In this document: positions 1-64,000 of the stretch, piece after piece
Layout: the number at the start of each line of letters is the position of its first letter
How positions within the stretch are numbered: the stretch's first letter is position 1
Source: Acrocarpospora macrocephala
GTDB lineage: Bacteria > Actinomycetota > Actinomycetes > Streptosporangiales > Streptosporangiaceae
NCBI RefSeq assembly: GCF_009687865.1
Contig: NZ_BLAE01000026.1
Location: forward strand, 77,793-141,792
Reading direction: 5' to 3'
DNA: 64,000 nucleotides
Position numbers and translations under genes: made by a program
The notes under the pieces: model-generated
Seen by the model: the letters and a program-made list of their open reading frames with translations, nothing else
Database searches by the model: none
What the model was told of the DNA's origin: nothing

Positions 1-1363
1 CCGAGAGCTCCTCGTCGCCGGTGACGGCGGGGCCGGGGAACACCTCACGCGTGACCCACGACTTCATCGGTTCGACCGACGCGATCCGGCGGGCGAGACG
101 GACGCCCGCGAGCAACATCGCCTCGTCGTGCCCGCCGGGGTCGGTGAATGACCGGAAATCGATGGCCGGCGGCGCGTCGGGGTCGCCGGAGCGGACCCAG
201 ATCCGGCCCCGGCTGTGCGGGCGGGCGACGTTGGGGGCGATCGCGACCGTGGCGGCCGGCAGCGGAGGGGCTCCCGTCTCGTCGAGGAAGCGTTCCGCGT
301 GCACCGCCCACGGTTCGACGGGGAAGTGCATGAGAACGTCTGGACGCCCGTCGCCCTCGCCGGGTTCTCCGTCGCTGTCCAGGCTCAGTACGGCGCCGGC
401 GTCCCAGCCGCTGGCGCACGTGGCGGGTGGAACGCGTCTGGCCTCCCAGACAACGAGCCCTTCGACATGATCCTGCAAGTTCTCGCCAACCCCCGGGAGA
501 TCGAGCACGACGGGGATGTTCGCGTCTTGCAGCACGTGGCGGGCGCCCACACCAGAGAGCTGCAACAGGCGTGGAGTGTCGATGGCGCCGGCACACAGCA
601 CGACTTCAGCGGCGGCCTGGAGGTCACGTTGACCCCCATCGGTGTCGCGCACGCGGATACCGCGAGCACGAAGGCCGCCGGCTTCGTGCTCGAACAGGAT
701 GCGCACGGCTCTCAGCCCGGTCAGGACCACCGGGCCCCGGCCCTGGGCGCGCGCCGGGTGCACGTAGTGGATCGAGGTCGACGCGCGCAGGTTGGTCTCC
801 GGGGTGTACCCGACCTCGAAGAAGCCGACCCCGCTGGGGGACTCGTCGAGGCGGCCGTCGTTCCAGCGTTCCCGCACAGGCAGGCCGAGCACGGCGGACG
901 CGCTCGTCACGACGTCGGCGACGTAGGGGTTGCGGTCCGCCGGAGCCACGGGCTGGATCGGCGTACGCAGCCGGTCGTAGAGCGGGAGGATCGTGTCGGG
1001 GTCCCAGCCCTTGGCGCCCAACGCCACCCACTCTTCCAGGTCGCCGCGGAGCGGCCGCCAGGAGATCATCGTGTTGGCGGTGGAGCAACCTCCGAGGATC
1101 CGCAGTCTGGCAAGCCGGATATGGGAGTTGCCGCGCGGGTTCGGTTCGCTGCGGTAGTCGAGGTCGTACTCGCCCTCGAGCATCTCGTCCCATCTGCGGA
1201 GCTCGCGCGCTCGGGGCTCGTGCTCGTCGTCGGGACCCCACTCGATGAGGGCCACGTCGCGGCCCTGTTCGGCCAGCCGGGTCGCGAGCAGGGATCCTGC
1301 CGTGCCGCCGCCGACGACCAGGAATTCGAAGGTGTCGCGCGAGCGTGCGGCTGTTTCAGCCAT
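1..1363 (-). CDS. GMC-family FAD-dependent oxidoreductase (C-terminus beyond window edge)
   Basis: Flavin-dependent alcohol/choline-type dehydrogenase of the glucose-methanol-choline family. Translating the minus strand from the ATG at 1363 gives an N-terminal dinucleotide-binding motif (VVGGGTAGSLLATRLAE, about residues 16-32) and a GGCSTANTMISWRPLRGD stretch, the GMC flavin-attachment region. The frame stays open to the left edge, ending at FPGPAVTGDEEL, just before the expected catalytic His region, so roughly 50-80 residues are missing. The start overlaps the stop of the upstream aldehyde dehydrogenase by 8 bases, implying translational coupling. By family knowledge this enzyme would oxidise an alcohol to the aldehyde that the neighbouring dehydrogenase then oxidises. 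The substrate cannot be read from sequence. Confidence 0.9.
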   Translation of the reverse strand, partial: MAETAARSRDTFEFLVVGGGTAGSLLATRLAEQGRDVALIEWGPDDEHEPRARELRRWDEMLEGEYDLDYRSEPNPRGNSHIRLARLRILGGCSTANTMISWRPLRGDLEEWVALGAKGWDPDTILPLYDRLRTPIQPVAPADRNPYVADVVTSASAVLGLPVRERWNDGRLDESPSGVGFFEVGYTPETNLRASTSIHYVHPARAQGRGPVVLTGLRAVRILFEHEAGGLRARGIRVRDTDGGQRDLQAAAEVVLCAGAIDTPRLLQLSGVGARHVLQDANIPVVLDLPGVGENLQDHVEGLVVWEARRVPPATCASGWDAGAVLSLDSDGEPGEGDGRPDVLMHFPVEPWAVHAERFLDETGAPPLPAATVAIAPNVARPHSRGRIWVRSGDPDAPPAIDFRSFTDPGGHDEAMLLAGVRLARRIASVEPMKSWVTREVFPGPAVTGDEELS

Positions 1364-2846
1364 GTCGAATCCAGGTGGTCTTGAGTCCGGTGAACTTGTC
1401 CAGCGCGTGGAGCGAGAGGTCTCGCCCGTAACCCGATTGGCCGAAGCCTCCGAAAGGCGTGGTGACGTCGAGAGCGTCAACGCAGTTCACCGACACGGTC
1501 CCCGCGCGCAGCCGGCGCGCGACACCGTGGGCCCGGCTGAGGCTGTCGGTCCACAGCCCCGCCGCCAGTGCGTAGGGGGTGCTGTTCGCGACGGTGACGG
1601 CCTCGTCGACGGTGTCCACGACATGGACCGAGAGGACCGGTCCGAAGACCTCGGTTCGCGCGATGCGGGCGGCCGGGTCGACGCCGAGCAGCACCTGGGG
1701 CCTGACGTAGGTCAGTGCGGGCATGTCCGGCACGAGTCCGCCCCCGTGGACCTCGTGCGCCTCCGCCGCACCGCTCTCCATGAGTGCCAGGACCCTCGTG
1801 GCCTGGTGCCGGCTGACCACGGGGCCCATGTCGGTGGCGGGGTCGAGTGGATCGCCGATGTTGATCGCGAGGGTACGGCTGAGCACGCGCTGGACCAGTT
1901 CGTCGGCTACGCCACGCTGCACGACGAGCCGCGACGTGGCCGAGCAGACCTGCCCGGTGTTGGTGAAGATCCCCGTCGCCACGCCGTCGGCCACGAGGTC
2001 CAGGTCGGCGACGTCGTCGAGCACGACGACGGCGCTCTTTCCACCGGCCTCCAGCCAGACCTGCTTGAGGTTGGACTGGCCGGCGTACTGCTGGAAAAGC
2101 CGCGCTGTGCTGGTCGAACCCGTGAACGTCACCACGTCGACGTCGTGATGCCTCCCCAGAGCCCGCCCCACCACCGGGCCGGCGCCCGGCACGACGGTGA
2201 AGACCCCGTCGGGGAGGCCGGCCTCGGCGACGAGCTCAGCCAGGCGAAGCGCGGACAGCGGCGAGTCCTCGGCAGGCTTGAGGATCACGCTGTTACCGGC
2301 GGCGAGCGCCGGAGCGATCTTCCAGATGGCGAGTTCGAGCGGGTAGTTCCACGGCACGATCGCGGCCACGACCCCGAGCGGTTCCCTGCTCACGACCGCG
2401 AGGTCGGCGGATCCCGTGGGCGCGACCTCCCCGTAGACCTTGTCCAGGGACTCGGCGTACCAGCGCAGAATCGCGGCCGAGCCGGGAGCGTCGATGGAGA
2501 TGGTGTCGACGATACGCTTGCCGGCGTCGAGGCTGTCCAGGAGAGCCAGCTCGTCGACGTTCTCCTCGATCTTCCGCGCGATCCGGTGGAGGGCGGCCGC
2601 CCTCTCTCTGGGCGATGCGGTGGACCAGTTCCCCGCCTCGAAGGCGCGACGGGCAGCCGCGACGGCGGCGTCGACGTCGCGCTCATCACACTCCGCCACC
2701 TCGGCGAGGACTGCCCCGGTGGCGGGATTGACGGTCGTCCGCGTCACTCCGGACAGGGATGACACGGGCCCGTCGATCCAGGCGGTGGTTGTGGGCACGA
2801 CCTTCTTCGCCAGCGCGAGCCAATCTTCGTGCGTTCGCTTGGTCAT
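1356..2846 (-). CDS. Aldehyde dehydrogenase, PuuC/betaine-aldehyde type
   Basis: NAD(P)+-dependent aldehyde dehydrogenase of 496 residues, usual length for the family. The general base lies in LEAGGKSAVV and the catalytic Cys in FTNTGQVCSATSRL. The segments WYAESLDKVYGEVAPTG and GRDLSLHALDKFTGLKTTW at the C-terminus closely resemble what I recall of E. coli PuuC (gamma-glutamylaminobutyraldehyde dehydrogenase), more than glycine-betaine enzymes. ATG at 2846 overlaps the LysR stop (ATGA), and its own stop overlaps the GMC oxidoreductase start. An amino-aldehyde or similar polar aldehyde is the likely substrate; this is inference from similarity and from the adjacent GMC enzyme. Confidence 0.92.
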   Translation of the reverse strand: MTKRTHEDWLALAKKVVPTTTAWIDGPVSSLSGVTRTTVNPATGAVLAEVAECDERDVDAAVAAARRAFEAGNWSTASPRERAAALHRIARKIEENVDELALLDSLDAGKRIVDTISIDAPGSAAILRWYAESLDKVYGEVAPTGSADLAVVSREPLGVVAAIVPWNYPLELAIWKIAPALAAGNSVILKPAEDSPLSALRLAELVAEAGLPDGVFTVVPGAGPVVGRALGRHHDVDVVTFTGSTSTARLFQQYAGQSNLKQVWLEAGGKSAVVVLDDVADLDLVADGVATGIFTNTGQVCSATSRLVVQRGVADELVQRVLSRTLAINIGDPLDPATDMGPVVSRHQATRVLALMESGAAEAHEVHGGGLVPDMPALTYVRPQVLLGVDPAARIARTEVFGPVLSVHVVDTVDEAVTVANSTPYALAAGLWTDSLSRAHGVARRLRAGTVSVNCVDALDVTTPFGGFGQSGYGRDLSLHALDKFTGLKTTWIRHG

Positions 2847-3787
2847 ACGCCTTCGGCCTCCGCGAGGTTGGCGCCGTCGGTGAGCAGCACTCCTACGTCG
2901 CGACAGATCTGAACGAACGCTTCGGCCTTGCGGGTGAGCCGCGCCTGCTTCATCCGCACCGCTACGACATCAAGCGCTGGGAAGTTGTCGGCCAAGGTGA
3001 CCGTCACCAGCGAACCTCCCCCATAGGTGTGGCTGTGGGCCGGCCGCTGGTTCAGGACCGCGTACCCGTGGCCTGCGGCGACCATCGACCGCACCGTCTC
3101 GTAGCCGGCGGTGCGATGTCGCACTCGGGGCTCAACGCCGACCTCCTTGAAGAGCGAGTGGAAGTACGTGGAGGTATCAGGCAGTTCCAGCATCACTACG
3201 GGATCCTCGGCCAGTTCGGCTAGGTGAACCTGGGTGCGGTGAGCGAATCGGTGGCCGGGTGGGAGCAGGAGGTACGGGGGCGCCGAACCGACTCGGGTGG
3301 TTTCGAAGTCCTCATCGAGCTCGTAGGCGTACATCAGGGCGACTTCGCATCTCCCTGATTGGAGACCCTGTTTGAGGGCGGCGTGCTGGGCTTCGAGAGC
3401 CTCGACGCTCACGGCAGGGTGGTGTTCCGCGTACCTCGCGACAAGGTGCGGCAGCCAGAACGGGGCGAGGGTGTCGAAGCAACCGACGGTAAGGGTGCCG
3501 ACCAGTTCTCTGCCCGCATTGGTAGCACTATCCGCCAGCTCCTGGCTGTGGGCGAGAAATCCCCGCAGCTCGGAGTAGAAGGCCCGCCCGGCGGGCGTCA
3601 GCGCCAGACCGCGCGCGTGATGGCGCAGCAACAGCTGAACTCCGAGCTCCTTCTCCAGCTGCGCGACCGCGGTGGAGACTGCCGACTGCGAGACGACGAG
3701 CTCTCGAGCGGCGGCTGTCATGCTGCCCAACTCGGCCGCGGCCGCGAAATAGCGCAGTTGCACCAGAGTGAATGAGGGGGCCTTCAC
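2843..3787 (-). CDS. LysR-family transcriptional regulator
   Basis: Typical LysR-type regulator of 314 residues: N-terminal winged HTH (QLRYFAAAAELGSMTAAARELVVSQSAVSTAV, about residues 10-40, then the LGVQLLLRHHARGLALTPAG wing) and a periplasmic-binding-protein-like effector domain. I choose the GTG at 3787 rather than the upstream ATG at 3817. An AGGAGAG Shine-Dalgarno sits 6 bases before it, and it forms a GTGA overlap with the stop of the M20 gene. Unusually, the regulator lies inside the operon, same direction, between catabolic genes, rather than divergent from its target. It probably senses the substrate or an intermediate of this pathway (inference). Confidence 0.92.
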   Translation of the reverse strand: MKAPSFTLVQLRYFAAAAELGSMTAAARELVVSQSAVSTAVAQLEKELGVQLLLRHHARGLALTPAGRAFYSELRGFLAHSQELADSATNAGRELVGTLTVGCFDTLAPFWLPHLVARYAEHHPAVSVEALEAQHAALKQGLQSGRCEVALMYAYELDEDFETTRVGSAPPYLLLPPGHRFAHRTQVHLAELAEDPVVMLELPDTSTYFHSLFKEVGVEPRVRHRTAGYETVRSMVAAGHGYAVLNQRPAHSHTYGGGSLVTVTLADNFPALDVVAVRMKQARLTRKAEAFVQICRDVGVLLTDGANLAEAEGV

Positions 3788-4947
3788 GCTGCTCTCCTGA
3801 CGTCGAGTGCCGTCCACGCGAGAGCGGTCGCGGCGTCGAGTAGCGCCTTCTCGGCGTCGCCGCCGACGCAGCGGGCAGCGAACTCTGGCTGGTGATTCAA
3901 GGCCGGGAGCGACCCGATGCCCACGTAGGGGTGGATCGCAGGCACTACTTGCGAAACGTTCCCCATGTCGGTGGACGCCCGATTCATGCGTCGGGCCGGC
4001 GAGTCCCGGTCGAAGCTGCGACCCAGCCGCTCAGCGTTCCGCAGGTAGGCACGCAGCGCCGGCTGATCGTTACGGAACTCCGCGTATGGCTTGCTCTCTG
4101 GAGTGATGTCGAGCGTGCAGCCGGTGGCCAGGGCTCCGGCCGCGAAGCACCGCCACACCTTTTCCTCGGTCTCAGCCAGCTGCTCCAGGCTCTCGGCGCG
4201 GACGTACCATCTCCCCTCGGTACGGCCCGGGATCGCGTTCGGGGCCTCGCCGCCGTTGGTCATCACACCGTGAACACGGACGGTCTGCGGCAGTTGCTGG
4301 CGAAGGAGCCCCACCGCGACCTGAGCGATGGTGAACGCGTCAGCGGCGTTGACCCCTTGCTCGGGATAGGCCGCGGCGTGGGCGGCCTTTCCCTGAAAGG
4401 AGACGTGGGAGTGCGACACCGCGAACGGCTCCGCCGCTGCGACGTCGACAGGAGCCGGGTGCGCCAGCATCGCCAGATCCAGTCCGGCGAACGCCCCGCG
4501 TTCCAGCAGCTCGATCTTCCCGCCACCACCCTCTTCCGCGGGCGTGCCGTAGACCTCGATCGTCAGTCCCGCCGCGTCGGCGAGCGGCGCGAGAGCACGC
4601 GCCGCGCCGGCCGTGATGGCCGCGATCAGATTGTGCCCACAGGCGTGTCCGAGGCCGGGAAGGGCGTCGTACTCCGCGCACAGCCCGAGGCGGAAGGGAC
4701 CGCTGCCATACGTCGCGAGGAACGCGGTGTCGAGCCCAAGGTAGGCCGGGGTGACCGTGAAGCCGGCTTCGTCGAGCGTCTCAGCCACCCAGCGTGCCGA
4801 CCGGTACTCCTCCCACGCCGTCTCCGGGTGCGCGTGCAACTGCTCGGACAGCCGGATCAGCCGCCCGGCATCCGCGGAGATCGACTGTGCCACGCGCTCC
4901 TTGGCGGCGTCCGTCGACCGGGAGGACTCGGTTGCGTTGTCGGCCAT
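3784..4947 (-). CDS. M20-family (M20D) metallo-amidohydrolase
   Basis: Zinc-dependent amidohydrolase/aminoacylase of the AbgB/HipO group, 387 residues, cytoplasmic (no signal peptide). Metal ligands are visible in AEYDALPGLGHACGHN (about residues 91-106) and the catalytic Glu in TPAEEGGGGK (about 135-144). The lid/dimerisation domain begins near SHVSFQGKAAHAAAYPEQGVNAADA. These enzymes cleave N-acyl, N-carbamoyl or aminobenzoyl amides. Start ATG is 4 bases after the stop of the DUF1028 gene, and the stop overlaps the LysR start. In this operon it may release an amine from an amide precursor that the oxidases then degrade, which is inference. Confidence 0.9.
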   Translation of the reverse strand: MADNATESSRSTDAAKERVAQSISADAGRLIRLSEQLHAHPETAWEEYRSARWVAETLDEAGFTVTPAYLGLDTAFLATYGSGPFRLGLCAEYDALPGLGHACGHNLIAAITAGAARALAPLADAAGLTIEVYGTPAEEGGGGKIELLERGAFAGLDLAMLAHPAPVDVAAAEPFAVSHSHVSFQGKAAHAAAYPEQGVNAADAFTIAQVAVGLLRQQLPQTVRVHGVMTNGGEAPNAIPGRTEGRWYVRAESLEQLAETEEKVWRCFAAGALATGCTLDITPESKPYAEFRNDQPALRAYLRNAERLGRSFDRDSPARRMNRASTDMGNVSQVVPAIHPYVGIGSLPALNHQPEFAARCVGGDAEKALLDAATALAWTALDVRRAA

Positions 4948-4951
4948 CGCC

Positions 4952-5620
4952 TTACTCGTCTCCAGGCACGCCGTACGACGGTGCGGCAGCCGGGTTGAGA
5001 CCGCGGGTGACGTAGTCGTCGCGCTGCGGTAGCCACACCTTCAGGAGCTCGCGCAGCTCGGCAATCGGTTTCTCGCTCCAATCGACCCGCAGGTCCGTTT
5101 CGCGCCACGGAACCGTTCGGACGACCGCCAGCCCCGCCGAGCGCACGGGGCCGGTCTCTCCCCCGGCCGTGAGGCCGGCGGCGAGAGCGGACAACAGTCG
5201 CTCCTCCAGCTCTCCTGCAGAGCTTTCGAAACCTTCGATGAGCGCGTCGATCACCTCGGTTCCCGAGAGCAGGTTGCCGGCGGCGACGACGCCGGAGCCG
5301 GCTCGGTCGTCGTGCACACCGAGCGACTTGGCACCGGAGAACGTCGCGCCTTCGCCGTTCAGCCCGAGGACGGTGAGCTGGCGGTACTCGATCAGTTGCC
5401 GCTTCCGCACGACCCCGTCCAGCGCGCCGCGGGCGCCGATACCCGTCTCCAGCGCGTCCAGGAGCTCCACACCCAGACGTGGATCGGTGACGTTCTGCGA
5501 AGCGGCACCGCCGACCCCGGCCCGCAAATGGATGCAGCGCGCGGCCACGGCGGGGCTGGAGGAGGTGACGGCCATACCGACCGCGCCGTTGCCGTCGATC
5601 GCCAGAATCGAGAACGTCAC
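4952..5620 (-). CDS. DUF1028 family protein
   Basis: Start assigned to GTG 5620, which overlaps the RidA stop as GTGA, giving about 222 residues beginning TFSILAIDGNGAVGMAVTSSSPAVAARC. A longer upstream reading would run into the RidA gene. The segment and the later AGNLLSG fit the DUF1028 family, which has an Ntn-hydrolase-like fold but, as far as I know, no firmly established reaction. DUF1028 genes commonly sit beside RidA, M20 peptidases and amide/amine catabolic enzymes, as here. No signal peptide or membrane segment is seen. Confidence 0.85.
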   Translation of the reverse strand: MTFSILAIDGNGAVGMAVTSSSPAVAARCIHLRAGVGGAASQNVTDPRLGVELLDALETGIGARGALDGVVRKRQLIEYRQLTVLGLNGEGATFSGAKSLGVHDDRAGSGVVAAGNLLSGTEVIDALIEGFESSAGELEERLLSALAAGLTAGGETGPVRSAGLAVVRTVPWRETDLRVDWSEKPIAELRELLKVWLPQRDDYVTRGLNPAAAPSYGVPGDE

Positions 5621-6057
5621 CGCTCGCCCTCCGGAATCACCGCGATGGCGTCGACCTCGACCAGCCATTCGGGCCGCGCCAGCGCGGAGACCACCAAGCC
5701 GGTGGAGATCGGGTGCACCCCCCTGGTCCAGCGTCCGATCGTGCGATAGACGGCTTCGCGGTAGCGCGGGTCGACGATGTAGATCGTCAGCTTGACCAGG
5801 TGTTCCATCCGCGCGCCGGCTTCAGTCAGGAGCATGTCGATGTTCGCCATCGCCCGCTCCGTCTGGGCCGCGACATCGCCGATGCCGACCGATTCGCTGG
5901 TGTCGAGGTTCTGCCCGATCTGTCCGCGCACGTAGACGGTGTTACCGGCGACCACGGCCTGGCACAGGTCGTTGTCGAGGTTCTGCTCAGGGTAGGTGTC
6001 GCGGGTGTTGAACGGGCGGATCCGAGTATGTCCACCGGCGACGACAGGTGCATTCAC
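5617..6057 (-). CDS. RidA-family (YjgF/YER057c/UK114) protein
   Basis: Small cytoplasmic enamine/imine deaminase-type protein of 146 residues, slightly longer than the usual ~130. Typical features are YVRGQIGQNLDT and the C-terminal LVKLTIYIVDPRYREAVYRTIGRW...WLVEVDAIAV. Canonical RidA has a conserved Arg near residue 105 of the family; here the corresponding segment reads VVSALARPEWLVEVDAI, with the Arg preserved in ALAR. Start is GTG 6057, overlapping the monooxygenase stop (GTGA). The product probably removes reactive imines or cyclises intermediates produced by the operon's flavoenzymes. Confidence 0.9.
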   Translation of the reverse strand: MNAPVVAGGHTRIRPFNTRDTYPEQNLDNDLCQAVVAGNTVYVRGQIGQNLDTSESVGIGDVAAQTERAMANIDMLLTEAGARMEHLVKLTIYIVDPRYREAVYRTIGRWTRGVHPISTGLVVSALARPEWLVEVDAIAVIPEGER

Positions 6058-7355
6058 GTGACAACCTTCAGCAGGTCAGCGGCCGGGCGGATCTGGTCTC
6101 CGCTCGTCTCGTCGTCGATCCCGTAGGCGAGGTAGCCGCGCTGGGTCTTGATGTGGCCGGCCACATACTTGGCATCGTGCCAAACCCCCCAGATGAAACT
6201 CGATCCGCGCCGGGACAGCCACGGCAGTCCCAGGAAGTAGACACCCGGCTCAGCCGACACGCCGCGCCGGTGCTTCGGCTTGCCGTTCTCGTCGAACGCG
6301 TCGACGTGGAGCCAGCTGTAGTCGGTGCCGAAGCCGGTCGCCCAGATGATGGAGGTGACTCCGCCGTCAGTGAGGTCGAGCTCGAGGAGCGGGTTGGTCA
6401 CGCACTCCGGCTCGGGCCCGAGAAGGCGGGCCTCCGGTTCCTCAGGAAGATCGAGGCCGTTACGCGCGATGTAGGCGTCGGCTTCGTCGAGCAGCGACAC
6501 GTAGTTCGCGTCGCCGTTGGCGATGTTCTCGCCGAGGTCGGGCGAGAACCGCACCGTGCCGTTGCCGAACGAAGCGGTCAGGCCCACCAGGTGGATGCCG
6601 CGGGCAGCCAGGTCACGGAAGTCGACGGTGTGGCCGCCGTGTGCTCCGCTGACCGCTATGGTGACGTGTTCCGCGCCCTGAGGAGTCTCCGCGTCCCATT
6701 TTCCGAGGACACCGAGCCACCAGCAGAAATCGCGCCCACGATAGCTTCGCGGTGGCCGGTCGTGGGGGCCGACGGAGAGGTATACGCGCCGGCCCGACTG
6801 CCGGAGCTCCGCGGCGATCTGCACGCCTGACGATCCGGCTCCGACCACGAGGACGGCACCGCCGGGCAGCTGCGCCGGGTTGCGGTACGCGCTGGAGTGG
6901 ATCTGCAGAGGTACCGCGCCATCGGGGACGATCGGCGGAATGACCGGCACCTGAAACGGTCCGGTCGCGGCGACGACGAAGCGCGCGTTGATGGTGCCAT
7001 CCGACGTCTCCACGCGGAAACCAGGCCGGCCGGCGTTCTTTCGCACCGACGTCACTTCGACACCGCACCGGATCGGCGCGCCGATCTTCTCCGCGTACGC
7101 GACGAAGTAGTCCGCGATCTGCTCCTTGGAGGCGAAGGCATCGGGGTCGATGCCGAAGAACTCCAGACCGGGAAAGCGATCGTGCCAGGCGGGTCCGTTC
7201 GCGACCAGGGAGTCCCACCGCTCCGAGCGCCAGCGCTCCGCGACGCGATGCCGCTCCACGACGAGGTGCGGCACACCGCAGTCGGCCAGATGCTCACTCA
7301 TCGCCAGGCCGGCCTGGCCCCCGCCGACGACGAGGACTTCGACTGCTTGCCTCAA
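6054..7355 (-). CDS. Flavin-containing monooxygenase (CzcO-like FAD/NAD(P)H-dependent)
   Basis: Class B flavoprotein monooxygenase-like protein. It has an N-terminal FAD motif (VLVVGGGQAGLAMSEHL), an NADPH motif (VLVVGAGSSGVQIAAEL, about residue 160) and the ATG motif IIWATGFGTDYSW near the C-terminus. I prefer a TTG start at 7355: GGAGG lies 7 bases upstream and the FAD motif then begins at residue ~7, as is usual. The alternative is an in-frame GTG at 7376 with no clear ribosome site. It is the first gene of the seven-gene minus-strand operon, and its stop overlaps RidA. It likely carries out the first oxygenation (N- or Baeyer-Villiger-type) of an unknown substrate. Confidence 0.88.
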   Translation of the reverse strand: MRQAVEVLVVGGGQAGLAMSEHLADCGVPHLVVERHRVAERWRSERWDSLVANGPAWHDRFPGLEFFGIDPDAFASKEQIADYFVAYAEKIGAPIRCGVEVTSVRKNAGRPGFRVETSDGTINARFVVAATGPFQVPVIPPIVPDGAVPLQIHSSAYRNPAQLPGGAVLVVGAGSSGVQIAAELRQSGRRVYLSVGPHDRPPRSYRGRDFCWWLGVLGKWDAETPQGAEHVTIAVSGAHGGHTVDFRDLAARGIHLVGLTASFGNGTVRFSPDLGENIANGDANYVSLLDEADAYIARNGLDLPEEPEARLLGPEPECVTNPLLELDLTDGGVTSIIWATGFGTDYSWLHVDAFDENGKPKHRRGVSAEPGVYFLGLPWLSRRGSSFIWGVWHDAKYVAGHIKTQRGYLAYGIDDETSGDQIRPAADLLKVVT

Positions 7356-7554
7356 ATCCCAACCTCCACTTCGCACGGCGATCTGTCCCCGGGGTGGTCC
7401 TGCCTGCGGCCGCAGGTGAAATCCTGACCTGCGGAAAGTCCCCTGTCCAACAGAAGTTGTCGCGCTTAGAGATCTGATTTGTTGATACCGGGCGTGGTTT
7501 GTTGAGCGCGTTCAGCACCTGCGGGTTCGCTGGCCCGTCGCTAGGCGCATGAGC

Positions 7555-7591
7555 AGGCGGCCTCTCCGATGGCCTGGAGAGGCCGCCTTTT
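7555..7591. terminator. Strong GC hairpin, likely terminator
   Basis: A perfect 12 bp stem (GGCGGCCTCTCC at 7556-7567 with GGAGAGGCCGCC at 7576-7587), extended by an A-T pair, has an 8 base loop and is followed on the plus strand by TTTT. No plus-strand gene precedes it, so it more likely acts on minus-strand transcripts from the cellulase operon or insulates the next promoter. Confidence 0.65.
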
Positions 7592-7618
7592 GGCGTGCTG
7601 GGTCCCGATGGACCCGGA

Positions 7619-7660
7619 GCCCGCCTCCCCCAGAGGGGTCCTTCTAAGGGGAAGGCGGGC
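7619..7660 (-). terminator. Hairpin directly after the GH9 gene
   Basis: GCCCGCCTCCCC (7619-7630) pairs with GGGGAAGGCGGGC (7648-7660) with one bulged base. It begins about 10 bases beyond the GH9 stop, in the position of a factor-independent terminator lacking a U-tract, as is common in actinomycetes. Confidence 0.55.
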
Positions 7661-7670
7661 GGCTCGGGGG

Positions 7671-10154
<2,484 letters not shown>

Positions 10155-12932
10155 CTAACCGTTCGGGAAGAGCCGCCCGAACTCGCCCATCGCCACGGCC
10201 ACGTCCACCTGCGCCCAGAAGCGGTGGTAGTTGAACGTGGGTGCCGGGCCGGTGCCCTTCAGGAAGGCGTCGACCTTGGGCCAGTCGGGGTCGTTCTTCA
10301 GGAAGGAGCGGATGGAGATGAAGGTCGAGCTGGAGTTGATCGGGTCGCCGTTCGGCATCGTGCCGCTCCACCCGGCCGGGACGTAGACCGGGTCGTCGAT
10401 CCGGTTGTAGTCCGCCTTCGTCTCCGGGACCGAGACGCCCTTGGCGTCCTGGAACGTCCAGACGCCGTCGAGGATCGCCTTGGCCATGTTCTTCGCGCCC
10501 GTGTGGTTGGCCCGGGCGGCGTAGTACATCAGGACCTTCGCGTACGATCCGGCCACGCCCACGTCCGTGGTGTGGTCGGCGACCGTGACGTGCAGGCCGG
10601 GGTTGGCGGGCGGCATGCCCGTGGTGGCCGACCAGTCGCCGGCCGGCTGCCCGGTCCAGCGCAGCGTCGACGGGATCTGGTAGGTGCCGTCGGCGGCGAT
10701 CGTGGTGTTCGCCATCGCCCACGCCACCCACTTGTCGAGGATCGCCTTGGCGTCGGCGTTGCCGCTGGCGTTGTAGAGGGCCGCGACCCGCTCCATCGAC
10801 CAGGCCTGGAAGCCGAACCACTGGTTGGACGGCGGGTCGTGGTAGACCGGCTGCCAGTCGTAGGCCATGCCGTGGAACTTGGGCAGCCCGGCCGGCGGGG
10901 CCGCGTAGTGGCCCTCCCAGCTGTTGGTGGCGCCGCCCGCGATCGCGCCCTCATCCGACTGCAGCCACTTGTAGAACTGCAGCTGGCGGGTGAGCGAGGT
11001 GGCCCAGTCGCCCGCGCCGGTGGGGCTCTTCGGCTTGAGCTCGGTCACGTTCGACAGCGCCCAGGCCGCCAGCGGGTTCTGGTATCCGGCGTGGTTGTGG
11101 CTGGAGCCGATCCGCCAGGCCCAGCCGGCCGAGCTGTCGGTCGCGCCGCCCCAGGCGTAGTACCAGGAGAGCAGGAAGTTGGAGCTGTCCTTGCCGGTGC
11201 CGGCCGGGCAGGAGGTGCTGGTGCAGCCCGGCTTCTTGAAGTACTTGTCGTACATGCCGTAGCGGAGGTAGTCGCCCATCTTGGCGGCCTTGGCGATGGT
11301 CGCCGAGATCTGCGACTCCTTGCCCTGGGCCTTCGCCCAGGTCTGCGCCCAGTAGGCCACCTGGACCGCGCGGGCGTCCGCGTCGGGGGCGTTGGTGTAC
11401 TTCCACTGCTTGGCGTACGAGCCGTCCTTGATGAACAGGTCGAGGAAGCCGTTGGGGCCGCCGTGGCGGAAGGTGTCACAGGACGGCTGGGGGAGGGTCT
11501 CGAAGACCGACTCCTCCGGGCCGCGCTGGTAGGTGTTGATGTAGGCGGGCTTGGTGGTGCCGTCGCCGCAGCGGCCGAACTTGTAGGTGTTGTCGACGTC
11601 GAGGAGCCAGTGCATGCCGTAGACGTCGCTGGTGCCGTAGGCGGTCTTCAGCTCGTTGGCGATCGGGTCCACGCCGACCGAGACGCCCGACTCGATCTGG
11701 GTGGGATATTTGTTGATCTCGTTCCACTCGCCGGCGTACGTGGCGGGTTTGGCCGGGTTGTAGAAGGAGTTGGTGGGCTGGTCGGCGGTGGCGGGGATGA
11801 TGTATCTCTCCATCGATGCCCACGCCGCGTTGAACTTGCTCCAGTCGCCGGTGACCTGGCCGTAGACCGCTTCCAGCCACAGGTAGTAGCTGTAGGCCTC
11901 CGACGTGGTCTCGTGGCCGTGGTCCGGCGCTTCCACCAGGAAGGTCTCGACCGAGTGGTACGGCACGCCTTCGGGGGAGAAGTAGCCGTTGGCCGGGTCG
12001 TGCAGCTTGTTGTAGAGCGTGGTGAAACGCTGGACGTAGGCGTTGGTGCCGCCGGGCTCGTCGTCGGCCTCGGTGGCGGTCAGGGGCGTCGAGAAGTAGA
12101 AGACGCCGCCGCCGGTGGCCGAGAAGGTGAACGTGGCCGAGCCGCCCGTGCTGTCGGCGTCCTGGGCCGCCGAGATGGTGACGTTCTGGGCGAGGTTCCA
12201 GTTGGCGGGGGTGAACGCCAGCGTCGTGGGCGCCGCGGACAGGTCGGCGTCACCGCCGCTCTGCTTGGTGACGGTCACGGTGACGTTCGAGTTCGGCTGG
12301 AGCGAGAGCTTCACCGCGGCCGTGGCGTTGCCGCCCTCCGGCACCACCAGCGAGGTCGGCGCCACCGAGACGAAACCGTCCGGCTGCGGCGACGGGCTGG
12401 GAGAAGGGCTGGGCGATGGGCTGGGGGACGGGCTCGGGCTTGGGCTGGGGCTCGGCGACGGCGACGGGCTCGGCGAGGGTGCTCCGCCGCAGGTCACGCC
12501 GTTGACCTTGAACGAGGTCGGCTTCGGGTTGCTGCCGGTCCAGGTGCCGTTGAAGCCGAGGCTGGTGGTGCCGTTCGTCGGCAGGCTGCCGTTCCACGGC
12601 ATGTTGGTGGCGGTCACGCCGGTCCCGGACTGCGTCCAGTTGGCGGACCAGCCCTGCGTCAGCTGCTGGTTCGCCGGGAAGGCGAAGGTGAGCGACCAAG
12701 CGGAGATCGGGTCCCCGGTGTTCTTTATCGTGACAGCGGCGGTGAACCCGCCCTGGCCAGGGCTTGAAGTCCAGTCATTCGACGTGTACGTGACGTCACA
12801 GGCCACGGCGGCGGACGCGGGCGTCTGCGCCAGGCCGGTCAGCACGCCGGCACACATCGTGATCACGGCAGCCCACACGACGCGTCGCCGCGTGCGTGGG
12901 AGCGCTCCCGCTCCAAGAGCTCTTTTGCGCAT
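10155..12932 (-). CDS. Secreted family 48 glycoside hydrolase (reducing-end cellobiohydrolase) with N-terminal CBM2
   Basis: Exo-acting cellulase, about 925 residues from ATG 12932. That start gives a clean signal peptide ([17 protein letters not shown]...AQTPASAA) with GGAG upstream; a longer in-frame extension to 13091 would read through the operator and is rejected. Domains: CBM2 (about 43-145), Pro-Ser linker, a Calx-beta-like module ([22 protein letters not shown]...TEADDE), then the full GH48 domain beginning [24 protein letters not shown]. The acid Glu region [21 protein letters not shown] is intact. GH48 enzymes act with GH9 endoglucanases in crystalline cellulose breakdown. It is the first gene of the cellulase pair. 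Confidence 0.95.
12390..12480 (-). repeat. Pro-Ser linker-encoding repeat (GH48)
   Basis: A hexanucleotide-type tandem repeat encodes the alternating Pro-Ser linker after CBM2, with the same unit type as in the GH9 gene. Confidence 0.8.
12897..12910. promoter_or_regulatory. Intragenic CelR/CebR-like operator in the GH48 signal-peptide region
   Basis: TGGGAGCGCTCCCG differs by one base from the CelR consensus TGGGAGCGCTCCCA and lies inside the GH48 coding sequence, 22 bases after the start codon. It could act as an auxiliary repressor site that loops with, or roadblocks from, the upstream box. Confidence 0.65.
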
Positions 12933-13025
12933 TAGTGAGGGTTCTCCAAAGTACGTCGGGGTGCATCGGACACGAAAAACCTGTTCGAACCAATGCGGAT
13001 CGAGGTCCAGCTGGCCTTGATAAGA

Positions 13026-13039
13026 TGGGAGCGCTCCCA
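13026..13039. promoter_or_regulatory. CelR/CebR operator, perfect palindrome
   Basis: TGGGAGCGCTCCCA is a perfect 14 bp palindrome identical to the box bound by LacI-family CelR of Thermobifida and close to the Streptomyces CebR box, which is released by cellobiose. It lies 93 bases upstream of the GH48 start, just downstream of the -35/-10 region, a position suited to repression. Confidence 0.92.
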
Positions 13040-13044
13040 CATAG

Positions 13045-13073
13045 AATTGTCGGGAGCGCCTCGGTGATGTCAA
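13045..13073 (-). promoter_or_regulatory. Predicted promoter of the GH48-GH9 operon
   Basis: TTGACA on the minus strand at 13068-13073 is a perfect -35. The -10 is weak (ACAATT at 13050-13045, 17 base spacing, or TTCTAT slightly further on). A CelR half site falls in the spacer and the full operator immediately downstream. Confidence 0.5.
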
Positions 13074-13232
13074 TCGATCGTTGCCGAACATTCACGCCGC
13101 CGGGTCCGGCCTCCGTGAGGGGCGCACTCCGGGCTGGTCTTTTACCGGCATGGTCCCGCTGGCGGTTTTTTCCTGTGCTGAAACTTTCAACTGTTACCCG
13201 TGGGTTTCGCCGCCGTGAACGTGTCGCGGACC

Positions 13233-14396
13233 ATGGGTCTCATGGACTTCGAGCTCGATGACGATCAGCGACTGTTCCAGCGCACTCTGCGCGCATTCGT
13301 CGACAAGGAGGTCATTCCGGTCGCCCCGGAATGGGAGCGAACCGGCCGCTACCCCGCCGAGATCATCTCCCGCTTCGCGGAGCTCGGCCTGTTCGGCATC
13401 ACGGTCCCCGAGGAGTACGGCGGCCTCGACCTGGACCGGGTCTCCTTCGCCCTGGTCTTCGAGGAGATCGCCCGCGGCTGGATGGGCGTGGCGGGCGTGC
13501 TCGGCTCGCACACCCTCGCCACCTGGATGATCGCCCGGTACGGCACCGAGGCGCAGAAACACGAATTCCTGCCCGAGCTGGCGGTGGGCGCACGGCGTAC
13601 CGGAATCGCGTTGACGGAGCCCGGCGCGGGCACCGACCTGCAGGGAATCGCCACGCGAGCCGTCCGGGAGGGTTCCCATTACGTCGTGTCGGGCACCAAG
13701 ACCTGGATCACCAACGCCCGGCACGCCGACCCGCTCCCCGTGCTGGTCAAGACCTCGATCGAGGAGCCCGCCCATCGGGGCATGTCGGTCCTGCTCGTCG
13801 ACCGGGAGCAGCTCACGGTCAGCCGGGATCTGCCCAAACTCGGCTACAAGGGGACGGAGACCTGCGAGGTCGTGCTGGACGGCGCGCGCGTGCCCGTGTC
13901 GCGGCTGCTCGGGGGAACCGAAGGGCGGGGCATGCAGCAGGTGCTGTCCGCGCTGGAGCTCGGGCGGATCAACATCGCGGCGCGGGCGGTGGGGGTGGCG
14001 CAGTGCGCGTACGACGCCGCGCTCGGATACGCCAAGGAGCGGCACGCGTTCGGGCAGCCGATCGCGGATTTCCAGGCGATCCAGCTCAAGCTGGCCGACA
14101 TGGCGACCGAGATCCAGGCGGCCCGGCTGATGACCTACTGGGCGGCGACCCGGTCGGCGGCCGGTCCGGTCACCAGCGAGGCGGCGATGGCCAAGTACTT
14201 CGCGTCCGAGGTCGCGCTGAAGGCGACCATGGAGGCGATGCGCGTGCACGGCGGCTACGGCTACTCCCAGGAGTTCGTCGTCGAGCGCCTCTACCGGGAC
14301 GCGCCGCTGATGGCCATCGGCGAGGGCACCAACGACGTGCAGCGGCTGGTCATCGCCCGATCGCTGCTGTCAGGAGCGGCTAAGGTCGGCTGGTGA
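13233..14396 (+). CDS. Acyl-CoA dehydrogenase
   Basis: FAD-dependent acyl-CoA dehydrogenase of about 387 residues, with the normal three-part fold: helical N-domain (DFELDDDQRLFQRTLRAFVDKEV), middle domain (GIALTEPGAGTDLQGIATRA; TKTWITNARHADPL) and C-domain (GRINIAARAVGVAQCAYDAALGYAKERHAFGQPI). The C-terminal catalytic region reads ERLYRDAPLMAIGEGTNDVQRLVIARSL, with the Glu of the EGT motif. The start is ambiguous: ATG 13233 or 13242 both suit, without a good ribosome site, and GTG 13200 is less likely. It overlaps the HIT gene by GTGA. It oxidises a short- or branched-chain acyl-CoA; the exact chain cannot be told. Confidence 0.93.
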   Translation: MGLMDFELDDDQRLFQRTLRAFVDKEVIPVAPEWERTGRYPAEIISRFAELGLFGITVPEEYGGLDLDRVSFALVFEEIARGWMGVAGVLGSHTLATWMIARYGTEAQKHEFLPELAVGARRTGIALTEPGAGTDLQGIATRAVREGSHYVVSGTKTWITNARHADPLPVLVKTSIEEPAHRGMSVLLVDREQLTVSRDLPKLGYKGTETCEVVLDGARVPVSRLLGGTEGRGMQQVLSALELGRINIAARAVGVAQCAYDAALGYAKERHAFGQPIADFQAIQLKLADMATEIQAARLMTYWAATRSAAGPVTSEAAMAKYFASEVALKATMEAMRVHGGYGYSQEFVVERLYRDAPLMAIGEGTNDVQRLVIARSLLSGAAKVGW

Positions 14397-14818
14397 CCGA
14401 TTGTTTGTTCTGCGCCATCGCCAACGGCGACAAACCCGGATATATCGTCTTCAGGGATGATTCGGTAGCGGCGTTCCTCGACACCCGCCCGGTCTTCAAA
14501 GGCCACGTTCTCGTGGTTCCCCGCCAGCACGTCGAAACCCTGACCGACCTCCCCGGCGACCTGGTCGGCCCGTTCTTCCTCCGCGTGCAGACCCTGACCG
14601 GCGCGGTGGAAACAGGCGTCGAAGCCCGCGGTTCCTTCGTCGCCATGAACAACCGCATCAGCCAGAGCGTCCCCCACCTGCACGTTCACATCGTGCCGCG
14701 CAACCCGAAGGACGGCCTGCGCGGCTTCTTCTGGCCCCGCATGAAATACGCCGACGACGCCGAAATCGAGTCGTACGCGGAGAGGATCCGCGCCTGCCTG
14801 GCGCCCGTGACGTTCTAA
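14393..14818 (+). CDS. HIT-family (histidine triad) hydrolase
   Basis: Small cytoplasmic nucleotide hydrolase/transferase of 141 residues. The N-terminal CLFCAIANGD and the HLHVHIVPRN triad motif are intact, so the active-site His is present. It starts at GTG within a GTGA overlap with the acyl-CoA dehydrogenase. Its C-terminal WPRMKYADDAEIESYAERIR is typical of actinobacterial HIT proteins. It probably hydrolyses AMP-linked substrates. Its stop overlaps, tail to tail, the stop of the opposite-strand response regulator. Confidence 0.92.
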   Translation: MTDCLFCAIANGDKPGYIVFRDDSVAAFLDTRPVFKGHVLVVPRQHVETLTDLPGDLVGPFFLRVQTLTGAVETGVEARGSFVAMNNRISQSVPHLHVHIVPRNPKDGLRGFFWPRMKYADDAEIESYAERIRACLAPVTF

Positions 14819-15492
14819 CCTGAGCTGAGGCGGTACAGCAGCTCGGGTCGTCCGACGCTCCCGTACTGGGGCACCCGGCGGGCGATGCCGGTCGCGATCA
14901 GGTGCTCCAGGTAGCGCCGGGCGGTCACTCTCGACACCCCGAGCGAGGTGGCGACCGTCTGCGCCGACAGGCCCTCGGCGGCCTTCCTGAGTTCGGCGAC
15001 CACCGCCTCCAGCGTCGGCTGAGTCAACCCTTTCGGCAGATGGGAGCGGACGGGACCACGCAACGCGGCGAGCGCGTCGTCGACCTCGCCCTGGCCGCTC
15101 GCCGTGCCGGAGGCGTCCACGGAGGAGCGGAACCGCGCGTACTGCCGGAGCTTCTCGGCCAGCGCGGCGAACGTGAACGGCTTGAGCAGGTACTGGGCCA
15201 CGCCCACCGACACCGCGGAGCGCACGACCGACAAATCGCGGGCCGAGGTGATCACCATGACGTCGCAGAGGATGCCGGCGCCCCGGACGGCGCGGCATAC
15301 CTCGAGCCCGTGCATGTCGGGCAGGTAGAGATCGAGCAGGATCAGGTCGACGGGCTGCCGCCGCAGGAACCGCAGCGCCTCCCCGCCCGAGCGGACCACC
15401 CCGGCGACCTGGAATCCCGGCACCCGTTCCACGTAGACGCGGTTCGCCTCCGCCGTGATCTCCTCATCCTCCACGACCAGGACGGAGATCAT
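14815..15492 (-). CDS. Response regulator, CitB/DcuR type
   Basis: Two-component response regulator of 225 residues. The receiver domain has the acidic pocket VVEDEEI, phosphoacceptor Asp in LILLDLYLPDMHGL, Ser/Thr in VITSARD and Lys in YLLKPF. The C-terminal DNA-binding part (AQTVATSLGVSRVTARRYLEHLIATGIARRVPQYGSVGRPELLYRL) is the CitB/DcuR-type HTH. It overlaps the kinase stop and forms an operon with it. The divergent dicarboxylate carrier is the natural target. Confidence 0.92.
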   Translation of the reverse strand: MISVLVVEDEEITAEANRVYVERVPGFQVAGVVRSGGEALRFLRRQPVDLILLDLYLPDMHGLEVCRAVRGAGILCDVMVITSARDLSVVRSAVSVGVAQYLLKPFTFAALAEKLRQYARFRSSVDASGTASGQGEVDDALAALRGPVRSHLPKGLTQPTLEAVVAELRKAAEGLSAQTVATSLGVSRVTARRYLEHLIATGIARRVPQYGSVGRPELLYRLSSG

Positions 15493-17060
15493 GTCAGGCT
15501 CTCCTCGGGGAGCGGCAGCCGTACCGTGAAGATCGCGCCCGGTCCTGCGGTCACCTCGATCGTGCCGCCCAGGCGGCGCACGGCCTGGGCGACCAGCGAG
15601 AGGCCGAGCCCGCGGCCGCTGCCCTTGGTGGTCCAGCCCCGCTGGTACGCCTCGGCCACGGCGGACGGATCAAGCCCGGGACCGCTGTCCGCGACCCGGA
15701 TCTCGCAGACCTGTCCCGTCGCTTTCAGGCTCACCTCCACCCGCGCGGGCGGCGTGCCGGACATGGCCGCGTCCACCGCGTTGTCGATCAGGTTGCCGAG
15801 GATGGCCACCAGGTCGCGCGTGTCCAGCCCGACGTCGTCGAGCTCGCTCTCCGGGCTGATGCACAGCTCGACGCCGCGCTCGCCCGCCTGCGCCGACTTG
15901 CCGAGCAGCAGCGCCGCCAGCACCGGCTCCCGTACGGTGGCCACCACCAGGTCGGTGAGCTCCTGCGCGGCTCTGAGCTCTTCGGTGGCGAACGCGACGG
16001 CCTGCGAGGGTTTGCCAAGCTCGACGAGAGTGATCACGGTATGTAGCCGGTTGGCCGATTCGTGGGCCGCCGAGCGGAGCGCGTCGGCGAAGCCGCGTTC
16101 GGCGTCGAGCTGCCCGGTGACCGCTTGGAGCTCGGTGTGGTCGCGGAGGGTGACAACCGTACCGAGCGAGCGTGTCCCCGACCGCACCACGGAGGTGCTG
16201 ACCACCAGCACCCGGTCCTCGGTCAGGTGGAGCTCGTCGCTGCGGTTCTCGCCGGACGCGAGCAGCTCGGTCAGCGACGGCGGCAGCCCGAGACCGGTGA
16301 CCGGGCTGCCTTCGGCGTCCTCGGGCAGGCCGAGCAGCGCGCGTGCGCCGTCGTTGCACAGCGTGAGCGTCCCCGCGCCGTCCACCAGGAGCAGCCCTTC
16401 GCGGACCGCGTGCAGGATCGCCTCGTGGTAGTCGTACATCCGGCCCAATTCCGACGTCCCCAAGCCATGCGTGTGGCGGCGGAGCCGCCGCCCCACGAGG
16501 TAGGTGCCCGCCGTCCCCGCGCCGAGCCCGAGCAGCGCGGCGAGCCCCGCCGTCTCCACCTGGTCCCGCAGCATCCCACTGATCTTCTCGACCGTGATAC
16601 CGGCGCTGACCAGGGCCTGCACTCTCCCCGCGGCGTCCCGCACCGGTGTGATCGTCCGGATGGAGGGACCGAGGGTGCCGGTGTAGGTCTCGCTGACCGT
16701 CTGCCCGGCGAGCGCGGGAGCGATGGTGCCCAGATAGCGCTTGCCGATCTCGCCCGGCCTGGGGTGGGTGAACCGGATGCCGTCCGGGCTCATGATCGTG
16801 ATGAAGTCCACTTTGGTCTCCAGGCGAACCTTCTCCGCGTACGGCTGGAGGGTGGCCGTCGGGTATGCGGAGCCGAGCGCGGCGAGCACGGACGGCGACC
16901 CGGCCACGCTCACCGCCACCGCCCTGGTCACCGCCGTGGCGTCGGTGGCGACCAGATCGCGGGCCTGGAAGAACGCCATCACCGTGCCGGCCGCCACGGT
17001 CACCACCACGACGACGATCTGGAGCGCGAGCATCTGCCTCGCCAGACTCCACTGCCGCAT
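15489..17060 (-). CDS. Sensor histidine kinase, CitA/DcuS type
   Basis: Membrane-bound extracellular sensor kinase of 523 residues. There is a TM helix at about 10-32, an extracytoplasmic PDC/PASTA-like sensor domain (FITIMSPDGIRFTHPRPGEIGKRYLGTIAPALAG, characteristic of citrate/dicarboxylate sensors) and a second TM at about 170-190. A cytoplasmic PAS follows, then the DHp with His in ALRSAAHESANRLHTVITL and an HATPase_c domain with N-box (LGNLIDNAVDAA), G1 (DSGPGL) and G2 (GSGRGLGLSLV). It probably senses external C4-dicarboxylate or citrate to control the divergent transporter. Confidence 0.93.
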   Translation of the reverse strand: MRQWSLARQMLALQIVVVVVTVAAGTVMAFFQARDLVATDATAVTRAVAVSVAGSPSVLAALGSAYPTATLQPYAEKVRLETKVDFITIMSPDGIRFTHPRPGEIGKRYLGTIAPALAGQTVSETYTGTLGPSIRTITPVRDAAGRVQALVSAGITVEKISGMLRDQVETAGLAALLGLGAGTAGTYLVGRRLRRHTHGLGTSELGRMYDYHEAILHAVREGLLLVDGAGTLTLCNDGARALLGLPEDAEGSPVTGLGLPPSLTELLASGENRSDELHLTEDRVLVVSTSVVRSGTRSLGTVVTLRDHTELQAVTGQLDAERGFADALRSAAHESANRLHTVITLVELGKPSQAVAFATEELRAAQELTDLVVATVREPVLAALLLGKSAQAGERGVELCISPESELDDVGLDTRDLVAILGNLIDNAVDAAMSGTPPARVEVSLKATGQVCEIRVADSGPGLDPSAVAEAYQRGWTTKGSGRGLGLSLVAQAVRRLGGTIEVTAGPGAIFTVRLPLPEESLT

Positions 17061-17112
17061 GCGCTCTCACTTCCTCACAGTCAGTTCGGTGATGAACGAA
17101 ATGTACGCAATG

Positions 17113-17126
17113 GTGACCCAGATCAC
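17113..17126. promoter_or_regulatory. CRP/GlxR-like site upstream of dicarboxylate carrier
   Basis: GTGA-CCCAGA-TCAC has the GTGA-N6-TCAC symmetry of cAMP-receptor-family sites. It sits between the divergent kinase and transporter genes, about 58 bases before the transporter start. A near-identical site precedes the DUF485/ActP pair. Confidence 0.55.
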
Positions 17127-17184
17127 CGCCCCGGCGCATAGTCGCTCCACCGACATCCCCCATCCCGAACTGGGAGTGAGCGCC

Positions 17185-18561
17185 ATGTCCACGCCAACGG
17201 AAATCCCGCAGGCCCCCCGGGACCGGACCCGCTACCTTTACCTCGCCGTCATTATCGCGGTCTTAGCTGGGATCGCGGTCGGCTTCATCGCCCCGGACCT
17301 GGGCAAACAGCTCAAGCCCCTGGGCACCGCCTTCGTGGCGCTGATCAAGATGATGATCAGCCCGATCATCTTCTGCACCATCGTGCTCGGCGTCGGCTCG
17401 GTGGCCAAGGCCGCGAAGGTCGGCAGGGTCGGCGGCCTGGCGCTCGGCTACTTCCTGGCCATGTCCACGGTCGCGCTCGCCATCGGCCTGATCGTGGGCA
17501 ACGTCGTCGATCCGGGCCACGGGCTCCAGCTGACCGACGAACTCCGCCAGGCCGCCGCCGACGAGGCCGCCAAGGGCGGCGAATCGGACACCACGGCGTT
17601 CCTGCTCGGCGTCATCCCGACCACCCTCGTGTCCGCGTTCACCGAGGGATCGGTCCTGCAGACCCTGCTGGTCGCCCTGTTCGCCGGTTTCGCCCTCCAG
17701 GCCATGGGGGAGCGGGCGGCGCCGATCCTCACCGGCATCGGGCACATCCAGCGGCTCGTCTTCCGCATCCTCGCCATGATCATGTGGGCCGCCCCGGTGG
17801 GCGCCTTCGGCGCGATCGCGGCGGTGGTCGGCGCGACCGGTGTGGACGCGCTCACCAGCCTCGGCGTCATCATGCTCAGCTTCTACGCGACCTGCCTGCT
17901 CTTCGTCTTCCTCGTCCTGGGCCCGCTGCTCCAGCTGGTGGCCCGGATCAACGTGCTCACCCTGTTCAGCTACCTCCGCCGCGAATTCCTGCTCATCCTC
18001 TCCACCTCCTCGTCCGAGTCGGCCCTGCCCAGACTGATCGCCAAGATGGAGCACCTCGGCGTCAGCCGCCCGGTCGTCGGCATCACGGTGCCGACGGGCT
18101 ACTCCTTCAACCTGGACGGCACGGCGATCTACCTGACCATGGCCACCCTGTTCGTGGCCAGCGCGACCGGCGCCCCCCTCGCGCTGGGCGAGCAGCTGTC
18201 CCTGCTGGTCTTCATGATGATCGCGTCGAAGGGCGCGGCCGGGGTGACCGGCGCGGGCCTGGCGACCCTCGCCAGCGGCCTCCAGTCCCACCGCCCCGAA
18301 CTGGTCGACGGAGTCGGCCTGATCGTCGGCATCGATCGCTTCATGTCGGAGGCCCGCGCCCTGACCAACTTCGCGGGCAACGCGGTGGCCACCGTTCTGG
18401 TCGGCAGCTGGACGGGAGAGTTCGACCGCGCCCGCGCGGTGGAGGTCCTCTCCGGACGAGACCCGTTCGACGAGACGACCCTCCTGGACGAGCACGCCCC
18501 CGCGACCGAAGAGCCGGTTCCCGCCGCTAAGGAGGCCGCCGTGGCTTCATCCCCGGCCTGA
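17185..18561 (+). CDS. Dicarboxylate/amino acid:cation symporter (DctA-like, DAACS family)
   Basis: Inner-membrane Na+/H+-coupled C4-dicarboxylate carrier of 458 residues from ATG 17185, with GGAGTGAG upstream; a longer in-frame reading from 16741 covers the divergent promoter and kinase and is rejected. Signature regions include FVALIKMMISPIIFCTIVLGV, the serine-rich re-entrant loop STSSSESALPRLIAKM and PTGYSFNLDGTAIYLTMATLFVA, which match DctA closely. About eight TM helices are expected. It lies divergent from the CitA/DcuS-type system that should control it, with a CRP-like site between them. Confidence 0.93.
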   Translation: MSTPTEIPQAPRDRTRYLYLAVIIAVLAGIAVGFIAPDLGKQLKPLGTAFVALIKMMISPIIFCTIVLGVGSVAKAAKVGRVGGLALGYFLAMSTVALAIGLIVGNVVDPGHGLQLTDELRQAAADEAAKGGESDTTAFLLGVIPTTLVSAFTEGSVLQTLLVALFAGFALQAMGERAAPILTGIGHIQRLVFRILAMIMWAAPVGAFGAIAAVVGATGVDALTSLGVIMLSFYATCLLFVFLVLGPLLQLVARINVLTLFSYLRREFLLILSTSSSESALPRLIAKMEHLGVSRPVVGITVPTGYSFNLDGTAIYLTMATLFVASATGAPLALGEQLSLLVFMMIASKGAAGVTGAGLATLASGLQSHRPELVDGVGLIVGIDRFMSEARALTNFAGNAVATVLVGSWTGEFDRARAVEVLSGRDPFDETTLLDEHAPATEEPVPAAKEAAVASSPA

Positions 18562-18668
18562 GGAGGGAACGCAGCCCGTTCCCCTCGTCACATCCGGCCT
18601 GAGGGGGACGCTCTCGGGAGCCGCCGTGGTTGATGGCACATCCACACGCCACGGCCTCCCGCCTGGAC

Positions 18669-18704
18669 AACGTCGCCGCCCGCCCACCGGTGGGCGGCGA
18701 CGTT
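18669..18704 (+). terminator. Terminator after the dicarboxylate carrier
   Basis: A 13 bp perfect stem (AACGTCGCCGCCC at 18669-18681 with GGGCGGCGACGTT at 18692-18704) has a 10 base loop. It lies in the gap between the carrier and the LytS-type kinase and is followed by a T-rich stretch. Confidence 0.75.
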
Positions 18705-18750
18705 GTTGTGATGTTTCGGAAATGTCGGGCGCGCGGGTAGGCTCCGCGAC

Positions 18751-19926
18751 GTGGAACCCCTGGTGGCCGTGCTGGTCCTGGTCGCGCTGGTCGGCGTTCC
18801 GGCCATCGTGCTGTGGCGGATCCTGCGCGGACGCCGCGAATTGGGCAGCGGCCCGGCCGAACGCGCCACCTTCGAAACCCTGCACACCGCCTCCCTGGCC
18901 GCCCCCATGCTCCGCGCCGGGCTCAGCCAGGCCGGCGTGCTCAAAGCCTCCCGCCACCTGCGCCAGCTCCTCGGCACCCAGGCCATCGCCGTCACCAACG
19001 CCGAAGAGCTCCTGGTCTACGACGGCACCGGCGACCACCACGCCCGCGACGCCTTCGAGCACGCCATCGACACCCTCAAGGACGGCCGTACCCAGGTCCT
19101 GCAGCTCGACTGCGACCTCCCCGAATGCCCGATCCGCCACGCCATCGTCGTCCCCCTCACCACCGACGACCGCGTTGTGGGATCCCTCGCCGCCTACGGC
19201 GACCACGCCTCCGCCGGTTTAGTCCGCGCAGTCCAGGAAGTCGCCCGCTGGGTCGACTCCCAGCTCGAACTCGCCGAACTCGACCGCTCCCGCACCATGC
19301 TCATCGAAGCCGAGGTCCGCGCCCTGCGCGCCCAGATCTCCCCCCACTTCATCTACAACTCCCTCACCACGATCGCCTCCTTCGTCCGCACCGACCCCGA
19401 ACGCGCCCGCGAACTCCTGATCGACTTCGCCGACTTCACCCGCTACTCCTTCCGCCGCCACGGCGACTTCACCACCCTGTCGGAGGAACTGCACTCCATC
19501 GACCGCTACCTCACCCTCGAACGCGCCCGCTTCGGCGACCAGCTCCAGGTCACCCTCCGCATCGCCCCCGAAGTCCTCGCCGTCGCCGTCCCCTTCCTGT
19601 GCCTCCAGCCGCTGGTCGAGAACGCCGTACGCCACGGCCTGGAGAGCAAACCCGGCGTCGGCCGGATCACGATCATCGCCGAGGACGCCGGCGCCGAATG
19701 CGGCATCACCGTCGAGGACGACGGCCTCGGCATGGACCCCGAACGCCTCCGCCGCGTCCTGTCCGGCGAAGACCGCGCCACCGGCGTCGGCCTGGCCAAC
19801 GTCGACGAACGCCTCCGCCAGGTCTACGGCGACGAATACGGCTTGGTCGTCGAAACCGGCGAGGGCGCCGGCACCAAGGTCAGCATCCGCCTCCCCAAAT
19901 ACCGCCCCGGCGTCAGCGCCCGCTAA
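18751..19926 (+). CDS. Sensor histidine kinase, LytS/YehU (His_kinase) type
   Basis: Kinase of 391 residues starting at GTG. It has one N-terminal TM helix (VAVLVLVALVGVPAIVLWRIL), a GAF-like domain (about 60-175), a LytS-type DHp with phosphoacceptor His in LRAQISPHFIYNSLTTIAS and an HATPase_c domain (LVENAVRHGLE; DDGLGM; TGVGLANVDERL). It lacks the 5TM-LYT sensor of classical LytS, so input probably comes through GAF or a partner membrane protein. It pairs with the LytTR regulator 250 bases downstream and likely controls the following symporters, as BtsS/BtsR-type pairs control transporters. Confidence 0.92.
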   Translation: MEPLVAVLVLVALVGVPAIVLWRILRGRRELGSGPAERATFETLHTASLAAPMLRAGLSQAGVLKASRHLRQLLGTQAIAVTNAEELLVYDGTGDHHARDAFEHAIDTLKDGRTQVLQLDCDLPECPIRHAIVVPLTTDDRVVGSLAAYGDHASAGLVRAVQEVARWVDSQLELAELDRSRTMLIEAEVRALRAQISPHFIYNSLTTIASFVRTDPERARELLIDFADFTRYSFRRHGDFTTLSEELHSIDRYLTLERARFGDQLQVTLRIAPEVLAVAVPFLCLQPLVENAVRHGLESKPGVGRITIIAEDAGAECGITVEDDGLGMDPERLRRVLSGEDRATGVGLANVDERLRQVYGDEYGLVVETGEGAGTKVSIRLPKYRPGVSAR

Positions 19927-20046
19927 CGATCCGGCACCGCCCGTTGACTTCCGATGCCCCCTTTATCACCCTTGACCAGACGTATCCATGGGATCCGCTC
20001 GGCCTGGCCCATGCGGGCAACCTCCGCACCGTAGGTCGTATGTCCT

Positions 20047-20162
20047 GGCTTGGCCGCGCCTGTGTCTGGACTGAGGAACGCAGGGTCGCGAAGCGGCCCG
20101 GAGTGACGAGGGAAGACGCAGGCTGAAGGCGGCCAAGCCCGCCGTGCCGGAGGCGCGGCCAA
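20047..20162 (+). ncRNA. Candidate structured leader RNA ahead of the LytTR gene
   Basis: The leader can fold into a long branched stem. GGCTTGGCCGC (20047-20057) pairs perfectly with GCGGCCAAGCC (20129-20139). Directly inside, GCCTGTGTC (20058-20066) pairs with GACGCAGGC (20115-20123, one G-U). An apical hairpin GGGTCGC/GCGGCCC (20083-20099, one G-U) encloses purine-rich internal loops. Alternatively TTGGCCGCGCC (20050-20060) pairs perfectly with GGCGCGGCCAA (20152-20162), ending 6 bases before the AAAGGAG ribosome site. The two outer stems share 20050-20057 and exclude each other. I do not recognise the family; it could instead be a palindromic repeat. Confidence 0.5.
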
Positions 20163-20178
20163 TGTAAAGGAGCGTGAC

Positions 20179-20937
20179 GTGACCGGGCTGCGGGTCATGG
20201 CGGTCGATGATGAGCAGCCGGCGCTGGAGGATCTGGCGTATCTGCTCCGGGCCGATCCGCGGATCGGTGATGTGCTGACGGCCAGGGACGGTGCGGCGGC
20301 GCTGAAACTGCTGGATCGGGCCATGGCCGACGGGCGGCCGGTGGACGCGGTCTTCCTCGACATCCGGATGCGCGGGCTCGATGGGGTCGTGCTCGGGCGG
20401 TTGCTGACCCAGTTCTCGCGGCCGCCGAAGGTCGTGTTCGTCACCGCCTACGAGGACCACGCGGTGGACGCGTTCGAGTTGAAGGCTGAGGACTATCTGC
20501 TCAAGCCGGTGCGGCCCGATCGGCTGGCCGAGGCGATTCGCCGGGTCTGTGCGGGGAGCACGGGGGTTGTGGGCGAACGCGTGGAACATGAGGCCGACAC
20601 GATCCCGGTCGAACTCGGTGGTGTGACGCGGTTCGTGACCAGCAACGAGGTCCGGTACGTCGAGGCGCGCGGCGACTACGCCCGGCTGCACACCGCGACC
20701 GGCAGCCACCTGGTCCGGATCCCGCTCGCCGCGCTGGAGGAACGCTGGGCGTCCGCCGGGTTCCTGCGGGTGCACCGCAGCCACCTGGTCGCGGTCCGGC
20801 ACATCGACGAGCTGCACATCGACTCCGGCAAGTGCGTGGTCAGGATCGGCGACACCGAGATCCCGGTCAGCCGCCGCCACACCCGCGAACTGCGCGACCT
20901 GCTCGTACGCCGAGCCCGCAAGGCCAAATCCGAATGA
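20179..20937 (+). CDS. LytTR-family response regulator
   Basis: Response regulator of 252 residues, GTG start with AAAGGAG 6 bases upstream. The receiver carries AVDDEQPALED, phosphoacceptor Asp in AVFLDIRMRGLDG, Thr in FVTAYEDHAV and Lys in YLLKPVRPDRL. A LytTR DNA-binding domain follows at about 140-240 (VRYVEARGDYARLHTATGSHLVRIPLAALEERW...FLRVHRSHLVAVRHI). It partners the LytS-type kinase. Its stop overlaps the next start (ATGA), so it is co-transcribed with the small membrane protein and symporter, its likely targets. Confidence 0.93.
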   Translation: MTGLRVMAVDDEQPALEDLAYLLRADPRIGDVLTARDGAAALKLLDRAMADGRPVDAVFLDIRMRGLDGVVLGRLLTQFSRPPKVVFVTAYEDHAVDAFELKAEDYLLKPVRPDRLAEAIRRVCAGSTGVVGERVEHEADTIPVELGGVTRFVTSNEVRYVEARGDYARLHTATGSHLVRIPLAALEERWASAGFLRVHRSHLVAVRHIDELHIDSGKCVVRIGDTEIPVSRRHTRELRDLLVRRARKAKSE

Positions 20938-21305
20938 GCGCCAAACCCCGCCGCGTCGTCGTCACCAGCCCGCGTACGGCCGCCGCCCGCAGGCCGAGCT
21001 ACCCGGTGACCCGGGAGATCGACGAGCAGACCCGCCTCGGCGAGGTCTACATGCGCTCCCTGATCCGCACCCAGCTCCGGCTCGCCCTGTTCGTCTGCAC
21101 CGTCCTGGCCTGCGTCATCGGCGGGCTGCCACTGCTGTTCCTGCTGGTCCCGGACCTGCGCGCGGTGGAACTCGCCGGGCTGCCACTGCCCTGGGTGATC
21201 CTCGCTGGGCTGATATATCCGGCTTTCGTGGTCGGCGCCTGGCTCTACGTACGCCACGCGGAACGCAACGAGCGCCACTTCGCCGAGCTGGTGGAACGCG
21301 AGTGA
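20934..21305 (+). CDS. Small two-TM membrane protein, symporter partner
   Basis: 123 residues from ATG 20934. The N-terminus is basic and cytoplasmic, and two hydrophobic helices (LALFVCTVLACVIGGLPLLFLLV and LPWVILAGLIYPAFVVGAWLYV) are followed by an acidic tail. The topology and position, overlapping the downstream SSS symporter by GTGA, match the small accessory subunits (DUF485/DUF4212-like) that precede acetate-type symporters. The family assignment is uncertain but the pairing is clear. Confidence 0.8.
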   Translation: MSAKPRRVVVTSPRTAAARRPSYPVTREIDEQTRLGEVYMRSLIRTQLRLALFVCTVLACVIGGLPLLFLLVPDLRAVELAGLPLPWVILAGLIYPAFVVGAWLYVRHAERNERHFAELVERE

Positions 21306-22789
21306 GTTCCGTCATCGCGATCGTCCTGGTCGTGCTGGCGGCGGTGCTGATCGGGGCGTTCGGGATCCGGGTGTCGCGGACGACGTCCGACTTCTACGTG
21401 GCGTCGCGGACGGTGACGCCGCTCTGGAACGCCTCCGCGATCGGCGGGGAGTATCTCTCGGCCGCGTCGTTCCTGGGCATCGCGGGGCTGATCCTCACCT
21501 TCGGCGCGGACATGTTGTGGCTGCCGGTCGGGTGGACGGGCGGCTATCTGGTGCTGCTGGTGCTGGTGTCGGCTCCGCTGCGCCGGTCAGGGGCGTACAC
21601 ACTGCCGGATTTCGCCGAGGCGCGGCTGGAGTCGATGGCCGTGCGGCGGGTGTCCAGCGTGCTGGTGGTGCTGATCGGGTGGCTGTATCTGATGCCGCAG
21701 TTCCAGAGCGCGGGGCTGGTGTTCCGTACCATCACGGGGGCGCCCACCTGGGCGGGCGGGCTGCTGGTGGCGGTGGTCGTGGCGGTCAACGTGCTGTCCG
21801 GCGGGATGCGGTCGATCACGTTCGTGCAGGCCTTCCAGTACTGGCTGAAGCTGACCGCGCTGGCTGTGCCGCTGGTGTTCATGCTGATCGCCTGGAGAGT
21901 GAACGGCTCGCCGGGGCTTGAGCCGTCGGATCCCTGGGCGCTGCCCCTGCACGGCCGCGAGTATCCCGTTTATTCGACATATTCGCTGATATTGGCGACA
22001 TTTCTGGGGACGATGGGGCTGCCGCATGTGCTCGTGCGGTTCTACACGAATCCGGATGGGCGGGCGGCCCGCAGGACCACGCTGGTGGTGCTTTCTCTTC
22101 TCGGGGCGTTCTACCTGATGCCCGCCATCTACGGATATCTGGGCAGAATTTATCTGCCCAGCATCGACCGGCCGGACGCGATCGTGCTCACCCTGCCCAG
22201 CCATCTGGTCCCCGGTGTGGCGGGGGACCTGCTCACCGCGCTGGTCAGCGGCGGCGCGTTCGCGGCCTTCCTGTCCACCTCCTCAGGCTTGACCGTCTCC
22301 GTCGCGGGCGTCGTCGGCCAGGACATGCTCAAATTCAAGGACGGCGTGCGCTCCTTCCGGGTCGCCACCGTGCTCGCCGTGCTCGTGCCCTTCGCCCTGG
22401 CCGGTACGGCACGCGCCCTCCCGGTCGCCGACGTCGTGGGCCTGGCGTTCGCCGTGGCCGCGTCCTCGTTCTGCCCGCTGCTGGTGCTGGGCATCTGGTG
22501 GCGGCGGCTGACCACCACCGGCGCGGTCGCGGGGCTGCTGGCCGGCGGCGGCATGGCCTGCGCCGCCGTGATGGCGACGATCATCGCGGGCCCGCACGAC
22601 GGCTGGGCGGGCGCGCTGCTGGCCCAGCCGGCCGCCTGGTCGGTGCCCATCTCGTTCACCGTCATGATCGTCGTCTCGCTGCTCACCCCCGCGCGGGTGC
22701 CCCGGAACGTGGCCAGGACCATGGTCCGGCTGCACACCCCGGAGACCCTCGACGTCGATCGGGGCGACTGGCGCCCCCGCTCAACCTGA
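21302..22789 (+). CDS. Na+/solute symporter (SSS family, ActP-like), first copy
   Basis: Integral-membrane sodium:solute symporter of 495 residues with about 13 TM segments, GTG start in a GTGA overlap. Family features include GEYLSAASFLGIAGLILTFGADMLW, TLPDFAEARLESM and the TMGLPHVLVRFYTNPDGRAARR loop typical of ActP/acetate-pyruvate carriers. It forms a co-transcribed set with the LytTR regulator and small membrane protein. Substrate is probably a short monocarboxylate such as acetate, pyruvate or propionate (inference). Confidence 0.9.
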   Translation: MSSVIAIVLVVLAAVLIGAFGIRVSRTTSDFYVASRTVTPLWNASAIGGEYLSAASFLGIAGLILTFGADMLWLPVGWTGGYLVLLVLVSAPLRRSGAYTLPDFAEARLESMAVRRVSSVLVVLIGWLYLMPQFQSAGLVFRTITGAPTWAGGLLVAVVVAVNVLSGGMRSITFVQAFQYWLKLTALAVPLVFMLIAWRVNGSPGLEPSDPWALPLHGREYPVYSTYSLILATFLGTMGLPHVLVRFYTNPDGRAARRTTLVVLSLLGAFYLMPAIYGYLGRIYLPSIDRPDAIVLTLPSHLVPGVAGDLLTALVSGGAFAAFLSTSSGLTVSVAGVVGQDMLKFKDGVRSFRVATVLAVLVPFALAGTARALPVADVVGLAFAVAASSFCPLLVLGIWWRRLTTTGAVAGLLAGGGMACAAVMATIIAGPHDGWAGALLAQPAAWSVPISFTVMIVVSLLTPARVPRNVARTMVRLHTPETLDVDRGDWRPRST

Positions 22790-22953
22790 CCTCCCACGCG
22801 TCCGTTTTGCCCCGATAATTTTCGGAACCGTTCGTCGCGCATAGCGGACCATTCGGCGCAACCCAGACCCAGCTGAGCGCCACGTGGCGGCGGCTCGGCG
22901 AAGAACGAGCCCACGCCTCTCCTCGCCGGGTACCGTCCCCTCCTACTTTGTGG

Positions 22954-22967
22954 GTGATCCAGATCAC
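22954..22967. promoter_or_regulatory. CRP/GlxR-like site abutting the DUF485 ribosome site
   Basis: GTGA-TCCAGA-TCAC has the same symmetry and nearly the same spacer as the site at 17113. It ends one base before the AGGAGG ribosome site, so a bound regulator would more likely repress than activate unless the transcript starts within it. Confidence 0.55.
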
Positions 22968-22977
22968 AGGAGGCATC

Positions 22978-23328
22978 GTGACGACGCAACATCATGATTC
23001 GTCGGTATATGAGGAGATCGGAGGCTCCGAACGGTTCCAGGAACTGAAACGCCGCTACCGGTCGTGGGCGTTCCCGATGACGGTGGCCTTCCTCGCCTGG
23101 TACCTGCTCTACGTGGTGCTCTCGGGCTTCGCCCGGGACTTCATGGGCACCAAGCTGTTCGGCAACATCAACGTCGCGCTGATCTTCGGGTTGCTCCAGT
23201 TCGTGTCGACCTTCCTGATCGCCTGGGCGTACAACCGCCACTCGCTCGCCAAGCTCGACCCGCTGGCCGACGAGCTCCGCCATGAGATCGAGGGCGCTCC
23301 CAGCGGGGAAAAGGAGGTCAAGGCATGA
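22978..23328 (+). CDS. DUF485 membrane protein (YjcH-like)
   Basis: 116 residues from GTG 22978, with AGGAGG 4 bases upstream. Two TM helices are predicted (FPMTVAFLAWYLLYVVLSGFA and NVALIFGLLQFVSTFLIAWAYN), with the conserved DUF485 N-terminus SERFQELKRRYRSWAFPMT. DUF485 proteins precede ActP-type symporters and are thought to help assembly. The stop overlaps the ActP start by 4 bases. Confidence 0.93.
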   Translation: MTTQHHDSSVYEEIGGSERFQELKRRYRSWAFPMTVAFLAWYLLYVVLSGFARDFMGTKLFGNINVALIFGLLQFVSTFLIAWAYNRHSLAKLDPLADELRHEIEGAPSGEKEVKA

Positions 23329-24935
23329 GCGAGACCACGCTCTCCACGATCCTGTTCCTGCTCTTCGTGGTCGGCACCCTGGCCATCACCTTCTGGGCCA
23401 GCCGCAACACCAAGACCGCTGCCGACTACTACGCGGGCGGGCGCCAGTTCAGCGGCGTGCAGAACGGCCTGGCCATCGGCGGCGACTACATGTCGGCCGC
23501 CAGCTTCCTGGGCATCGCGGGCATCATCGCGCTGTCCGGCTACGACGGCTTCCTCTACTCGATCGGCTTCCTGGTCGCCTGGCTGGTGGCCCTGCTGCTG
23601 GTCGCCGAGCTGATGCGCAACTCCGGCAAGTTCACCATGGCCGACGTGCTCGCCTTCCGGATGAGCCCCCGGCCGGTGCGGACCGCCGCCGGGGTCTCCA
23701 CGATCACCGTGAGCATCGTCTACCTGCTCGCCCAGATGGTCGGCGCGGGCGCCCTGGTCACCCTGCTGCTCGGCGTCACCTCGTCCAACGGCAAGGCCCT
23801 GACCATCGTCGGCGTCGGCATCCTCATGATCGTCTACGTGGTCGTGGGCGGCATGAAGGGCACCACCTGGGTCCAGATCGTCAAGGCCGTCCTGCTCATG
23901 GGCGGCGCGACGCTGGTCACCCTGCTCGTGCTCGGCCACTACGGCTTCAGCCTGTCCGGCCTGCTCGGCGACGCCGCCACCCAGAGCGGCAAGGGCGCGG
24001 CCTTCCTCGAACCCGGCCTCAAGTACGGCACCGAGGCCCAGGGCCTGGCCGGAAAGATCGACCTGATCAGCCTCGGCCTGGCACTCGTGCTCGGCACGGC
24101 GGGCCTGCCGCACATCCTGATCCGCTTCTACACGGTCCCCACCGCCAGGGACGCCCGAAAGTCGGTTCTCTGGGGCATCGGCATCATCGGCACCTTCTAC
24201 CTGCTCACGCTCGTGCTCGGCTTCGGCGCCGCGGCCCTCGTCGGAAGCAAGACCATCTCCGAGCAGAACGCGGCGGGCAATACCGCCGCACCACAGCTCG
24301 CCAAGGCGGTCGGCAACCTGATCTTCGGCGAGGTCGGCGGCACCATCCTGCTGGCGGTGATCGCGGCGGTCGCGTTCGCCACCATCCTGGCGGTGGTGGC
24401 CGGTCTCACCCTGGCCTCCTCCTCCAGCTTCGCCCACGACCTGTACGCCCACGTGTTCCGGCGCGGCAAGGCCACCGAGCGGGAAGAGGTCATGGTCGCC
24501 AGGATCTCCGCCTTCGTCATCGGCGCGGTCGCCATCGGCCTGGGCATCCTCGCCCAGGGCCTGAACGTGGCCTTCCTGGTCGCCCTGGCCTTCGCGGTGG
24601 CGGCCTCCGGCAACCTGCCCGCGATCCTCTACAGCCTGTTCTGGAAACGCTTCAACACGGCCGGCGCCGTCTCGGCGATCTACGTCGGCCTGGTCTCCGC
24701 GATCTTCCTGGTCGTCTTCTCCCCGGTGGTGTCCGGCTCGGCCTCCGCCATGTTCCCGGACGCGGACTTCGCCTGGTTCCCGCTGTCGAACCCCGGCATC
24801 ATCTCCATCCCGCTGGGCTTCCTGGCCGGCTGGCTGGGGACGATCCTCAGCAAGGAATCCAACGACGCGAAGTTCGCCGAGATCGAGGTCCGTTCGCTCA
24901 CCGGCGTCGGAGCTGAAAAGGCGACGCCACACTAG
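23325..24935 (+). CDS. actP: Cation/acetate symporter (ActP, SSS family), second copy
   Basis: Inner-membrane Na+-coupled monocarboxylate symporter of 536 residues with about 13 TM segments. Typical ActP features are TAADYYAGGRQFSGVQNGLAIGGDYMSAASFLGIAG, LGTAGLPHILIRFYTVP and ASSSSFAHDLYAHV. With the DUF485 partner it resembles the E. coli yjcH-actP pair. It is probably the main acetate/propionate uptake system; a CRP-like site upstream would tie it to carbon control. A bidirectional terminator begins right after the stop. Confidence 0.92.
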   Translation: MSETTLSTILFLLFVVGTLAITFWASRNTKTAADYYAGGRQFSGVQNGLAIGGDYMSAASFLGIAGIIALSGYDGFLYSIGFLVAWLVALLLVAELMRNSGKFTMADVLAFRMSPRPVRTAAGVSTITVSIVYLLAQMVGAGALVTLLLGVTSSNGKALTIVGVGILMIVYVVVGGMKGTTWVQIVKAVLLMGGATLVTLLVLGHYGFSLSGLLGDAATQSGKGAAFLEPGLKYGTEAQGLAGKIDLISLGLALVLGTAGLPHILIRFYTVPTARDARKSVLWGIGIIGTFYLLTLVLGFGAAALVGSKTISEQNAAGNTAAPQLAKAVGNLIFGEVGGTILLAVIAAVAFATILAVVAGLTLASSSSFAHDLYAHVFRRGKATEREEVMVARISAFVIGAVAIGLGILAQGLNVAFLVALAFAVAASGNLPAILYSLFWKRFNTAGAVSAIYVGLVSAIFLVVFSPVVSGSASAMFPDADFAWFPLSNPGIISIPLGFLAGWLGTILSKESNDAKFAEIEVRSLTGVGAEKATPH

Positions 24936-24997
24936 TCGCCGACGAGTGCCCCCGGACTGGTCACACCCAGTCTGGGGGCACTTTCGTTGTCCAGGTG
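24932..24997. repeat. Dispersed terminator repeat, copy 1
   Basis: This 66-base segment matches 57568-57633 at about 60 positions. It carries a 16 bp stem (24945-24960 with 24967-24982, loop TCACAC, one G-U pair) followed by TTCGTT, between convergent genes, so it should terminate both directions. Confidence 0.85.
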
Positions 24998-25081
24998 TCG
25001 GCGGCGAACGCCAAACCGGCGCCGAAACCCAAGGCCTGCCCGAGCAAGAAGAAGCCCGGCGGCCCTTCCCCGGAATGAGGG

Positions 25082-25780
25082 TCAGTCGGCGCCCATTTCG
25101 GCGTAACGGCGGGACGAGGCCAGGGCCGCCTTCAGGGTGTCCTTGGTGACCTGGACCGGCTTGCTCCAGCCTTCCGGGCCCTTGCTCGCGTACACGGGGG
25201 CGTAGGCGGCGGTGTCGCGCTGGTAGCGCCAGCCTTCGGCCAGCGGGCCGGCATCGACGGTGTCGTAGCCGATCGCGTCGAAGAACTCGATCACCGCGCG
25301 CTTCGCCTCGGCGTCGTCGCCGGCGATCGCCAGCGCGCTGCGCTCGGGCGAGCCGGCCGGGCGGGCCAGGGCCAGCAGGTGTTCGAAGTAGATGTTGTTG
25401 AAGCCCTTGATCACCTTCGACGTGGGCAGATGCTCCTGCAGGAGCTCGCTGGTGGTCGTCGACTCGTCATCCAGCGGGGCGAAGTGCCCATCGCGGTCCG
25501 GATAGTAGTTGTTCGTATCGACGACGACCTTGCCGGCGAGCGGCGCGACCGGGACCTCGCGATATTTGCCCAGCGGGATCGTGACGACCACGAGGTCGCC
25601 CGCCTCGCCGGCTTCCGCAGGGGTCGCCGCCCGCGCGTGCGGTCCGAGCTCGTCGACGAGCTCTCGCAGGGTCTCGGGTCCCCGCGAGTTGCTGAGGACG
25701 ACGTCGTACCCCGCGGCCACCGCCAGCCTGGCCACCGTGCTGCCGATCTTGCCGCTACCGATGAGTCCGATTGTTGTCAT
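25082..25780 (-). CDS. NAD(P)-binding F420-reductase-like oxidoreductase
   Basis: 232 residues from ATG 25780. An N-terminal extension open to 26068 covers the divergent promoter and PPOX gene and is not used. The start MTTIGLIGSGKIGSTVARLAVAAGYDVVLSNSRGPETL is the Rossmann motif of the NADPH:F420 oxidoreductase / NADP-oxidoreductase-coenzyme-F420-dependent family. ADNYYPDRDGHF-like motifs and KVIKGFNNIYFEHL follow that pattern. It probably moves hydride between NADPH and F420 or a related cofactor. It lies divergent from two PPOX-family genes, whose members often bind F420 or flavin. Confidence 0.88.
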   Translation of the reverse strand: MTTIGLIGSGKIGSTVARLAVAAGYDVVLSNSRGPETLRELVDELGPHARAATPAEAGEAGDLVVVTIPLGKYREVPVAPLAGKVVVDTNNYYPDRDGHFAPLDDESTTTSELLQEHLPTSKVIKGFNNIYFEHLLALARPAGSPERSALAIAGDDAEAKRAVIEFFDAIGYDTVDAGPLAEGWRYQRDTAAYAPVYASKGPEGWSKPVQVTKDTLKAALASSRRYAEMGAD

Positions 25781-25850
25781 GCCCGCCCCAACATGACCGG
25801 CCCGGCCCGCATTCCCCATCGAACCTAGCCACCGGTAAAGATCGCAACTA

Positions 25851-25864
25851 GGGACTTTGGTCTC
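25851..25864. promoter_or_regulatory. DosR/DevR-like box
   Basis: GGGACTTTGGTCTC resembles the core of the dormancy-regulator box GGGACTWWAGTCCC (12 of 14). It sits between divergent genes, 37 bases before the first PPOX start. Confidence 0.5.
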
Positions 25865-25901
25865 TACTAGCGAGGTCGACCGCTGCGGGACAGTGGCGGT
25901 C

Positions 25902-26363
25902 ATGACGTCCCGCACCGACCCAGCATCCCGATTGACCAGGCACCTGCCACGCGAGGAAGCGCTGCGGCTCCTGGAGGTCGTCCGGCTGGGGCGGATCGTG
26001 TTCGTCTCCCGGGCGGTGCCCGCCATCCGCTTGGTCACCCACACCCTCACCGACGGTCGCCTGGTCATCGGCGCGGCCTACGACGCCGAACTGGCATCTG
26101 TGCTGGTCCGGCCCGGCTTATCCCATGTGGTCTACCAGACCGACCGGATCGACCCGGCCACCCAGCTCGGCTGGAGCATCACCCTGACCGGCCGCGTCGC
26201 CCTCATCCAAAGCAGCGGTGAACTCGACCAGCTCACCCCCCGCCTGCACCAGTGGAACGGCCAGCCCTGCGACCTGGTCGCCTGGATCCACCCCGAGCTC
26301 CTCACCGGGACCGCCGTCGAGGCGATCACCAACGACGACGCCGCCGCGGACAGCCCGCGATGA
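25902..26363 (+). CDS. Pyridoxamine 5'-phosphate oxidase (PPOX) family protein, first copy
   Basis: 153 residues from ATG 25902, which follows the divergent promoter and avoids the DosR-like box. It has the split-barrel flavin/F420-binding pattern: LPREEALRLLEVVRLGRIVFVSRAVPAIRLVTHTLTDGRLVIGA, then VVYQTDRIDPATQLGWSITLTGRVALI. These small proteins bind FMN or F420, and several related mycobacterial members belong to the DosR dormancy regulon. The stop overlaps the second PPOX start (ATGA). Confidence 0.88.
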   Translation: MTSRTDPASRLTRHLPREEALRLLEVVRLGRIVFVSRAVPAIRLVTHTLTDGRLVIGAAYDAELASVLVRPGLSHVVYQTDRIDPATQLGWSITLTGRVALIQSSGELDQLTPRLHQWNGQPCDLVAWIHPELLTGTAVEAITNDDAAADSPR

Positions 26364-26776
26364 CCACCGCCGCACGGCAGATCCGCGACCTGTCCCGCGA
26401 GGAGGCCCTCGACCGGCTGGGCAGCATCTCTCTCGGCCGGATCGTGTTCACCCGCAACGCCCTGCCGGAAATCCGCCCGGTCAACCACCTGCTCGACGGC
26501 CACACCGTGATCATCCGCAGCCACCTGGGCGCCGCGATCGTCTCCGCCGCCGCCGAGCGTGGCGTCGTGGTCGCCTATGAAGCCGACAACCTCGACCCCG
26601 TCACCCACCTGGGATGGAGCGTCATCGTCACCGGCACCGCCTACCTCATCCGCGAGCCCGCCGCCATCGCCCACTACCAGCAGCGGCTGCGGCCATGGAT
26701 CGCTCGTGACATGGACTACGTGATCGCGATCGGCGCCGACCTGGTCACCGGAATCGAACTGACCGCAATCCGCTGA
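26360..26776 (+). CDS. PPOX family protein, second copy
   Basis: 138 residues, paralogue of the preceding gene with the same layout: LSREEALDRLGSISLGRIVFTRNALPEIRPVNHLLDGHTVIIRS and VAYEADNLDPVTHLGWSVIVTG. The tandem pair, overlapping by ATGA, probably arose by duplication and may form a heteromeric flavin/F420 protein. Stop is 21 bases from the convergent epimerase stop. Confidence 0.88.
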   Translation: MTTAARQIRDLSREEALDRLGSISLGRIVFTRNALPEIRPVNHLLDGHTVIIRSHLGAAIVSAAAERGVVVAYEADNLDPVTHLGWSVIVTGTAYLIREPAAIAHYQQRLRPWIARDMDYVIAIGADLVTGIELTAIR

Positions 26777-26797
26777 CTCAGCGGAGCCGCTGCCGGA

Positions 26798-27973
26798 TCA
26801 GCCAAAATAACCCTCAGACCCCGTCAGGAACCCACGTTTACGCACGTAGGCTGCTGTAGGTGGCCACCCACGATCTTGAAGGTGCCGCTGCGGTGGGTTT
26901 ACCGCTGTCGAATGGTGGCCGATGAGCTCACTCAAGTCGGCGATTCGGGCGGAGGCTCGCCCATCGCCGAACGGACAGGTGACGGGTGCTTCCGTCAGAG
27001 AGTTCGTGATCAGTTCCTCGGCGTGCTGGGCCAGGTGTCCCGGATCGGGCACGAGGAGGCATCGTGGGCTGAGGGCTTCGGGACGCTCGGTGGATCGCCG
27101 TACGACCAGGAGCGGCAATCCCAGGATGCTGGACTCTTCTTGGAGCCCGCCGGAGTCGGAGATCAGCAGGGTCGCTTGCTCGGCGATCGCAAGGAAGGCC
27201 CGATATGTGAGTGGCCCGGTCACGTGCAGTCGCTCGAGGAGGTACCCGAGGCCGAACTGGCGTACGCGCTGTCGGGTTCGAGGGTGCAGCGGCAGCAGGA
27301 CCGGCAGGTCGAGCGTGCCCAGAGCTTCCAGTAGCCGGCGAAGCCTGACGGGGTCGTCGGTGTTCTCGGGGCGGTGCACGGTGGCCAGGACGAAGCGCCG
27401 TCCGGTGAGGGGCGCGGTCACCCGGTGGGCGGAGGCGTGGTCCCTGGTGGTGAGGTGGACGGCTTCGACGATGGGGTTGCCGGTGAGGATGATCCGGCGT
27501 TCGGGGATGCCCTCGGCCCAGAGGTTGGTGACGTTGCCGGGAGTGGCGGCGCAGCACACGTCGGCGAGGTGGTCGATGAGAATCCGGTTGTGTTCCTCGG
27601 GCATGGCCCGGTCGTGACTGCGCAGGCCGGCTTCGACGTGGATGAGGGGGATCTCGACGGCGTTGGCGGCCATGGCCCCGGCGAGGGCGGTGTTGGTGTC
27701 GCCCTGCACGATGACCACCGCTGGCGGGTTGGCACCCCAGTCGCGGGTGAGCTGGGAGGTGGCGTCGCCGATCTGCTCGCCGCGGTGTCGGCCGCCGACA
27801 TCCAGCCGCTGGTGGGCTTGGCCGCGGCCGAACGCGAGCTCGTTGTCGAAGTGCTGGCCGGTGTGGATGACACGGGCCGCATCGCCGAGCAGGGTGATCA
27901 GCACCGACAGCTTGATCATCTCGGGACGGGTGCCGAGGACGACGGCGATGGACCGGTCGGGGAGATCAGGCAT
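26798..27973 (-). CDS. UDP-GlcNAc 2-epimerase-like protein (non-hydrolysing, WecB type)
   Basis: 391 residues. The N-terminus VVLGTRPEMIKLSVLI, the central HVEAGLRSHDRAMPEEHNRILIDHLAD and the SDSGGLQEESSILGLPLLVVR motif are those of non-hydrolysing UDP-GlcNAc 2-epimerases, with the catalytic acidic/His residues in place. The last ~33 residues (from about GHHSTAVNPPQRH) do not belong to the family. They are encoded by the antisense of a 50-base fragment matching the XRE gene at 34.6 kb, so the native C-terminus was probably replaced. It is the last gene of the radical SAM operon and would supply ManNAc-type or related sugar nucleotide chemistry if active. Confidence 0.85.
   Translation of the reverse strand: MPDLPDRSIAVVLGTRPEMIKLSVLITLLGDAARVIHTGQHFDNELAFGRGQAHQRLDVGGRHRGEQIGDATSQLTRDWGANPPAVVIVQGDTNTALAGAMAANAVEIPLIHVEAGLRSHDRAMPEEHNRILIDHLADVCCAATPGNVTNLWAEGIPERRIILTGNPIVEAVHLTTRDHASAHRVTAPLTGRRFVLATVHRPENTDDPVRLRRLLEALGTLDLPVLLPLHPRTRQRVRQFGLGYLLERLHVTGPLTYRAFLAIAEQATLLISDSGGLQEESSILGLPLLVVRRSTERPEALSPRCLLVPDPGHLAQHAEELITNSLTEAPVTCPFGDGRASARIADLSELIGHHSTAVNPPQRHLQDRGWPPTAAYVRKRGFLTGSEGYFG
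26863..26912 (+). repeat. Direct repeat bracketing the seven-gene operon, left copy
   Basis: 50 bases match 34584-34634 with one substitution and one 1-base length difference. The right copy is coding in the XRE/TPR gene; this copy is antisense to the epimerase 3' end. Confidence 0.9.
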
Positions 27974-28001
27974 CAGTCGGGCTGGCTCCTTTCGGGGACG
28001 G

Positions 28002-28655
28002 CTACCAGAACAGGTGGCTTCGTTCGCCGGTGAGGTAGCGGTGGGCAGCGATGAACAGGCGGAGGTAGAGCTGGTCGGTGTCCTTCTCCAGGTACCCAGG
28101 GATAAGGTCGGTCCGGCTCAGCGGGGCATCGGTGTAGCGGCGATTCGCGCCGTCGCGGATCAGGTAGCGGGCCGGCACGTCGGGCCGGGTTCCGTCGGCG
28201 AGGTCGATCGCGGCGGTGAGGTCGAGTTCGACGAGCCCGGATACCTCGGCGTCGTCCAGCGGGATCTGTTCCAGATCGAGGTCGAGCGGGAGCAGGTGCC
28301 AGTACTGGAACTCTCGTTCCAGCCAGCCGGGGGCGAGCGTCACGGCGGTCTGCCGGATCCCCAGCGGCTGGAGGTCGGCGTAGGGGACGTCGATGCCGAG
28401 TTCCTCGCGGATCTCCCGGATGCCGTCAGGGGTAGTCTCGCCCGCTTCGTAGTGGCCGCCGACGGTGAAGTCGGCCTGGTCCGGCCGGTCGAAGGAATAC
28501 CGGCCGGGCTGCTTTTTCTGCAGCAGCACAGTGGTCCGGACGGGGTTGACGGCCAAGCATGAGAACGTGCGGTGCCATAGCCCGTCTTCGTGCGCGATCT
28601 TTTTGTCCTGCTGCCCGATGTGCTGGTTGCGGTCGTTGTAGATGTCGATGAGCAC
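28002..28655 (-). CDS. Nudix hydrolase
   Basis: 217 residues, start GTG 28655 with GGGAGG just upstream. The Nudix box GHYEAGETTPDGIREIREELGI is present but has six residues, not the canonical seven, between the two conserved blocks. The fold resembles the IPP-isomerase-like/DIPP Nudix group. It probably hydrolyses a nucleoside diphosphate-linked compound related to the adjacent nucleotidyltransferase and epimerase. It lies in the seven-gene operon; its upstream neighbour's reading frame overlaps it by 316 bases. Confidence 0.85.
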   Translation of the reverse strand: MLIDIYNDRNQHIGQQDKKIAHEDGLWHRTFSCLAVNPVRTTVLLQKKQPGRYSFDRPDQADFTVGGHYEAGETTPDGIREIREELGIDVPYADLQPLGIRQTAVTLAPGWLEREFQYWHLLPLDLDLEQIPLDDAEVSGLVELDLTAAIDLADGTRPDVPARYLIRDGANRRYTDAPLSRTDLIPGYLEKDTDQLYLRLFIAAHRYLTGERSHLFW

Positions 28656-29425
28656 CTGGTCCTCCCGGTGGCGTGGGTGTTCAAGCCCCGGCGGTGGGGC
28701 TCCCCGACGGTAACCCAGACAGAGTCCAGGCGGTGGACACGGACATCGCCGACACGGGCCCGTTCTCCGACTGCGACGCCGAGGTCGATCTCTCCGGCCG
28801 CTTCGGGCCGGGCGACCAAATGATCGAGGACGGCGGGGCGCAGGACCAGGCGGGAGACCACCGCGAGGGGTTCGGCCACCGAGGCGGGGTCGGGGCGCTG
28901 CCGGATGCCGGTGACGCGGTTCCCTCCGGGCTCGGCGAGGTCGACGACGCCGAACGAGCCGATGTCGGCACGGTCGATGCGCTGTGCCGCGATGGTCGCG
29001 TCGGCGGAGGTGCCGTCGGTCAAGGCGCGCATCGCGGCCAGATCCGCTCCGGGAGTTCCGCCGAGCAGGACGTCGTCACCGAACGCCACCAGAAACTCTT
29101 CGCAGGCGGTGAGCTCGTCGGCCACGGTCAGCAGCGGCGCAGCGTTGCCGTATCCGCAGGACAGGTCCTCGGGCACCGCTCGGACGGCGAGACCTTGATC
29201 GTGGAGCCAGGCGGTGTAGCGGGGGACAATCTGGTCGTCGGGCCGGGTCACCACGTACACGTGGTCGGCTCCGGCGGCGAGGCATTCGGCGATGACATGT
29301 CCGAGGGCGGGCTTGGACCCAATGGGCAGCATCTCTTTGGGGACGAACCGCGTGAAGGGGTAGAAGCGGGTGCCGTGCCCGGCGGCGGTAACCACGGCGG
29401 TACAGGGACGGTGCGGGGGGATCAT
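28340..29425 (-). CDS. Sugar-1-phosphate nucleotidyltransferase (GalU-like), C-terminus possibly frameshifted
   Basis: ATG 29425 overlaps the HPr-kinase-like stop. The nucleotidyltransferase signature GHGTRFYPFTRFVPKEMLPIGSKP, the acceptor VAFGDDVLLGG and FGVVDLAEPGGNRVTGIRQRP identify a UTP/dTTP:sugar-1-phosphate uridylyl/thymidylyltransferase. Recognisable sequence ends near VTVGEPHRRG at about residue 247. The frame then runs on 316 bases over the Nudix gene as low-complexity sequence. One base change near 28690, in a G/C run, would end the protein at a TGA at 28681, 26 bases before the Nudix start, so the true end is probably there. Confidence 0.75.
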   Translation of the reverse strand: MIPPHRPCTAVVTAAGHGTRFYPFTRFVPKEMLPIGSKPALGHVIAECLAAGADHVYVVTRPDDQIVPRYTAWLHDQGLAVRAVPEDLSCGYGNAAPLLTVADELTACEEFLVAFGDDVLLGGTPGADLAAMRALTDGTSADATIAAQRIDRADIGSFGVVDLAEPGGNRVTGIRQRPDPASVAEPLAVVSRLVLRPAVLDHLVARPEAAGEIDLGVAVGERARVGDVRVHRLDSVWVTVGEPHRRGLNTHATGRTRCSSTSTTTATSTSGSRTKRSRTKTGYGTARSHAWPSTPSGPLCCCRKSSPAGIPSTGRTRPTSPSAATTKRARLPLTASGRSARNSASTSPTPTSSRWGSGRPP

Positions 29426-30522
29426 GGGCGGGCTCCGGTCAGGTCGGCTAGGGCGCGGTGCAGGTCGGTGATCTGTCCGCGGACCCCGAAGGTCAGCTGG
29501 CGGCAGGGGACGGTGGCGGCGAGGTGTTCGCACGTGAGGGCGGCGTGCCTGGTCAGGGCGGTGTCGCTGGTGGTGCGTTCGACCAGCCAGGGCTGCCAGA
29601 ACTCGTCGGTCGGGGTGAAACATTCTTCGGTGAGCAGAGCGAGAGTTTCGGCTTCGGTGAGACGTCGGATGCGGGGCGGTTGTGCGGTGTCGCTGAACTG
29701 CGGGGCGAGCAGGGTCTGCAGGTGTGACCCGGCAGTGAGAGATGATCCGAGCGCCGCGGCGAAGGGCCGGGCCGCCAGGGTGGTCTTGGCGGCCGTGGCG
29801 AAGGTGTCGGGCAGACCGGTGCGGGCAGGTGTAGGAATGGCGGCACGGAGTTCGGGGAAGGCGTCGATGGTGCCGCGGGCGAGGGGGACGGGCAGCGGGA
29901 CGGCCACCACCCGACCGTCTCCGTGCACGATCATCCGGTCGTTGGACAGCAGCGCGCCGTCCTCGCCGAGTGCGCGAAGCAGGGCGGTCAGGGTGCTGGT
30001 CTTGCCGGCGCTGCGGGGCCCGCAGATCATCACGGCGCTCCCCGCCCGGTCGACCCCGGCGGCGTGGAAGACGATGCCGTGCGCGTTCTCATAGGTCCGC
30101 AGCATCGCCTCGCGGATGATCCGCACCGCGAAGCGCGGGGCCATTCCGGCGCCGTTGACGTACAGGTCGATGGTGGTGCCGTTGATGGAGACCGCCCACG
30201 CTCCGGGCCGCTGTTCCAGGTCGTCGCGGCGCACCGTGTAGCTCCGGGTACCTGCCGACGTGCGGCTCTCGGTGAGGGTGACGCCGGGAACAGGTGAGAC
30301 CTGGCCGGTGACGTTCTCGGTGAACGCGGCCGTGGCGGTGCGGTACTGATCGGGTTGGGTCCACAGGTTGAGCTGGTAGCCGGGCAGGTCCAGCTCGCCG
30401 ATGGGGCCGGCCAGGTAGTCGTCCAGGTGGGCCGCCAGGTCGGGAAGCAGGGGCTGCGGGCTGGTGAGGGAGATGCCGACGTCTCCGGCAGATCGGCTCA
30501 GGTCCTCGGTCCCGATCGTCAT
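29422..30522 (-). CDS. HPr kinase/serine-kinase-like P-loop protein
   Basis: 366 residues with a central Walker A GPRSAGKTSTLTALL at about 166-180, preceded by HGIVFHAAGVDRAGSAVMI and followed by LSNDRMIVHGDGRVVAVPLPVPL. This arrangement is that of the HprK C-terminal kinase fold found in many non-PTS contexts, including natural-product clusters. The N-terminal ~150 residues are unassigned. It lies fourth of the seven-gene operon, with ATGA overlaps on both sides. It may phosphorylate a small molecule or peptide; the substrate is unknown. Confidence 0.75.
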   Translation of the reverse strand: MTIGTEDLSRSAGDVGISLTSPQPLLPDLAAHLDDYLAGPIGELDLPGYQLNLWTQPDQYRTATAAFTENVTGQVSPVPGVTLTESRTSAGTRSYTVRRDDLEQRPGAWAVSINGTTIDLYVNGAGMAPRFAVRIIREAMLRTYENAHGIVFHAAGVDRAGSAVMICGPRSAGKTSTLTALLRALGEDGALLSNDRMIVHGDGRVVAVPLPVPLARGTIDAFPELRAAIPTPARTGLPDTFATAAKTTLAARPFAAALGSSLTAGSHLQTLLAPQFSDTAQPPRIRRLTEAETLALLTEECFTPTDEFWQPWLVERTTSDTALTRHAALTCEHLAATVPCRQLTFGVRGQITDLHRALADLTGARP

Positions 30523-31307
30523 GACGACCTGATCCGGCTTGTGTGGCTGCTCAGAGTGGTCAGTGCGGCGTCGATGCGGGGTTGCCGCTCGAGGACCGCG
30601 GCGTTCCTCAGCCGCAGGACCGAGGAGAGCTCGAAGGCGCTCAGGACGGTCTCGGCGGGCAACTGCTGGCAGAGCGCGGCCACGGCCATGTCGAGGCGAT
30701 TATGGAACCAGCGGACGGGCAGCATGCCGGAGTCTGGATGTCCAGGGCAGAGCCCGGCCAGGTCGTCGATCTGGCCGGGAGAGAGCGCGGCTGCGGCGGC
30801 CAGGAGGGTTCGGGCGGCATATCCGGCGAGCGCGCACAGGGTGATGTCTACGTCGTAGCAGAGTGCGCCGAACAGCCGCTCCCAGTCGTTGTTCTCGGCG
30901 GGCCGCAGGTCGGCCAGCAGCGGTGGGAGGACGTCGATGCAGACCAGCCCGTTGCCCGTGGAGATGAAGTTCGCGAGGTTGGTGTCGAGTCTGGCCGGAG
31001 TGACCTTCAGGGCCGTAGCCCAGGCCGCGATCTGCCGGACCGCAGCGAGGAATGCCTCGGGGTCCGTCCCGGCGAGGTCCAGGGCCGGGACGCCGGGCAC
31101 CCACTGGTGCTGGATGGCAGGCCGCAAGGGATGGACCACGATCCGCAGTTCGGCCGGCAGGCGCACTCCGCCGTCGCGAAGATGCTGGACATATCGGTTC
31201 AGGTGGGGCGTGCTGGATTCCTCAGCCCACTGGATGCGCGGGGCGCTTGCGGAGCCGCTCATCAGTTTGAGGACTACGCCGTCCCGCTGGTGCTGAAGCA
31301 ACGTCAT
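30519..31307 (-). CDS. Predicted APH/kinase-fold protein
   Basis: 262 residues of uncertain family. LDTNLANFISTGNGLVCIDVLPPLLADL (about residues 106-133) reads like the catalytic loop DxNxxN/F followed by a metal-binding D of aminoglycoside-phosphotransferase-like kinases. The N-terminal LKLMSGSASAPRIQWAEESS could be a degenerate nucleotide region. It may be a small-molecule kinase, or a related non-catalytic protein. Both ends overlap neighbours in the operon. Confidence 0.5.
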   Translation of the reverse strand: MTLLQHQRDGVVLKLMSGSASAPRIQWAEESSTPHLNRYVQHLRDGGVRLPAELRIVVHPLRPAIQHQWVPGVPALDLAGTDPEAFLAAVRQIAAWATALKVTPARLDTNLANFISTGNGLVCIDVLPPLLADLRPAENNDWERLFGALCYDVDITLCALAGYAARTLLAAAAALSPGQIDDLAGLCPGHPDSGMLPVRWFHNRLDMAVAALCQQLPAETVLSAFELSSVLRLRNAAVLERQPRIDAALTTLSSHTSRIRSS

Positions 31308-31867
31308 CGGGCATCACCGTCTCGGTAGCTCGTCAAGAAGCCGCTGGCGTCGGCGTACATCGCCCGGAACTCGGCTGGCAGGTCCAAGCCGAGTAGTCCG
31401 GCGAACTGCGCCGCGGCGGTGACGGTCGCGGCGCTGGCCTGCGGGAGGAGGACCGGGGTCCCCGTGGGCTGGTGCCGGTATCCAGCGGTCACCAGCCCGG
31501 CCTCGGCGGCCTGCCCGGCACACACCAGCAACAGCAGCAGAGTCTCGATCTCCGACTCGGACGCGGCGGTCCGCGAGAGCTCGATGTGCGCAGGGGGCAC
31601 GTCGGCCAGGACGCTGATGCTGAGAGCGGCCAGGGTCACGTCAGCGAGTTCGTCCCCGAGATCGCCGATCGGCCGGGCCGCATCCTCGTAGGCTGACACG
31701 TCCATGCCGCGGCGGCGGGCGACGCACAACGCCACATGGCCGAGCTGAACCGTCAGCTCAGCACCCGCCGTGGCGGGGTCCCATGCTCGTGGCGCGGTCC
31801 CGGCGAACCCCTGCCGGAGCCGCCGGGTCCTGTCCACCATGTCCGCCAGGTCCTCGTCGCCGATCAT
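31304..31867 (-). CDS. MazG-like helical protein
   Basis: 187 residues, mainly helical. The pattern LGDELADVTLAALSISVLADVP resembles the metal-binding ELADV helix of MazG-type nucleotide pyrophosphohydrolases, and AELTVQLGHVALCVARRRG may be the first helix. The classical EExxE of MazG is not complete, so activity is uncertain. It overlaps the radical SAM gene by 4 bases. It may clean up or process nucleoside triphosphates for this pathway. Confidence 0.45.
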   Translation of the reverse strand: MIGDEDLADMVDRTRRLRQGFAGTAPRAWDPATAGAELTVQLGHVALCVARRRGMDVSAYEDAARPIGDLGDELADVTLAALSISVLADVPPAHIELSRTAASESEIETLLLLLVCAGQAAEAGLVTAGYRHQPTGTPVLLPQASAATVTAAAQFAGLLGLDLPAEFRAMYADASGFLTSYRDGDAR

Positions 31868-33045
31868 GAGTCGGCCACCTTGATGACCAGCGGCCGCGCA
31901 CCGGCGGTTCCGCTGCTCCAGTAGGCGTCCGAGCCCTGCCCAGCGACGACGACACGAACCCCGAGGTCCTGGGTGAGCGCCGACACCACCCGGTTGGGGA
32001 CCGCCGCCTCGATGCGCAGCTCCCGCCGGTCCGACACCAGCTCAAAGGAGACGTCGGCCAGGCCGCGCCGTTCCAGCACAACGGAGACGACGTCCGGGCT
32101 GGGGAGTGCAATGTCGGCGCGGGCCGCGCAGACCGTCCGCTGCGGCTTCGGACAGCGATTGCGCTGGGTGCACACCCGCCCGCCGTAGATCCCGAACCGG
32201 TCGGCCTCGCCCAGTACGTAGGCCAGGGCGCACGCGTTGGTGTGGAACACCGGGTGGCCCGGGTGCCGGTCGGTCGTGCGGTGGATGAACTCCCAGAATG
32301 GTGCGGGGTAGACGCACTCGGCGTCGATGACCCCCGGTGTGGTGAGAAGTTCCGGCCAGTGGACAGCGAGCCGGTCCAGAGCCTCGGGCTCGACCTTCAG
32401 GCCGGCGGCCATGGTGCAGACGGAGTAGCGGGCGGCGGTGTCCAGGACTCGGGTCATGACCTCGATGGTCGCCGAGGCGGGGAACGCCGGCCGCCAGTAG
32501 TGCACGACCGGGATCGCAGCCGCGTGCAAGGCGGGGAAGTTCTCCCGGATCTGGTCGTGCCGGACACCGACTTCGATATCGGCGTCCATGCCTGAGTAGC
32601 TGAGGTAGACGATGACGCGCAGGCCCGCTGCCCGGACGGCTCGGATCGCTTCGATGGTGCCGGCGGGTACCCGGCATTTGGTGATGAGGACGACCGCGTT
32701 CGGGAGGTCCGCCGCGACGAACTCGGCCAAGAGCTCGGCCAGGTAGTCCCGCGAAGCCCTCACGGCCATCACGTCGGTCCAGGTGAATAGGGCCACCGTC
32801 CGGTCCGGCCCGTACAGGCCGGAGTCCAGCAGCAGCCGGACGGTCTCGGCAGGGGTGTGCAGCTGAACCGGCCGAACCCGAGTCTGGCCTCGCTGCTTCA
32901 AGAAGCAGTAGTCACAGCTCTTCGGGCAGCCCTGGATCGAGTTCACGGCCAGCCAGGACGCATGCTGGTCGATCACCGGCGTCCACTCCCGGCGCGGGTC
33001 CAATAGGCCGACGGGCTCGGCCGGGCTACGAGCGGTGGTCGTCAA
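31864..33045 (-). CDS. Radical SAM protein
   Basis: 393 residues, first gene of the seven-gene operon. The radical SAM cluster motif CPKSCDYC (Cys 40, 44, 47) has CxxxCxxC spacing, followed by a TIM-barrel-like region (LFTWTDVMAVRASRDYLAELL; VIVYLSYSGMDADIEVGVR). Further Cys residues, including VCTQRNRCPKPQRTVC near residue 298, may bind an auxiliary cluster. No SPASM motif is certain. It should cleave SAM to start radical chemistry on an unknown substrate. Its start lies 248 bases from the divergent XRE/TPR regulator. Confidence 0.88.
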   Translation of the reverse strand: MTTTARSPAEPVGLLDPRREWTPVIDQHASWLAVNSIQGCPKSCDYCFLKQRGQTRVRPVQLHTPAETVRLLLDSGLYGPDRTVALFTWTDVMAVRASRDYLAELLAEFVAADLPNAVVLITKCRVPAGTIEAIRAVRAAGLRVIVYLSYSGMDADIEVGVRHDQIRENFPALHAAAIPVVHYWRPAFPASATIEVMTRVLDTAARYSVCTMAAGLKVEPEALDRLAVHWPELLTTPGVIDAECVYPAPFWEFIHRTTDRHPGHPVFHTNACALAYVLGEADRFGIYGGRVCTQRNRCPKPQRTVCAARADIALPSPDVVSVVLERRGLADVSFELVSDRRELRIEAAVPNRVVSALTQDLGVRVVVAGQGSDAYWSSGTAGARPLVIKVADS

Positions 33046-33293
33046 CGCGGGCTCCTCGGTCGCTTCTCGGGAGCCCTACGCCGGGCCTCCCGCCTGCTCC
33101 TCAAGCAAAAGCGACGAGGGATTCGCGAGCGACCCCCGCAGACGGGGAGAACACCCGAGGGGAACTCCTCAGATTTGGGGAGTTCCGGCGGTCAGTACCC
33201 CATGCTGAGCGCAAGACCTGCCACAGAGGATGCGGCGGCCCGGCACAGTGGGTACGGTCGGAGTGACTCTCGAGGAGAGCGAGGGCCTTTGCC
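33046..33293. other. Divergent regulatory region, radical SAM operon / XRE regulator
   Basis: No gene. An inverted repeat GGAACTCC (33161-33168) / GGAGTTCC (33179-33186), perfect 8 bp arms with a 10 base gap, lies midway and is a plausible operator for the neighbouring regulator. Ribosome site for the regulator is GGAG-like just before ATG 33294. Confidence 0.55.
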
Positions 33294-34757
33294 ATGGGTG
33301 CATCTTCTGGCAAGGTGAGCGTTCGTCGACAGGTCGCCGAGCTACGCCAGACGATGCAGGCGAATGACGCGGCCCCGCACCAGATCGCCGACGCGATCGC
33401 GACCCTGTTAGGCGTCAACAGCCGCATAGCATGGCGGCTCGCGACCGGCCTCACTCAGGAGCAGGTCGCCGATCTGTACAACATGCGGTGGCCATCGCCC
33501 GTGCCCAAGACCGGCAAACAGGTCAGTTACTGGGAACGGTGGGAAGGCCCGGGCAGCCGTTCCTCGACATCAGCGCGGGCCCCGTCGCACCTCGACCTTT
33601 CCCGGCTGGCGCTCGTCTATGGCAGTACGGTCGACGATCTACTGCCCATGCGGACAGGCGGCCGGGCGGACGCTACCGTTGCCCCCGAGATGCCGGGGAC
33701 CCCTGGTTACGCTGAGATTCTGCTTTCGGACGTCAAGTCGGAGGAGGACACCACGAACCGCCGGGAGATGCTCGCCAGCATGACCGCCGCAGGGGCCGCG
33801 CTGGTCGGTCTCCCGCCTGTGTTGCGAGCAGCGATACCTGACCGAATCGGCCCGGAGCAAGCCGTGGAAGTCCGCAGACTCACCGCGATGTACCGCGGCT
33901 GGGTGTACGAGCACGGTGCCAGCGGCCAGCTCCAGCGCGGCGTGGCCCGGCTCCTGGAACACGCGACCAGTCTCATCAACCGGACCTCTCACCAGCCCAT
34001 TCGAGACGACCTTCTTGACGCGCTCGCCGACGTCGCGGGCCTGGCTGCCTACGCGTGCCGAGACCTCGGTCTCCAGGACTACGCCGCCCAGCACTACGTC
34101 ATCGCCTTCCAAGCAGCAAAAGCCTCCGGAAACCACGCTTTGGCCGGCCACACCGTGGTGCGCATGGCCGGACACAACATCGAACTCGCTCGCCCGCGTC
34201 AGGTACTCGACTACCTCGACGCCGCCCAGGGCATCGGCAAGACCCGCGGCTTCACCCCCGGCGAGCTCTCCAATCAGTACGCGATCAAAGCCTGGGCGTT
34301 CGCGCAGAGCGGCCGCGCCCAAGAGCTCCACCGGGCCGTCGGCATGGCCGAAGAGCACGCCGGCCTCGCTGAAGATCGAAGCGGCCCTGACTGGAGAATC
34401 AGGCACGTGGCCGAAGCGGAACTGTTCAGCCTGACCGGCGCTGTCTACGCCGAACTGTCCAAGCACTCACCCGCCCACGCACCCGAAGCCATCCGGCGAC
34501 TCACCAAAGCCATCGAACTGCGCGGATTCGGCGGAGCCCGAAACGCAACCCTCGACAACATCTCCCTCGCTGAAGCGCGCCTCGCCACTCACGATCTTGA
34601 AGGTGCCGCTGCGGTGGGTTATACCGCTGTCGAAGCCGCTGGCACCAGTTCGTCCCGCCGCGTTCGAGTCCGACTTGGAGAACTGCGACGACAGCTCGAA
34701 CCGCATAAAAAACACCCCGATGTCGCCGACCTCGTCACCCGGATCTCCAGGCTCTGA
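33294..34757 (+). CDS. XRE-family regulator with C-terminal TPR-like repeats
   Basis: 487 residues. An N-terminal HTH-like region (TGLTQEQVADLYNMRW...KQVSYWERWEG, about 48-85) is followed by a long helical part with TPR-like repeats, as in many actinobacterial XRE/TPR regulators next to conserved gene clusters. A likely membrane-less cytoplasmic regulator, divergent from the radical SAM operon. Its 3' part (residues ~430-446) contains the right copy of the 50-base direct repeat also found at the end of the epimerase gene. It probably controls the divergent operon. Confidence 0.85.
   Translation: MGASSGKVSVRRQVAELRQTMQANDAAPHQIADAIATLLGVNSRIAWRLATGLTQEQVADLYNMRWPSPVPKTGKQVSYWERWEGPGSRSSTSARAPSHLDLSRLALVYGSTVDDLLPMRTGGRADATVAPEMPGTPGYAEILLSDVKSEEDTTNRREMLASMTAAGAALVGLPPVLRAAIPDRIGPEQAVEVRRLTAMYRGWVYEHGASGQLQRGVARLLEHATSLINRTSHQPIRDDLLDALADVAGLAAYACRDLGLQDYAAQHYVIAFQAAKASGNHALAGHTVVRMAGHNIELARPRQVLDYLDAAQGIGKTRGFTPGELSNQYAIKAWAFAQSGRAQELHRAVGMAEEHAGLAEDRSGPDWRIRHVAEAELFSLTGAVYAELSKHSPAHAPEAIRRLTKAIELRGFGGARNATLDNISLAEARLATHDLEGAAAVGYTAVEAAGTSSSRRVRVRLGELRRQLEPHKKHPDVADLVTRISRL
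34584..34634 (+). repeat. Direct repeat bracketing the seven-gene operon, right copy
   Basis: 51 bases, partner of 26863-26912. Here the repeat is in frame inside the XRE/TPR gene, so this copy is probably the original. Confidence 0.9.
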
Positions 34758-35030
34758 AGGCCAGCGAGTTCCGCTCAGATCCAATTCCCCTCGGGCCCGC
34801 CACCACACCGAGCGCTACCGGACTTGTGTCAGCGGGGTACTTCAGAGGCCGACTTGATCTGGAGCGGCCTCCCGAGTCTCGATCCTCGGCTAACTCTGGA
34901 CCGCTGTCCTCATTGAGGATCGTCGAAGCGACTGCCGTATGTGTGGAGCCAGAGGATTTCGCGTCCGATGGGCACTGCGCGGTTCCACAACGTCGGAATC
35001 CGCGGTGAGCGGGACTCGCACACCTGGCTG

Positions 35031-35258
35031 TCATAGCTGCTTCTGGAATCGGCGGGTGAAAGCGGGATGTGAGGTCACGGCTGCGATGTAGGCCAGGACG
35101 TCTTCTGGGGAGGTGGAGATTCCCAACGCGCCGCTGAGGTGGCTGAATATCTCCTTGGTCATGTTCGGAGCGCTGCACGTCGAATCGCGCCAGAGTGGGC
35201 GGACCTCGCCTCCGCCCCAGCTGCAGAAGTGGTCGAGCCTGGTGAAGGGCCGGACCAT
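35031..35258 (-). pseudogene. Fragment of type ISP restriction-modification enzyme
   Basis: The frame reads RLDHFCSWGGGEVRPLWRD...PNMTKEIFSHLSGALGIS, then TSPEDVLAYIAAVTSHPAFTRRFQKQL and a stop. This matches the pattern I recall from the C-terminal target-recognition region of type ISP enzymes (DLHHF..GG..V.PL.RD; TPEDxLAYxxAVxxHPAYxxRF). The upstream TSHEIEDGPAL is in another frame, suggesting a frameshift. Residues beyond FQKQL and all catalytic domains are missing. It is a decayed defence gene. Confidence 0.55.
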
Positions 35259-35446
35259 CCTCGATCTCGTGTGAGGTTCCCCAGACAGCGCCCGAAAGAC
35301 CGCTCAGCTCGTGCTGACCGCCGCACGCAAGACGGCTCGTGTCGCTAAAGCGCCGCACCCGGTCCGGGCGTGACTCACATGTGTCCCACGGTGACTCACG
35401 CTGTCACCTGGCGACTACCGGGATGGGTAAAGCTGCAGGTCGGATG

Positions 35447-35475
35447 GGTGGGGGCGCCAGGGATTCGAACCCGGA
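35447..35475 (-). other. tRNA-like 3' end, possible attachment-site remnant
   Basis: On the minus strand this is a T-arm (CCGGGTTCGAATCCCTGG) followed by CGCCCCC-A-CC, as at a tRNA 3' end. A 75-base span to 35521 would pair 6 of 7 acceptor positions, but the T-loop carries an extra base and no D or anticodon arm folds, so it is not a functional tRNA. Such fragments mark integration sites of mobile islands. Confidence 0.4.
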
Positions 35476-35674
35476 TTAAAATAGTTCCACGCTGAAAGGT
35501 GCTGAGTTCGGTTTCGCCACCAGGGGCAGAGCAGCCTCCAGCGGTGTCGAGCAAGCGGCGATCTACGGATAGGCAGCGGGCCGAGGGGGCCCCGAATGTC
35601 TCCCCGGGCTGTGTCGCTGGGCTGATCCAATTAGCAGGTCCGATCCTCCTCGACGAATTTGAAACAGTATGGGA

Positions 35675-36991
35675 TTACGATCCCATGATCAAGCTGGCTA
35701 GCTCATTTACCTGCTTCTGAAGATTAGCGATCTGTTCTCGCAGATCGTCGTCTGCGACAGCGATCAGATCGTCTGGATGGATGCTTTCCAGATTTTTCGT
35801 GGTGTTGCTGAGAGTTTTGTGGAACTTGGTACGTTGTTCGCGCGTCTGGATCTCCGGATCAGCCCAGATAGCAACGGCAACCAGCGCTTGGACGGACTCG
35901 TATGCCGTTTTGATGGCGTCATGATCGGTTTCTGGGCTCTCAATCACGGCGAGGTGTTCCGCAGCCTGGGCCTTGGTGTTGTTGGGCAGTTCGATGACTT
36001 GCCCGGCTGGTGTCTTGGCGTTGCCGTCTTGGGCAGCCTTGCGGATGTACTCGACCTGGTCTGCTTTGCGCGCCTCGAGAGCTAGAGCAGTCAGGGCGCC
36101 CTTCGCTTGCTGAGCCGTCTTCGGGTCCGCCAGAATCGCCGCTCGCAACGCCGTGGGGTTCTCCGCGATTACCAGAGCCATTGTGGGTTTGATCCCCTGC
36201 GCCAGGGCCTGGTCGGAGATGGCTTGTTGCCGATCGTGGGAAGTCCCGGTTGCGCGGCCGCCAAAGTACAGGCTCCAGTCTTCCGCTGGAGGGAAGTCGA
36301 TTGGCGGATGGCCAGGGTAGAGTTGCCCGGTGCCGAGCCCGACCGCACCGGCCTCAGCTGCGGCTTCCCACGCTCGGTAGTATCGCAAGACGCGCTTGGA
36401 CGTTGTCCCGGCCCGGCGCGCGAACTCGCTGGCCGAGACCTTGGTCGGACGAGCAGTGTTTCGGTCGGGAGGCGTGGCGTCCCTCTTGCCACCTACATTC
36501 CGCTGTCCACTCTCCACTTGGCAAGCGATGAAGAACCCGAGCCACCAGCCGCCGGCTTGGTCCAAGGCAGCCCACGCTTGAATGTCTCGATCGCGCTGGT
36601 CCTCGGTGTAGCCGGTGACGCCGTCCTCGGCGAGTAGCCGTCTGACCTCGGCCCGCATGCTGTCCATCTCCGCGCGCATTCGCGGATTGCCTTCATGAGG
36701 GTGGGGGATATGGAGGATCTGGAGGAGATGTGCGGCTGGATAGCCCAGGCCATATGGGGGTTTGGCCTCGACGAACTCCTTGAACGAGGTGAACGGCTCC
36801 TCGGTGTTCTTGCCCTTGGGGACTTGCTTCCAGGTGCCGTCTGCAACGACCGACGCCAAGCCGGAGAGAAGTCCCGCAGGGGTTCCTCCATCGCGTTCGA
36901 GGGTGTGCCGGACTCGATAGACGCGCTGTTGTTCGTCAGTCAGCTGGCTGTTGCTCTCGGTGCGCACGTTCACAGCGTTCTCCTCGGTCAC
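35675..36991 (-). CDS. Unknown protein with HTH, partner of HNH-helicase
   Basis: 438 residues, no recognised family. A central HTH-like segment (KVSASEFARRAGTTSKRVLRYYRAWEAAAEAG, about 180-212) and a C-terminal coiled-coil-prone part (DDLREQIANLQKQVNELASLIMGS) are visible. The N-terminal half has WWLGFFIACQVESGQ. Its start overlaps the HNH-helicase stop by 4 bases, so they form one operon. It may guide or regulate the helicase-nuclease. Composition is AT-richer than the surrounding chromosome, consistent with transfer. Confidence 0.7.
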   Translation of the reverse strand: MTEENAVNVRTESNSQLTDEQQRVYRVRHTLERDGGTPAGLLSGLASVVADGTWKQVPKGKNTEEPFTSFKEFVEAKPPYGLGYPAAHLLQILHIPHPHEGNPRMRAEMDSMRAEVRRLLAEDGVTGYTEDQRDRDIQAWAALDQAGGWWLGFFIACQVESGQRNVGGKRDATPPDRNTARPTKVSASEFARRAGTTSKRVLRYYRAWEAAAEAGAVGLGTGQLYPGHPPIDFPPAEDWSLYFGGRATGTSHDRQQAISDQALAQGIKPTMALVIAENPTALRAAILADPKTAQQAKGALTALALEARKADQVEYIRKAAQDGNAKTPAGQVIELPNNTKAQAAEHLAVIESPETDHDAIKTAYESVQALVAVAIWADPEIQTREQRTKFHKTLSNTTKNLESIHPDDLIAVADDDLREQIANLQKQVNELASLIMGS

Positions 36992-39153
36992 AGTTTCAAA
37001 GCTGCACGAAGCCTCGCCTCAGCCTGCGCCACAGTGCGGATTTCGGCCGCCTTGATGCCTGCCGCGGTGTTTACCGTTGCGGTCACCTTCATAGCAACCT
37101 CGGCGTAGCCATCGCATCCAGGGGGGAAGCCGAGCTTGTACAGGTGCTTGGTGACTGCGGCTGCTGCTTGGGACTTGAGCTCTTCGATCTGCTGCTTCTC
37201 CGTCTTGGGGACATGAACGGTGGCTGTCACCTCCGGTTCTGTTCGAGGGGATGTGGTGGTGTCTGGCCGCTCAAGTGCCTTCACGGCGAGGAGGTCGAGA
37301 ATCTTCTTGAGCTTGGTGGCGTCTTCGCCCGAGTCAACCGCGATCTTGGCGTATTCGATGAGCACCAGGTCGTCAGCCTCTATATCGACGTCGTTGCTGG
37401 CTGCTCGGACGGTGGTCGCCTCGGCTGAGGCGATGTAGGAGAGCGGCTGTTGCTGGTCTGGCGCGTCGCGGACCCTCTCTTCTTGCTCTTTGATTTGCCG
37501 AAGACCATCCTCTCGCTCGTTGCGTAGTACGTCGAGGAACTGCTGCATGCGGGGATCGTCGGGGGCGATGATCCGGCATGATTGCTCGCGGGCGGGCATC
37601 TTGTCCCATACGCGCAGTCCACGTCCCGCCAGCTGCATCAGATGACCGGCGTCACGGTAGTGGGTCAACATGCCGACCACGGTGATCTGCGGGCAGTCGT
37701 ACCCGATGAATGCCATGCGAACCGTTACCAGGATGTCCATCGGCCTGGACCGGAACTCCTGGAGGGCCTGAGCTGCCGCTGCGCCGTCGGCGGATACGGC
37801 AAGCCCTACTTTCAATTCGGGGTACTGGTCCTTCAAGTACCTCATTACGGCCCGCGCTTCGGGTTGCCCCATGCAAGAGATGAGACCTCGGTAGGCCGGG
37901 TGGAACTTCTGCTTGTCTTTGACGGCAGCAACCACGTGGTCGGTCAGCGGTTGCCATACCTTCGGCTCCTTCAGCACCTCTGCTAGGTCTTCGGCGTCGT
38001 CTGAGAGGTTGTACAGCAGGGTCTGCTCGCCCGCCATCCGCTTGGATGGATCGCCGACGGTATGCCGTTTCACGGCGGCGTTGACGAGTTTCATCTCGAA
38101 GGTGCGCAGGTAACCTTCAGCGATGCCGTCTGGGTAGGTGGCTGCCGCGTGTGTGATGAGGGGACGCCGTCCCTGCGCGTTGGGCTCTTCGTATTCTGCA
38201 AGGATCAGCGGCTGGTTGTCTGCGCGGTACGCCGTCCCTGTGAGCAGGAGAGTATGACGGGCGTGCTGATGCATCAGGGTTACCAGAGCACCAGCCTTGG
38301 TACCGCCGTTGTCGTCCTCGTTCTGGTTGCGGGCGGCACCGCAGAACTGAGCCTCGTCGGCGACAAGTAAGAACCGACCCCGATACTTCCTGGCCCACTC
38401 CAGGAAGATGGATTCATTGATAGCCAGTGCGCTGTATGTGGCGACGAAGCCGCTGCCGTGCTCGCTTGGGTTGGTCAGCGGACTCTCGTTGGTCCGATGC
38501 CGGATCATGCCAAACCGTCTGGCTGGGTTGAAAAGCAGGCACATTCCGGCAAGACCAGCGACGCTGCCAGGGGCCGAGCTGCGGTGCATCCATCCCGTTT
38601 CGCACTGCTGGGCCAAAGCGATCCGGGGGACGAAGACGGCCATTACATCGATCAGGCCTTCCCGGATCAGGCGCGTCGCCAGAGCCTGATAGGCCAGGGT
38701 CTTCCCCGAACCTGGGGATGCGAGGACGATCGTGACATCACGGCTACCGGTTCTGATGCCGTCGATGACTGCCTCGCTTACAGCACCCTGAAACGGGCGA
38801 GGGCTGAAGCTGTCGACGTAGGCCATGGTTTGTCCTTTGGCTAGGTTGCAGGCTGAGCACAGGGCCTGCCCATTTTCGATAGTCGTCGGGCCCCCGTCGG
38901 CCCAGGGGATTCGATGGTCCGCGTGCCATCCCATGTCCAGGTCGGCCCCGCACCTTTGACAGAGCCCCTCGGCCTGGAGGTACAAGATCCGGCGCTGCGT
39001 ATCGCTGAAGAACCGCCGCGGGTCAAGCTCGACCAAAGTTCCCCCTGAATCCCCTTGGTTAGAAGTAGCTGCTTCGCCTGGCGATATTGCGAGCGTCCGT
39101 TCGGATGGGGCGATTCTTGCGGACGGGACCGACAGAGAGTCCTCGTCAGTCAC
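36988..39153 (-). CDS. HNH nuclease fused to SF2 DEAD-type helicase
   Basis: 721 residues. The N-terminal HNH domain has CQRCG (Cys 65, 68), HADH (His 77-80) and Asn 94 with C99/C102, so metal sites are intact. Then comes an SF2 helicase: Walker A LASPGSGKT (144-152), DEAQ box VADEAQF (265-270) and motif VI HLMQLAGRGLRVWDK near residue 520. The C-terminal tail (~180 residues) is helical and unknown. HNH-helicase fusions occur in restriction/defence islands. It is co-transcribed with the 438-residue partner. Target (phage or plasmid DNA) is inferred only. Confidence 0.85.
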   Translation of the reverse strand: MTDEDSLSVPSARIAPSERTLAISPGEAATSNQGDSGGTLVELDPRRFFSDTQRRILYLQAEGLCQRCGADLDMGWHADHRIPWADGGPTTIENGQALCSACNLAKGQTMAYVDSFSPRPFQGAVSEAVIDGIRTGSRDVTIVLASPGSGKTLAYQALATRLIREGLIDVMAVFVPRIALAQQCETGWMHRSSAPGSVAGLAGMCLLFNPARRFGMIRHRTNESPLTNPSEHGSGFVATYSALAINESIFLEWARKYRGRFLLVADEAQFCGAARNQNEDDNGGTKAGALVTLMHQHARHTLLLTGTAYRADNQPLILAEYEEPNAQGRRPLITHAAATYPDGIAEGYLRTFEMKLVNAAVKRHTVGDPSKRMAGEQTLLYNLSDDAEDLAEVLKEPKVWQPLTDHVVAAVKDKQKFHPAYRGLISCMGQPEARAVMRYLKDQYPELKVGLAVSADGAAAAQALQEFRSRPMDILVTVRMAFIGYDCPQITVVGMLTHYRDAGHLMQLAGRGLRVWDKMPAREQSCRIIAPDDPRMQQFLDVLRNEREDGLRQIKEQEERVRDAPDQQQPLSYIASAEATTVRAASNDVDIEADDLVLIEYAKIAVDSGEDATKLKKILDLLAVKALERPDTTTSPRTEPEVTATVHVPKTEKQQIEELKSQAAAAVTKHLYKLGFPPGCDGYAEVAMKVTATVNTAAGIKAAEIRTVAQAEARLRAALKL

Positions 39154-39447
39154 TTCTCGACTGCGACTAATGGATCACCAAGAAGGCCTTAAAGCATTTA
39201 AACGGCTATAAGTGAAACCATCTCATGAAATATGATTTCGCTAAGAGCGAATTCGCCAGGCCTGCATTAGTGATCTTCTGGCCTTGTATCAAGGCGTGAG
39301 TTCGTGGCCAGGGAAATTGGGCGCAAAATATTTCAATTAGATGCAGGCCATATTTGGTTGGTTGGACATGCATGATCGCGGTGGTAGGTTGACTTCTGGC
39401 CGTCCTGTAGGGGGACGGCTTGCACCCGTTCCGATCGGAGGAACAAC
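39154..39447. other. AT-rich divergent promoter region
   Basis: No gene. It is clearly AT-richer than surroundings. A perfect 6 bp inverted repeat TTCGCT-AAG-AGCGAA lies at 39238-39252. It contains promoters for the HNH-helicase operon and for the 117-residue gene. Confidence 0.5.
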
Positions 39448-39801
39448 ATGGCACTTAGCCGCATGGCCCAAGAATTCGCTGCCGAGATCAGGCAGCAGGA
39501 CTGGTCCGACGCTCCATACCGCGCGGATCGCGCTGGTCATCAGAGGAATACTGACAGCTTGTCCAAGCGTAGCAAGGACGTGCTCTCGTCAGTCGAGACC
39601 GAAATCCTGCGTATGAACGTCATGTGGGCAACCGCTCAGGTACTGGGTCATGCCGATCCCAACTTCGACATCTATGAGTACGCCGAAGCCTGTGGAGTCA
39701 ACACCCGCAACTCTCGGGGCGGCAAGAACGGTGTCATCGAAGCCGGCATCCGCAGACACCAAGGTCGCTACCAGCAGCCGGGAACTCTTGATTGGACTTA
39801 G
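39448..39801 (+). CDS. Small protein of unknown function in the island
   Basis: 117 residues, ATG with a clear GGAGGAAC ribosome site 5-7 bases upstream. The sequence (WATAQVLGHADPNFDIYEYAEACGVNTRNSRGGKNGVIEAGIRRHQGRY) is hydrophilic, without TM or known motif; the central ENYAEACGV-like helix could be HTH-like. The good ribosome site supports translation. It lies between the HNH-helicase and the unknown 458-residue gene. No function assigned. Confidence 0.6.
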   Translation: MALSRMAQEFAAEIRQQDWSDAPYRADRAGHQRNTDSLSKRSKDVLSSVETEILRMNVMWATAQVLGHADPNFDIYEYAEACGVNTRNSRGGKNGVIEAGIRRHQGRYQQPGTLDWT

Positions 39802-40225
39802 GCATCGGAGCGCCTTTCCCCGCGTTCCTTGAATTTCGGCTATCCGGATTGGCGCCATCCCGTGCGCTAGGTACAGAATGCCCGAATAGCCCGCTTTGTC
39901 CCGGATTCGTGCATCATTTCTGCTGCATTGTGCCCGGCGCTGAGGTGATCTCGGAGAAATCGATCCGGACAGGCAGCATTTCAGCGGCACAGACGATAAG
40001 GCCAGGGGTGACTGACCGAGCAATTCCACGCCCGATCATGGTCACCGAGTGTCTGGCCACATGAGTCACCGGATGATCGCAGTCCAGCATCAGGCGGACG
40101 GCTCGTCCTTGAATTCCCGCGAATACCGGACCCTTTGAGCCGTGCAAACTCCTACATTTTGCGGTCGCCCCAACCCTAGTCGGGAGCTGTCCGGAATCCT
40201 TAACCCATACCGACAGGGAGGTATC
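39802..40225. other. Intergenic region with no supported gene
   Basis: About 420 bases. A 77-codon minus-strand frame (40147-39914, TTG start) exists, with a ribosome-like AGGAG too close to the start; I do not annotate it. It probably holds terminators for the convergent genes, though I see no strong hairpin. Confidence 0.4.
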
Positions 40226-41602
40226 CTACACAGGCTTGGTCATCGGGATCGGCTGGGTGAGGTCGGTTAACCCAGGCGGATAGGGGTGACGCCATCGGAA
40301 TCCGTCGGGCGGAATAAACGTCTCCAAGCGTTCGCGGTCGTGGGGCATGATGCTCTTGAACAGGGGGTGAGGGGCGCTCTTGGGGTTGCTCTCGGCGAGG
40401 TCGGCGAATGCGGCGCTGCCCGTGAGCAGAACGTATCGGCGGTGGCGGCGGCTGAAGAACACATAGTTCGGTTTGGCCCACTTCCAGGCCGACTTCCCCG
40501 CACGACTGCGGGAGGAGGTCACGATGAGACGGCCGTCCTCGTGCCACCGGTCGCTGCCCCAGGCATCCAGCCAGATGCGTCGGCCGTCGAAGATCCATTT
40601 CACGTCCCAGTCATTTCGGTCCAGGGCAGCGGCATGTTCGTCGAACGCGGCTGGGTGCGGAGGCCGCGGGATTGCCACAGTTGGTCCGTCGGCTTCCTCA
40701 CACCGGTATCGGGCGTATTCGATGTAATGGGTTTCCATCAGTTGGCGCTCGACAGGCATCATGACCTCGCGAGTGCTGCGCTGATTGTGATGGCGGTGCA
40801 GGCGGTTACGTTCCATCAACCGGGCCCGCAGATGAGTGAGGAAGGTGAGCTTGGGAACCCACTCATCAATCGGAGCTTCGTGCCGAGCCTGGATCAGGTG
40901 CCGGTCGGGGACAGCAAACCAGTACTTGAGATGCTGATCGACGGCGTCTAAACCAATCCCGGCGAACGTCTGTGTACCTAGCTCGACCAACGCCTCGTAC
41001 CAGCGATTTAGCACTGCCGGATGTCCGAGGCTGGCTGTGTCGACACGGCGTTGGACGTCGCGGGCTACAAGATCCCGGAACTTCTGGTCGTCCAGATCAA
41101 GGAGCCTTTCGATGTCGGGAGTGAGGCGTTCGGAGATATCGATGCCGCTGGACCGGAGTAGCTTGGCGATCAGCAATTCGGCTTCCTCGGCGTGGGCATC
41201 CAAAAGCCGCCGTAACGCGCTCGTCTGCGCGGACGTGCCCGATGAAGGACTGTCCAGCCATGTCATGATCAGGTGGGCTTCGGCGCGGCGCTGCCGGATT
41301 CGGGCTAGACGCCTGTCGGCGCGGAGGGTGTCGGAGTGCTCGATTCCCAACTCGACCATCTTGCACCACCACGACAACTGGTGATTGCCCTCCTGCACGG
41401 CCAAGATCTCCTCCCAAGCCATGCACACCTCAGGTGAGGACAACCACAACGACACCCCGGAGGGGACGCGGTTAAGGACGGCTTCGGCTACAGCTAGCAG
41501 GCTGAACGAGTCATCGTCCCCTCCGTACCGGTCGGACAGTTGCGCTGGGGTGATGTTCGGATCCAACTGCGCCACATCGCTCAGTCTCGTTAGATCGTTC
41601 AT
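40226..41602 (-). CDS. Unknown protein, divergent neighbour of pPIWI-RE module
   Basis: 458 residues from ATG 41602, which has GAGAGGACGGG upstream; the longer frame to 41653 is not needed. The sequence is helical, without TM segments. RVDTASLGHPAVLNRWYEALVELGTQ and a C-terminal patch NYVFFSRRHRRYVLLTGSAAFADLAESNPKSAPHPLFKSIMPHDRER are visible. I recognise no family. It lies head to head with the XRE regulator of the pPIWI-RE module across a 589 base gap and could be a further module component or an independent defence gene. Confidence 0.65.
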   Translation of the reverse strand: MNDLTRLSDVAQLDPNITPAQLSDRYGGDDDSFSLLAVAEAVLNRVPSGVSLWLSSPEVCMAWEEILAVQEGNHQLSWWCKMVELGIEHSDTLRADRRLARIRQRRAEAHLIMTWLDSPSSGTSAQTSALRRLLDAHAEEAELLIAKLLRSSGIDISERLTPDIERLLDLDDQKFRDLVARDVQRRVDTASLGHPAVLNRWYEALVELGTQTFAGIGLDAVDQHLKYWFAVPDRHLIQARHEAPIDEWVPKLTFLTHLRARLMERNRLHRHHNQRSTREVMMPVERQLMETHYIEYARYRCEEADGPTVAIPRPPHPAAFDEHAAALDRNDWDVKWIFDGRRIWLDAWGSDRWHEDGRLIVTSSRSRAGKSAWKWAKPNYVFFSRRHRRYVLLTGSAAFADLAESNPKSAPHPLFKSIMPHDRERLETFIPPDGFRWRHPYPPGLTDLTQPIPMTKPV

Positions 41603-42191
41603 CCCGTCCTCTCGGCAAATCTGCGGTACGGCAATCACCGGCGCTACCGACACCTGGCATCACGGCCCACAGGATCCCGCAGCGCAGACGCCCCCGCAGC
41701 CGATATTCGGCTCCGACCTCGCTTATCATGCCGAACTGCTCCGGAGTGGGCAGGCAATTTGGCCAAGGAAAGCCGTGGTTCAAATAGGACGAGATCGGTC
41801 GTCTCGAGCACGGCCGCTGCGCTTCTTATTCGGTAGCGGACCGTTGGGTTCAACGGAGAACCGTCATTTGGGACGGCCGAAATTAACAGCAGCCTCAAAT
41901 TGCCGATCAGATCGTGTCTTCAGCCCGGAAGCGGTCCCTGACCATGAGAGTCGACGATGCGACCGCAGGTGGCGGTGCTGCCCCGATGGGGTCAGTGGAG
42001 GCACTGGCGCTGACTTGGCGTAGCCAGACGAGCTCGAATGTCCGGCACGCGTTCCACGTCCGGGTTCCGTGGCCACAGGCGTTGAGCGCGCAGGGCTGGG
42101 CAGGGCTCTGGTTTGCCGGGCCCTCACAAGGGAATCGAACTGATAAGCGAAAGCGGCTGGTTTGTTCGCCGGTGAAGTTTATAATGACCAT
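41603..42191. other. 589-base divergent gap before the pPIWI-RE regulator
   Basis: No supported gene. The minus-strand frames within it read as low-complexity shadows. It carries the promoter for the XRE gene (TATAAT at 42180) and presumably the opposite promoter for the 458-residue gene. Confidence 0.5.
42180..42185 (+). promoter_or_regulatory. -10 box of a probable leaderless XRE transcript
   Basis: A perfect TATAAT ends 6 bases before GTG 42192, the distance expected if transcription starts on that codon. No good -35 (CTGGTT at most) and no ribosome site are seen, so leaderless translation is likely. Confidence 0.55.
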
Positions 42192-43442
42192 GTGTCTCGA
42201 CAGCTGGAGCCGTTTGCACCCGGCGTCCTGTCCCTCCACCGGACAGGCGCGGGGATGAGCGTGTCCAGGCTGGCCACAGCCGTAGGTGTCTCGAAGCGGC
42301 AGATCATCTACTACGAGCAGGGGTATCACTCGCCGTCACCGGCGCGGTTGAAGAAGCTGGCCGAAGTCCTGGGAACGACGCCACAGACCCTGGCAGGGGT
42401 GCCGAGAGGCGAAGAGTCGCTTACCGACTTGCGACGATTCGCTGGCTTGGACAGGGCGCAGGCCGCGCGCCTGTTGTCGAGAATCTTGCCTGGGGTGACA
42501 GTGTGGAAGCTGCAGGCGGCGGAGTCCGGCAAAGTGGTGCAGGCATGGGTCGATTCCCAGGTCCTCAAGCAGGTCATAAAGGAATTGGCGGGGCTGTACG
42601 GAGTGCCAGTGGGGACCGTTCGCCGGTCCTGGTTGCGCATCTTCCCGCAGCAGGTGCACCTCCTGCGGGAAGAGCAGGCAGATGCAACAGGAGCCAAGCA
42701 GCCGGTACTGCCTACGGAGAAAGCCCTTCAGGATTGGAAAGGACTGAACGATCGGCAGCAGGCCTACTTGATCGCCTGCTATCGGGAAGACCAGGAAGCC
42801 GAGGCCCATGCCAAGCAGGAGCACGCAGCCGGTCGCGATCCGGGTGGGGCTGCTGTGTGGCGGAAGCTGCCGTTCACCATCAAAGCCGACCCAGCTCTCA
42901 CCGGGTACACCGCGATCCAGATCCGACTGCGTGAACAGGGGCAGCACGACCCGGGAGCCGGTGCGAGCCTGGCCGCTCTTGCCCGACGCGGCCTGATCGA
43001 GTTGAGCGAAGACGAGGCGGAGGTCTTCCCGCTCGGGTTTGTTACCCGGGTACTGGTCGAACTGACCAGGTCCGGCCGGGCATGCGCCCGAGCTGGTCTA
43101 GGGGAGAGCGGGCCCATCCGGGCGCCAAGGCAACTGCTGTCCGAGTGGTTGTGGCAGAACCTGGTGAAGGTCGCCACAGCCGGGGCCGAGGGTTTGGCGG
43201 AGGCCGGGCTGTGGGGCAAGTCCAGGTTCTTTCTCGGCGTCGGGTTCCGGCCCAGCGGTATCCCCAGCCGTGGCTATGTCAACGCCATTTCGGTGCGCGA
43301 GGAGGTCGCGGGCGACTCCTACGTCAAGGAATACCGCTGGCATCTCACTGAGGCGGGCCGTCAGCATCTCAAGCAGTACCTGGATACCTACCGGACGCTG
43401 TATCCGCATGTCGACGTAACTGAGCTGACAACAGATCCATGA
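42192..43442 (+). CDS. XRE-family HTH regulator of the pPIWI-RE module
   Basis: 416 residues from GTG 42192. The N-terminal XRE HTH (MSVSRLATAVGVSKRQIIYYEQGYHSPSPARLKKLAEVLGTTPQTL) is clear. Residues ~75-150 look like a second, weaker HTH-type region, and the C-terminal part (VKEYRWHLTEAGRQHLKQYLDTYRTLYP) resembles a winged-helix end. It lies 35 bases upstream of the REase-like gene and is probably its regulator. Start choice follows the TATAAT 6 bases upstream. Confidence 0.75.
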   Translation: MSRQLEPFAPGVLSLHRTGAGMSVSRLATAVGVSKRQIIYYEQGYHSPSPARLKKLAEVLGTTPQTLAGVPRGEESLTDLRRFAGLDRAQAARLLSRILPGVTVWKLQAAESGKVVQAWVDSQVLKQVIKELAGLYGVPVGTVRRSWLRIFPQQVHLLREEQADATGAKQPVLPTEKALQDWKGLNDRQQAYLIACYREDQEAEAHAKQEHAAGRDPGGAAVWRKLPFTIKADPALTGYTAIQIRLREQGQHDPGAGASLAALARRGLIELSEDEAEVFPLGFVTRVLVELTRSGRACARAGLGESGPIRAPRQLLSEWLWQNLVKVATAGAEGLAEAGLWGKSRFFLGVGFRPSGIPSRGYVNAISVREEVAGDSYVKEYRWHLTEAGRQHLKQYLDTYRTLYPHVDVTELTTDP

Positions 43443-43476
43443 TCAATAATCGCTGAGCGTTCGCGCTCATCTCAAA

Positions 43477-44742
43477 ATGTCACCGCACCCGGCTAGTGTC
43501 CCTCGGGTGAATGACCCGCGTTCTCTCGTAAGCACGGCGGGCGTCCGGCACATGGTGATGACTGCCGCCGCCATGGCCGCCCAGGCGCTCACCGACAACG
43601 ACCGCCCGCCTGATAGAAGACTGGGCACCTTGATGGAGGCCCACGGCCAGATCCTTGCGGCGCGTGGCCCTTTCAACCCTCTGAGCTTCTCAGACTTCCG
43701 CGACCTCCTCACCCAAGACCTGGCACTGCTGCTGCCGGAGGACGTGCCCGCCGAGGAGATGCAGGGCGTTCACCTGATCACCCCGGACGGGCAGTTCGAC
43801 GACGACCTGTATGACTTAGAGCAGGAACAGCGCCTCGTGCTGCGAACGATGGCGCGGATGACGCGGGGCGGCCAGCAGGCGAGCAGCGATGACCTTGAGG
43901 CGGAGATGGACCAGGAACGGGCCTACACCGGTCTCAAGAAGCCCCAGGACCAGTCCGTCTACGTCAGCGGGCGTAAAGCCCTGATCGACATGCCTGCTGG
44001 CCCGGTCGGTACGGTACGCAAACTGCCACTGCCGAGCAGCGTCGCTGTGTTCTACCAGCCCATCGCGTATGCCGCCACCTACGACCGCTGGTGGTTCGGC
44101 TGCCCGATCTGTCGCTGGCCGATGAAGATCTCCGTGCAACAAGCACGCGGGACCAAGACCGGAATCGCCGAGTGCTTCCACCGCCCGCATCGCACCTTCG
44201 GCGCCAAGTACCACTTCAAGATCTCCGACACCGGGGCGGCACCGGAACTCAAGCCAGCGTCCTCGGCCCCGTCGTTACCGTCGGGCAACGACGCGGTGCT
44301 ATTCCCGCAGGTGCGGGCCGCGATCCCCGAGGCCACTCCCGTCAAGGATCACGTGGCGCTGACCCGCGGTGTGTGGCGATGGACCACCGTACCCGGCCTC
44401 GTTGAGGTCGCCATGTACGAAGCGCTCAAGGCCCGCGGTCTCAAACCGGAACTGTGGCCTGACCTGGATGCCTACGATTTGCTCGTTGAGGTCGGCAGCG
44501 GCCGGCACAAGACAACGTTCCGCATCGACCTCAAGGATTACAGCCACCCGATTTTGCTGGCACAGAAGATCCAAGCCGATGAGGGCGATGCCGGCGGTGC
44601 CGACTGGCTTGCTGTTCCCGACTACCGCGCATCGAGTCTGCCGCTGCTCACCCGGGTCTGTGGCGAGTACGGCCTGAACGTGGCCACGGCCGGTGACCTC
44701 GGCGCCAAAATCTGCGGGAAGGCAGGCCTGTCATGGGTATGA
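43477..44742 (+). CDS. REase-like protein of pPIWI-RE type (PD-(D/E)xK nuclease, Zn-like motif)
   Basis: 421 residues. A mid-protein zinc-like motif CPICRWPM (~209-212) with ECFHRPHRTF follows an N-terminal helical region. The C-terminal core WPDLDAYDLLVEVGSGRHKTTFRIDLKDYSHPILLAQKI (~328-366) reads as a PD-(D/E)xK nuclease, with D...E and the DLK of the DxK motif. This matches the REase component that Burroughs et al. (2013) described in three-gene pPIWI-RE islands. It overlaps the helicase gene by 10 bases. It would cleave nucleic acid targeted by the pPIWI protein. Confidence 0.75.
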   Translation: MSPHPASVPRVNDPRSLVSTAGVRHMVMTAAAMAAQALTDNDRPPDRRLGTLMEAHGQILAARGPFNPLSFSDFRDLLTQDLALLLPEDVPAEEMQGVHLITPDGQFDDDLYDLEQEQRLVLRTMARMTRGGQQASSDDLEAEMDQERAYTGLKKPQDQSVYVSGRKALIDMPAGPVGTVRKLPLPSSVAVFYQPIAYAATYDRWWFGCPICRWPMKISVQQARGTKTGIAECFHRPHRTFGAKYHFKISDTGAAPELKPASSAPSLPSGNDAVLFPQVRAAIPEATPVKDHVALTRGVWRWTTVPGLVEVAMYEALKARGLKPELWPDLDAYDLLVEVGSGRHKTTFRIDLKDYSHPILLAQKIQADEGDAGGADWLAVPDYRASSLPLLTRVCGEYGLNVATAGDLGAKICGKAGLSWV

Positions 44743-47700
44743 CGACGTTGTCGAAGAACGACGGCGCGATCTGCGCCGCACTGGCCCTGACCGCACATTA
44801 CTTCCCTGACCACGACGAAGATGGCGCCTTGCTCGGGTCGTTCAAGTACGCCGCGTTCCTGCTGAGCGGCCACTACGACAAATGGTCTCGCTGGCGAGGA
44901 CTGGCCCAGGAGGAGAAACAGCGAATTGCGGCCGTTCTCGCCCTGGCTCCAGATGACCTCTCCAAGAGCCCGGTGTTCGGCGTCAGGGCCCGCAAGTTAC
45001 TGATCGGAAACGATCAGAGATCCGCACCATGGCCGTTCCGGCTGGCGGGCGACAACCCGGGGAAGGCAACGGCCGCAGTTCCCATGGTCGGCGGGTCTCT
45101 GCTTGCCTACGTGGACCGAACCTTGGATCGGCTCGGCAAAGACCATCGGCGACGACGCCCGGTCAAGCCCGCTACCCCGGGCGAATGGCTGACCGGCACC
45201 CGATACGTCACCGGCCACGGCCTGGTTCAAGGCAAAGTCATCATCCCCGACTTCGACACCGATGCCGTCGGGCAGCCACTGGAAGTCATTACTGTCCCCT
45301 ACCAGCCGGACATCACCATCAAGGTCCCCGAACTGCTGGACGTGGCCGGTGAGATCGATCTGCGCTACCCGGCTGAACAGCGGTACCTGCAACAAGTCCT
45401 CACCGATCTGACCCGGGAGCTGAACACCAAGGACAGCATCAAGGCCAGCGAAGCGATCCGTCTGCTGGCGGGACCGATGGAAATCCTGAACGCCCCCACC
45501 GGAACCGGCAAGAGCGTGTTCGTTCGAGTCGCCGCCTCCTGGTTCGCGCTCAACGGCATGACCATCACGATCGTGCTGCCGACCGTGGACGCCACCCTCA
45601 GCACCGCCTGGGACATTCACGAGGACCTGCAGTACCTGAGCAAACATCACAATCTGCCAAGCCCACCGACGTGCACCCCTTTGATGTCTCCATTCGGGCT
45701 GCACGACCGGGCGATGAAAGCCGCCGGCCGAATCGAAGGATCGCTCCTCCAACAATCAGCCAAGTCACGCTGGAAAATCGACCAGCTGTCCTACGGGTGT
45801 GCTCTCAAGCCGCTCACCCAGATCAGCCACGCCTACCTGCCCGGAGAGGAGACCTGCCGACAGCTGATCACCCCTCCACCGGGCAAGGGAAACCGCACCT
45901 GCCCGTGGATGGCAACGACCTGCGGCAAATTCGAGCAACACCGGCAGGCCATCACCGCCTCCGTCCTGGTGACCAACCACCACAATCTGATGATGGGGAA
46001 TTTTCCCCTGGGCGTCGTTCTGGAGGGGCGTCTGGTCGCCGACATGAGTGTCGCCGAACTGGTGCTGCGCCGCTCCCACATAGTCATGATCGACGAAGTC
46101 GACCAGTTCCAGTCCGTCGCCGTCGGACAGTGCGCCAGCGAAATCGTCCTGGACTCCCGGCACCGGCGCACCGTGCCTCTCCGTCAGTTGGATGAGGAGA
46201 AGTCCCGCCTGCCTGTTGAGGCGGTCAAAGACCTCTGCCCGACGATCAGTCACGCCCGCTACCTCGCGGAGTTCCTTCTGGCGGGGATCTGCACCGACGA
46301 CATCCATCTTCGTCATTACGAGGGAAGCGGCCCCGCCCGAGACCGGCAAGGAGTGAACACCACCGGCTGGCACCTGGCCGGAGGCCGTGACCGCAGGCTG
46401 ATCAAGCTCCTGTTCCCCGATGCAGGCATCACCAACGACCAGGAGATCCCCAGGGAACTGTTTGACAAGCTCAATGCGCTTCATCCCGTACAGCCCGGCT
46501 CCAGCGCAGACGCTCGGCCTCGCGACAGCAAGGGAGTTCAACTGTGCGTCCACCTGAGTAAGGTCAGAGATCTCCTGGAAAAGGTCCTGGCACCGCGCGG
46601 CGAAGATCTGCTCACTCAGGTGAAATTGGACCTGGACGAAGCGCTGACGAAGATCGTCACCGACCCGCACGAACGCAGCGAGGCAATCGAGCTCCTGCTC
46701 GTACGGACCTGGCTGAGCGAACTTGACGAGGCCCTGGCTCTCCTGCGCGCCAAGACCGCACAACTGCGCTCGGTCGGAATGCAATCAGCCCGTGAACTCG
46801 CTGAACGACTCGAATCGAAAATCGGCAGGAACATCCTGCCGTACGGGATGCTCGGCGGAGCAATCATCGGATACCGCGTCACCGGCCTGGACGACCCCGG
46901 CAAGAACGCCGAACTCACGGCGCAGTGCATCACCGGCGACCCACACACCTACACCGCCCAGTTGGGCAGCATCCTAGCCCTCGCCCTGGCCGGAGTAGAG
47001 CGCCCCGTCATGGGCCTGTCGGCCACCGCCTACTTCCCCCAAGCAGTCCGCGAGCACGTCCACACCGAGGTCAAGTGGTGGATGACCGACGCCGCGCCTG
47101 ACAGCATCCGCGCGGAACGCCACATGATCACCGACGCGGTCACCAACCGAGCCATCCAGATCTCCGGCATCCCGCAAGCCCTCAAACGCCAAGCGCTAAT
47201 CGCCCTCGGCGAGCGGCTGTACGACACCGTCATCCATGACGAACTCAGCCGGATCAAGCGCAATGATCCCGACCGGGCCCATGCCGCCGTAGTTGTGAAC
47301 TCCTATGAGCACTGCCGGTATCTGGCCACCGGCATTCACAACGCCGGCCGGTTCACCGACGGTCTCTGCGTGGCTGTGCCAGCCGACGCAGGGCGACGTG
47401 AGCAGCTACGACGTATCGTCCCGCTGCCCCCAGGGATCGTGGAACTAATCCCGGATGAGTTCGAGACCTTCCCCACACGCGGCAAGATCCTCATCGTGCC
47501 GATGGCACGGATCGCACGTGGCTTGAATATCGTCATCGGCACCAAGTCAGCGATCACTCCGGTCTACCTATGCACTCGACCGCTGGCCCTGCTCACCGAT
47601 CCTCCCGAGATGTACGCCAGTGTCAACGCCGCCGGACTGCGGGCACTGCCACTCCAGCCCAGCGAGGACCCGATCACAGCCCTGGCGGATGCACGGCAGG

Positions 47701-48026
47701 CCGCCTGGGAACGCCTAGGGATCATCATGCGGTCGGCGCCCGGATTCGTCGCCGCCCGTCCCGAACTCCAGGAGGAGATCGTCGCAGGCATGATCGTCGA
47801 CATGATCCAACTCGCCGGGCGAGCACGGCGAGGCGGCACCGACATGACCCTGCACCTCGTCGACTACGCCTTCCACGAAGACTCCTGGCAATCCGATCTC
47901 GCCAACATCCTGCGACGCATGTACGACGGCTGGCATCCTGAAATACGCCGCCAAATGAACGCGATTTACCGCGAGGCGCTGGCCGCCTTCCTCGCCTATG
48001 CCGGCATCGATATCAGCGACGAATAA
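44733..48026 (+). CDS. DinG-type superfamily 2 helicase of pPIWI-RE module
   Basis: 1097 residues. Walker A NAPTGTGKSVFVR (~253-265), a four-Cys cluster (Cys ~355, 374, 390, 396) in the XPD/DinG iron-sulphur position, Walker B VMIDEVDQF (~451-459) and motif VI QLAGRARRGGTDMTLHLVDYAFH near the C-terminus identify a DinG-like helicase with an Fe-S domain. The ~250 residue N-terminal extension is specific and unassigned. It overlaps the REase-like gene and precedes pPIWI-RE by 44 bases. It should unwind DNA or R-loops for the module. Confidence 0.88.
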   Translation: MGMTTLSKNDGAICAALALTAHYFPDHDEDGALLGSFKYAAFLLSGHYDKWSRWRGLAQEEKQRIAAVLALAPDDLSKSPVFGVRARKLLIGNDQRSAPWPFRLAGDNPGKATAAVPMVGGSLLAYVDRTLDRLGKDHRRRRPVKPATPGEWLTGTRYVTGHGLVQGKVIIPDFDTDAVGQPLEVITVPYQPDITIKVPELLDVAGEIDLRYPAEQRYLQQVLTDLTRELNTKDSIKASEAIRLLAGPMEILNAPTGTGKSVFVRVAASWFALNGMTITIVLPTVDATLSTAWDIHEDLQYLSKHHNLPSPPTCTPLMSPFGLHDRAMKAAGRIEGSLLQQSAKSRWKIDQLSYGCALKPLTQISHAYLPGEETCRQLITPPPGKGNRTCPWMATTCGKFEQHRQAITASVLVTNHHNLMMGNFPLGVVLEGRLVADMSVAELVLRRSHIVMIDEVDQFQSVAVGQCASEIVLDSRHRRTVPLRQLDEEKSRLPVEAVKDLCPTISHARYLAEFLLAGICTDDIHLRHYEGSGPARDRQGVNTTGWHLAGGRDRRLIKLLFPDAGITNDQEIPRELFDKLNALHPVQPGSSADARPRDSKGVQLCVHLSKVRDLLEKVLAPRGEDLLTQVKLDLDEALTKIVTDPHERSEAIELLLVRTWLSELDEALALLRAKTAQLRSVGMQSARELAERLESKIGRNILPYGMLGGAIIGYRVTGLDDPGKNAELTAQCITGDPHTYTAQLGSILALALAGVERPVMGLSATAYFPQAVREHVHTEVKWWMTDAAPDSIRAERHMITDAVTNRAIQISGIPQALKRQALIALGERLYDTVIHDELSRIKRNDPDRAHAAVVVNSYEHCRYLATGIHNAGRFTDGLCVAVPADAGRREQLRRIVPLPPGIVELIPDEFETFPTRGKILIVPMARIARGLNIVIGTKSAITPVYLCTRPLALLTDPPEMYASVNAAGLRALPLQPSEDPITALADARQAAWERLGIIMRSAPGFVAARPELQEEIVAGMIVDMIQLAGRARRGGTDMTLHLVDYAFHEDSWQSDLANILRRMYDGWHPEIRRQMNAIYREALAAFLAYAGIDISDE

Positions 48027-48070
48027 CCGCTGCACCCTGTCCCTGGCTTCCCCAAGGAGAGCAAAAGCAT

Positions 48071-50815
48071 ATGCCCGCGAAACTCCGTCGGCACCTGGAC
48101 ATGCTGGCCTATCGATGCACCCCTCGGCTGCTCGGGGACGCCGCCGTCTACCTCCGCGAATTCGACAAGGGTGTCCTGTCCATGTGGCGCATGCTGGACC
48201 GCGACTACCGGACTCGAATGAACAACGAGGAGGCACAAGCCCCCTACTCCATCGCCACGAACGCACTGCGCTTCATGACCGGCGGATACGCCCACCTCGA
48301 CACCGACCGCGGCTACCTCGTCACCCGCGAACCCATAGACGACGACCTCTTATGCGACACCTTCACCCTGTTGACCAGGCTGGCAGCCGGATACCATATC
48401 GACGCCATCGACCTGCGTGATCCCAGCAGCCTCGCAACCCGCATCGCCGAGACTCCCCAGCAGTCGCGGTTGCTGGCCGACTACCTCCGCAAGACCGAAC
48501 ACAGGCAACCGGACGCATGGCCTTGGGTATACCGCTGTGCGACCTGGGACCTGGCTCGCGAGTTGAGCCGACATGTGTGGGAGGTCGACGGCAAGGAGAT
48601 CACCTTGCGGCCAGACAGCCACGGCGGCTTCATCGCCTGGGATCACCCCTGGTCGGACAAGACCGGGACCGCGCACTCCCTCGCCCGCTGCCGCATGCTC
48701 ATGAAGACCCTGCCAAACATTTCCGACCCGGTCATCCTGCTGTCTGCGGCCGCCACCCGCATCCAGAGCGGCATGGCCTATGCCAGGACTGCCCTGGTCG
48801 AGCAAGCCGACCCCGAACTCCCGATCATCGCAGTCGAGATGGCCGGCCGCGGACGCATCCGGACGATCCACCGGTTGACCTTGGAGACCCTCGCCAAACT
48901 CAAAGTTGATCATTCAATTCTTCAGGGCATCCAAGACCGGGTCGACCAAGAGGAAAACGCAAGGCAAGAAGCGGAGGAGAAAGGCGAAGATCGCTGGTAC
49001 GCGCCGGGGGGACCCCTAGGGCGCATCCGGCCAATCCAAGGAAAACGCTTCAAGTTCCCGATCGGAACCGGCGTCGGCCTGTTCTTCGAACGTGAACTCG
49101 ACCGGCACTTCCGTGAAGTGTTCGACGACGCCGCGATCAGCCCCCGCGTCGTCATCGATACCGTCCAAATGAAGCAGCGCAAGCAGGCAGACATCCTCTC
49201 CACCCCCGACGAGGTGGCCCGCTCGCTGCGCACCATGGGATACAGCCACCTGCGCTTGGTCTGCCTGTGGTACAAGGACGAGAACCGGCAACGCATGATC
49301 AGAGGCCTCTGTAAGGCCTATGGTCTCGACCCAGCGCAGATCGACCCCGCCGAAGGGGTGCCGATCCCGTTACTCCCCGACACGGTCAGCGTCGTCTTCC
49401 ACGAGGTACCGACCTTCCTCAAGCATGGGCCTGACTCCGGACGGGAAGCCGACCTCGCCGACATCACCTCCTTGAAGAAGACGCCCGGCACGCTAGTCGG
49501 TGTCTGGGCCGAGACGGAGTGGGATGGCCAGGACGACGAGGAAGATCCAGAAGAAGGTGGGCAAGAGCCGAACACCGAGCTGCAGGACGCCTCCGTACCG
49601 CAGGCTTCGAACGGCAAGCCAAGTGAGAACGAGGACGCCAAGCACCGCAGCCGCCGCACGCTCGCTGACCTCGGAGTCGCCTCTCAGTTCATGAAAGATG
49701 CCAACAGGCGCGCAACAGGCCCGGACCATCCGGCAATATACGCGCAGTTGGACCTAAGCCGGAGCCTGGGCATCATCGACCGGCGCATCGACAACGTCAT
49801 GGTCGACGCTATCGGACCGTTCCCAGCCGACGGGGTCGCACATTGCGCGATCCATGTCCGCCGCCAGAGCAAACGTCGCGGCGAGAGGGCTGCGAAGATC
49901 TGCATCACCGCCACAGTCCTCAAGCCGCCCGCTACGACAGGCGATGCCTGGACGCTGCATGGTTGGAGCTACACCGACCGGCGCTGGCAGCCCTACGGCC
50001 AAGCCCAAACCGCTTTTCACGCCCGGGACTATCCCGATGGGAAGTTGACCGAACTTCTCGACGACAACAGAGGCTACAAAGTCGTCGCGAGCACTATCGA
50101 TCAAGCCCTCAACGATCTCGCCCGCTACCTCGATGGCATCCCCTACACCGTCACCGTCGACGGGACGGCCACCCGCCGCTTGTGGGATGGCCTGCATAAC
50201 AACAAGCAGGGGGAGGCAGGCAAGCCCGGCACGACCTGGCTCCCTGGACACACGCTGAAACCCAGGTACCAGCCGATCGCGGTGATCCGACTCAACAAGG
50301 ACACCGAAGAGACGCCCCGACCCTTCGGGGCAACCTGGATCGACGAGGAAGAGGAGATAGACAAGAAGGACACTGCCACCAGCTTGTTCCGGATCGAAAC
50401 CGACTTCGGTCACCCGGCCTGGCTTCTGGTCACGGTCCCACCCCAGTTCGACGGTGCCAAGACCGGACGGCTGGGCAAGAAGAACACCCGGTGGACCGCC
50501 GACCATGGTTCAAACATCGAAGGACAGCTACGCAAGAACGAGGTCGCGGCGAACTGGTACGCGATGACCGCCACCGAGATCTATGTGATCCCGCTCAGGG
50601 ACGATGTTCCACCGCAACCACTCGCCCGGATGACAGCCAGACTCTGCCACCAGCCACTGACCTGGTCTAACCGCACCCGCTACTGCGTGCACCTGCACGC
50701 CGCCCAGAAGATGGACAAAGACCACCCGCAGTACCGGCGCTCCGAACTGCCCGATAACCCAGAAGCTGATACTCCGGACGACTTCACGACAGGCGAAGAG
50801 TTCGTCGCTGATTGA
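48071..50815 (+). CDS. pPIWI-RE family protein (prokaryotic PIWI-domain, RNase H fold)
   Basis: 914 residues, ATG with AGGAGA 10 bases upstream. The N-terminal ~450 residues include VIDTVQMKQRKQADIL and GYSHLRLVCLWYKDENRQR. A charged low-complexity linker (EEDPEEGGQEPNTE) leads to a C-terminal RNase H-like region ending VHLHAAQKMDKDHPQYRR, which fits the pPIWI-RE RNase H domain and its TWSNRTRY segment. The pairing with the DinG helicase and REase is the diagnostic context. Guide, target and catalytic residues cannot be decided from sequence alone; I cannot confirm the R and E signature at exact positions. Confidence 0.72.
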   Translation: MPAKLRRHLDMLAYRCTPRLLGDAAVYLREFDKGVLSMWRMLDRDYRTRMNNEEAQAPYSIATNALRFMTGGYAHLDTDRGYLVTREPIDDDLLCDTFTLLTRLAAGYHIDAIDLRDPSSLATRIAETPQQSRLLADYLRKTEHRQPDAWPWVYRCATWDLARELSRHVWEVDGKEITLRPDSHGGFIAWDHPWSDKTGTAHSLARCRMLMKTLPNISDPVILLSAAATRIQSGMAYARTALVEQADPELPIIAVEMAGRGRIRTIHRLTLETLAKLKVDHSILQGIQDRVDQEENARQEAEEKGEDRWYAPGGPLGRIRPIQGKRFKFPIGTGVGLFFERELDRHFREVFDDAAISPRVVIDTVQMKQRKQADILSTPDEVARSLRTMGYSHLRLVCLWYKDENRQRMIRGLCKAYGLDPAQIDPAEGVPIPLLPDTVSVVFHEVPTFLKHGPDSGREADLADITSLKKTPGTLVGVWAETEWDGQDDEEDPEEGGQEPNTELQDASVPQASNGKPSENEDAKHRSRRTLADLGVASQFMKDANRRATGPDHPAIYAQLDLSRSLGIIDRRIDNVMVDAIGPFPADGVAHCAIHVRRQSKRRGERAAKICITATVLKPPATTGDAWTLHGWSYTDRRWQPYGQAQTAFHARDYPDGKLTELLDDNRGYKVVASTIDQALNDLARYLDGIPYTVTVDGTATRRLWDGLHNNKQGEAGKPGTTWLPGHTLKPRYQPIAVIRLNKDTEETPRPFGATWIDEEEEIDKKDTATSLFRIETDFGHPAWLLVTVPPQFDGAKTGRLGKKNTRWTADHGSNIEGQLRKNEVAANWYAMTATEIYVIPLRDDVPPQPLARMTARLCHQPLTWSNRTRYCVHLHAAQKMDKDHPQYRRSELPDNPEADTPDDFTTGEEFVAD

Positions 50816-50825
50816 GGGAGACAGC

Positions 50826-50888
50826 ATGGACGAACTCGAAGCACGGCTTGCCGCCCACCTGGGCTTTGCCGGAGAGCACACCAGCTAA
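50826..50888 (+). CDS. Possible 20-residue ORF after pPIWI-RE
   Basis: ATG with GGGAGAC upstream, 11 bases after the pPIWI-RE stop, reads MDELEARLAAHLGFAGEHTS then TAA. It may be a truncated remnant of a further gene or a real micropeptide. Its ribosome site and tight spacing favour translation, but nothing is known. Confidence 0.35.
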   Translation: MDELEARLAAHLGFAGEHTS

Positions 50889-50906
50889 AGCATGCGCCGG
50901 GCCGCC

Positions 50907-50931
50907 GCAGGTCGAGGTTCTGCGCACCTGC
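50907..50931 (+). terminator. Weak hairpin after the pPIWI-RE module
   Basis: GCAGGT (50907-50912) pairs with ACCTGC (50926-50931), a 6 bp stem with 13 base loop, between the module and the convergent regulator gene. It is too short for confidence. Confidence 0.3.
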
Positions 50932-50942
50932 TGGCTAGCGAG

Positions 50943-52088
50943 TCATTTCGCAAGGCGTCGATACTCGGAGGGTGTCTTTCCGGTGTGGCGCTTGAAGGCG
51001 ACGCTGAGGTACTCGACGTGCGTGAAATCGAGGCGGTCCGAGATCTGCTGCAGGGTGAGGTCGGTGCTTGACAGCAACTCGGTGACCCGGGTCATGCGGG
51101 CGCGTGTGATCTCGGCATGGGTCGTCCTGCCGATGGTGTTCAGGAAGCGTCGATCCAGAGCGCCCCTCGACAAGCCGACGTGCCGGCGGACCGTGTCGGT
51201 GGAGATGTTTTCGTGGGCGTGCTGCCGGATAAAGCGTAGCGAGCGTGCGACGAGGACATCCTCGACCGACAGGACGTCTGACGACTGGCGTGTCACGACA
51301 CGCAAGGGTTTGAGGAGTTGTTGCTCTGGCGGTACCTCGGCTCCGTCCATCATCTCGTCGAGCAGGCGCGCGGCGAGAAAGCCCGCGCCTCGTGCGTCCG
51401 GCTCGATGCTCGAGAGTGGGGGTGAGCTGAGGTTTCCGATCAATTCGTCGTTGTCGACCCCGAGCACCGCGACTTCATCGGGTACGGCTACCCTGGCGAT
51501 CTTGCAGGCCTCGAGCACCTCCAAGCCCGCGATGTCGTAGCACGCCATCACGCCGACGGGTTTCGGAAGCGAGGCGATCCACTGGGCAAGGCGGCTCCGG
51601 TCGATGGAGCACCTTCCGGAGGGGGTCATCGCGTACTCGAAAGGGGTTGCCCCACGTTCGAGGACGAGCCGTCGGTACGAGGCGCCGCGGTGCTGTGACC
51701 AGCCGAAGCGTGGATCGCCGCAGAATGCGAAGTTCCGCAGGCCGCGCTCCGCGAAGTGGTCGATCGCCCAGGAGGCGATCGACGCGTCATCTGTCTCCAC
51801 GCCTGGAAGCTCCGGCGCCAAACGGGCGGCGCTGAGGTCTACCGTGGGCAACCCCAGCCGGCGGACGATGCCGACGCACTCGCGGTTCTCTATCCGCGCC
51901 AGTATCCCGTCGCCTTCCCACTCCTCGAGCCACGAATAGTCGATCTCGAGGCGGCTGTGCTCGGCGAAGTACATCGACCAGTCGGGTCGGACCGCGACGA
52001 ATCGCCGTACGCCCTCCAGCAGGCCCCGTGCGTACTGGTTCGACGTCTCGATGATCAGCGCCACCTGGCGTGGTTGCGAACTGCGCAT
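50943..52088 (-). CDS. XylR-type regulator (LacI-like sensor plus AraC HTH)
   Basis: 381 residues. The N-terminal two-thirds is a LacI/periplasmic-binding-like sugar-sensing domain (RQVALIIETSNQYARGLLEGVRRF...VAVLGVDNDELIGNLSSPPLSSIEPD). The C-terminal ~100 residues are an AraC HTH (DTVRRHVGLSRGALDRRFLNTIGRTTHAEITRARMTRVTELLSSTDLTLQQISDRLDF). This layout is that of E. coli XylR. It lies divergent from the dehydrogenase/ABC operon and faces the 26 bp palindrome, its likely operator. Confidence 0.92.
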   Translation of the reverse strand: MRSSQPRQVALIIETSNQYARGLLEGVRRFVAVRPDWSMYFAEHSRLEIDYSWLEEWEGDGILARIENRECVGIVRRLGLPTVDLSAARLAPELPGVETDDASIASWAIDHFAERGLRNFAFCGDPRFGWSQHRGASYRRLVLERGATPFEYAMTPSGRCSIDRSRLAQWIASLPKPVGVMACYDIAGLEVLEACKIARVAVPDEVAVLGVDNDELIGNLSSPPLSSIEPDARGAGFLAARLLDEMMDGAEVPPEQQLLKPLRVVTRQSSDVLSVEDVLVARSLRFIRQHAHENISTDTVRRHVGLSRGALDRRFLNTIGRTTHAEITRARMTRVTELLSSTDLTLQQISDRLDFTHVEYLSVAFKRHTGKTPSEYRRLAK

Positions 52089-52102
52089 GTGAGAAATCTA
52101 AG

Positions 52103-52128
52103 CCACCATGCGAAATTTCGCATGGTGG
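52103..52128. promoter_or_regulatory. Perfect 26 bp palindrome, XylR-type regulator operator
   Basis: Two 13-base arms, CCACCATGCGAAA and its complement, meet at an AAATTT centre without a gap. It lies 15 bases from the regulator start and 45 bases before the first dehydrogenase start, so it can control both divergent promoters. Confidence 0.85.
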
Positions 52129-52172
52129 GTGAACATTCCCGCTCCTAGCCTCGTCCATGAGGAGGCAACAAC

Positions 52173-53270
52173 ATGACTCGAAAGACACGGATTGCTATCG
52201 CGGGGCTTGGTTTCGGCGCGGAGTTCATCCCGATCTACCAGGCGCATCCGGCGGTCGAACTTGTCGCACTCTGTCAGCGCACGGAGTCGAAACTCGAAAA
52301 GGTCGCTGATCATTTCGGCATCGCAGGTCGTTACACAAGCTTTGAAGCGATGGTTGAGGACCCTTCGATCGACGCTATCCACATCAACACGCCGATTCCC
52401 GATCATGCATCTCAGTCAGTGCTCGCGCTCCGCGCGGGAAAGCACGTCGCGTGCACCGTCCCCATGGCGTCGACGCTCAACGACTGCGTGGCGATCGCGC
52501 AGGCTGCCGAGGACTCCGGCAAGAACTACATGATGATGGAGACGGTGGTCTACTCGCGTGAGTTCCTCTACGTCCAGCACCTGCGCGACGAGGGCCTGCT
52601 CGGACGTATCCAGTTCATGCGCGGCTCGCATTTCCAGAATATGGCGGGGTGGCCGTCGTACTGGGAGGGTCTCCCGCCAATGCATTACGCCACCCACGCC
52701 GTCTCCCCTGTCCTCGCGCTGCTCGGCAAACCTGCCGCGAGCGTGACCTGCGTGGGCTCTGGGCGCATTTCCGACGAGCTGATGGCCCGGTACGGATCCC
52801 CATTCGCCGTGGAGAGCGCGCTGGTCGATGTCGTGGACTCCGACGTGAAGGCAGAGGTGTCCCGGGCACTGTTCGCCACCTCACACGAGTACGTCGAGAG
52901 CTTCGACGTCTTCGGCAGTAAGGCGTCGTTCCGGTGGGCGGCGACCGAGGCGGGCGCCCACGTACTGCATGTCGACGACGTTCCCCAGCCGGTGGAGGTG
53001 CCCGACTTCGCCGCTATGCTCCCTGAGGAGATCCGTCCCTTCACGACGAGCGGCGTGTACTCCGAGGAGAACGAACATCTGTCGTTCATCCAGGGGAGCG
53101 GCCACGGCGGCTCGCATCCCCACCTGGCGCACGAGTTCGTCTCCAGCATCGCCGAGGGGCGGCCCGCGCGGATCGACCACCTAGTCGCCGCGAACTGGAC
53201 GTCAGTGGGCCTTCTGGCGCACGAGTCCGCCTCGCGCGGCGGCGAGAAGATCCACATTCCGGCCATCTGA
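52173..53270 (+). CDS. Gfo/Idh/MocA-family dehydrogenase, first
   Basis: 365 residues. The Rossmann motif IAIAGLGFGAEFIPIYQAHP and the conserved ITP-like motif HINTPIPDHASQSVLALRAGKHVACTVPMA mark a Gfo/Idh/MocA NAD(P)-dependent sugar/inositol dehydrogenase. The usual EKP motif is replaced by CTVPM, with the catalytic Lys lacking there, so activity may be altered. It is first in the operon of two dehydrogenases and ABC genes. It probably acts in catabolism of the imported sugar or sugar derivative. Confidence 0.9.
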   Translation: MTRKTRIAIAGLGFGAEFIPIYQAHPAVELVALCQRTESKLEKVADHFGIAGRYTSFEAMVEDPSIDAIHINTPIPDHASQSVLALRAGKHVACTVPMASTLNDCVAIAQAAEDSGKNYMMMETVVYSREFLYVQHLRDEGLLGRIQFMRGSHFQNMAGWPSYWEGLPPMHYATHAVSPVLALLGKPAASVTCVGSGRISDELMARYGSPFAVESALVDVVDSDVKAEVSRALFATSHEYVESFDVFGSKASFRWAATEAGAHVLHVDDVPQPVEVPDFAAMLPEEIRPFTTSGVYSEENEHLSFIQGSGHGGSHPHLAHEFVSSIAEGRPARIDHLVAANWTSVGLLAHESASRGGEKIHIPAI

Positions 53271-53303
53271 TACTGCCTCCTTACCACGATTGAGAGAGAA
53301 ACC

Positions 53304-54416
53304 ATGCGTGTAGGAATTCTGGGTTGCGGTTACATCGCACAGTCTCGTCATCTGCCGGCGATCCGCGAGATCGCCGGGATCGAGCTTGCCGCCCTTTGCG
53401 ACTTGTCGGCCGGCACCCTGCAGTTGGTGGCGGATTACCACAACGTCGCGACCCGGTACACGTCGTACGCCGAGATGCTCGCGGACGACACTCTTGACGC
53501 GATCGGCGTGCTCAGTTACGACCACGCCGCCGACATCCTGGCCGCATTGCGGGCGGGCAAGCATGTGATGACCGAGAAGCCGCTGGCGTTCACGGTCGGC
53601 GAAGCCGAGGAGATCAAGGCGGTTCTCGCTGAGAATCCCGATCTGGTCCTGCAGGTGGGATATCAGAAACTGCACGATCCGGCCGTCCTCTGGCTGGCCG
53701 ACAAGGTGCGCGGCGTCGCGCCTCGTGCCGTGGAGATCCACGATTACGGCGCCATCCTCGCGCGCGTCCGGGGTGACTTCGGTCCGATCTTCCGGGTCGA
53801 TGATCTTCCTGATGTGGGCGGCGCGGCGGTGCGCACCACTGTCGCCGCGACGGGGAAGGCGGCTCAAGTGAACCCGGACGTCGCCAGCCGGATCGCCGCG
53901 ACCTTGCCGGCGACCCACGCGTCCTTCGTCGAGACCTACCTGACCGGTCTCATGCTGGGGTCGCACGACTTCAGCGTGCTCAATTTCTGCTACGGGATGC
54001 CCCGGCAGGTGCTCTTCGCCCACACGACCGGGCCGAAGCATCTGCAGGCGGTGCTGGAGCTCGAGAACGGCGCCCTGTGCAACGTCGACCTGCAGCTGGG
54101 GACCAGCTACGGCTGGTGGGACGAGCGCTTCTCGGTATACGGCGACGACGACCAGGTCGATCTTCGCTTCGGCAACCCGTTCCTGGCCTTCTCGGGCACC
54201 GAGATCGTCACCCGTTCGACCGTCAACGACAATGACCGCACGCTCGCGAGTTCGTACCGCGGCTACGAGGACGGTTTCAAGAACGAGTGGATCCACTTCC
54301 GTGACGCCGTCGCGGGGGAGGTAGCTGTCCGCTCGACCGCCGACATCGCCGCCGACGACATCCGTCTCGTGCGTGACATCGTCACACGATTGCCCGTACC
54401 TTCAGCAGGCTCGTGA
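53304..54416 (+). CDS. Gfo/Idh/MocA-family dehydrogenase, second
   Basis: 370 residues, AGAGAGAAACC upstream of ATG. The N-terminus VGILGCGYIAQSRHLPAIREIAGIELAALCDLS is a Rossmann motif, and GKHVMTEKPLAFTVGEAEEI carries the EKP motif with the Lys that is typical of active members. It overlaps the permease start. It probably oxidises or interconverts a sugar or inositol derivative, together with the first dehydrogenase. Confidence 0.92.
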   Translation: MRVGILGCGYIAQSRHLPAIREIAGIELAALCDLSAGTLQLVADYHNVATRYTSYAEMLADDTLDAIGVLSYDHAADILAALRAGKHVMTEKPLAFTVGEAEEIKAVLAENPDLVLQVGYQKLHDPAVLWLADKVRGVAPRAVEIHDYGAILARVRGDFGPIFRVDDLPDVGGAAVRTTVAATGKAAQVNPDVASRIAATLPATHASFVETYLTGLMLGSHDFSVLNFCYGMPRQVLFAHTTGPKHLQAVLELENGALCNVDLQLGTSYGWWDERFSVYGDDDQVDLRFGNPFLAFSGTEIVTRSTVNDNDRTLASSYRGYEDGFKNEWIHFRDAVAGEVAVRSTADIAADDIRLVRDIVTRLPVPSAGS

Positions 54417-55372
54417 CCGTGCCAGCCCTCCGCAGCCGTAGGAGGCGGCTGAGTACGAAATCTCGGCAGGACCGGCGAATGGCCGCGCTCTTCCTGGCGC
54501 CGTGGGCCATCGGCTTCCTCGTGTTCACGCTCGGCCCGCTGATCGCCTCGGGGTACTTGTCGCTCACGGACTACGGGCTGCTGAGCGCGCCCGAGTTCGT
54601 CGGGTTGTCGAACTACGCGAAGATGCTGGCGGACGATCCGCGGTTCATGAAGTCGATCGGCGTGACGGCGCTGTATGTGTTCGTGAGCGTCCCGGTGACG
54701 CTGGTGGTCGCCTTCCTGGTCGCGATGCTCGTGAATGATCGTCAGCGCTCTTCGAAGGCCGGCGGCAAGCCGCGCCGAAGCCCCTTGTTCGGCTTCTACC
54801 GGGCCGCCTTCTACCTGCCCTCGCTCATCGCGGCCAGCGTCGCGGTGGCGATCCTCTGGGTTCGGCTGTTCGCGTACGACGGCATCGTCAACGACCTGCT
54901 GGCACCGTTGGGCCTGTCACCGGTCGCCTGGATCGGCCAGCCGGGGACCGCCATCTGGACGATCATCTTGCTGTCGGTGTGGTCATTCGGCTCGACGATG
55001 GTCATCTTCCTCGCGGCGCTCAAGCAGGTGCCGGCCGAACGATACGAAGCCGCCGGCATCGACGGTGCCGGGATGTTGCGGAGGCTGTGGCACATCACGC
55101 TGCCGGCGATCAGCCCCATCATTCTCTTCAACGCGGTGACCGTTCTGGTCAACGCGCTGCACTCCTTCACGCCCGCGTACATCGTGTCCAACGGGACGGG
55201 CGGCCCGGCCGACTCGACCCTGGTCTTCGCCCTGTATCTCTACGAGCAGGCGTTCAGGGATCTCAACATGGGTTACGCGTCCGCCATGGCCGTGCTCATG
55301 CTGCTCGCCCTCGCTGGAATCACAGCGCTGATCTTCGCCAGTTCCAGAGTGTGGGTCCACTATGAAGACTAG
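54413..55372 (+). CDS. ABC sugar transporter permease (MalF-like)
   Basis: 319 residues, GTG start in a 4-base overlap. About six TM segments are seen (ALFLAPWAIGFLVFTLGPLIASGYLSLTDYG; VFVSVPVTLVVAFLVAMLVN) plus the EAA loop YEAAGIDGAGMLRRLWHITLPAISPIILFN that docks with the ATPase. It is the first of two permeases; the ABC operon lacks an ATPase. It overlaps the second permease by 11 bases. Confidence 0.93.
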   Translation: MTVPALRSRRRRLSTKSRQDRRMAALFLAPWAIGFLVFTLGPLIASGYLSLTDYGLLSAPEFVGLSNYAKMLADDPRFMKSIGVTALYVFVSVPVTLVVAFLVAMLVNDRQRSSKAGGKPRRSPLFGFYRAAFYLPSLIAASVAVAILWVRLFAYDGIVNDLLAPLGLSPVAWIGQPGTAIWTIILLSVWSFGSTMVIFLAALKQVPAERYEAAGIDGAGMLRRLWHITLPAISPIILFNAVTVLVNALHSFTPAYIVSNGTGGPADSTLVFALYLYEQAFRDLNMGYASAMAVLMLLALAGITALIFASSRVWVHYED

Positions 55373-56219
55373 CTACTCCACGACGGCAGCCCTGTTCCAC
55401 CCGCGCCCGCGTGCGGGCAAGGCCGCGCGCCACCTCCTGATCTGCCTGCTCCTTATATTCCTCCTGTACCCGCTGGCGGTCCTGCTGCTCGCGTCGTTCT
55501 CCGACGGCGGCGTCATCGGCTCGCCGGGAGGCCTGACACTCGAGAACTATCGCGCAGGGTGGCAGGGCGATGGCGGTTCGGGTTTCGGCAGGTACTTCGT
55601 CAACTCGTCCCTGATCTCGTTGGCGTCCATCGTCGGCACGCTGCTGTCGTGTTCGCTGGCGGCCTACACCTTCGCACGCATCGACTTTCCCGGCCGTCGC
55701 GTCCTGTTCGCGCTCATGATCGGTACGCTACTCCTGCCAAAGCAGGTCACCGTCGTGCCGCAGTACGTCATGTTCAACACGCTCGGGATGGTCGACACTT
55801 ATTGGCCGCTCACCATTACTCACTATTTCGCGGTCGATGCCTTTTACACCTTCCTGATGGTGCAGTTCATCCGCGGCATCTCTCCGTCGCTGGACGAAGC
55901 TGCCCGCATCGACGGGTGCGGTCACTTCGGAATCTTCTTCCGCATCATCGTGCCGTTGAGCTTTCCGGCTCTCGCGACGACGGCCGCCTTCTGTTTTATC
56001 CATAGCTGGAACGATTTCCTGGGCCCGCTGCTCTATTTGAACGACCCGGGCAGCTTCACCGTTCCGCTGGGTCTCCGGCAGTTCATGGATTCCACCGGGA
56101 ACTCCAATACCGGTGGACTCCTGGCCATGTCGGTCTTGTCCTTGGTGCCGCTCATCGCGTTCTTCGCGGTGGCCCAGCGACTGATCACCGAGGGCATTTC
56201 CACTACCGGGCTGAAGTGA
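55362..56219 (+). CDS. ABC sugar transporter permease (MalG-like)
   Basis: 285 residues with six TM segments. The EAA loop reads LDEAARIDGCGHFGIFFRIIVPLSFPALATTA. The N-terminal TM LLICLLLIFLLYPLAVLLLASF and the ALMIGTLLLPKQVTVVPQYVMF region fit the MalG/MsmG family. It forms the second half of the membrane pore with the preceding permease. Confidence 0.93.
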   Translation: MKTSYSTTAALFHPRPRAGKAARHLLICLLLIFLLYPLAVLLLASFSDGGVIGSPGGLTLENYRAGWQGDGGSGFGRYFVNSSLISLASIVGTLLSCSLAAYTFARIDFPGRRVLFALMIGTLLLPKQVTVVPQYVMFNTLGMVDTYWPLTITHYFAVDAFYTFLMVQFIRGISPSLDEAARIDGCGHFGIFFRIIVPLSFPALATTAAFCFIHSWNDFLGPLLYLNDPGSFTVPLGLRQFMDSTGNSNTGGLLAMSVLSLVPLIAFFAVAQRLITEGISTTGLK

Positions 56220-56246
56220 GTCCGAAGCAATACGAAAGGTAAGAAC

Positions 56247-57545
56247 ATGAAGGTGAGAGCCATACGCATCGCAGCCGCCGCCGCGGCCGTGGTGCTCAGC
56301 ACGGGCCTATTGGCCTCGTGCGGTTCGTCCGATCCCGAGCCGAGCAGCGTCAGCGCGGACGACGTCGCCGGCAATATCCGATTCTCTTGGTGGGGGTCGG
56401 AATCGCGCAACGCGCGCACCAATGCGGTGATTGATCTGTTCCAGAAGAAGTTCCCCGTCAAGGTCGAAGGCGAGCCCGTCGACTATCTGAAGTACTTCGA
56501 ACGCCTGAACGTCCAGGCGGCCGGTGGCAATATGCCGTGCGTCACGCAGATGCTGACATTCGGCCTCAACGACTACGCGAGCAAGGACCTCTTCCTCGAC
56601 CTTAGCGACAGCAAGCTCCTGGACCTCAGCACCGTCGACAAGGGCGTCGTCGACAGCCTTCGCGCGGACGACGGAGCGCTGTACATGGCTCCGTACGGAA
56701 TAGCGCCGTCCGTAATTGCCTACAACACTGCGATGGCCGACAAGTACGGCATCGACATTCCCGGCAATAGCATGACTTGGGGAGAGTTCTTCAGCTGGAT
56801 GCGTCAGGCGCAGCAGAAACTGCCGAAGGGCGTCTTCGCGATGGACTTCCCCTACAACACGCCGGTCGAGGTCATCACCTACCTCGGCAGCCGGGGGCCG
56901 GTCTTTACAGCCGGCAAGCCGGCATTCCGCGCGGAGGACCTCGCAGGGTGGTTCTCCACCTGGCATGAGCTCATGGACGAGGGTGTCGTCCTCCCCGCCG
57001 AGCGCATCACCGATTACACCGGCTCGCACGAAGACAGCGCGATGGCCGCGGGAGTCGCGTTCGCCAGCGCCCGCCCCGCCAACGCTCTCGGCGCGATCGC
57101 GAACGGGCTCAAATCGCACGGCCTCGCGCCGGACGTGGGTTACACGTTGCTGCCGGTCGCCGACGACGGTAAGGCCACCGACCTCCTGCCGATCAACGGA
57201 CTGTCGATCCCGAAATCCTGCGACAACGTCGCCTCGGCGATGGCGTTCATCAACTTCTGGATCAACGACGCGTCCGCGAACGAGGCGTTCGCCGCCGACA
57301 ACGGGGCTCCGACGGTGGCCGCGTACCGCGGCAAGCTCCAGGACGCGCCCGAGACAGGTGCGTCGACGAAGGACATGATCAAGGTCGCCAGCGAGGTCGT
57401 CGATCGTGGCAGCCTCGCCGTCGACCTGCCCCCGAAGTTCCAGACGACGTTCTTGGACGCGTATCGCCGAGTTGCGATCAGCGCCTTCACCGGTGCCACC
57501 TCGGCTGAAGCCGCCGCGGAGGAGATAATCAGCCGCATGCGGTAG
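56247..57545 (+). CDS. Extracellular sugar-binding lipoprotein (family 1 SBP)
   Basis: 432 residues, ATG preceded by GAAAGGTAAG. A signal peptide with lipobox LLASCGSSD (Cys at about residue 28) anchors it to the membrane. The mature part (IRFSWWGSESRNARTNAVIDLFQKKFPVKVEGEPVDYLKYFERLNVQAAGG) is typical of family 1 binding proteins for oligosaccharides. It ends the operon. It delivers substrate to the two permeases; the ATPase is probably the genome-wide shared MsiK-type protein. Confidence 0.93.
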   Translation: MKVRAIRIAAAAAAVVLSTGLLASCGSSDPEPSSVSADDVAGNIRFSWWGSESRNARTNAVIDLFQKKFPVKVEGEPVDYLKYFERLNVQAAGGNMPCVTQMLTFGLNDYASKDLFLDLSDSKLLDLSTVDKGVVDSLRADDGALYMAPYGIAPSVIAYNTAMADKYGIDIPGNSMTWGEFFSWMRQAQQKLPKGVFAMDFPYNTPVEVITYLGSRGPVFTAGKPAFRAEDLAGWFSTWHELMDEGVVLPAERITDYTGSHEDSAMAAGVAFASARPANALGAIANGLKSHGLAPDVGYTLLPVADDGKATDLLPINGLSIPKSCDNVASAMAFINFWINDASANEAFAADNGAPTVAAYRGKLQDAPETGASTKDMIKVASEVVDRGSLAVDLPPKFQTTFLDAYRRVAISAFTGATSAEAAAEEIISRMR

Positions 57546-57567
57546 CGGGTATTCGGGGCACTCCTAG

Positions 57568-57633
57568 CTAGTTGGCGACGAGTGCCCCCGGACTGGTCAC
57601 ACCCGGTTCGGGGGCACTTTCGTGGTCCAGGTG
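57568..57633. repeat. Dispersed terminator repeat, copy 2
   Basis: Matches copy 1 at about 60 of 66 positions. Stem 57581-57596 with 57603-57618, loop TCACAC; three differences in the right arm all keep pairing through G-U or G-C changes. It is also the last 22 codons of the WS/DGAT gene, so hairpin and protein C-terminus share sequence. Confidence 0.85.
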
Positions 57634-59043
57634 GTCGGCGTCGGCGAGCTTGACGAGTTCGGTCATCGCCTCGCGGATGTGGTCCATGACCTGCCACACG
57701 TCGGGCACCCGTGACGGGCAGGCGACCACGCCGAAGTCGAGGTTGCCGTCGTAGGACAGGCAGGTGATGCTCAGTCCGCCGGTCATGTCCGTCAGGACCG
57801 ACATGGGGTAGTACGCGAGGAGCCGGGCCCCGCTCATATACAGCGGCACCTGTGGCCCCGGCACGTTCGAGACGATCAGGTTCACCCCGGGCGTCACCAG
57901 CCCGGCCAGCCGGAAGACCGCGGGCGTGGCCCGGGCCAGCACCGCGGGCAGCGCCGAGCAGAGGTCGTTCAGCCAGGTCGTGTGGGAGACCGCGAAGCGC
58001 CGTTTGGCGGCGTTCATGGTGGCCCGGACCGTCGTCAGCCGGTCCTTCAGGTCGGCCACGTCGGTGGCCAGCGGGGTGATCATCGCCGAGATCTGGTTGC
58101 GGCCCTCGCCCGTACGGCCCGAGCGGATCGAGACCGGGACGGCGGCGACCAGCGGCTGGCCCGGCAGCGAACCCCGCTCCTCCAGCCAGGCCCGCAACGC
58201 CGACGCGCAGACCGTCATGACCACGTCGTTGACGCTCATCCCGAAGGTCCTGGCCACATACTTGAGGTCGGCGAGCGCGACAGAGCCGTACGCGAAACTC
58301 CGCCTGCTGGACACCGGGCCGTTGAACGGGGTCCGCGGAGCCGCCAGCGAGGGCAGGTCAGGGACCGGTTTCTCGCCCATCATCGAGCGGGCGGCGCGGG
58401 CGATGCGCCGCGCCCCCGGCAGGGCGGAGAGCACCGGGATCGCGTCCAGGTCGGCGACGGCCCTGCTCAGCGAGCGGACCGAGGCCATCGGCTGGGACAG
58501 CGCGCGGTTGACGGCGTTGGCCAGCATGTCCCGCACGTCGGGCGCGGTGGTCGGGGTGGCGGGCGGGGCCGGTTCGACTTCGCGGGGTTCGGGGGAGAGG
58601 TCCAGGAACGAGCTCATGATCTCCGTGCCGGAGACGCCGTCGATGGCGGCGTGGTGCACCTTGGTGTAGAGCGCCACCCGGCCTTCACCGAGGCCGTGGA
58701 TCAGGTGCATCTCCCACAGCGGCCGCGACCGGTCCAGCCGCCGGGCGTGGATGCGCCCCACGTGCGCGGCCAGCTCGTCCGCGCTCGGCACGATCGACTC
58801 GTACACATGATCGGCCACGTCGAAGTCCGGGTCTTCCGTCCAGTACGGCCGATCCAGCCCGAACGGCACATCGGCCAGCCGCATCCGCAGCGGCGGGGCC
58901 AGGTGCAGGCGCTCCCGCAGCAGCTCGATCAGCCTCGCCCGGGTGATGGCCCCATCCAGCACGGCGAGTCCCGCGACATGCGCCGCCGTGGTGGCAGACT
59001 CGCCGCTGAGAAACTGCGCGTCGAGCGCCGTCAGCTGACGCAT
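57568..59043 (-). CDS. Wax ester synthase / diacylglycerol acyltransferase (WS/DGAT)
   Basis: 491 residues. The active-site motif HHAAIDGVS (His 130, 131; Asp 135) of WS/DGAT acyltransferases is intact, and the PLWEMHLIHGL and NVPGPQVPLYMSGARLL motifs are typical. It makes triacylglycerol or wax ester from acyl-CoA, a membrane-associated storage lipid step common in actinomycetes. Its last residues (DADHLDHESAPEPGVTSPGAL) are encoded by the repeat/terminator sequence, so the C-terminal tail is probably not family-conserved. Confidence 0.93.
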   Translation of the reverse strand: MRQLTALDAQFLSGESATTAAHVAGLAVLDGAITRARLIELLRERLHLAPPLRMRLADVPFGLDRPYWTEDPDFDVADHVYESIVPSADELAAHVGRIHARRLDRSRPLWEMHLIHGLGEGRVALYTKVHHAAIDGVSGTEIMSSFLDLSPEPREVEPAPPATPTTAPDVRDMLANAVNRALSQPMASVRSLSRAVADLDAIPVLSALPGARRIARAARSMMGEKPVPDLPSLAAPRTPFNGPVSSRRSFAYGSVALADLKYVARTFGMSVNDVVMTVCASALRAWLEERGSLPGQPLVAAVPVSIRSGRTGEGRNQISAMITPLATDVADLKDRLTTVRATMNAAKRRFAVSHTTWLNDLCSALPAVLARATPAVFRLAGLVTPGVNLIVSNVPGPQVPLYMSGARLLAYYPMSVLTDMTGGLSITCLSYDGNLDFGVVACPSRVPDVWQVMDHIREAMTELVKLADADHLDHESAPEPGVTSPGALVAN

Positions 59044-59250
59044 GGGCTTCCTCCCCCTGTTGACCCCTGGTGGTTCTACCCAGGGTGACCATCTTCGCCG
59101 TGTTCGGTTACCAGGGCATTTCCCCGACGTCTCCGGGAGATTCTGTCAGCAGCCAGACAATGGACATGACCTTGCCAGTCATTGACGAGACCACCCGGAG
59201 GCTGCTCACCTGCTCTTTCGCTCTCAAACTGCCCAGATAGTGACATTTGC

Positions 59251-60378
59251 CTATACAGCGGTGACGGGATGTTCGACGACGGCGTCGAAAAGGTAGCCGT
59301 TGGGGTTGTATTCGGCACGGACCGGCTGGGTCGCTCCGGTCTCGTCGGTGGCCCTGGCCAGCAGCGTGTACGGTCCCGGCGCCGGCGGGCACCAGGCGAT
59401 GTGCCAGGGCGCCCAGGCCGCCGCCAGCCGCTTGCGGGTGTGGGCCCGCTGCCAGGAGCGCCCGCCGTCCACGCTGACCTCCACCCGCACGATGTGCCCG
59501 GCCCCCGACCAGGACCTGCCGTGCAGGATGTGCTGGCGCCCGGCCTCCAACCGGGCCTCCCACGGCAGCTCGAAGGCGCTCTTCACCACCTGCGTGGTCA
59601 GCGGCCGGTCCGCGAGCCGGTAGAGGCCGGTGCTCCACGGCGAGCTCAGCTCCCGGGCGGCCACCTCGATGCTGCCCAGCCACTTGATCGACGCCACCCC
59701 GGTCCAGCCGGGCACTACCAGCCGGGCGGGAAATCCGTGATCGGGTGGCAGCGGCTCGCCGTTCATCTCGTACGCGACGAGTACGTCGTCCAGCGCCTTG
59801 GCGACCGGCAGCGGACGCCGTACATGCCCGAGATTGACGCCGTTCTCCACATATTCCTGGTCCAGGCCGACGGGCATCACGTGCACCGCGTCCTTTGTGA
59901 TCCCGGCCAGGTCCAGGAGGGTGGCCAGTTTCACGCCGCGCCAGCGGGCCACCCCGATGCCGCCCAGCCGCCACTGGGTGCCGGTGGCCGGGGTGCCCTG
60001 CTGGCTGGCGAAGAAGGAGCGGCCGTTGCCGGCGCACTCGATCGTCACGTCTCTGGTGGTGGCGGGGAGGGCGAGCAGGTCCTCGTAGCGGAACGAGCGG
60101 GGGGCGCGCAGGGCGTCGCCGTGCAGGCGCAACCGCCAGGTCCGTACGTCGATGATCGGCGTGGCCGTGTGGTTGCGGACGAAGAAGCGTTCGGTGGGGA
60201 CGTGGTAGCCCTGGCCGCGCATGGCCTCCCAGCGCATCTCGGCGCTGGTGCCGTGCACGATGAACAGGTCGTGGGGGAGGGGTTTGACGATCGGGCCGGA
60301 TGGGGGCGAGGCGGGATGGTTGCGGATGAGTGGGGCGATGTCGCCCAACGTACAGAGCGCTGAGGTGTGGAGCTCCAT
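59251..60378 (-). CDS. Sulfite oxidase-family molybdopterin oxidoreductase
   Basis: 375 residues from ATG 60378, which has GAGAGGTG 6-8 bases upstream; the longer frame to 61392 is a shadow of the PolX gene and is dropped. The molybdenum-ligating Cys is in TIECAGNGRSFF (Cys 115). The substrate/Moco region GWTGVASIKWLGSIEVAARE and the C-terminal dimerisation domain (VEVSVDGGRSWQRA...) are present. No signal peptide or haem domain is evident, so it is probably a cytoplasmic or Tat-independent oxidoreductase of unknown electron acceptor. Confidence 0.92.
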   Translation of the reverse strand: MELHTSALCTLGDIAPLIRNHPASPPSGPIVKPLPHDLFIVHGTSAEMRWEAMRGQGYHVPTERFFVRNHTATPIIDVRTWRLRLHGDALRAPRSFRYEDLLALPATTRDVTIECAGNGRSFFASQQGTPATGTQWRLGGIGVARWRGVKLATLLDLAGITKDAVHVMPVGLDQEYVENGVNLGHVRRPLPVAKALDDVLVAYEMNGEPLPPDHGFPARLVVPGWTGVASIKWLGSIEVAARELSSPWSTGLYRLADRPLTTQVVKSAFELPWEARLEAGRQHILHGRSWSGAGHIVRVEVSVDGGRSWQRAHTRKRLAAAWAPWHIAWCPPAPGPYTLLARATDETGATQPVRAEYNPNGYLFDAVVEHPVTAV

Positions 60379-60428
60379 CGGGACACCTCTCTCGGGATTT
60401 CGGTATTCCCTACCAGGAAACCATTGAA

Positions 60429-62114
60429 TCACCGCCGGAGGAAAGTGAGGAGGCGCTCCAGGGGCCAGGTGTTGATGACGTCGTCGGTGGTCAGCCAGGC
60501 GCGCTGGGCGATGCCGACGCCGAAACGCTGGTTCTCCAGGTGCGGGATGGCGTGGGAGTCGCTGTCGATGGAGAACTTCACGCCGTGGTGGCGGGCCAGC
60601 CGTACCAGGTCGGAGGGGAGGTCGGCGCGGTCCGGGTAGGAGTCGATCTCCATGGCGGTGCCGGTGCGGGCCGCGGCGCGGAAGACGGCCTCCCAGTCGG
60701 CGTCGACGGGCTCGCGTTTGCCGATCTTGCGGGTGGTGGGGTGGCCGATGATGTGCACGCCCGGGTTCTCGCAGGCCGCGATGAAGCGGCGGGTCATCTC
60801 GTCGCGGGACTGGCCGAAGTGCGAGTGCACGGAGGCGACCCGGACGTCGAAGCCCTCCAGCACGTCCAGCGGCCAGTCCACGGAACCGTCGGGCGCGATG
60901 TTCAACTCGGTCCCCTGCAGCAGCCGCATGTTCGGATATTTCGCTTGAAGGGCGGCTATCTGGGCGCGCTGGTCGAGGGCCTTCTCCAAGGTCATGCGCT
61001 GCATGACCAGGTCCGGGGCGTGGTCGGTGATCGCGTAGTAGGCGTAGCCGCGGGCTGCCGCGGCGGCGACCATGTCCTCCAATGAGGCGATTCCGTCGGT
61101 CAGGTTGGTGTGGGTATGCAGATCGCCCTTGAGGTCGGCCAGGGTGACCAGCTCCGGCAGCTCCCCGCGCAGCGCGGCCTTGATCTCGCCGCCGTCCTCC
61201 CGCATCGGCGGCGGCACCCACTGCATGCCCAGCGCCCCGTAGATGTCCTCCTCCGTCGCCGCCGCGATCACCTGGTCGTCGGCGTCGAAAAGCCCGTATT
61301 CGGAGAGCTTCCAGCCCTTCTTCACGGCCATCTCGCGAATGTGGACGTTGTGCTCCTTCGACCCCGTGAAGTAGACGAGCGCCGCCCCCCACGACTCGGC
61401 CGGGACCACCCGCAGATCCACCTGAATGCCGCGATCGGTCCGGATGGATGTCTTCCGCTCCCCTGCGGCGATCACCTCCGTCACGTACGGCTGCGCGCTG
61501 AACACCTCCATCAGCGAAACCGGCCCGACCGCCAGGATGTCGATGTCGCCCACCGTCTCGCGCATCCGCCTCAGCGACCCCGCGTACACGATCCGCTCGG
61601 CCGGCAGCGACGCCATCACCTTCTCCGCCAGATCCATGGCCACCCCGAGATGCACCCGCTGCCCGGACTGCTCCATCTGCTCGATGCCCTTGAGCAGGTT
61701 CTCCTCGGTCTTCGCCCCAAACCCGCGCACCCCCGCCAGCCGCCCCTGTCGGATCGCCTCCGCGAGCGCCTCCGGCGAGTCGACACCCAACTCCTGGAAC
61801 AGGAACAACGCCTTCTTCGGCCCAAGCGAAGGGATCCTCGTCATCCTCCGCACCCCATCCGGCACCTTTCCGCGCAGATCATCCAACTGCCGGAAACTCC
61901 CACGGGCCAGAAACTCCTCAACCTTCTTCGCGATCGCCTCACCGACCCCCGGAATCTGCCGCACCGGGATGGTCCGCAGATCCTCCGGATGCCCCGCAAT
62001 CGACTTCGCGGCCTTCTGGTAACTACGCACCCGAAACGCGTCCCCGCCATTCAGCGCGAACAGCTCCGCGTATTCCTCCAGCGCCGCCGCAGCCTCATCA
62101 TTCGCCCGTGCCAT
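60429..62114 (-). CDS. PolX-type DNA polymerase with PHP domain
   Basis: 561 residues. Helix-hairpin-helix region IPGVGEAIAKKVEEFL, nucleotidyltransferase catalytic Asp pair in GSLRRMRETVGDIDILA and a C-terminal PHP phosphoesterase (GDLHTHTNLTDG; ASVHSHFGQSRDEMTRRF; SIDSDSHAI) identify a bacterial PolX. It is a DNA-repair polymerase with 3'-5' exonuclease activity from PHP. It is convergent in neither direction with strong coupling. Confidence 0.93.
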   Translation of the reverse strand: MARANDEAAAALEEYAELFALNGGDAFRVRSYQKAAKSIAGHPEDLRTIPVRQIPGVGEAIAKKVEEFLARGSFRQLDDLRGKVPDGVRRMTRIPSLGPKKALFLFQELGVDSPEALAEAIRQGRLAGVRGFGAKTEENLLKGIEQMEQSGQRVHLGVAMDLAEKVMASLPAERIVYAGSLRRMRETVGDIDILAVGPVSLMEVFSAQPYVTEVIAAGERKTSIRTDRGIQVDLRVVPAESWGAALVYFTGSKEHNVHIREMAVKKGWKLSEYGLFDADDQVIAAATEEDIYGALGMQWVPPPMREDGGEIKAALRGELPELVTLADLKGDLHTHTNLTDGIASLEDMVAAAAARGYAYYAITDHAPDLVMQRMTLEKALDQRAQIAALQAKYPNMRLLQGTELNIAPDGSVDWPLDVLEGFDVRVASVHSHFGQSRDEMTRRFIAACENPGVHIIGHPTTRKIGKREPVDADWEAVFRAAARTGTAMEIDSYPDRADLPSDLVRLARHHGVKFSIDSDSHAIPHLENQRFGVGIAQRAWLTTDDVINTWPLERLLTFLRR

Positions 62115-62119
62115 AACGA

Positions 62120-63460
62120 TCAGCGTACATACCTGTGCTTCACGCCAGGCGGGAAGTGCTCCGGGTCCCCGTACGGGCGGAGCGTGACCACGGGTGCCTG
62201 CCGGTCCTCCGGGACATAGTGTGCGAACTCGCTGTTCAGGCGCTTCAAAGCCTGGAGCACCGATGCGGAGACCCGCTCTGCCAGTTCGGGCGTCCCGACT
62301 GTCCCTTGGGCCAGTTCCACGGTCAGTTCGATCCCTTTCGCGCCCTCGGGGGCCGCCAGTACGAACTTGCCCGTCACCGAGTCGCTTACGCCCGGCTGCT
62401 CGAGGCCGACCGTGACGTTCTCCGGGAACACGTTCGCCCCGTAGTACGAGACGACGAACAGGCTCCGGCCGAACACGTACACGAACGGCAACTCAGGTCC
62501 CTGCGCCGTCGGGCGGAAGCCGAATCGGGCCAGGTAGCCGAGCATGCCCTTGTGGGAGATCAGGCCGCCCTCGTCGGCGATGTGGTAGCGCATGAGTGGG
62601 ATGCCGTTGTCGCCGGTGAACAGCAGGGTGCCTTCGTGTTCCTCGAAGAACCGCACGGCCGGGTCGTACTGCACGAGCGTGGGCAGCCGTGAGGCTCCGA
62701 AGAGTTCCTTCGCCGCGTCGGGGCGGCCGGCCAGGAATCGCCGGATTTCGATGGACAAGGGGGTCTCGTTTCCCAGGACGCCCGCGTCCGCTGTGCCGTA
62801 CAGGGAGGCGGTCCCGGTCAGCGGATCCGCGATCCCCGCGCGCTCCGCGACCAGAGCCCGCCACTCCTCGGAGAACACCTCACCCGCCGTGACAATCTTC
62901 ACGTTGTACGACGACCACGGCACCCCCGGCGTATCGATCACGTCCTTCAAGAACGGGGGATACCCCAGCAGAACCACCTGCTCGAACTGTGGCGCCAGAA
63001 CGGGAAGAACCCGCAGAATCTCCGCCTTGTTGTTCCCCGGCGCGACCACCGTCACCGGAAACCCTTGATCGGCCAGCTGCCGCACACAGGCGATCGTGAA
63101 CAGCCCACCTACCCAGGTCCCCAGCGAGAAGCACACCACCGCCAGCGTCCGGCGCTCCGCCGCCCCAAACGCCCGGAACACCTCCGCGAACCGCTCCCCG
63201 ACGACCTTCTCATCGGCCGTCGACCGCACCCAGAACGCGGGCTCCCCACTCGACCCCGACGACACCGCGATCATGTCCCCGACAACACCATCCCGGCACA
63301 ACGCGGCAAGCGGATGCCTCCGGACATAGTTGTCCTTCGTCGTCATCGGCACGCTGCCGAACTCCCGCACGGCCCCCGGGTCGACACCCTGCTCTTTCAG
63401 GAACGCCGCATACGCCGGCACACTCTCGGCGACCCGCCGAAACAACTCAATAGGCACCAC
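62120..63460 (-). CDS. PaaK-like adenylate-forming ligase
   Basis: 446 residues, slightly long, of the phenylacetate-CoA ligase-like AMP-binding group. MTTKDNYVRRHPLAALC, the phosphate loop AVSSGSSGEPAFW, SYNVKIVTAGEVFSEEWR and the C-terminal FVYVFGRSLFVVSYYGANVFPENV follow the family. It activates a carboxylate with ATP, perhaps forming an acyl-AMP or CoA ester. It lies 6 bases from the PolX start but the functions appear unrelated. Confidence 0.88.
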   Translation of the reverse strand: MVPIELFRRVAESVPAYAAFLKEQGVDPGAVREFGSVPMTTKDNYVRRHPLAALCRDGVVGDMIAVSSGSSGEPAFWVRSTADEKVVGERFAEVFRAFGAAERRTLAVVCFSLGTWVGGLFTIACVRQLADQGFPVTVVAPGNNKAEILRVLPVLAPQFEQVVLLGYPPFLKDVIDTPGVPWSSYNVKIVTAGEVFSEEWRALVAERAGIADPLTGTASLYGTADAGVLGNETPLSIEIRRFLAGRPDAAKELFGASRLPTLVQYDPAVRFFEEHEGTLLFTGDNGIPLMRYHIADEGGLISHKGMLGYLARFGFRPTAQGPELPFVYVFGRSLFVVSYYGANVFPENVTVGLEQPGVSDSVTGKFVLAAPEGAKGIELTVELAQGTVGTPELAERVSASVLQALKRLNSEFAHYVPEDRQAPVVTLRPYGDPEHFPPGVKHRYVR

Positions 63461-63566
63461 GCGCTGACTGTACGACCAACACCCTTGCGGTGGGAGGACT
63501 CAGCGTGAAGTTTCGACGTGGCCCTGCGGTTCGGCGAAAGGGCCTGTTCGTCACGCTTTGATGAGG

Positions 63567-64000
63567 TCATGGGAGGCCGATGATCAGGCGGAGGGAGCCC
63601 AGGAACTCGGGCTGGGTGCGTAGGTGGCCGTGGAGGGTGTCCCAGGTGCCGTTTGCGAGGTCGGTGCATAGGTGTTCGATTGCGCGGGATTCGGCGGTGG
63701 GGTCGATGAAGCCCCATGCGGACTGTGATTTGCGGATGGCTGGGTCCAGGAAACGTTCGGGGCGGGCGTAGTAGGCCTCGGTGAAGCCGTCTACGCAGTC
63801 GATGGGGATGGGGACTGGTTCGATTCGGGTTGTGGTTCCGATGTGTTGGGCGATCCAGTCGATCTTGGGGTAGCGGAGGCGTTCGGCTGCGACGAGTTCG
63901 GGGGCGTACTCGGCCAGCCAGAGGAGGTCGAGGGCGTCGCCGTCGAAGGTGAGCACGACGACCGGGCCGCGGGAGACGCGGCGTAGTTCGCGTAGGCCCT
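63567..64000 (-). CDS. SAM-dependent methyltransferase (N-terminus beyond window edge)
   Basis: The frame stays open to the right edge, so the N-terminal part including the glycine-rich SAM motif is missing. The visible start GLRELRRVSRGPVVVLTFDGDALDLLWLAEYAPELVAAERLRYPK reads as the post-motif part of a class I methyltransferase (LRRVxRPGG-like then VLTFD). About 144 codons remain. Substrate unknown. Confidence 0.75.
   Translation of the reverse strand, partial: GLRELRRVSRGPVVVLTFDGDALDLLWLAEYAPELVAAERLRYPKIDWIAQHIGTTTRIEPVPIPIDCVDGFTEAYYARPERFLDPAIRKSQSAWGFIDPTAESRAIEHLCTDLANGTWDTLHGHLRTQPEFLGSLRLIIGLP

Follow-up and report, generated by a model that had tools for sequence, protein, structure and literature searches.

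The window, by which the whole stretch of 64,000 nt is meant, carries four plus-strand genes at 42192–50815. By ORF analysis these encode, in order, an XRE-type regulator, a REase, a DinG-type helicase and a pPIWI-RE protein (Table 1). Such a module had been proposed in an earlier, sequence-only reading of the same DNA, and ORFs, Pfam and PADLOC agreed on it. That reading had staked its assignment of the 914-aa protein on the pPIWI_RE HMMs, which matched strongly both in Pfam (RNaseH_pPIWI_RE, 8.6e-67; pPIWI_RE_X, 2.7e-34; both over cut-offs) and in PADLOC (PprPIWI, 6.6e-99); the REase matched pPIWI_RE_REase (PF18154, 2.5e-24, over cut-off) and PprRE (7.7e-11), and the helicase matched PprDinG (5.9e-94). 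The REase and helicase genes share the 10 nt at 44733–44742, an overlap that had been described correctly, the helicase and pPIWI-RE genes are separated by 44 nt, and the gap between the XRE and REase genes is 34 nt in the window and 19–76 nt across those 13 loci whose XRE gene is complete. By its gene order, overlap and motifs, all of which agree with the three-gene architecture of Burroughs et al. (2013) already recognized in that reading, the module is a member of the pPIWI-RE island.

Table 1. Features of the XRE-led pPIWI-RE module and of the segment that carries it
Feature	Position	Strand	Basis
Segment with the module, missing in G395, G396 and G397	25817..57567	.	Synteny breaks
GTGAAGTTTATAATG, candidate promoter/operator	42172..42186	+	Common to the window and S. 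violaceochromogenes
XRE-type regulator, 416 aa	42192..43442	+	ORF, Pfam, homologues upstream of pPIWI-RE
C-terminal part of XRE protein	42714..43439	+	HTH-less copies in modules G309 (L051) and G101 (L056)
pPIWI-RE-associated REase	43477..44742	+	PF18154 2.5e-24; conservation in 54 sequences
DinG-type SF2 helicase (PprDinG)	44733..48026	+	PprDinG 5.9e-94; conservation in 70 sequences
pPIWI-RE protein, 914 aa	48071..50815	+	Pfam, PADLOC, residue counts
X domain, MID and RNase H-like PIWI domain of the 914-aa protein	residues 13–371, ~514–571 and 591–887		Pfam, PADLOC, residue counts
RNase H-like PIWI domain	49841..50731	+	His595 via pAgo profile alignment; D697 and Q879 via motif
20-codon ORF, probably incidental	50826..50888	+	ORF listing; comparison with 14 other loci

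The flanking 20-codon ORF that had been counted with the module does exist, but inspection by eye found no counterpart within 400 nt past the pPIWI-RE gene in the 14 other loci listed; it was therefore taken as incidental and rejected as a module part. A pair formed by an HNH-helicase gene and a gene for a 438-aa protein was also rejected as a source of extra components. The 438-aa gene was found in 16 of the 345 genomes of the order and shared a contig with a pPIWI-RE match in two of these, one being the window's own genome, so that it was regarded as a mere neighbour. No Rfam family reached the gathering threshold in the window, and no tRNA was found there.

Conservation was counted over 74 loci, of which 54 REases (that of the window included) and 70 helicases passed a length filter. 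The sequence-only reading had assigned the REase a PD-(D/E)xK site with a Zn-like motif, and both were recovered, as E310, D334 and D351-x-K353 and as the Zn-ribbon-like residues C209/C212/C233/H238, respectively. D334 and the three cysteines were present in 54/54 sequences, as was R166, and D351 and K353 in 53/54 each, whilst position 238 was His in 27 and Cys in 27. The helical Y domain (PF18156), which in the island carries a conserved Arg ahead of the Zn ribbon, was not reached by Pfam in the window REase; it was present in nine of 10 other REases scanned. A Pfam scan (E up to 0.01) of REase frames from 10 modules lacking the XRE gene detected no HTH. The helicase carries a Walker A lysine (K260), a DEVD box (454–457) and motif VI residues Q1026, R1030 and R1033. 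K260, D454 and E455 were found in all 70 aligned helicases, as was the four-Cys cluster (Cys 356/375/390/397), which had been noticed before and proved invariant. Given this conservation of intact motifs, the nuclease and the helicase both look active.

In the pPIWI-RE protein the MID_pPIWI_RE match (E 4e-5, 24.3 bits) lay below the cut-off of 26.6, and the MID residues K524 and Q539 were each present in 72/74 members of the pPIWI-RE set. R740 (69/74) and E836 (70/74) were taken, from their order and spacing, as the R/E pair of the family name. A profile of 37 pPIWI-RE sequences was aligned with nine pAgo C-terminal parts, comprising TtAgo and relatives from plasmid records. The local alignment (pairwise P 2.1e-4, hhalign probability 46 %), which stops before D697, sets the first Asp of the TtAgo site, which we take to be catalytic, opposite His595 of the window protein. 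Column 595 held His in all 14 members of the clade that includes the window module (the XRE clade, described below) and in 12 of the 13 remaining members of the large clade to which these belong, Trp in 45/47 of the other large clade and Asp in none of the 74, so by sequence the first PIWI Asp is lost. The second Asp, D697, lies in a VDG motif resembling the RDG of pAgos and was kept in 13/14 members of the XRE clade; the last catalytic position is Gln (Q879) in the window and was acidic in 0/14. D697 and Q879 were placed by motif likeness because the local alignment ends earlier and the VDG and RDG motifs were left unmatched by a forced global hhalign run (probability 94 %). The PIWI domain of the window therefore looks slicer-dead, at the moderate confidence of the pAgo mapping.

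Several further comparisons bear on this assignment. Residue 614 was considered as the site of the lost catalytic Asp and rejected, since the pAgo profile alignment points to 595, in the preceding strand. Structure predictions took two sequences each as input, and the model of the PIWI domain was poor (mean pLDDT 33.3); its low-confidence strands (589–602, 605–618, 628–635 and 692–697) follow an order that agrees with the reading at 595 and proves nothing. Comparison of pPIWI-RE with TtAgo alone was weak, no Argonaute was found when the profile of the pPIWI-RE set was run against PDB sequences, and Pfam Piwi (PF02171) had no match in the window's genome. According to the available part of Burroughs et al. 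(2013; PMC3702460), catalytic residues are retained in only a subset of the family.

The distribution of the XRE gene was compared with that of pPIWI-RE, for which PF13032 was matched in 73 of the 345 genomes of the order (72 over cut-off). The search for the XRE gene scored the best five candidates per genome, using a model (A1) that contained three of the 13 homologues eventually found (G000, G131 and G672), the other ten lying outside it. Near-full-length homologues (>380 bits) were present in 13 of the 345 genomes, and the next match among those listed, at 117 bits, was a fragment. Each of the 13 shares its strand and contig with a pPIWI-RE match and starts 7.6–8.1 kb upstream of it; this count includes the XRE gene of G513, despite its broken pPIWI-RE gene.

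A tree of 74 pPIWI-RE C-terminal regions placed the XRE-led modules, defined as those whose leading gene is the XRE gene or its C-terminal part, in a single clade of 14 (SH-aLRT 98), so that one change of state accounts for this first-place gene on the tree. The tree came from a quick search without bootstrap and gave long-branch warnings, none of them in the XRE clade, in which L152 was flagged for odd letter make-up. Left out were L052, L057, L058 and L059 (short contig or partial pPIWI-RE), L061–L063 (no pPIWI-RE), and fragmentary and some weaker pPIWI-RE matches, such as the broken G513 copy; L146, which has stop codons upstream of the PIWI domain, was omitted from set A4 and kept in the tree as a fragment. 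Some modules of the clade look degraded: the PIWI frame of G416 has 489 aa, the helicase of G629 is spread over three frames and the PIWI gene of G513 is broken. The nearest relative found was the module of Streptosporangium violaceochromogenes, with 66 % identity over the best segment and 76 % over the MID-PIWI part. Thus the HTH gene of the sequence-only reading is indeed present, but it is not the addition it had been called: judged from linkage and tree together, it regularly leads the modules of one pPIWI-RE clade and is not incidental.

The XRE protein has a Cro/C1 HTH near residues 15–65 (HTH_3, 2.2e-11, Pfam) and, on weak evidence, a second HTH-like helical region near 76–150. For residues about 175–405 Pfam gave nothing in the window copy and no more than chance-level matches in other copies. 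This C-terminal part may be built of two winged-helix-like halves that both contain an ‘LTxxGR’ stretch, and its resemblances to winged-helix proteins were weak and non-significant (eS10, E 0.018; DtxR and MarR, E about 1). The structure model was poor (mean pLDDT 46.5), the first HTH being confident and the remainder not. Many plasmids carry regulators similar to the HTH half, with Rhodococcus accounting for 25 of the 36 matching records, and no relative of the C-terminal part was found in viral contigs. The GTG start at 42192 sits in a frame that is open from a TTG at 42162, and is backed by the aligned start in S. violaceochromogenes.

Upstream of this start, with 5 nt between its end and the GTG, lies the candidate promoter/operator GTGAAGTTTATAATG, which includes TATAAT and occurs once, as an exact match, in the 12.1-Mb genome. 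The upstream region of the window's XRE gene gave no significant palindrome, and a sigma-70 scan gave no plus-strand promoter there. In nine of the 13 XRE-led modules the palindrome GAAGWCTTC was found 55–56 nt before the codon aligned with Pro10 of the XRE protein; elsewhere in the XRE-led loci there were seven copies in 247 kb. In G397 this position is taken by another perfect palindrome, one that two of 100 shuffles reach. Taken singly, GAAGWCTTC in most relatives does not beat shuffles of its own region, and what speaks for it as a candidate operator is its constant position from locus to locus. The motif is also readable, in most of the nine modules, as codons of an N-terminal extension of the XRE protein; against such an extension, G582 has an interrupted frame, and the codon that would have to serve as the start is not constant. 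By analogy with these relatives, the XRE gene of the window genome may be autoregulated.

The pPIWI-RE module is carried by a segment, about 32 kb long, that close relatives lack: it is missing at this site in all three congeners examined, of four. Synteny stops at 24.92 kb (G395 and G396) or 25.82 kb (G397) and resumes at 57.57–57.64 kb, and the flanks of the missing segment stand 80–195 bp apart in the congeners. A 29-bp exact direct repeat (24940–24968 and 57576–57604) lies near both ends, within hairpin-like sequence that is possibly a terminator. The region is variable, since smaller parts of the window are also absent in single congeners (for example 14.8–18.7 kb in G395). The G+C content was 0.68–0.71 before 34 kb and 0.59–0.65 between 34 and 58 kb; as its first 8 kb have ordinary G+C, the segment may be composite. 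Among the segment genes scanned, which were part of the total, there was no integrase or conjugation gene.

The interpretation that we favour, with a probability of roughly 55 %, is that of an XRE-led four-gene pPIWI-RE conflict module in a strain-specific segment, in which a non-cutting PIWI sensor acts with DinG and the REase under the control of the XRE protein. The XRE protein would bind near its own start and keep the operon low. Once expressed, the pPIWI-RE protein, with guide-anchoring residues in MID and no catalytic Asp in PIWI strand 1, would hold a guide or an RNA–DNA hybrid and not slice it, the DinG-type Fe–S helicase would open the hybrid or R-loop or travel along it, and the PD-(D/E)xK protein would cut the foreign DNA thus exposed. 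The sensor role is favoured because the PIWI domain appears non-cutting; guide binding, R-loop targeting, autoregulation, the cutting of invader DNA and the defence outcome are steps that we infer. The scheme follows the model set out in the accessible text of Burroughs et al. (2013; PMC3702460), where PIWI binds a guide or RNA–DNA hybrid, DinG opens or moves it and the REase cuts DNA; the defence role of the island is a prediction of that paper. In the literature searched, which took in few subscription papers and not bioRxiv, no anti-phage or anti-plasmid test of the three-gene module was found. According to the accessible part of PMC10991935, PsPIWI-RE binds 21-nt RNA and DNA, cutting ssDNA with an RNA guide and RNA with a DNA guide, and this behaviour supports hybrid recognition by the family. 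Against the favoured interpretation stand the fact that PsPIWI-RE, the one characterised member, cuts and has ciprofloxacin sensitivity as its deletion phenotype, the lack of a significant palindrome upstream of the window's XRE gene, the degraded modules of the clade, the poor quality of both structure models and the moderate confidence of the pAgo alignment.

The XRE protein might instead be a working subunit, its C-terminal part binding DNA or the other proteins and so providing a slicer-dead PIWI domain with targeting or recruitment, with the HTH half as an optional addition. This part is found in all 14 members of the XRE clade and also occurs without the HTH: it is the first gene in G309 (L051), about 350 bp from the next upstream gene, and in G101 (L056), which belongs to a distant branch and subfamily, it comes last, as a gene for 220 aa that shares 4 nt with the pPIWI-RE stop. 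Such copies speak for a subunit. On the other side, the gene in G309 could have been truncated, and distant copies of the domain exist independently of pPIWI-RE: in two plasmid records, neither of them one of the pPIWI-RE plasmid records, and in three class genomes (G368, G196 and G331) without a PF13032 match. Moreover, the XRE protein is encoded first and has an operator-like site upstream in most members, which is the usual layout of an autoregulator, and the subunit role is accordingly thought rather unlikely. Equally tentative is an extension of it in which a slicer-dead PIWI domain and a dedicated HTH/winged-helix protein, supplying protein-based DNA recognition or recruitment, would be coupled in a four-component system, the target being chosen jointly by guide and DNA-binding protein, with the HTH-less copies of G309 and G101 as the stripped-down subunit core.

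A second alternative to the conflict module under XRE control is that the genes serve replication, repair or R-loop housekeeping and not defence. Deletion of PsPIWI-RE led to ciprofloxacin sensitivity and filamentation, according to the consulted part of PMC10991935, and DinG-type helicases act on R-loops, as the available text of PMC3702460 states. A housekeeping function fits poorly with the patchy distribution (73/345 genomes of the order), the absence of the segment from congeners, the nuclease gene in the operon and the occurrence of homologues (<60 % identity) on 15 Streptomyces plasmid records, and is considered distinctly improbable. Very unlikely, finally, is a conflict module that protects the mobile segment itself from rival elements and not the cell from phage: the 29-bp repeat near both ends, the plasmid-borne homologues (eight of the 15 records predicted mobilizable) and a Tn7-like transposon cargo table that gives 19 for the PIWI REase pfam18154 (PMC8649781, accessible part) are in its favour, but the same facts suit ordinary defence islands, and no integrase or conjugation gene was seen in the scanned part of the segment. 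Relatives of pPIWI-RE were found neither in phage records nor, by pattern, in viral contigs.

This kind of module is already known, if little tested; for its XRE-led four-gene form no description was found in the literature searched (few subscription papers, bioRxiv not included). With its conserved fourth gene, its candidate operator and a PIWI domain predicted not to cut, the clade makes the sensor–helicase–nuclease model directly testable.

Among known systems, TtAgo-like pAgos share with the window protein the MID-PIWI layout, guide-pocket residues, the VDG/RDG motif and a PxPLHxA-like tail, whereas the window protein has an X domain replacing PAZ/N, no PF02171 match and only D697 evident among the catalytic residues. 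PsPIWI-RE of Pseudomonas stutzeri (PMC10991935, in the part available) belongs to the same PIWI family; it cuts and needs D525 and D610, whereas the first catalytic position in the window protein is, by the pAgo profile alignment, His595. In architecture the module resembles the pPIWI-RE island (Burroughs, Iyer and Aravind 2013; PADLOC Ppr models), with which it shares the three genes, their order and close or overlapping ends, the domain families, the R/E pair and the motifs of REase and helicase. The available part of the 2013 paper (PMC3702460) describes HTH domains fused to some REases and not a separate XRE gene, and it is in such a separate, leading XRE gene, limited to one clade, that the module differs from the island.

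The HNH/SF2-helicase gene and the 438-aa gene that follows it may constitute a two-gene conflict system that does not yet have a name. The same pair was found in G653, a genome with an XRE-led pPIWI-RE module, where it lies immediately 5′ of the XRE gene (locus L134, 1754–5238), and the 438-aa gene was present in 16 of the 345 genomes covered by an order-wide search. Searches of the 475-aa protein against Pfam, PADLOC and PHROGs gave no matches, and its NCBIfam match was at chance level only. The 29-bp direct repeat sits inside a hairpin-like stretch and may have had a past role in recombination.

Features of the window and related plasmid loci
Feature	Position	Strand	Remarks
438-aa protein	35675–36991	-	no significant family match; next after HNH/SF2-helicase gene
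HNH plus SF2-helicase protein, 721 aa	36988–39153	-	precedes the 438-aa gene
475-aa protein	40226–41653	-	between HNH/SF2-helicase pair and pPIWI-RE module
29-bp exact direct repeat	24940–24968 and 57576–57604		close to both ends of congener-missing segment
Loci with 'putative phosphothreonine lyase domain' gene	L064, L065, L066, L067		Streptomyces plasmids

Three pPIWI-RE genes (L120, L160 and L137) were carried by the congener G397, two of them approximately 14 kb apart on one contig and the third on another; the two that share a contig belong to different clades, only one being XRE-led. Across the 74 pPIWI-RE loci, the lost catalytic position was occupied by His in 26 of the 27 members of one deep clade and by Trp in 45 of the 47 members of the other.

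In four of the five Streptomyces plasmid pPIWI-RE modules viewed, a divergent gene annotated as 'putative phosphothreonine lyase domain' was located upstream of the REase gene, and is possibly an accessory in a different pPIWI-RE branch.
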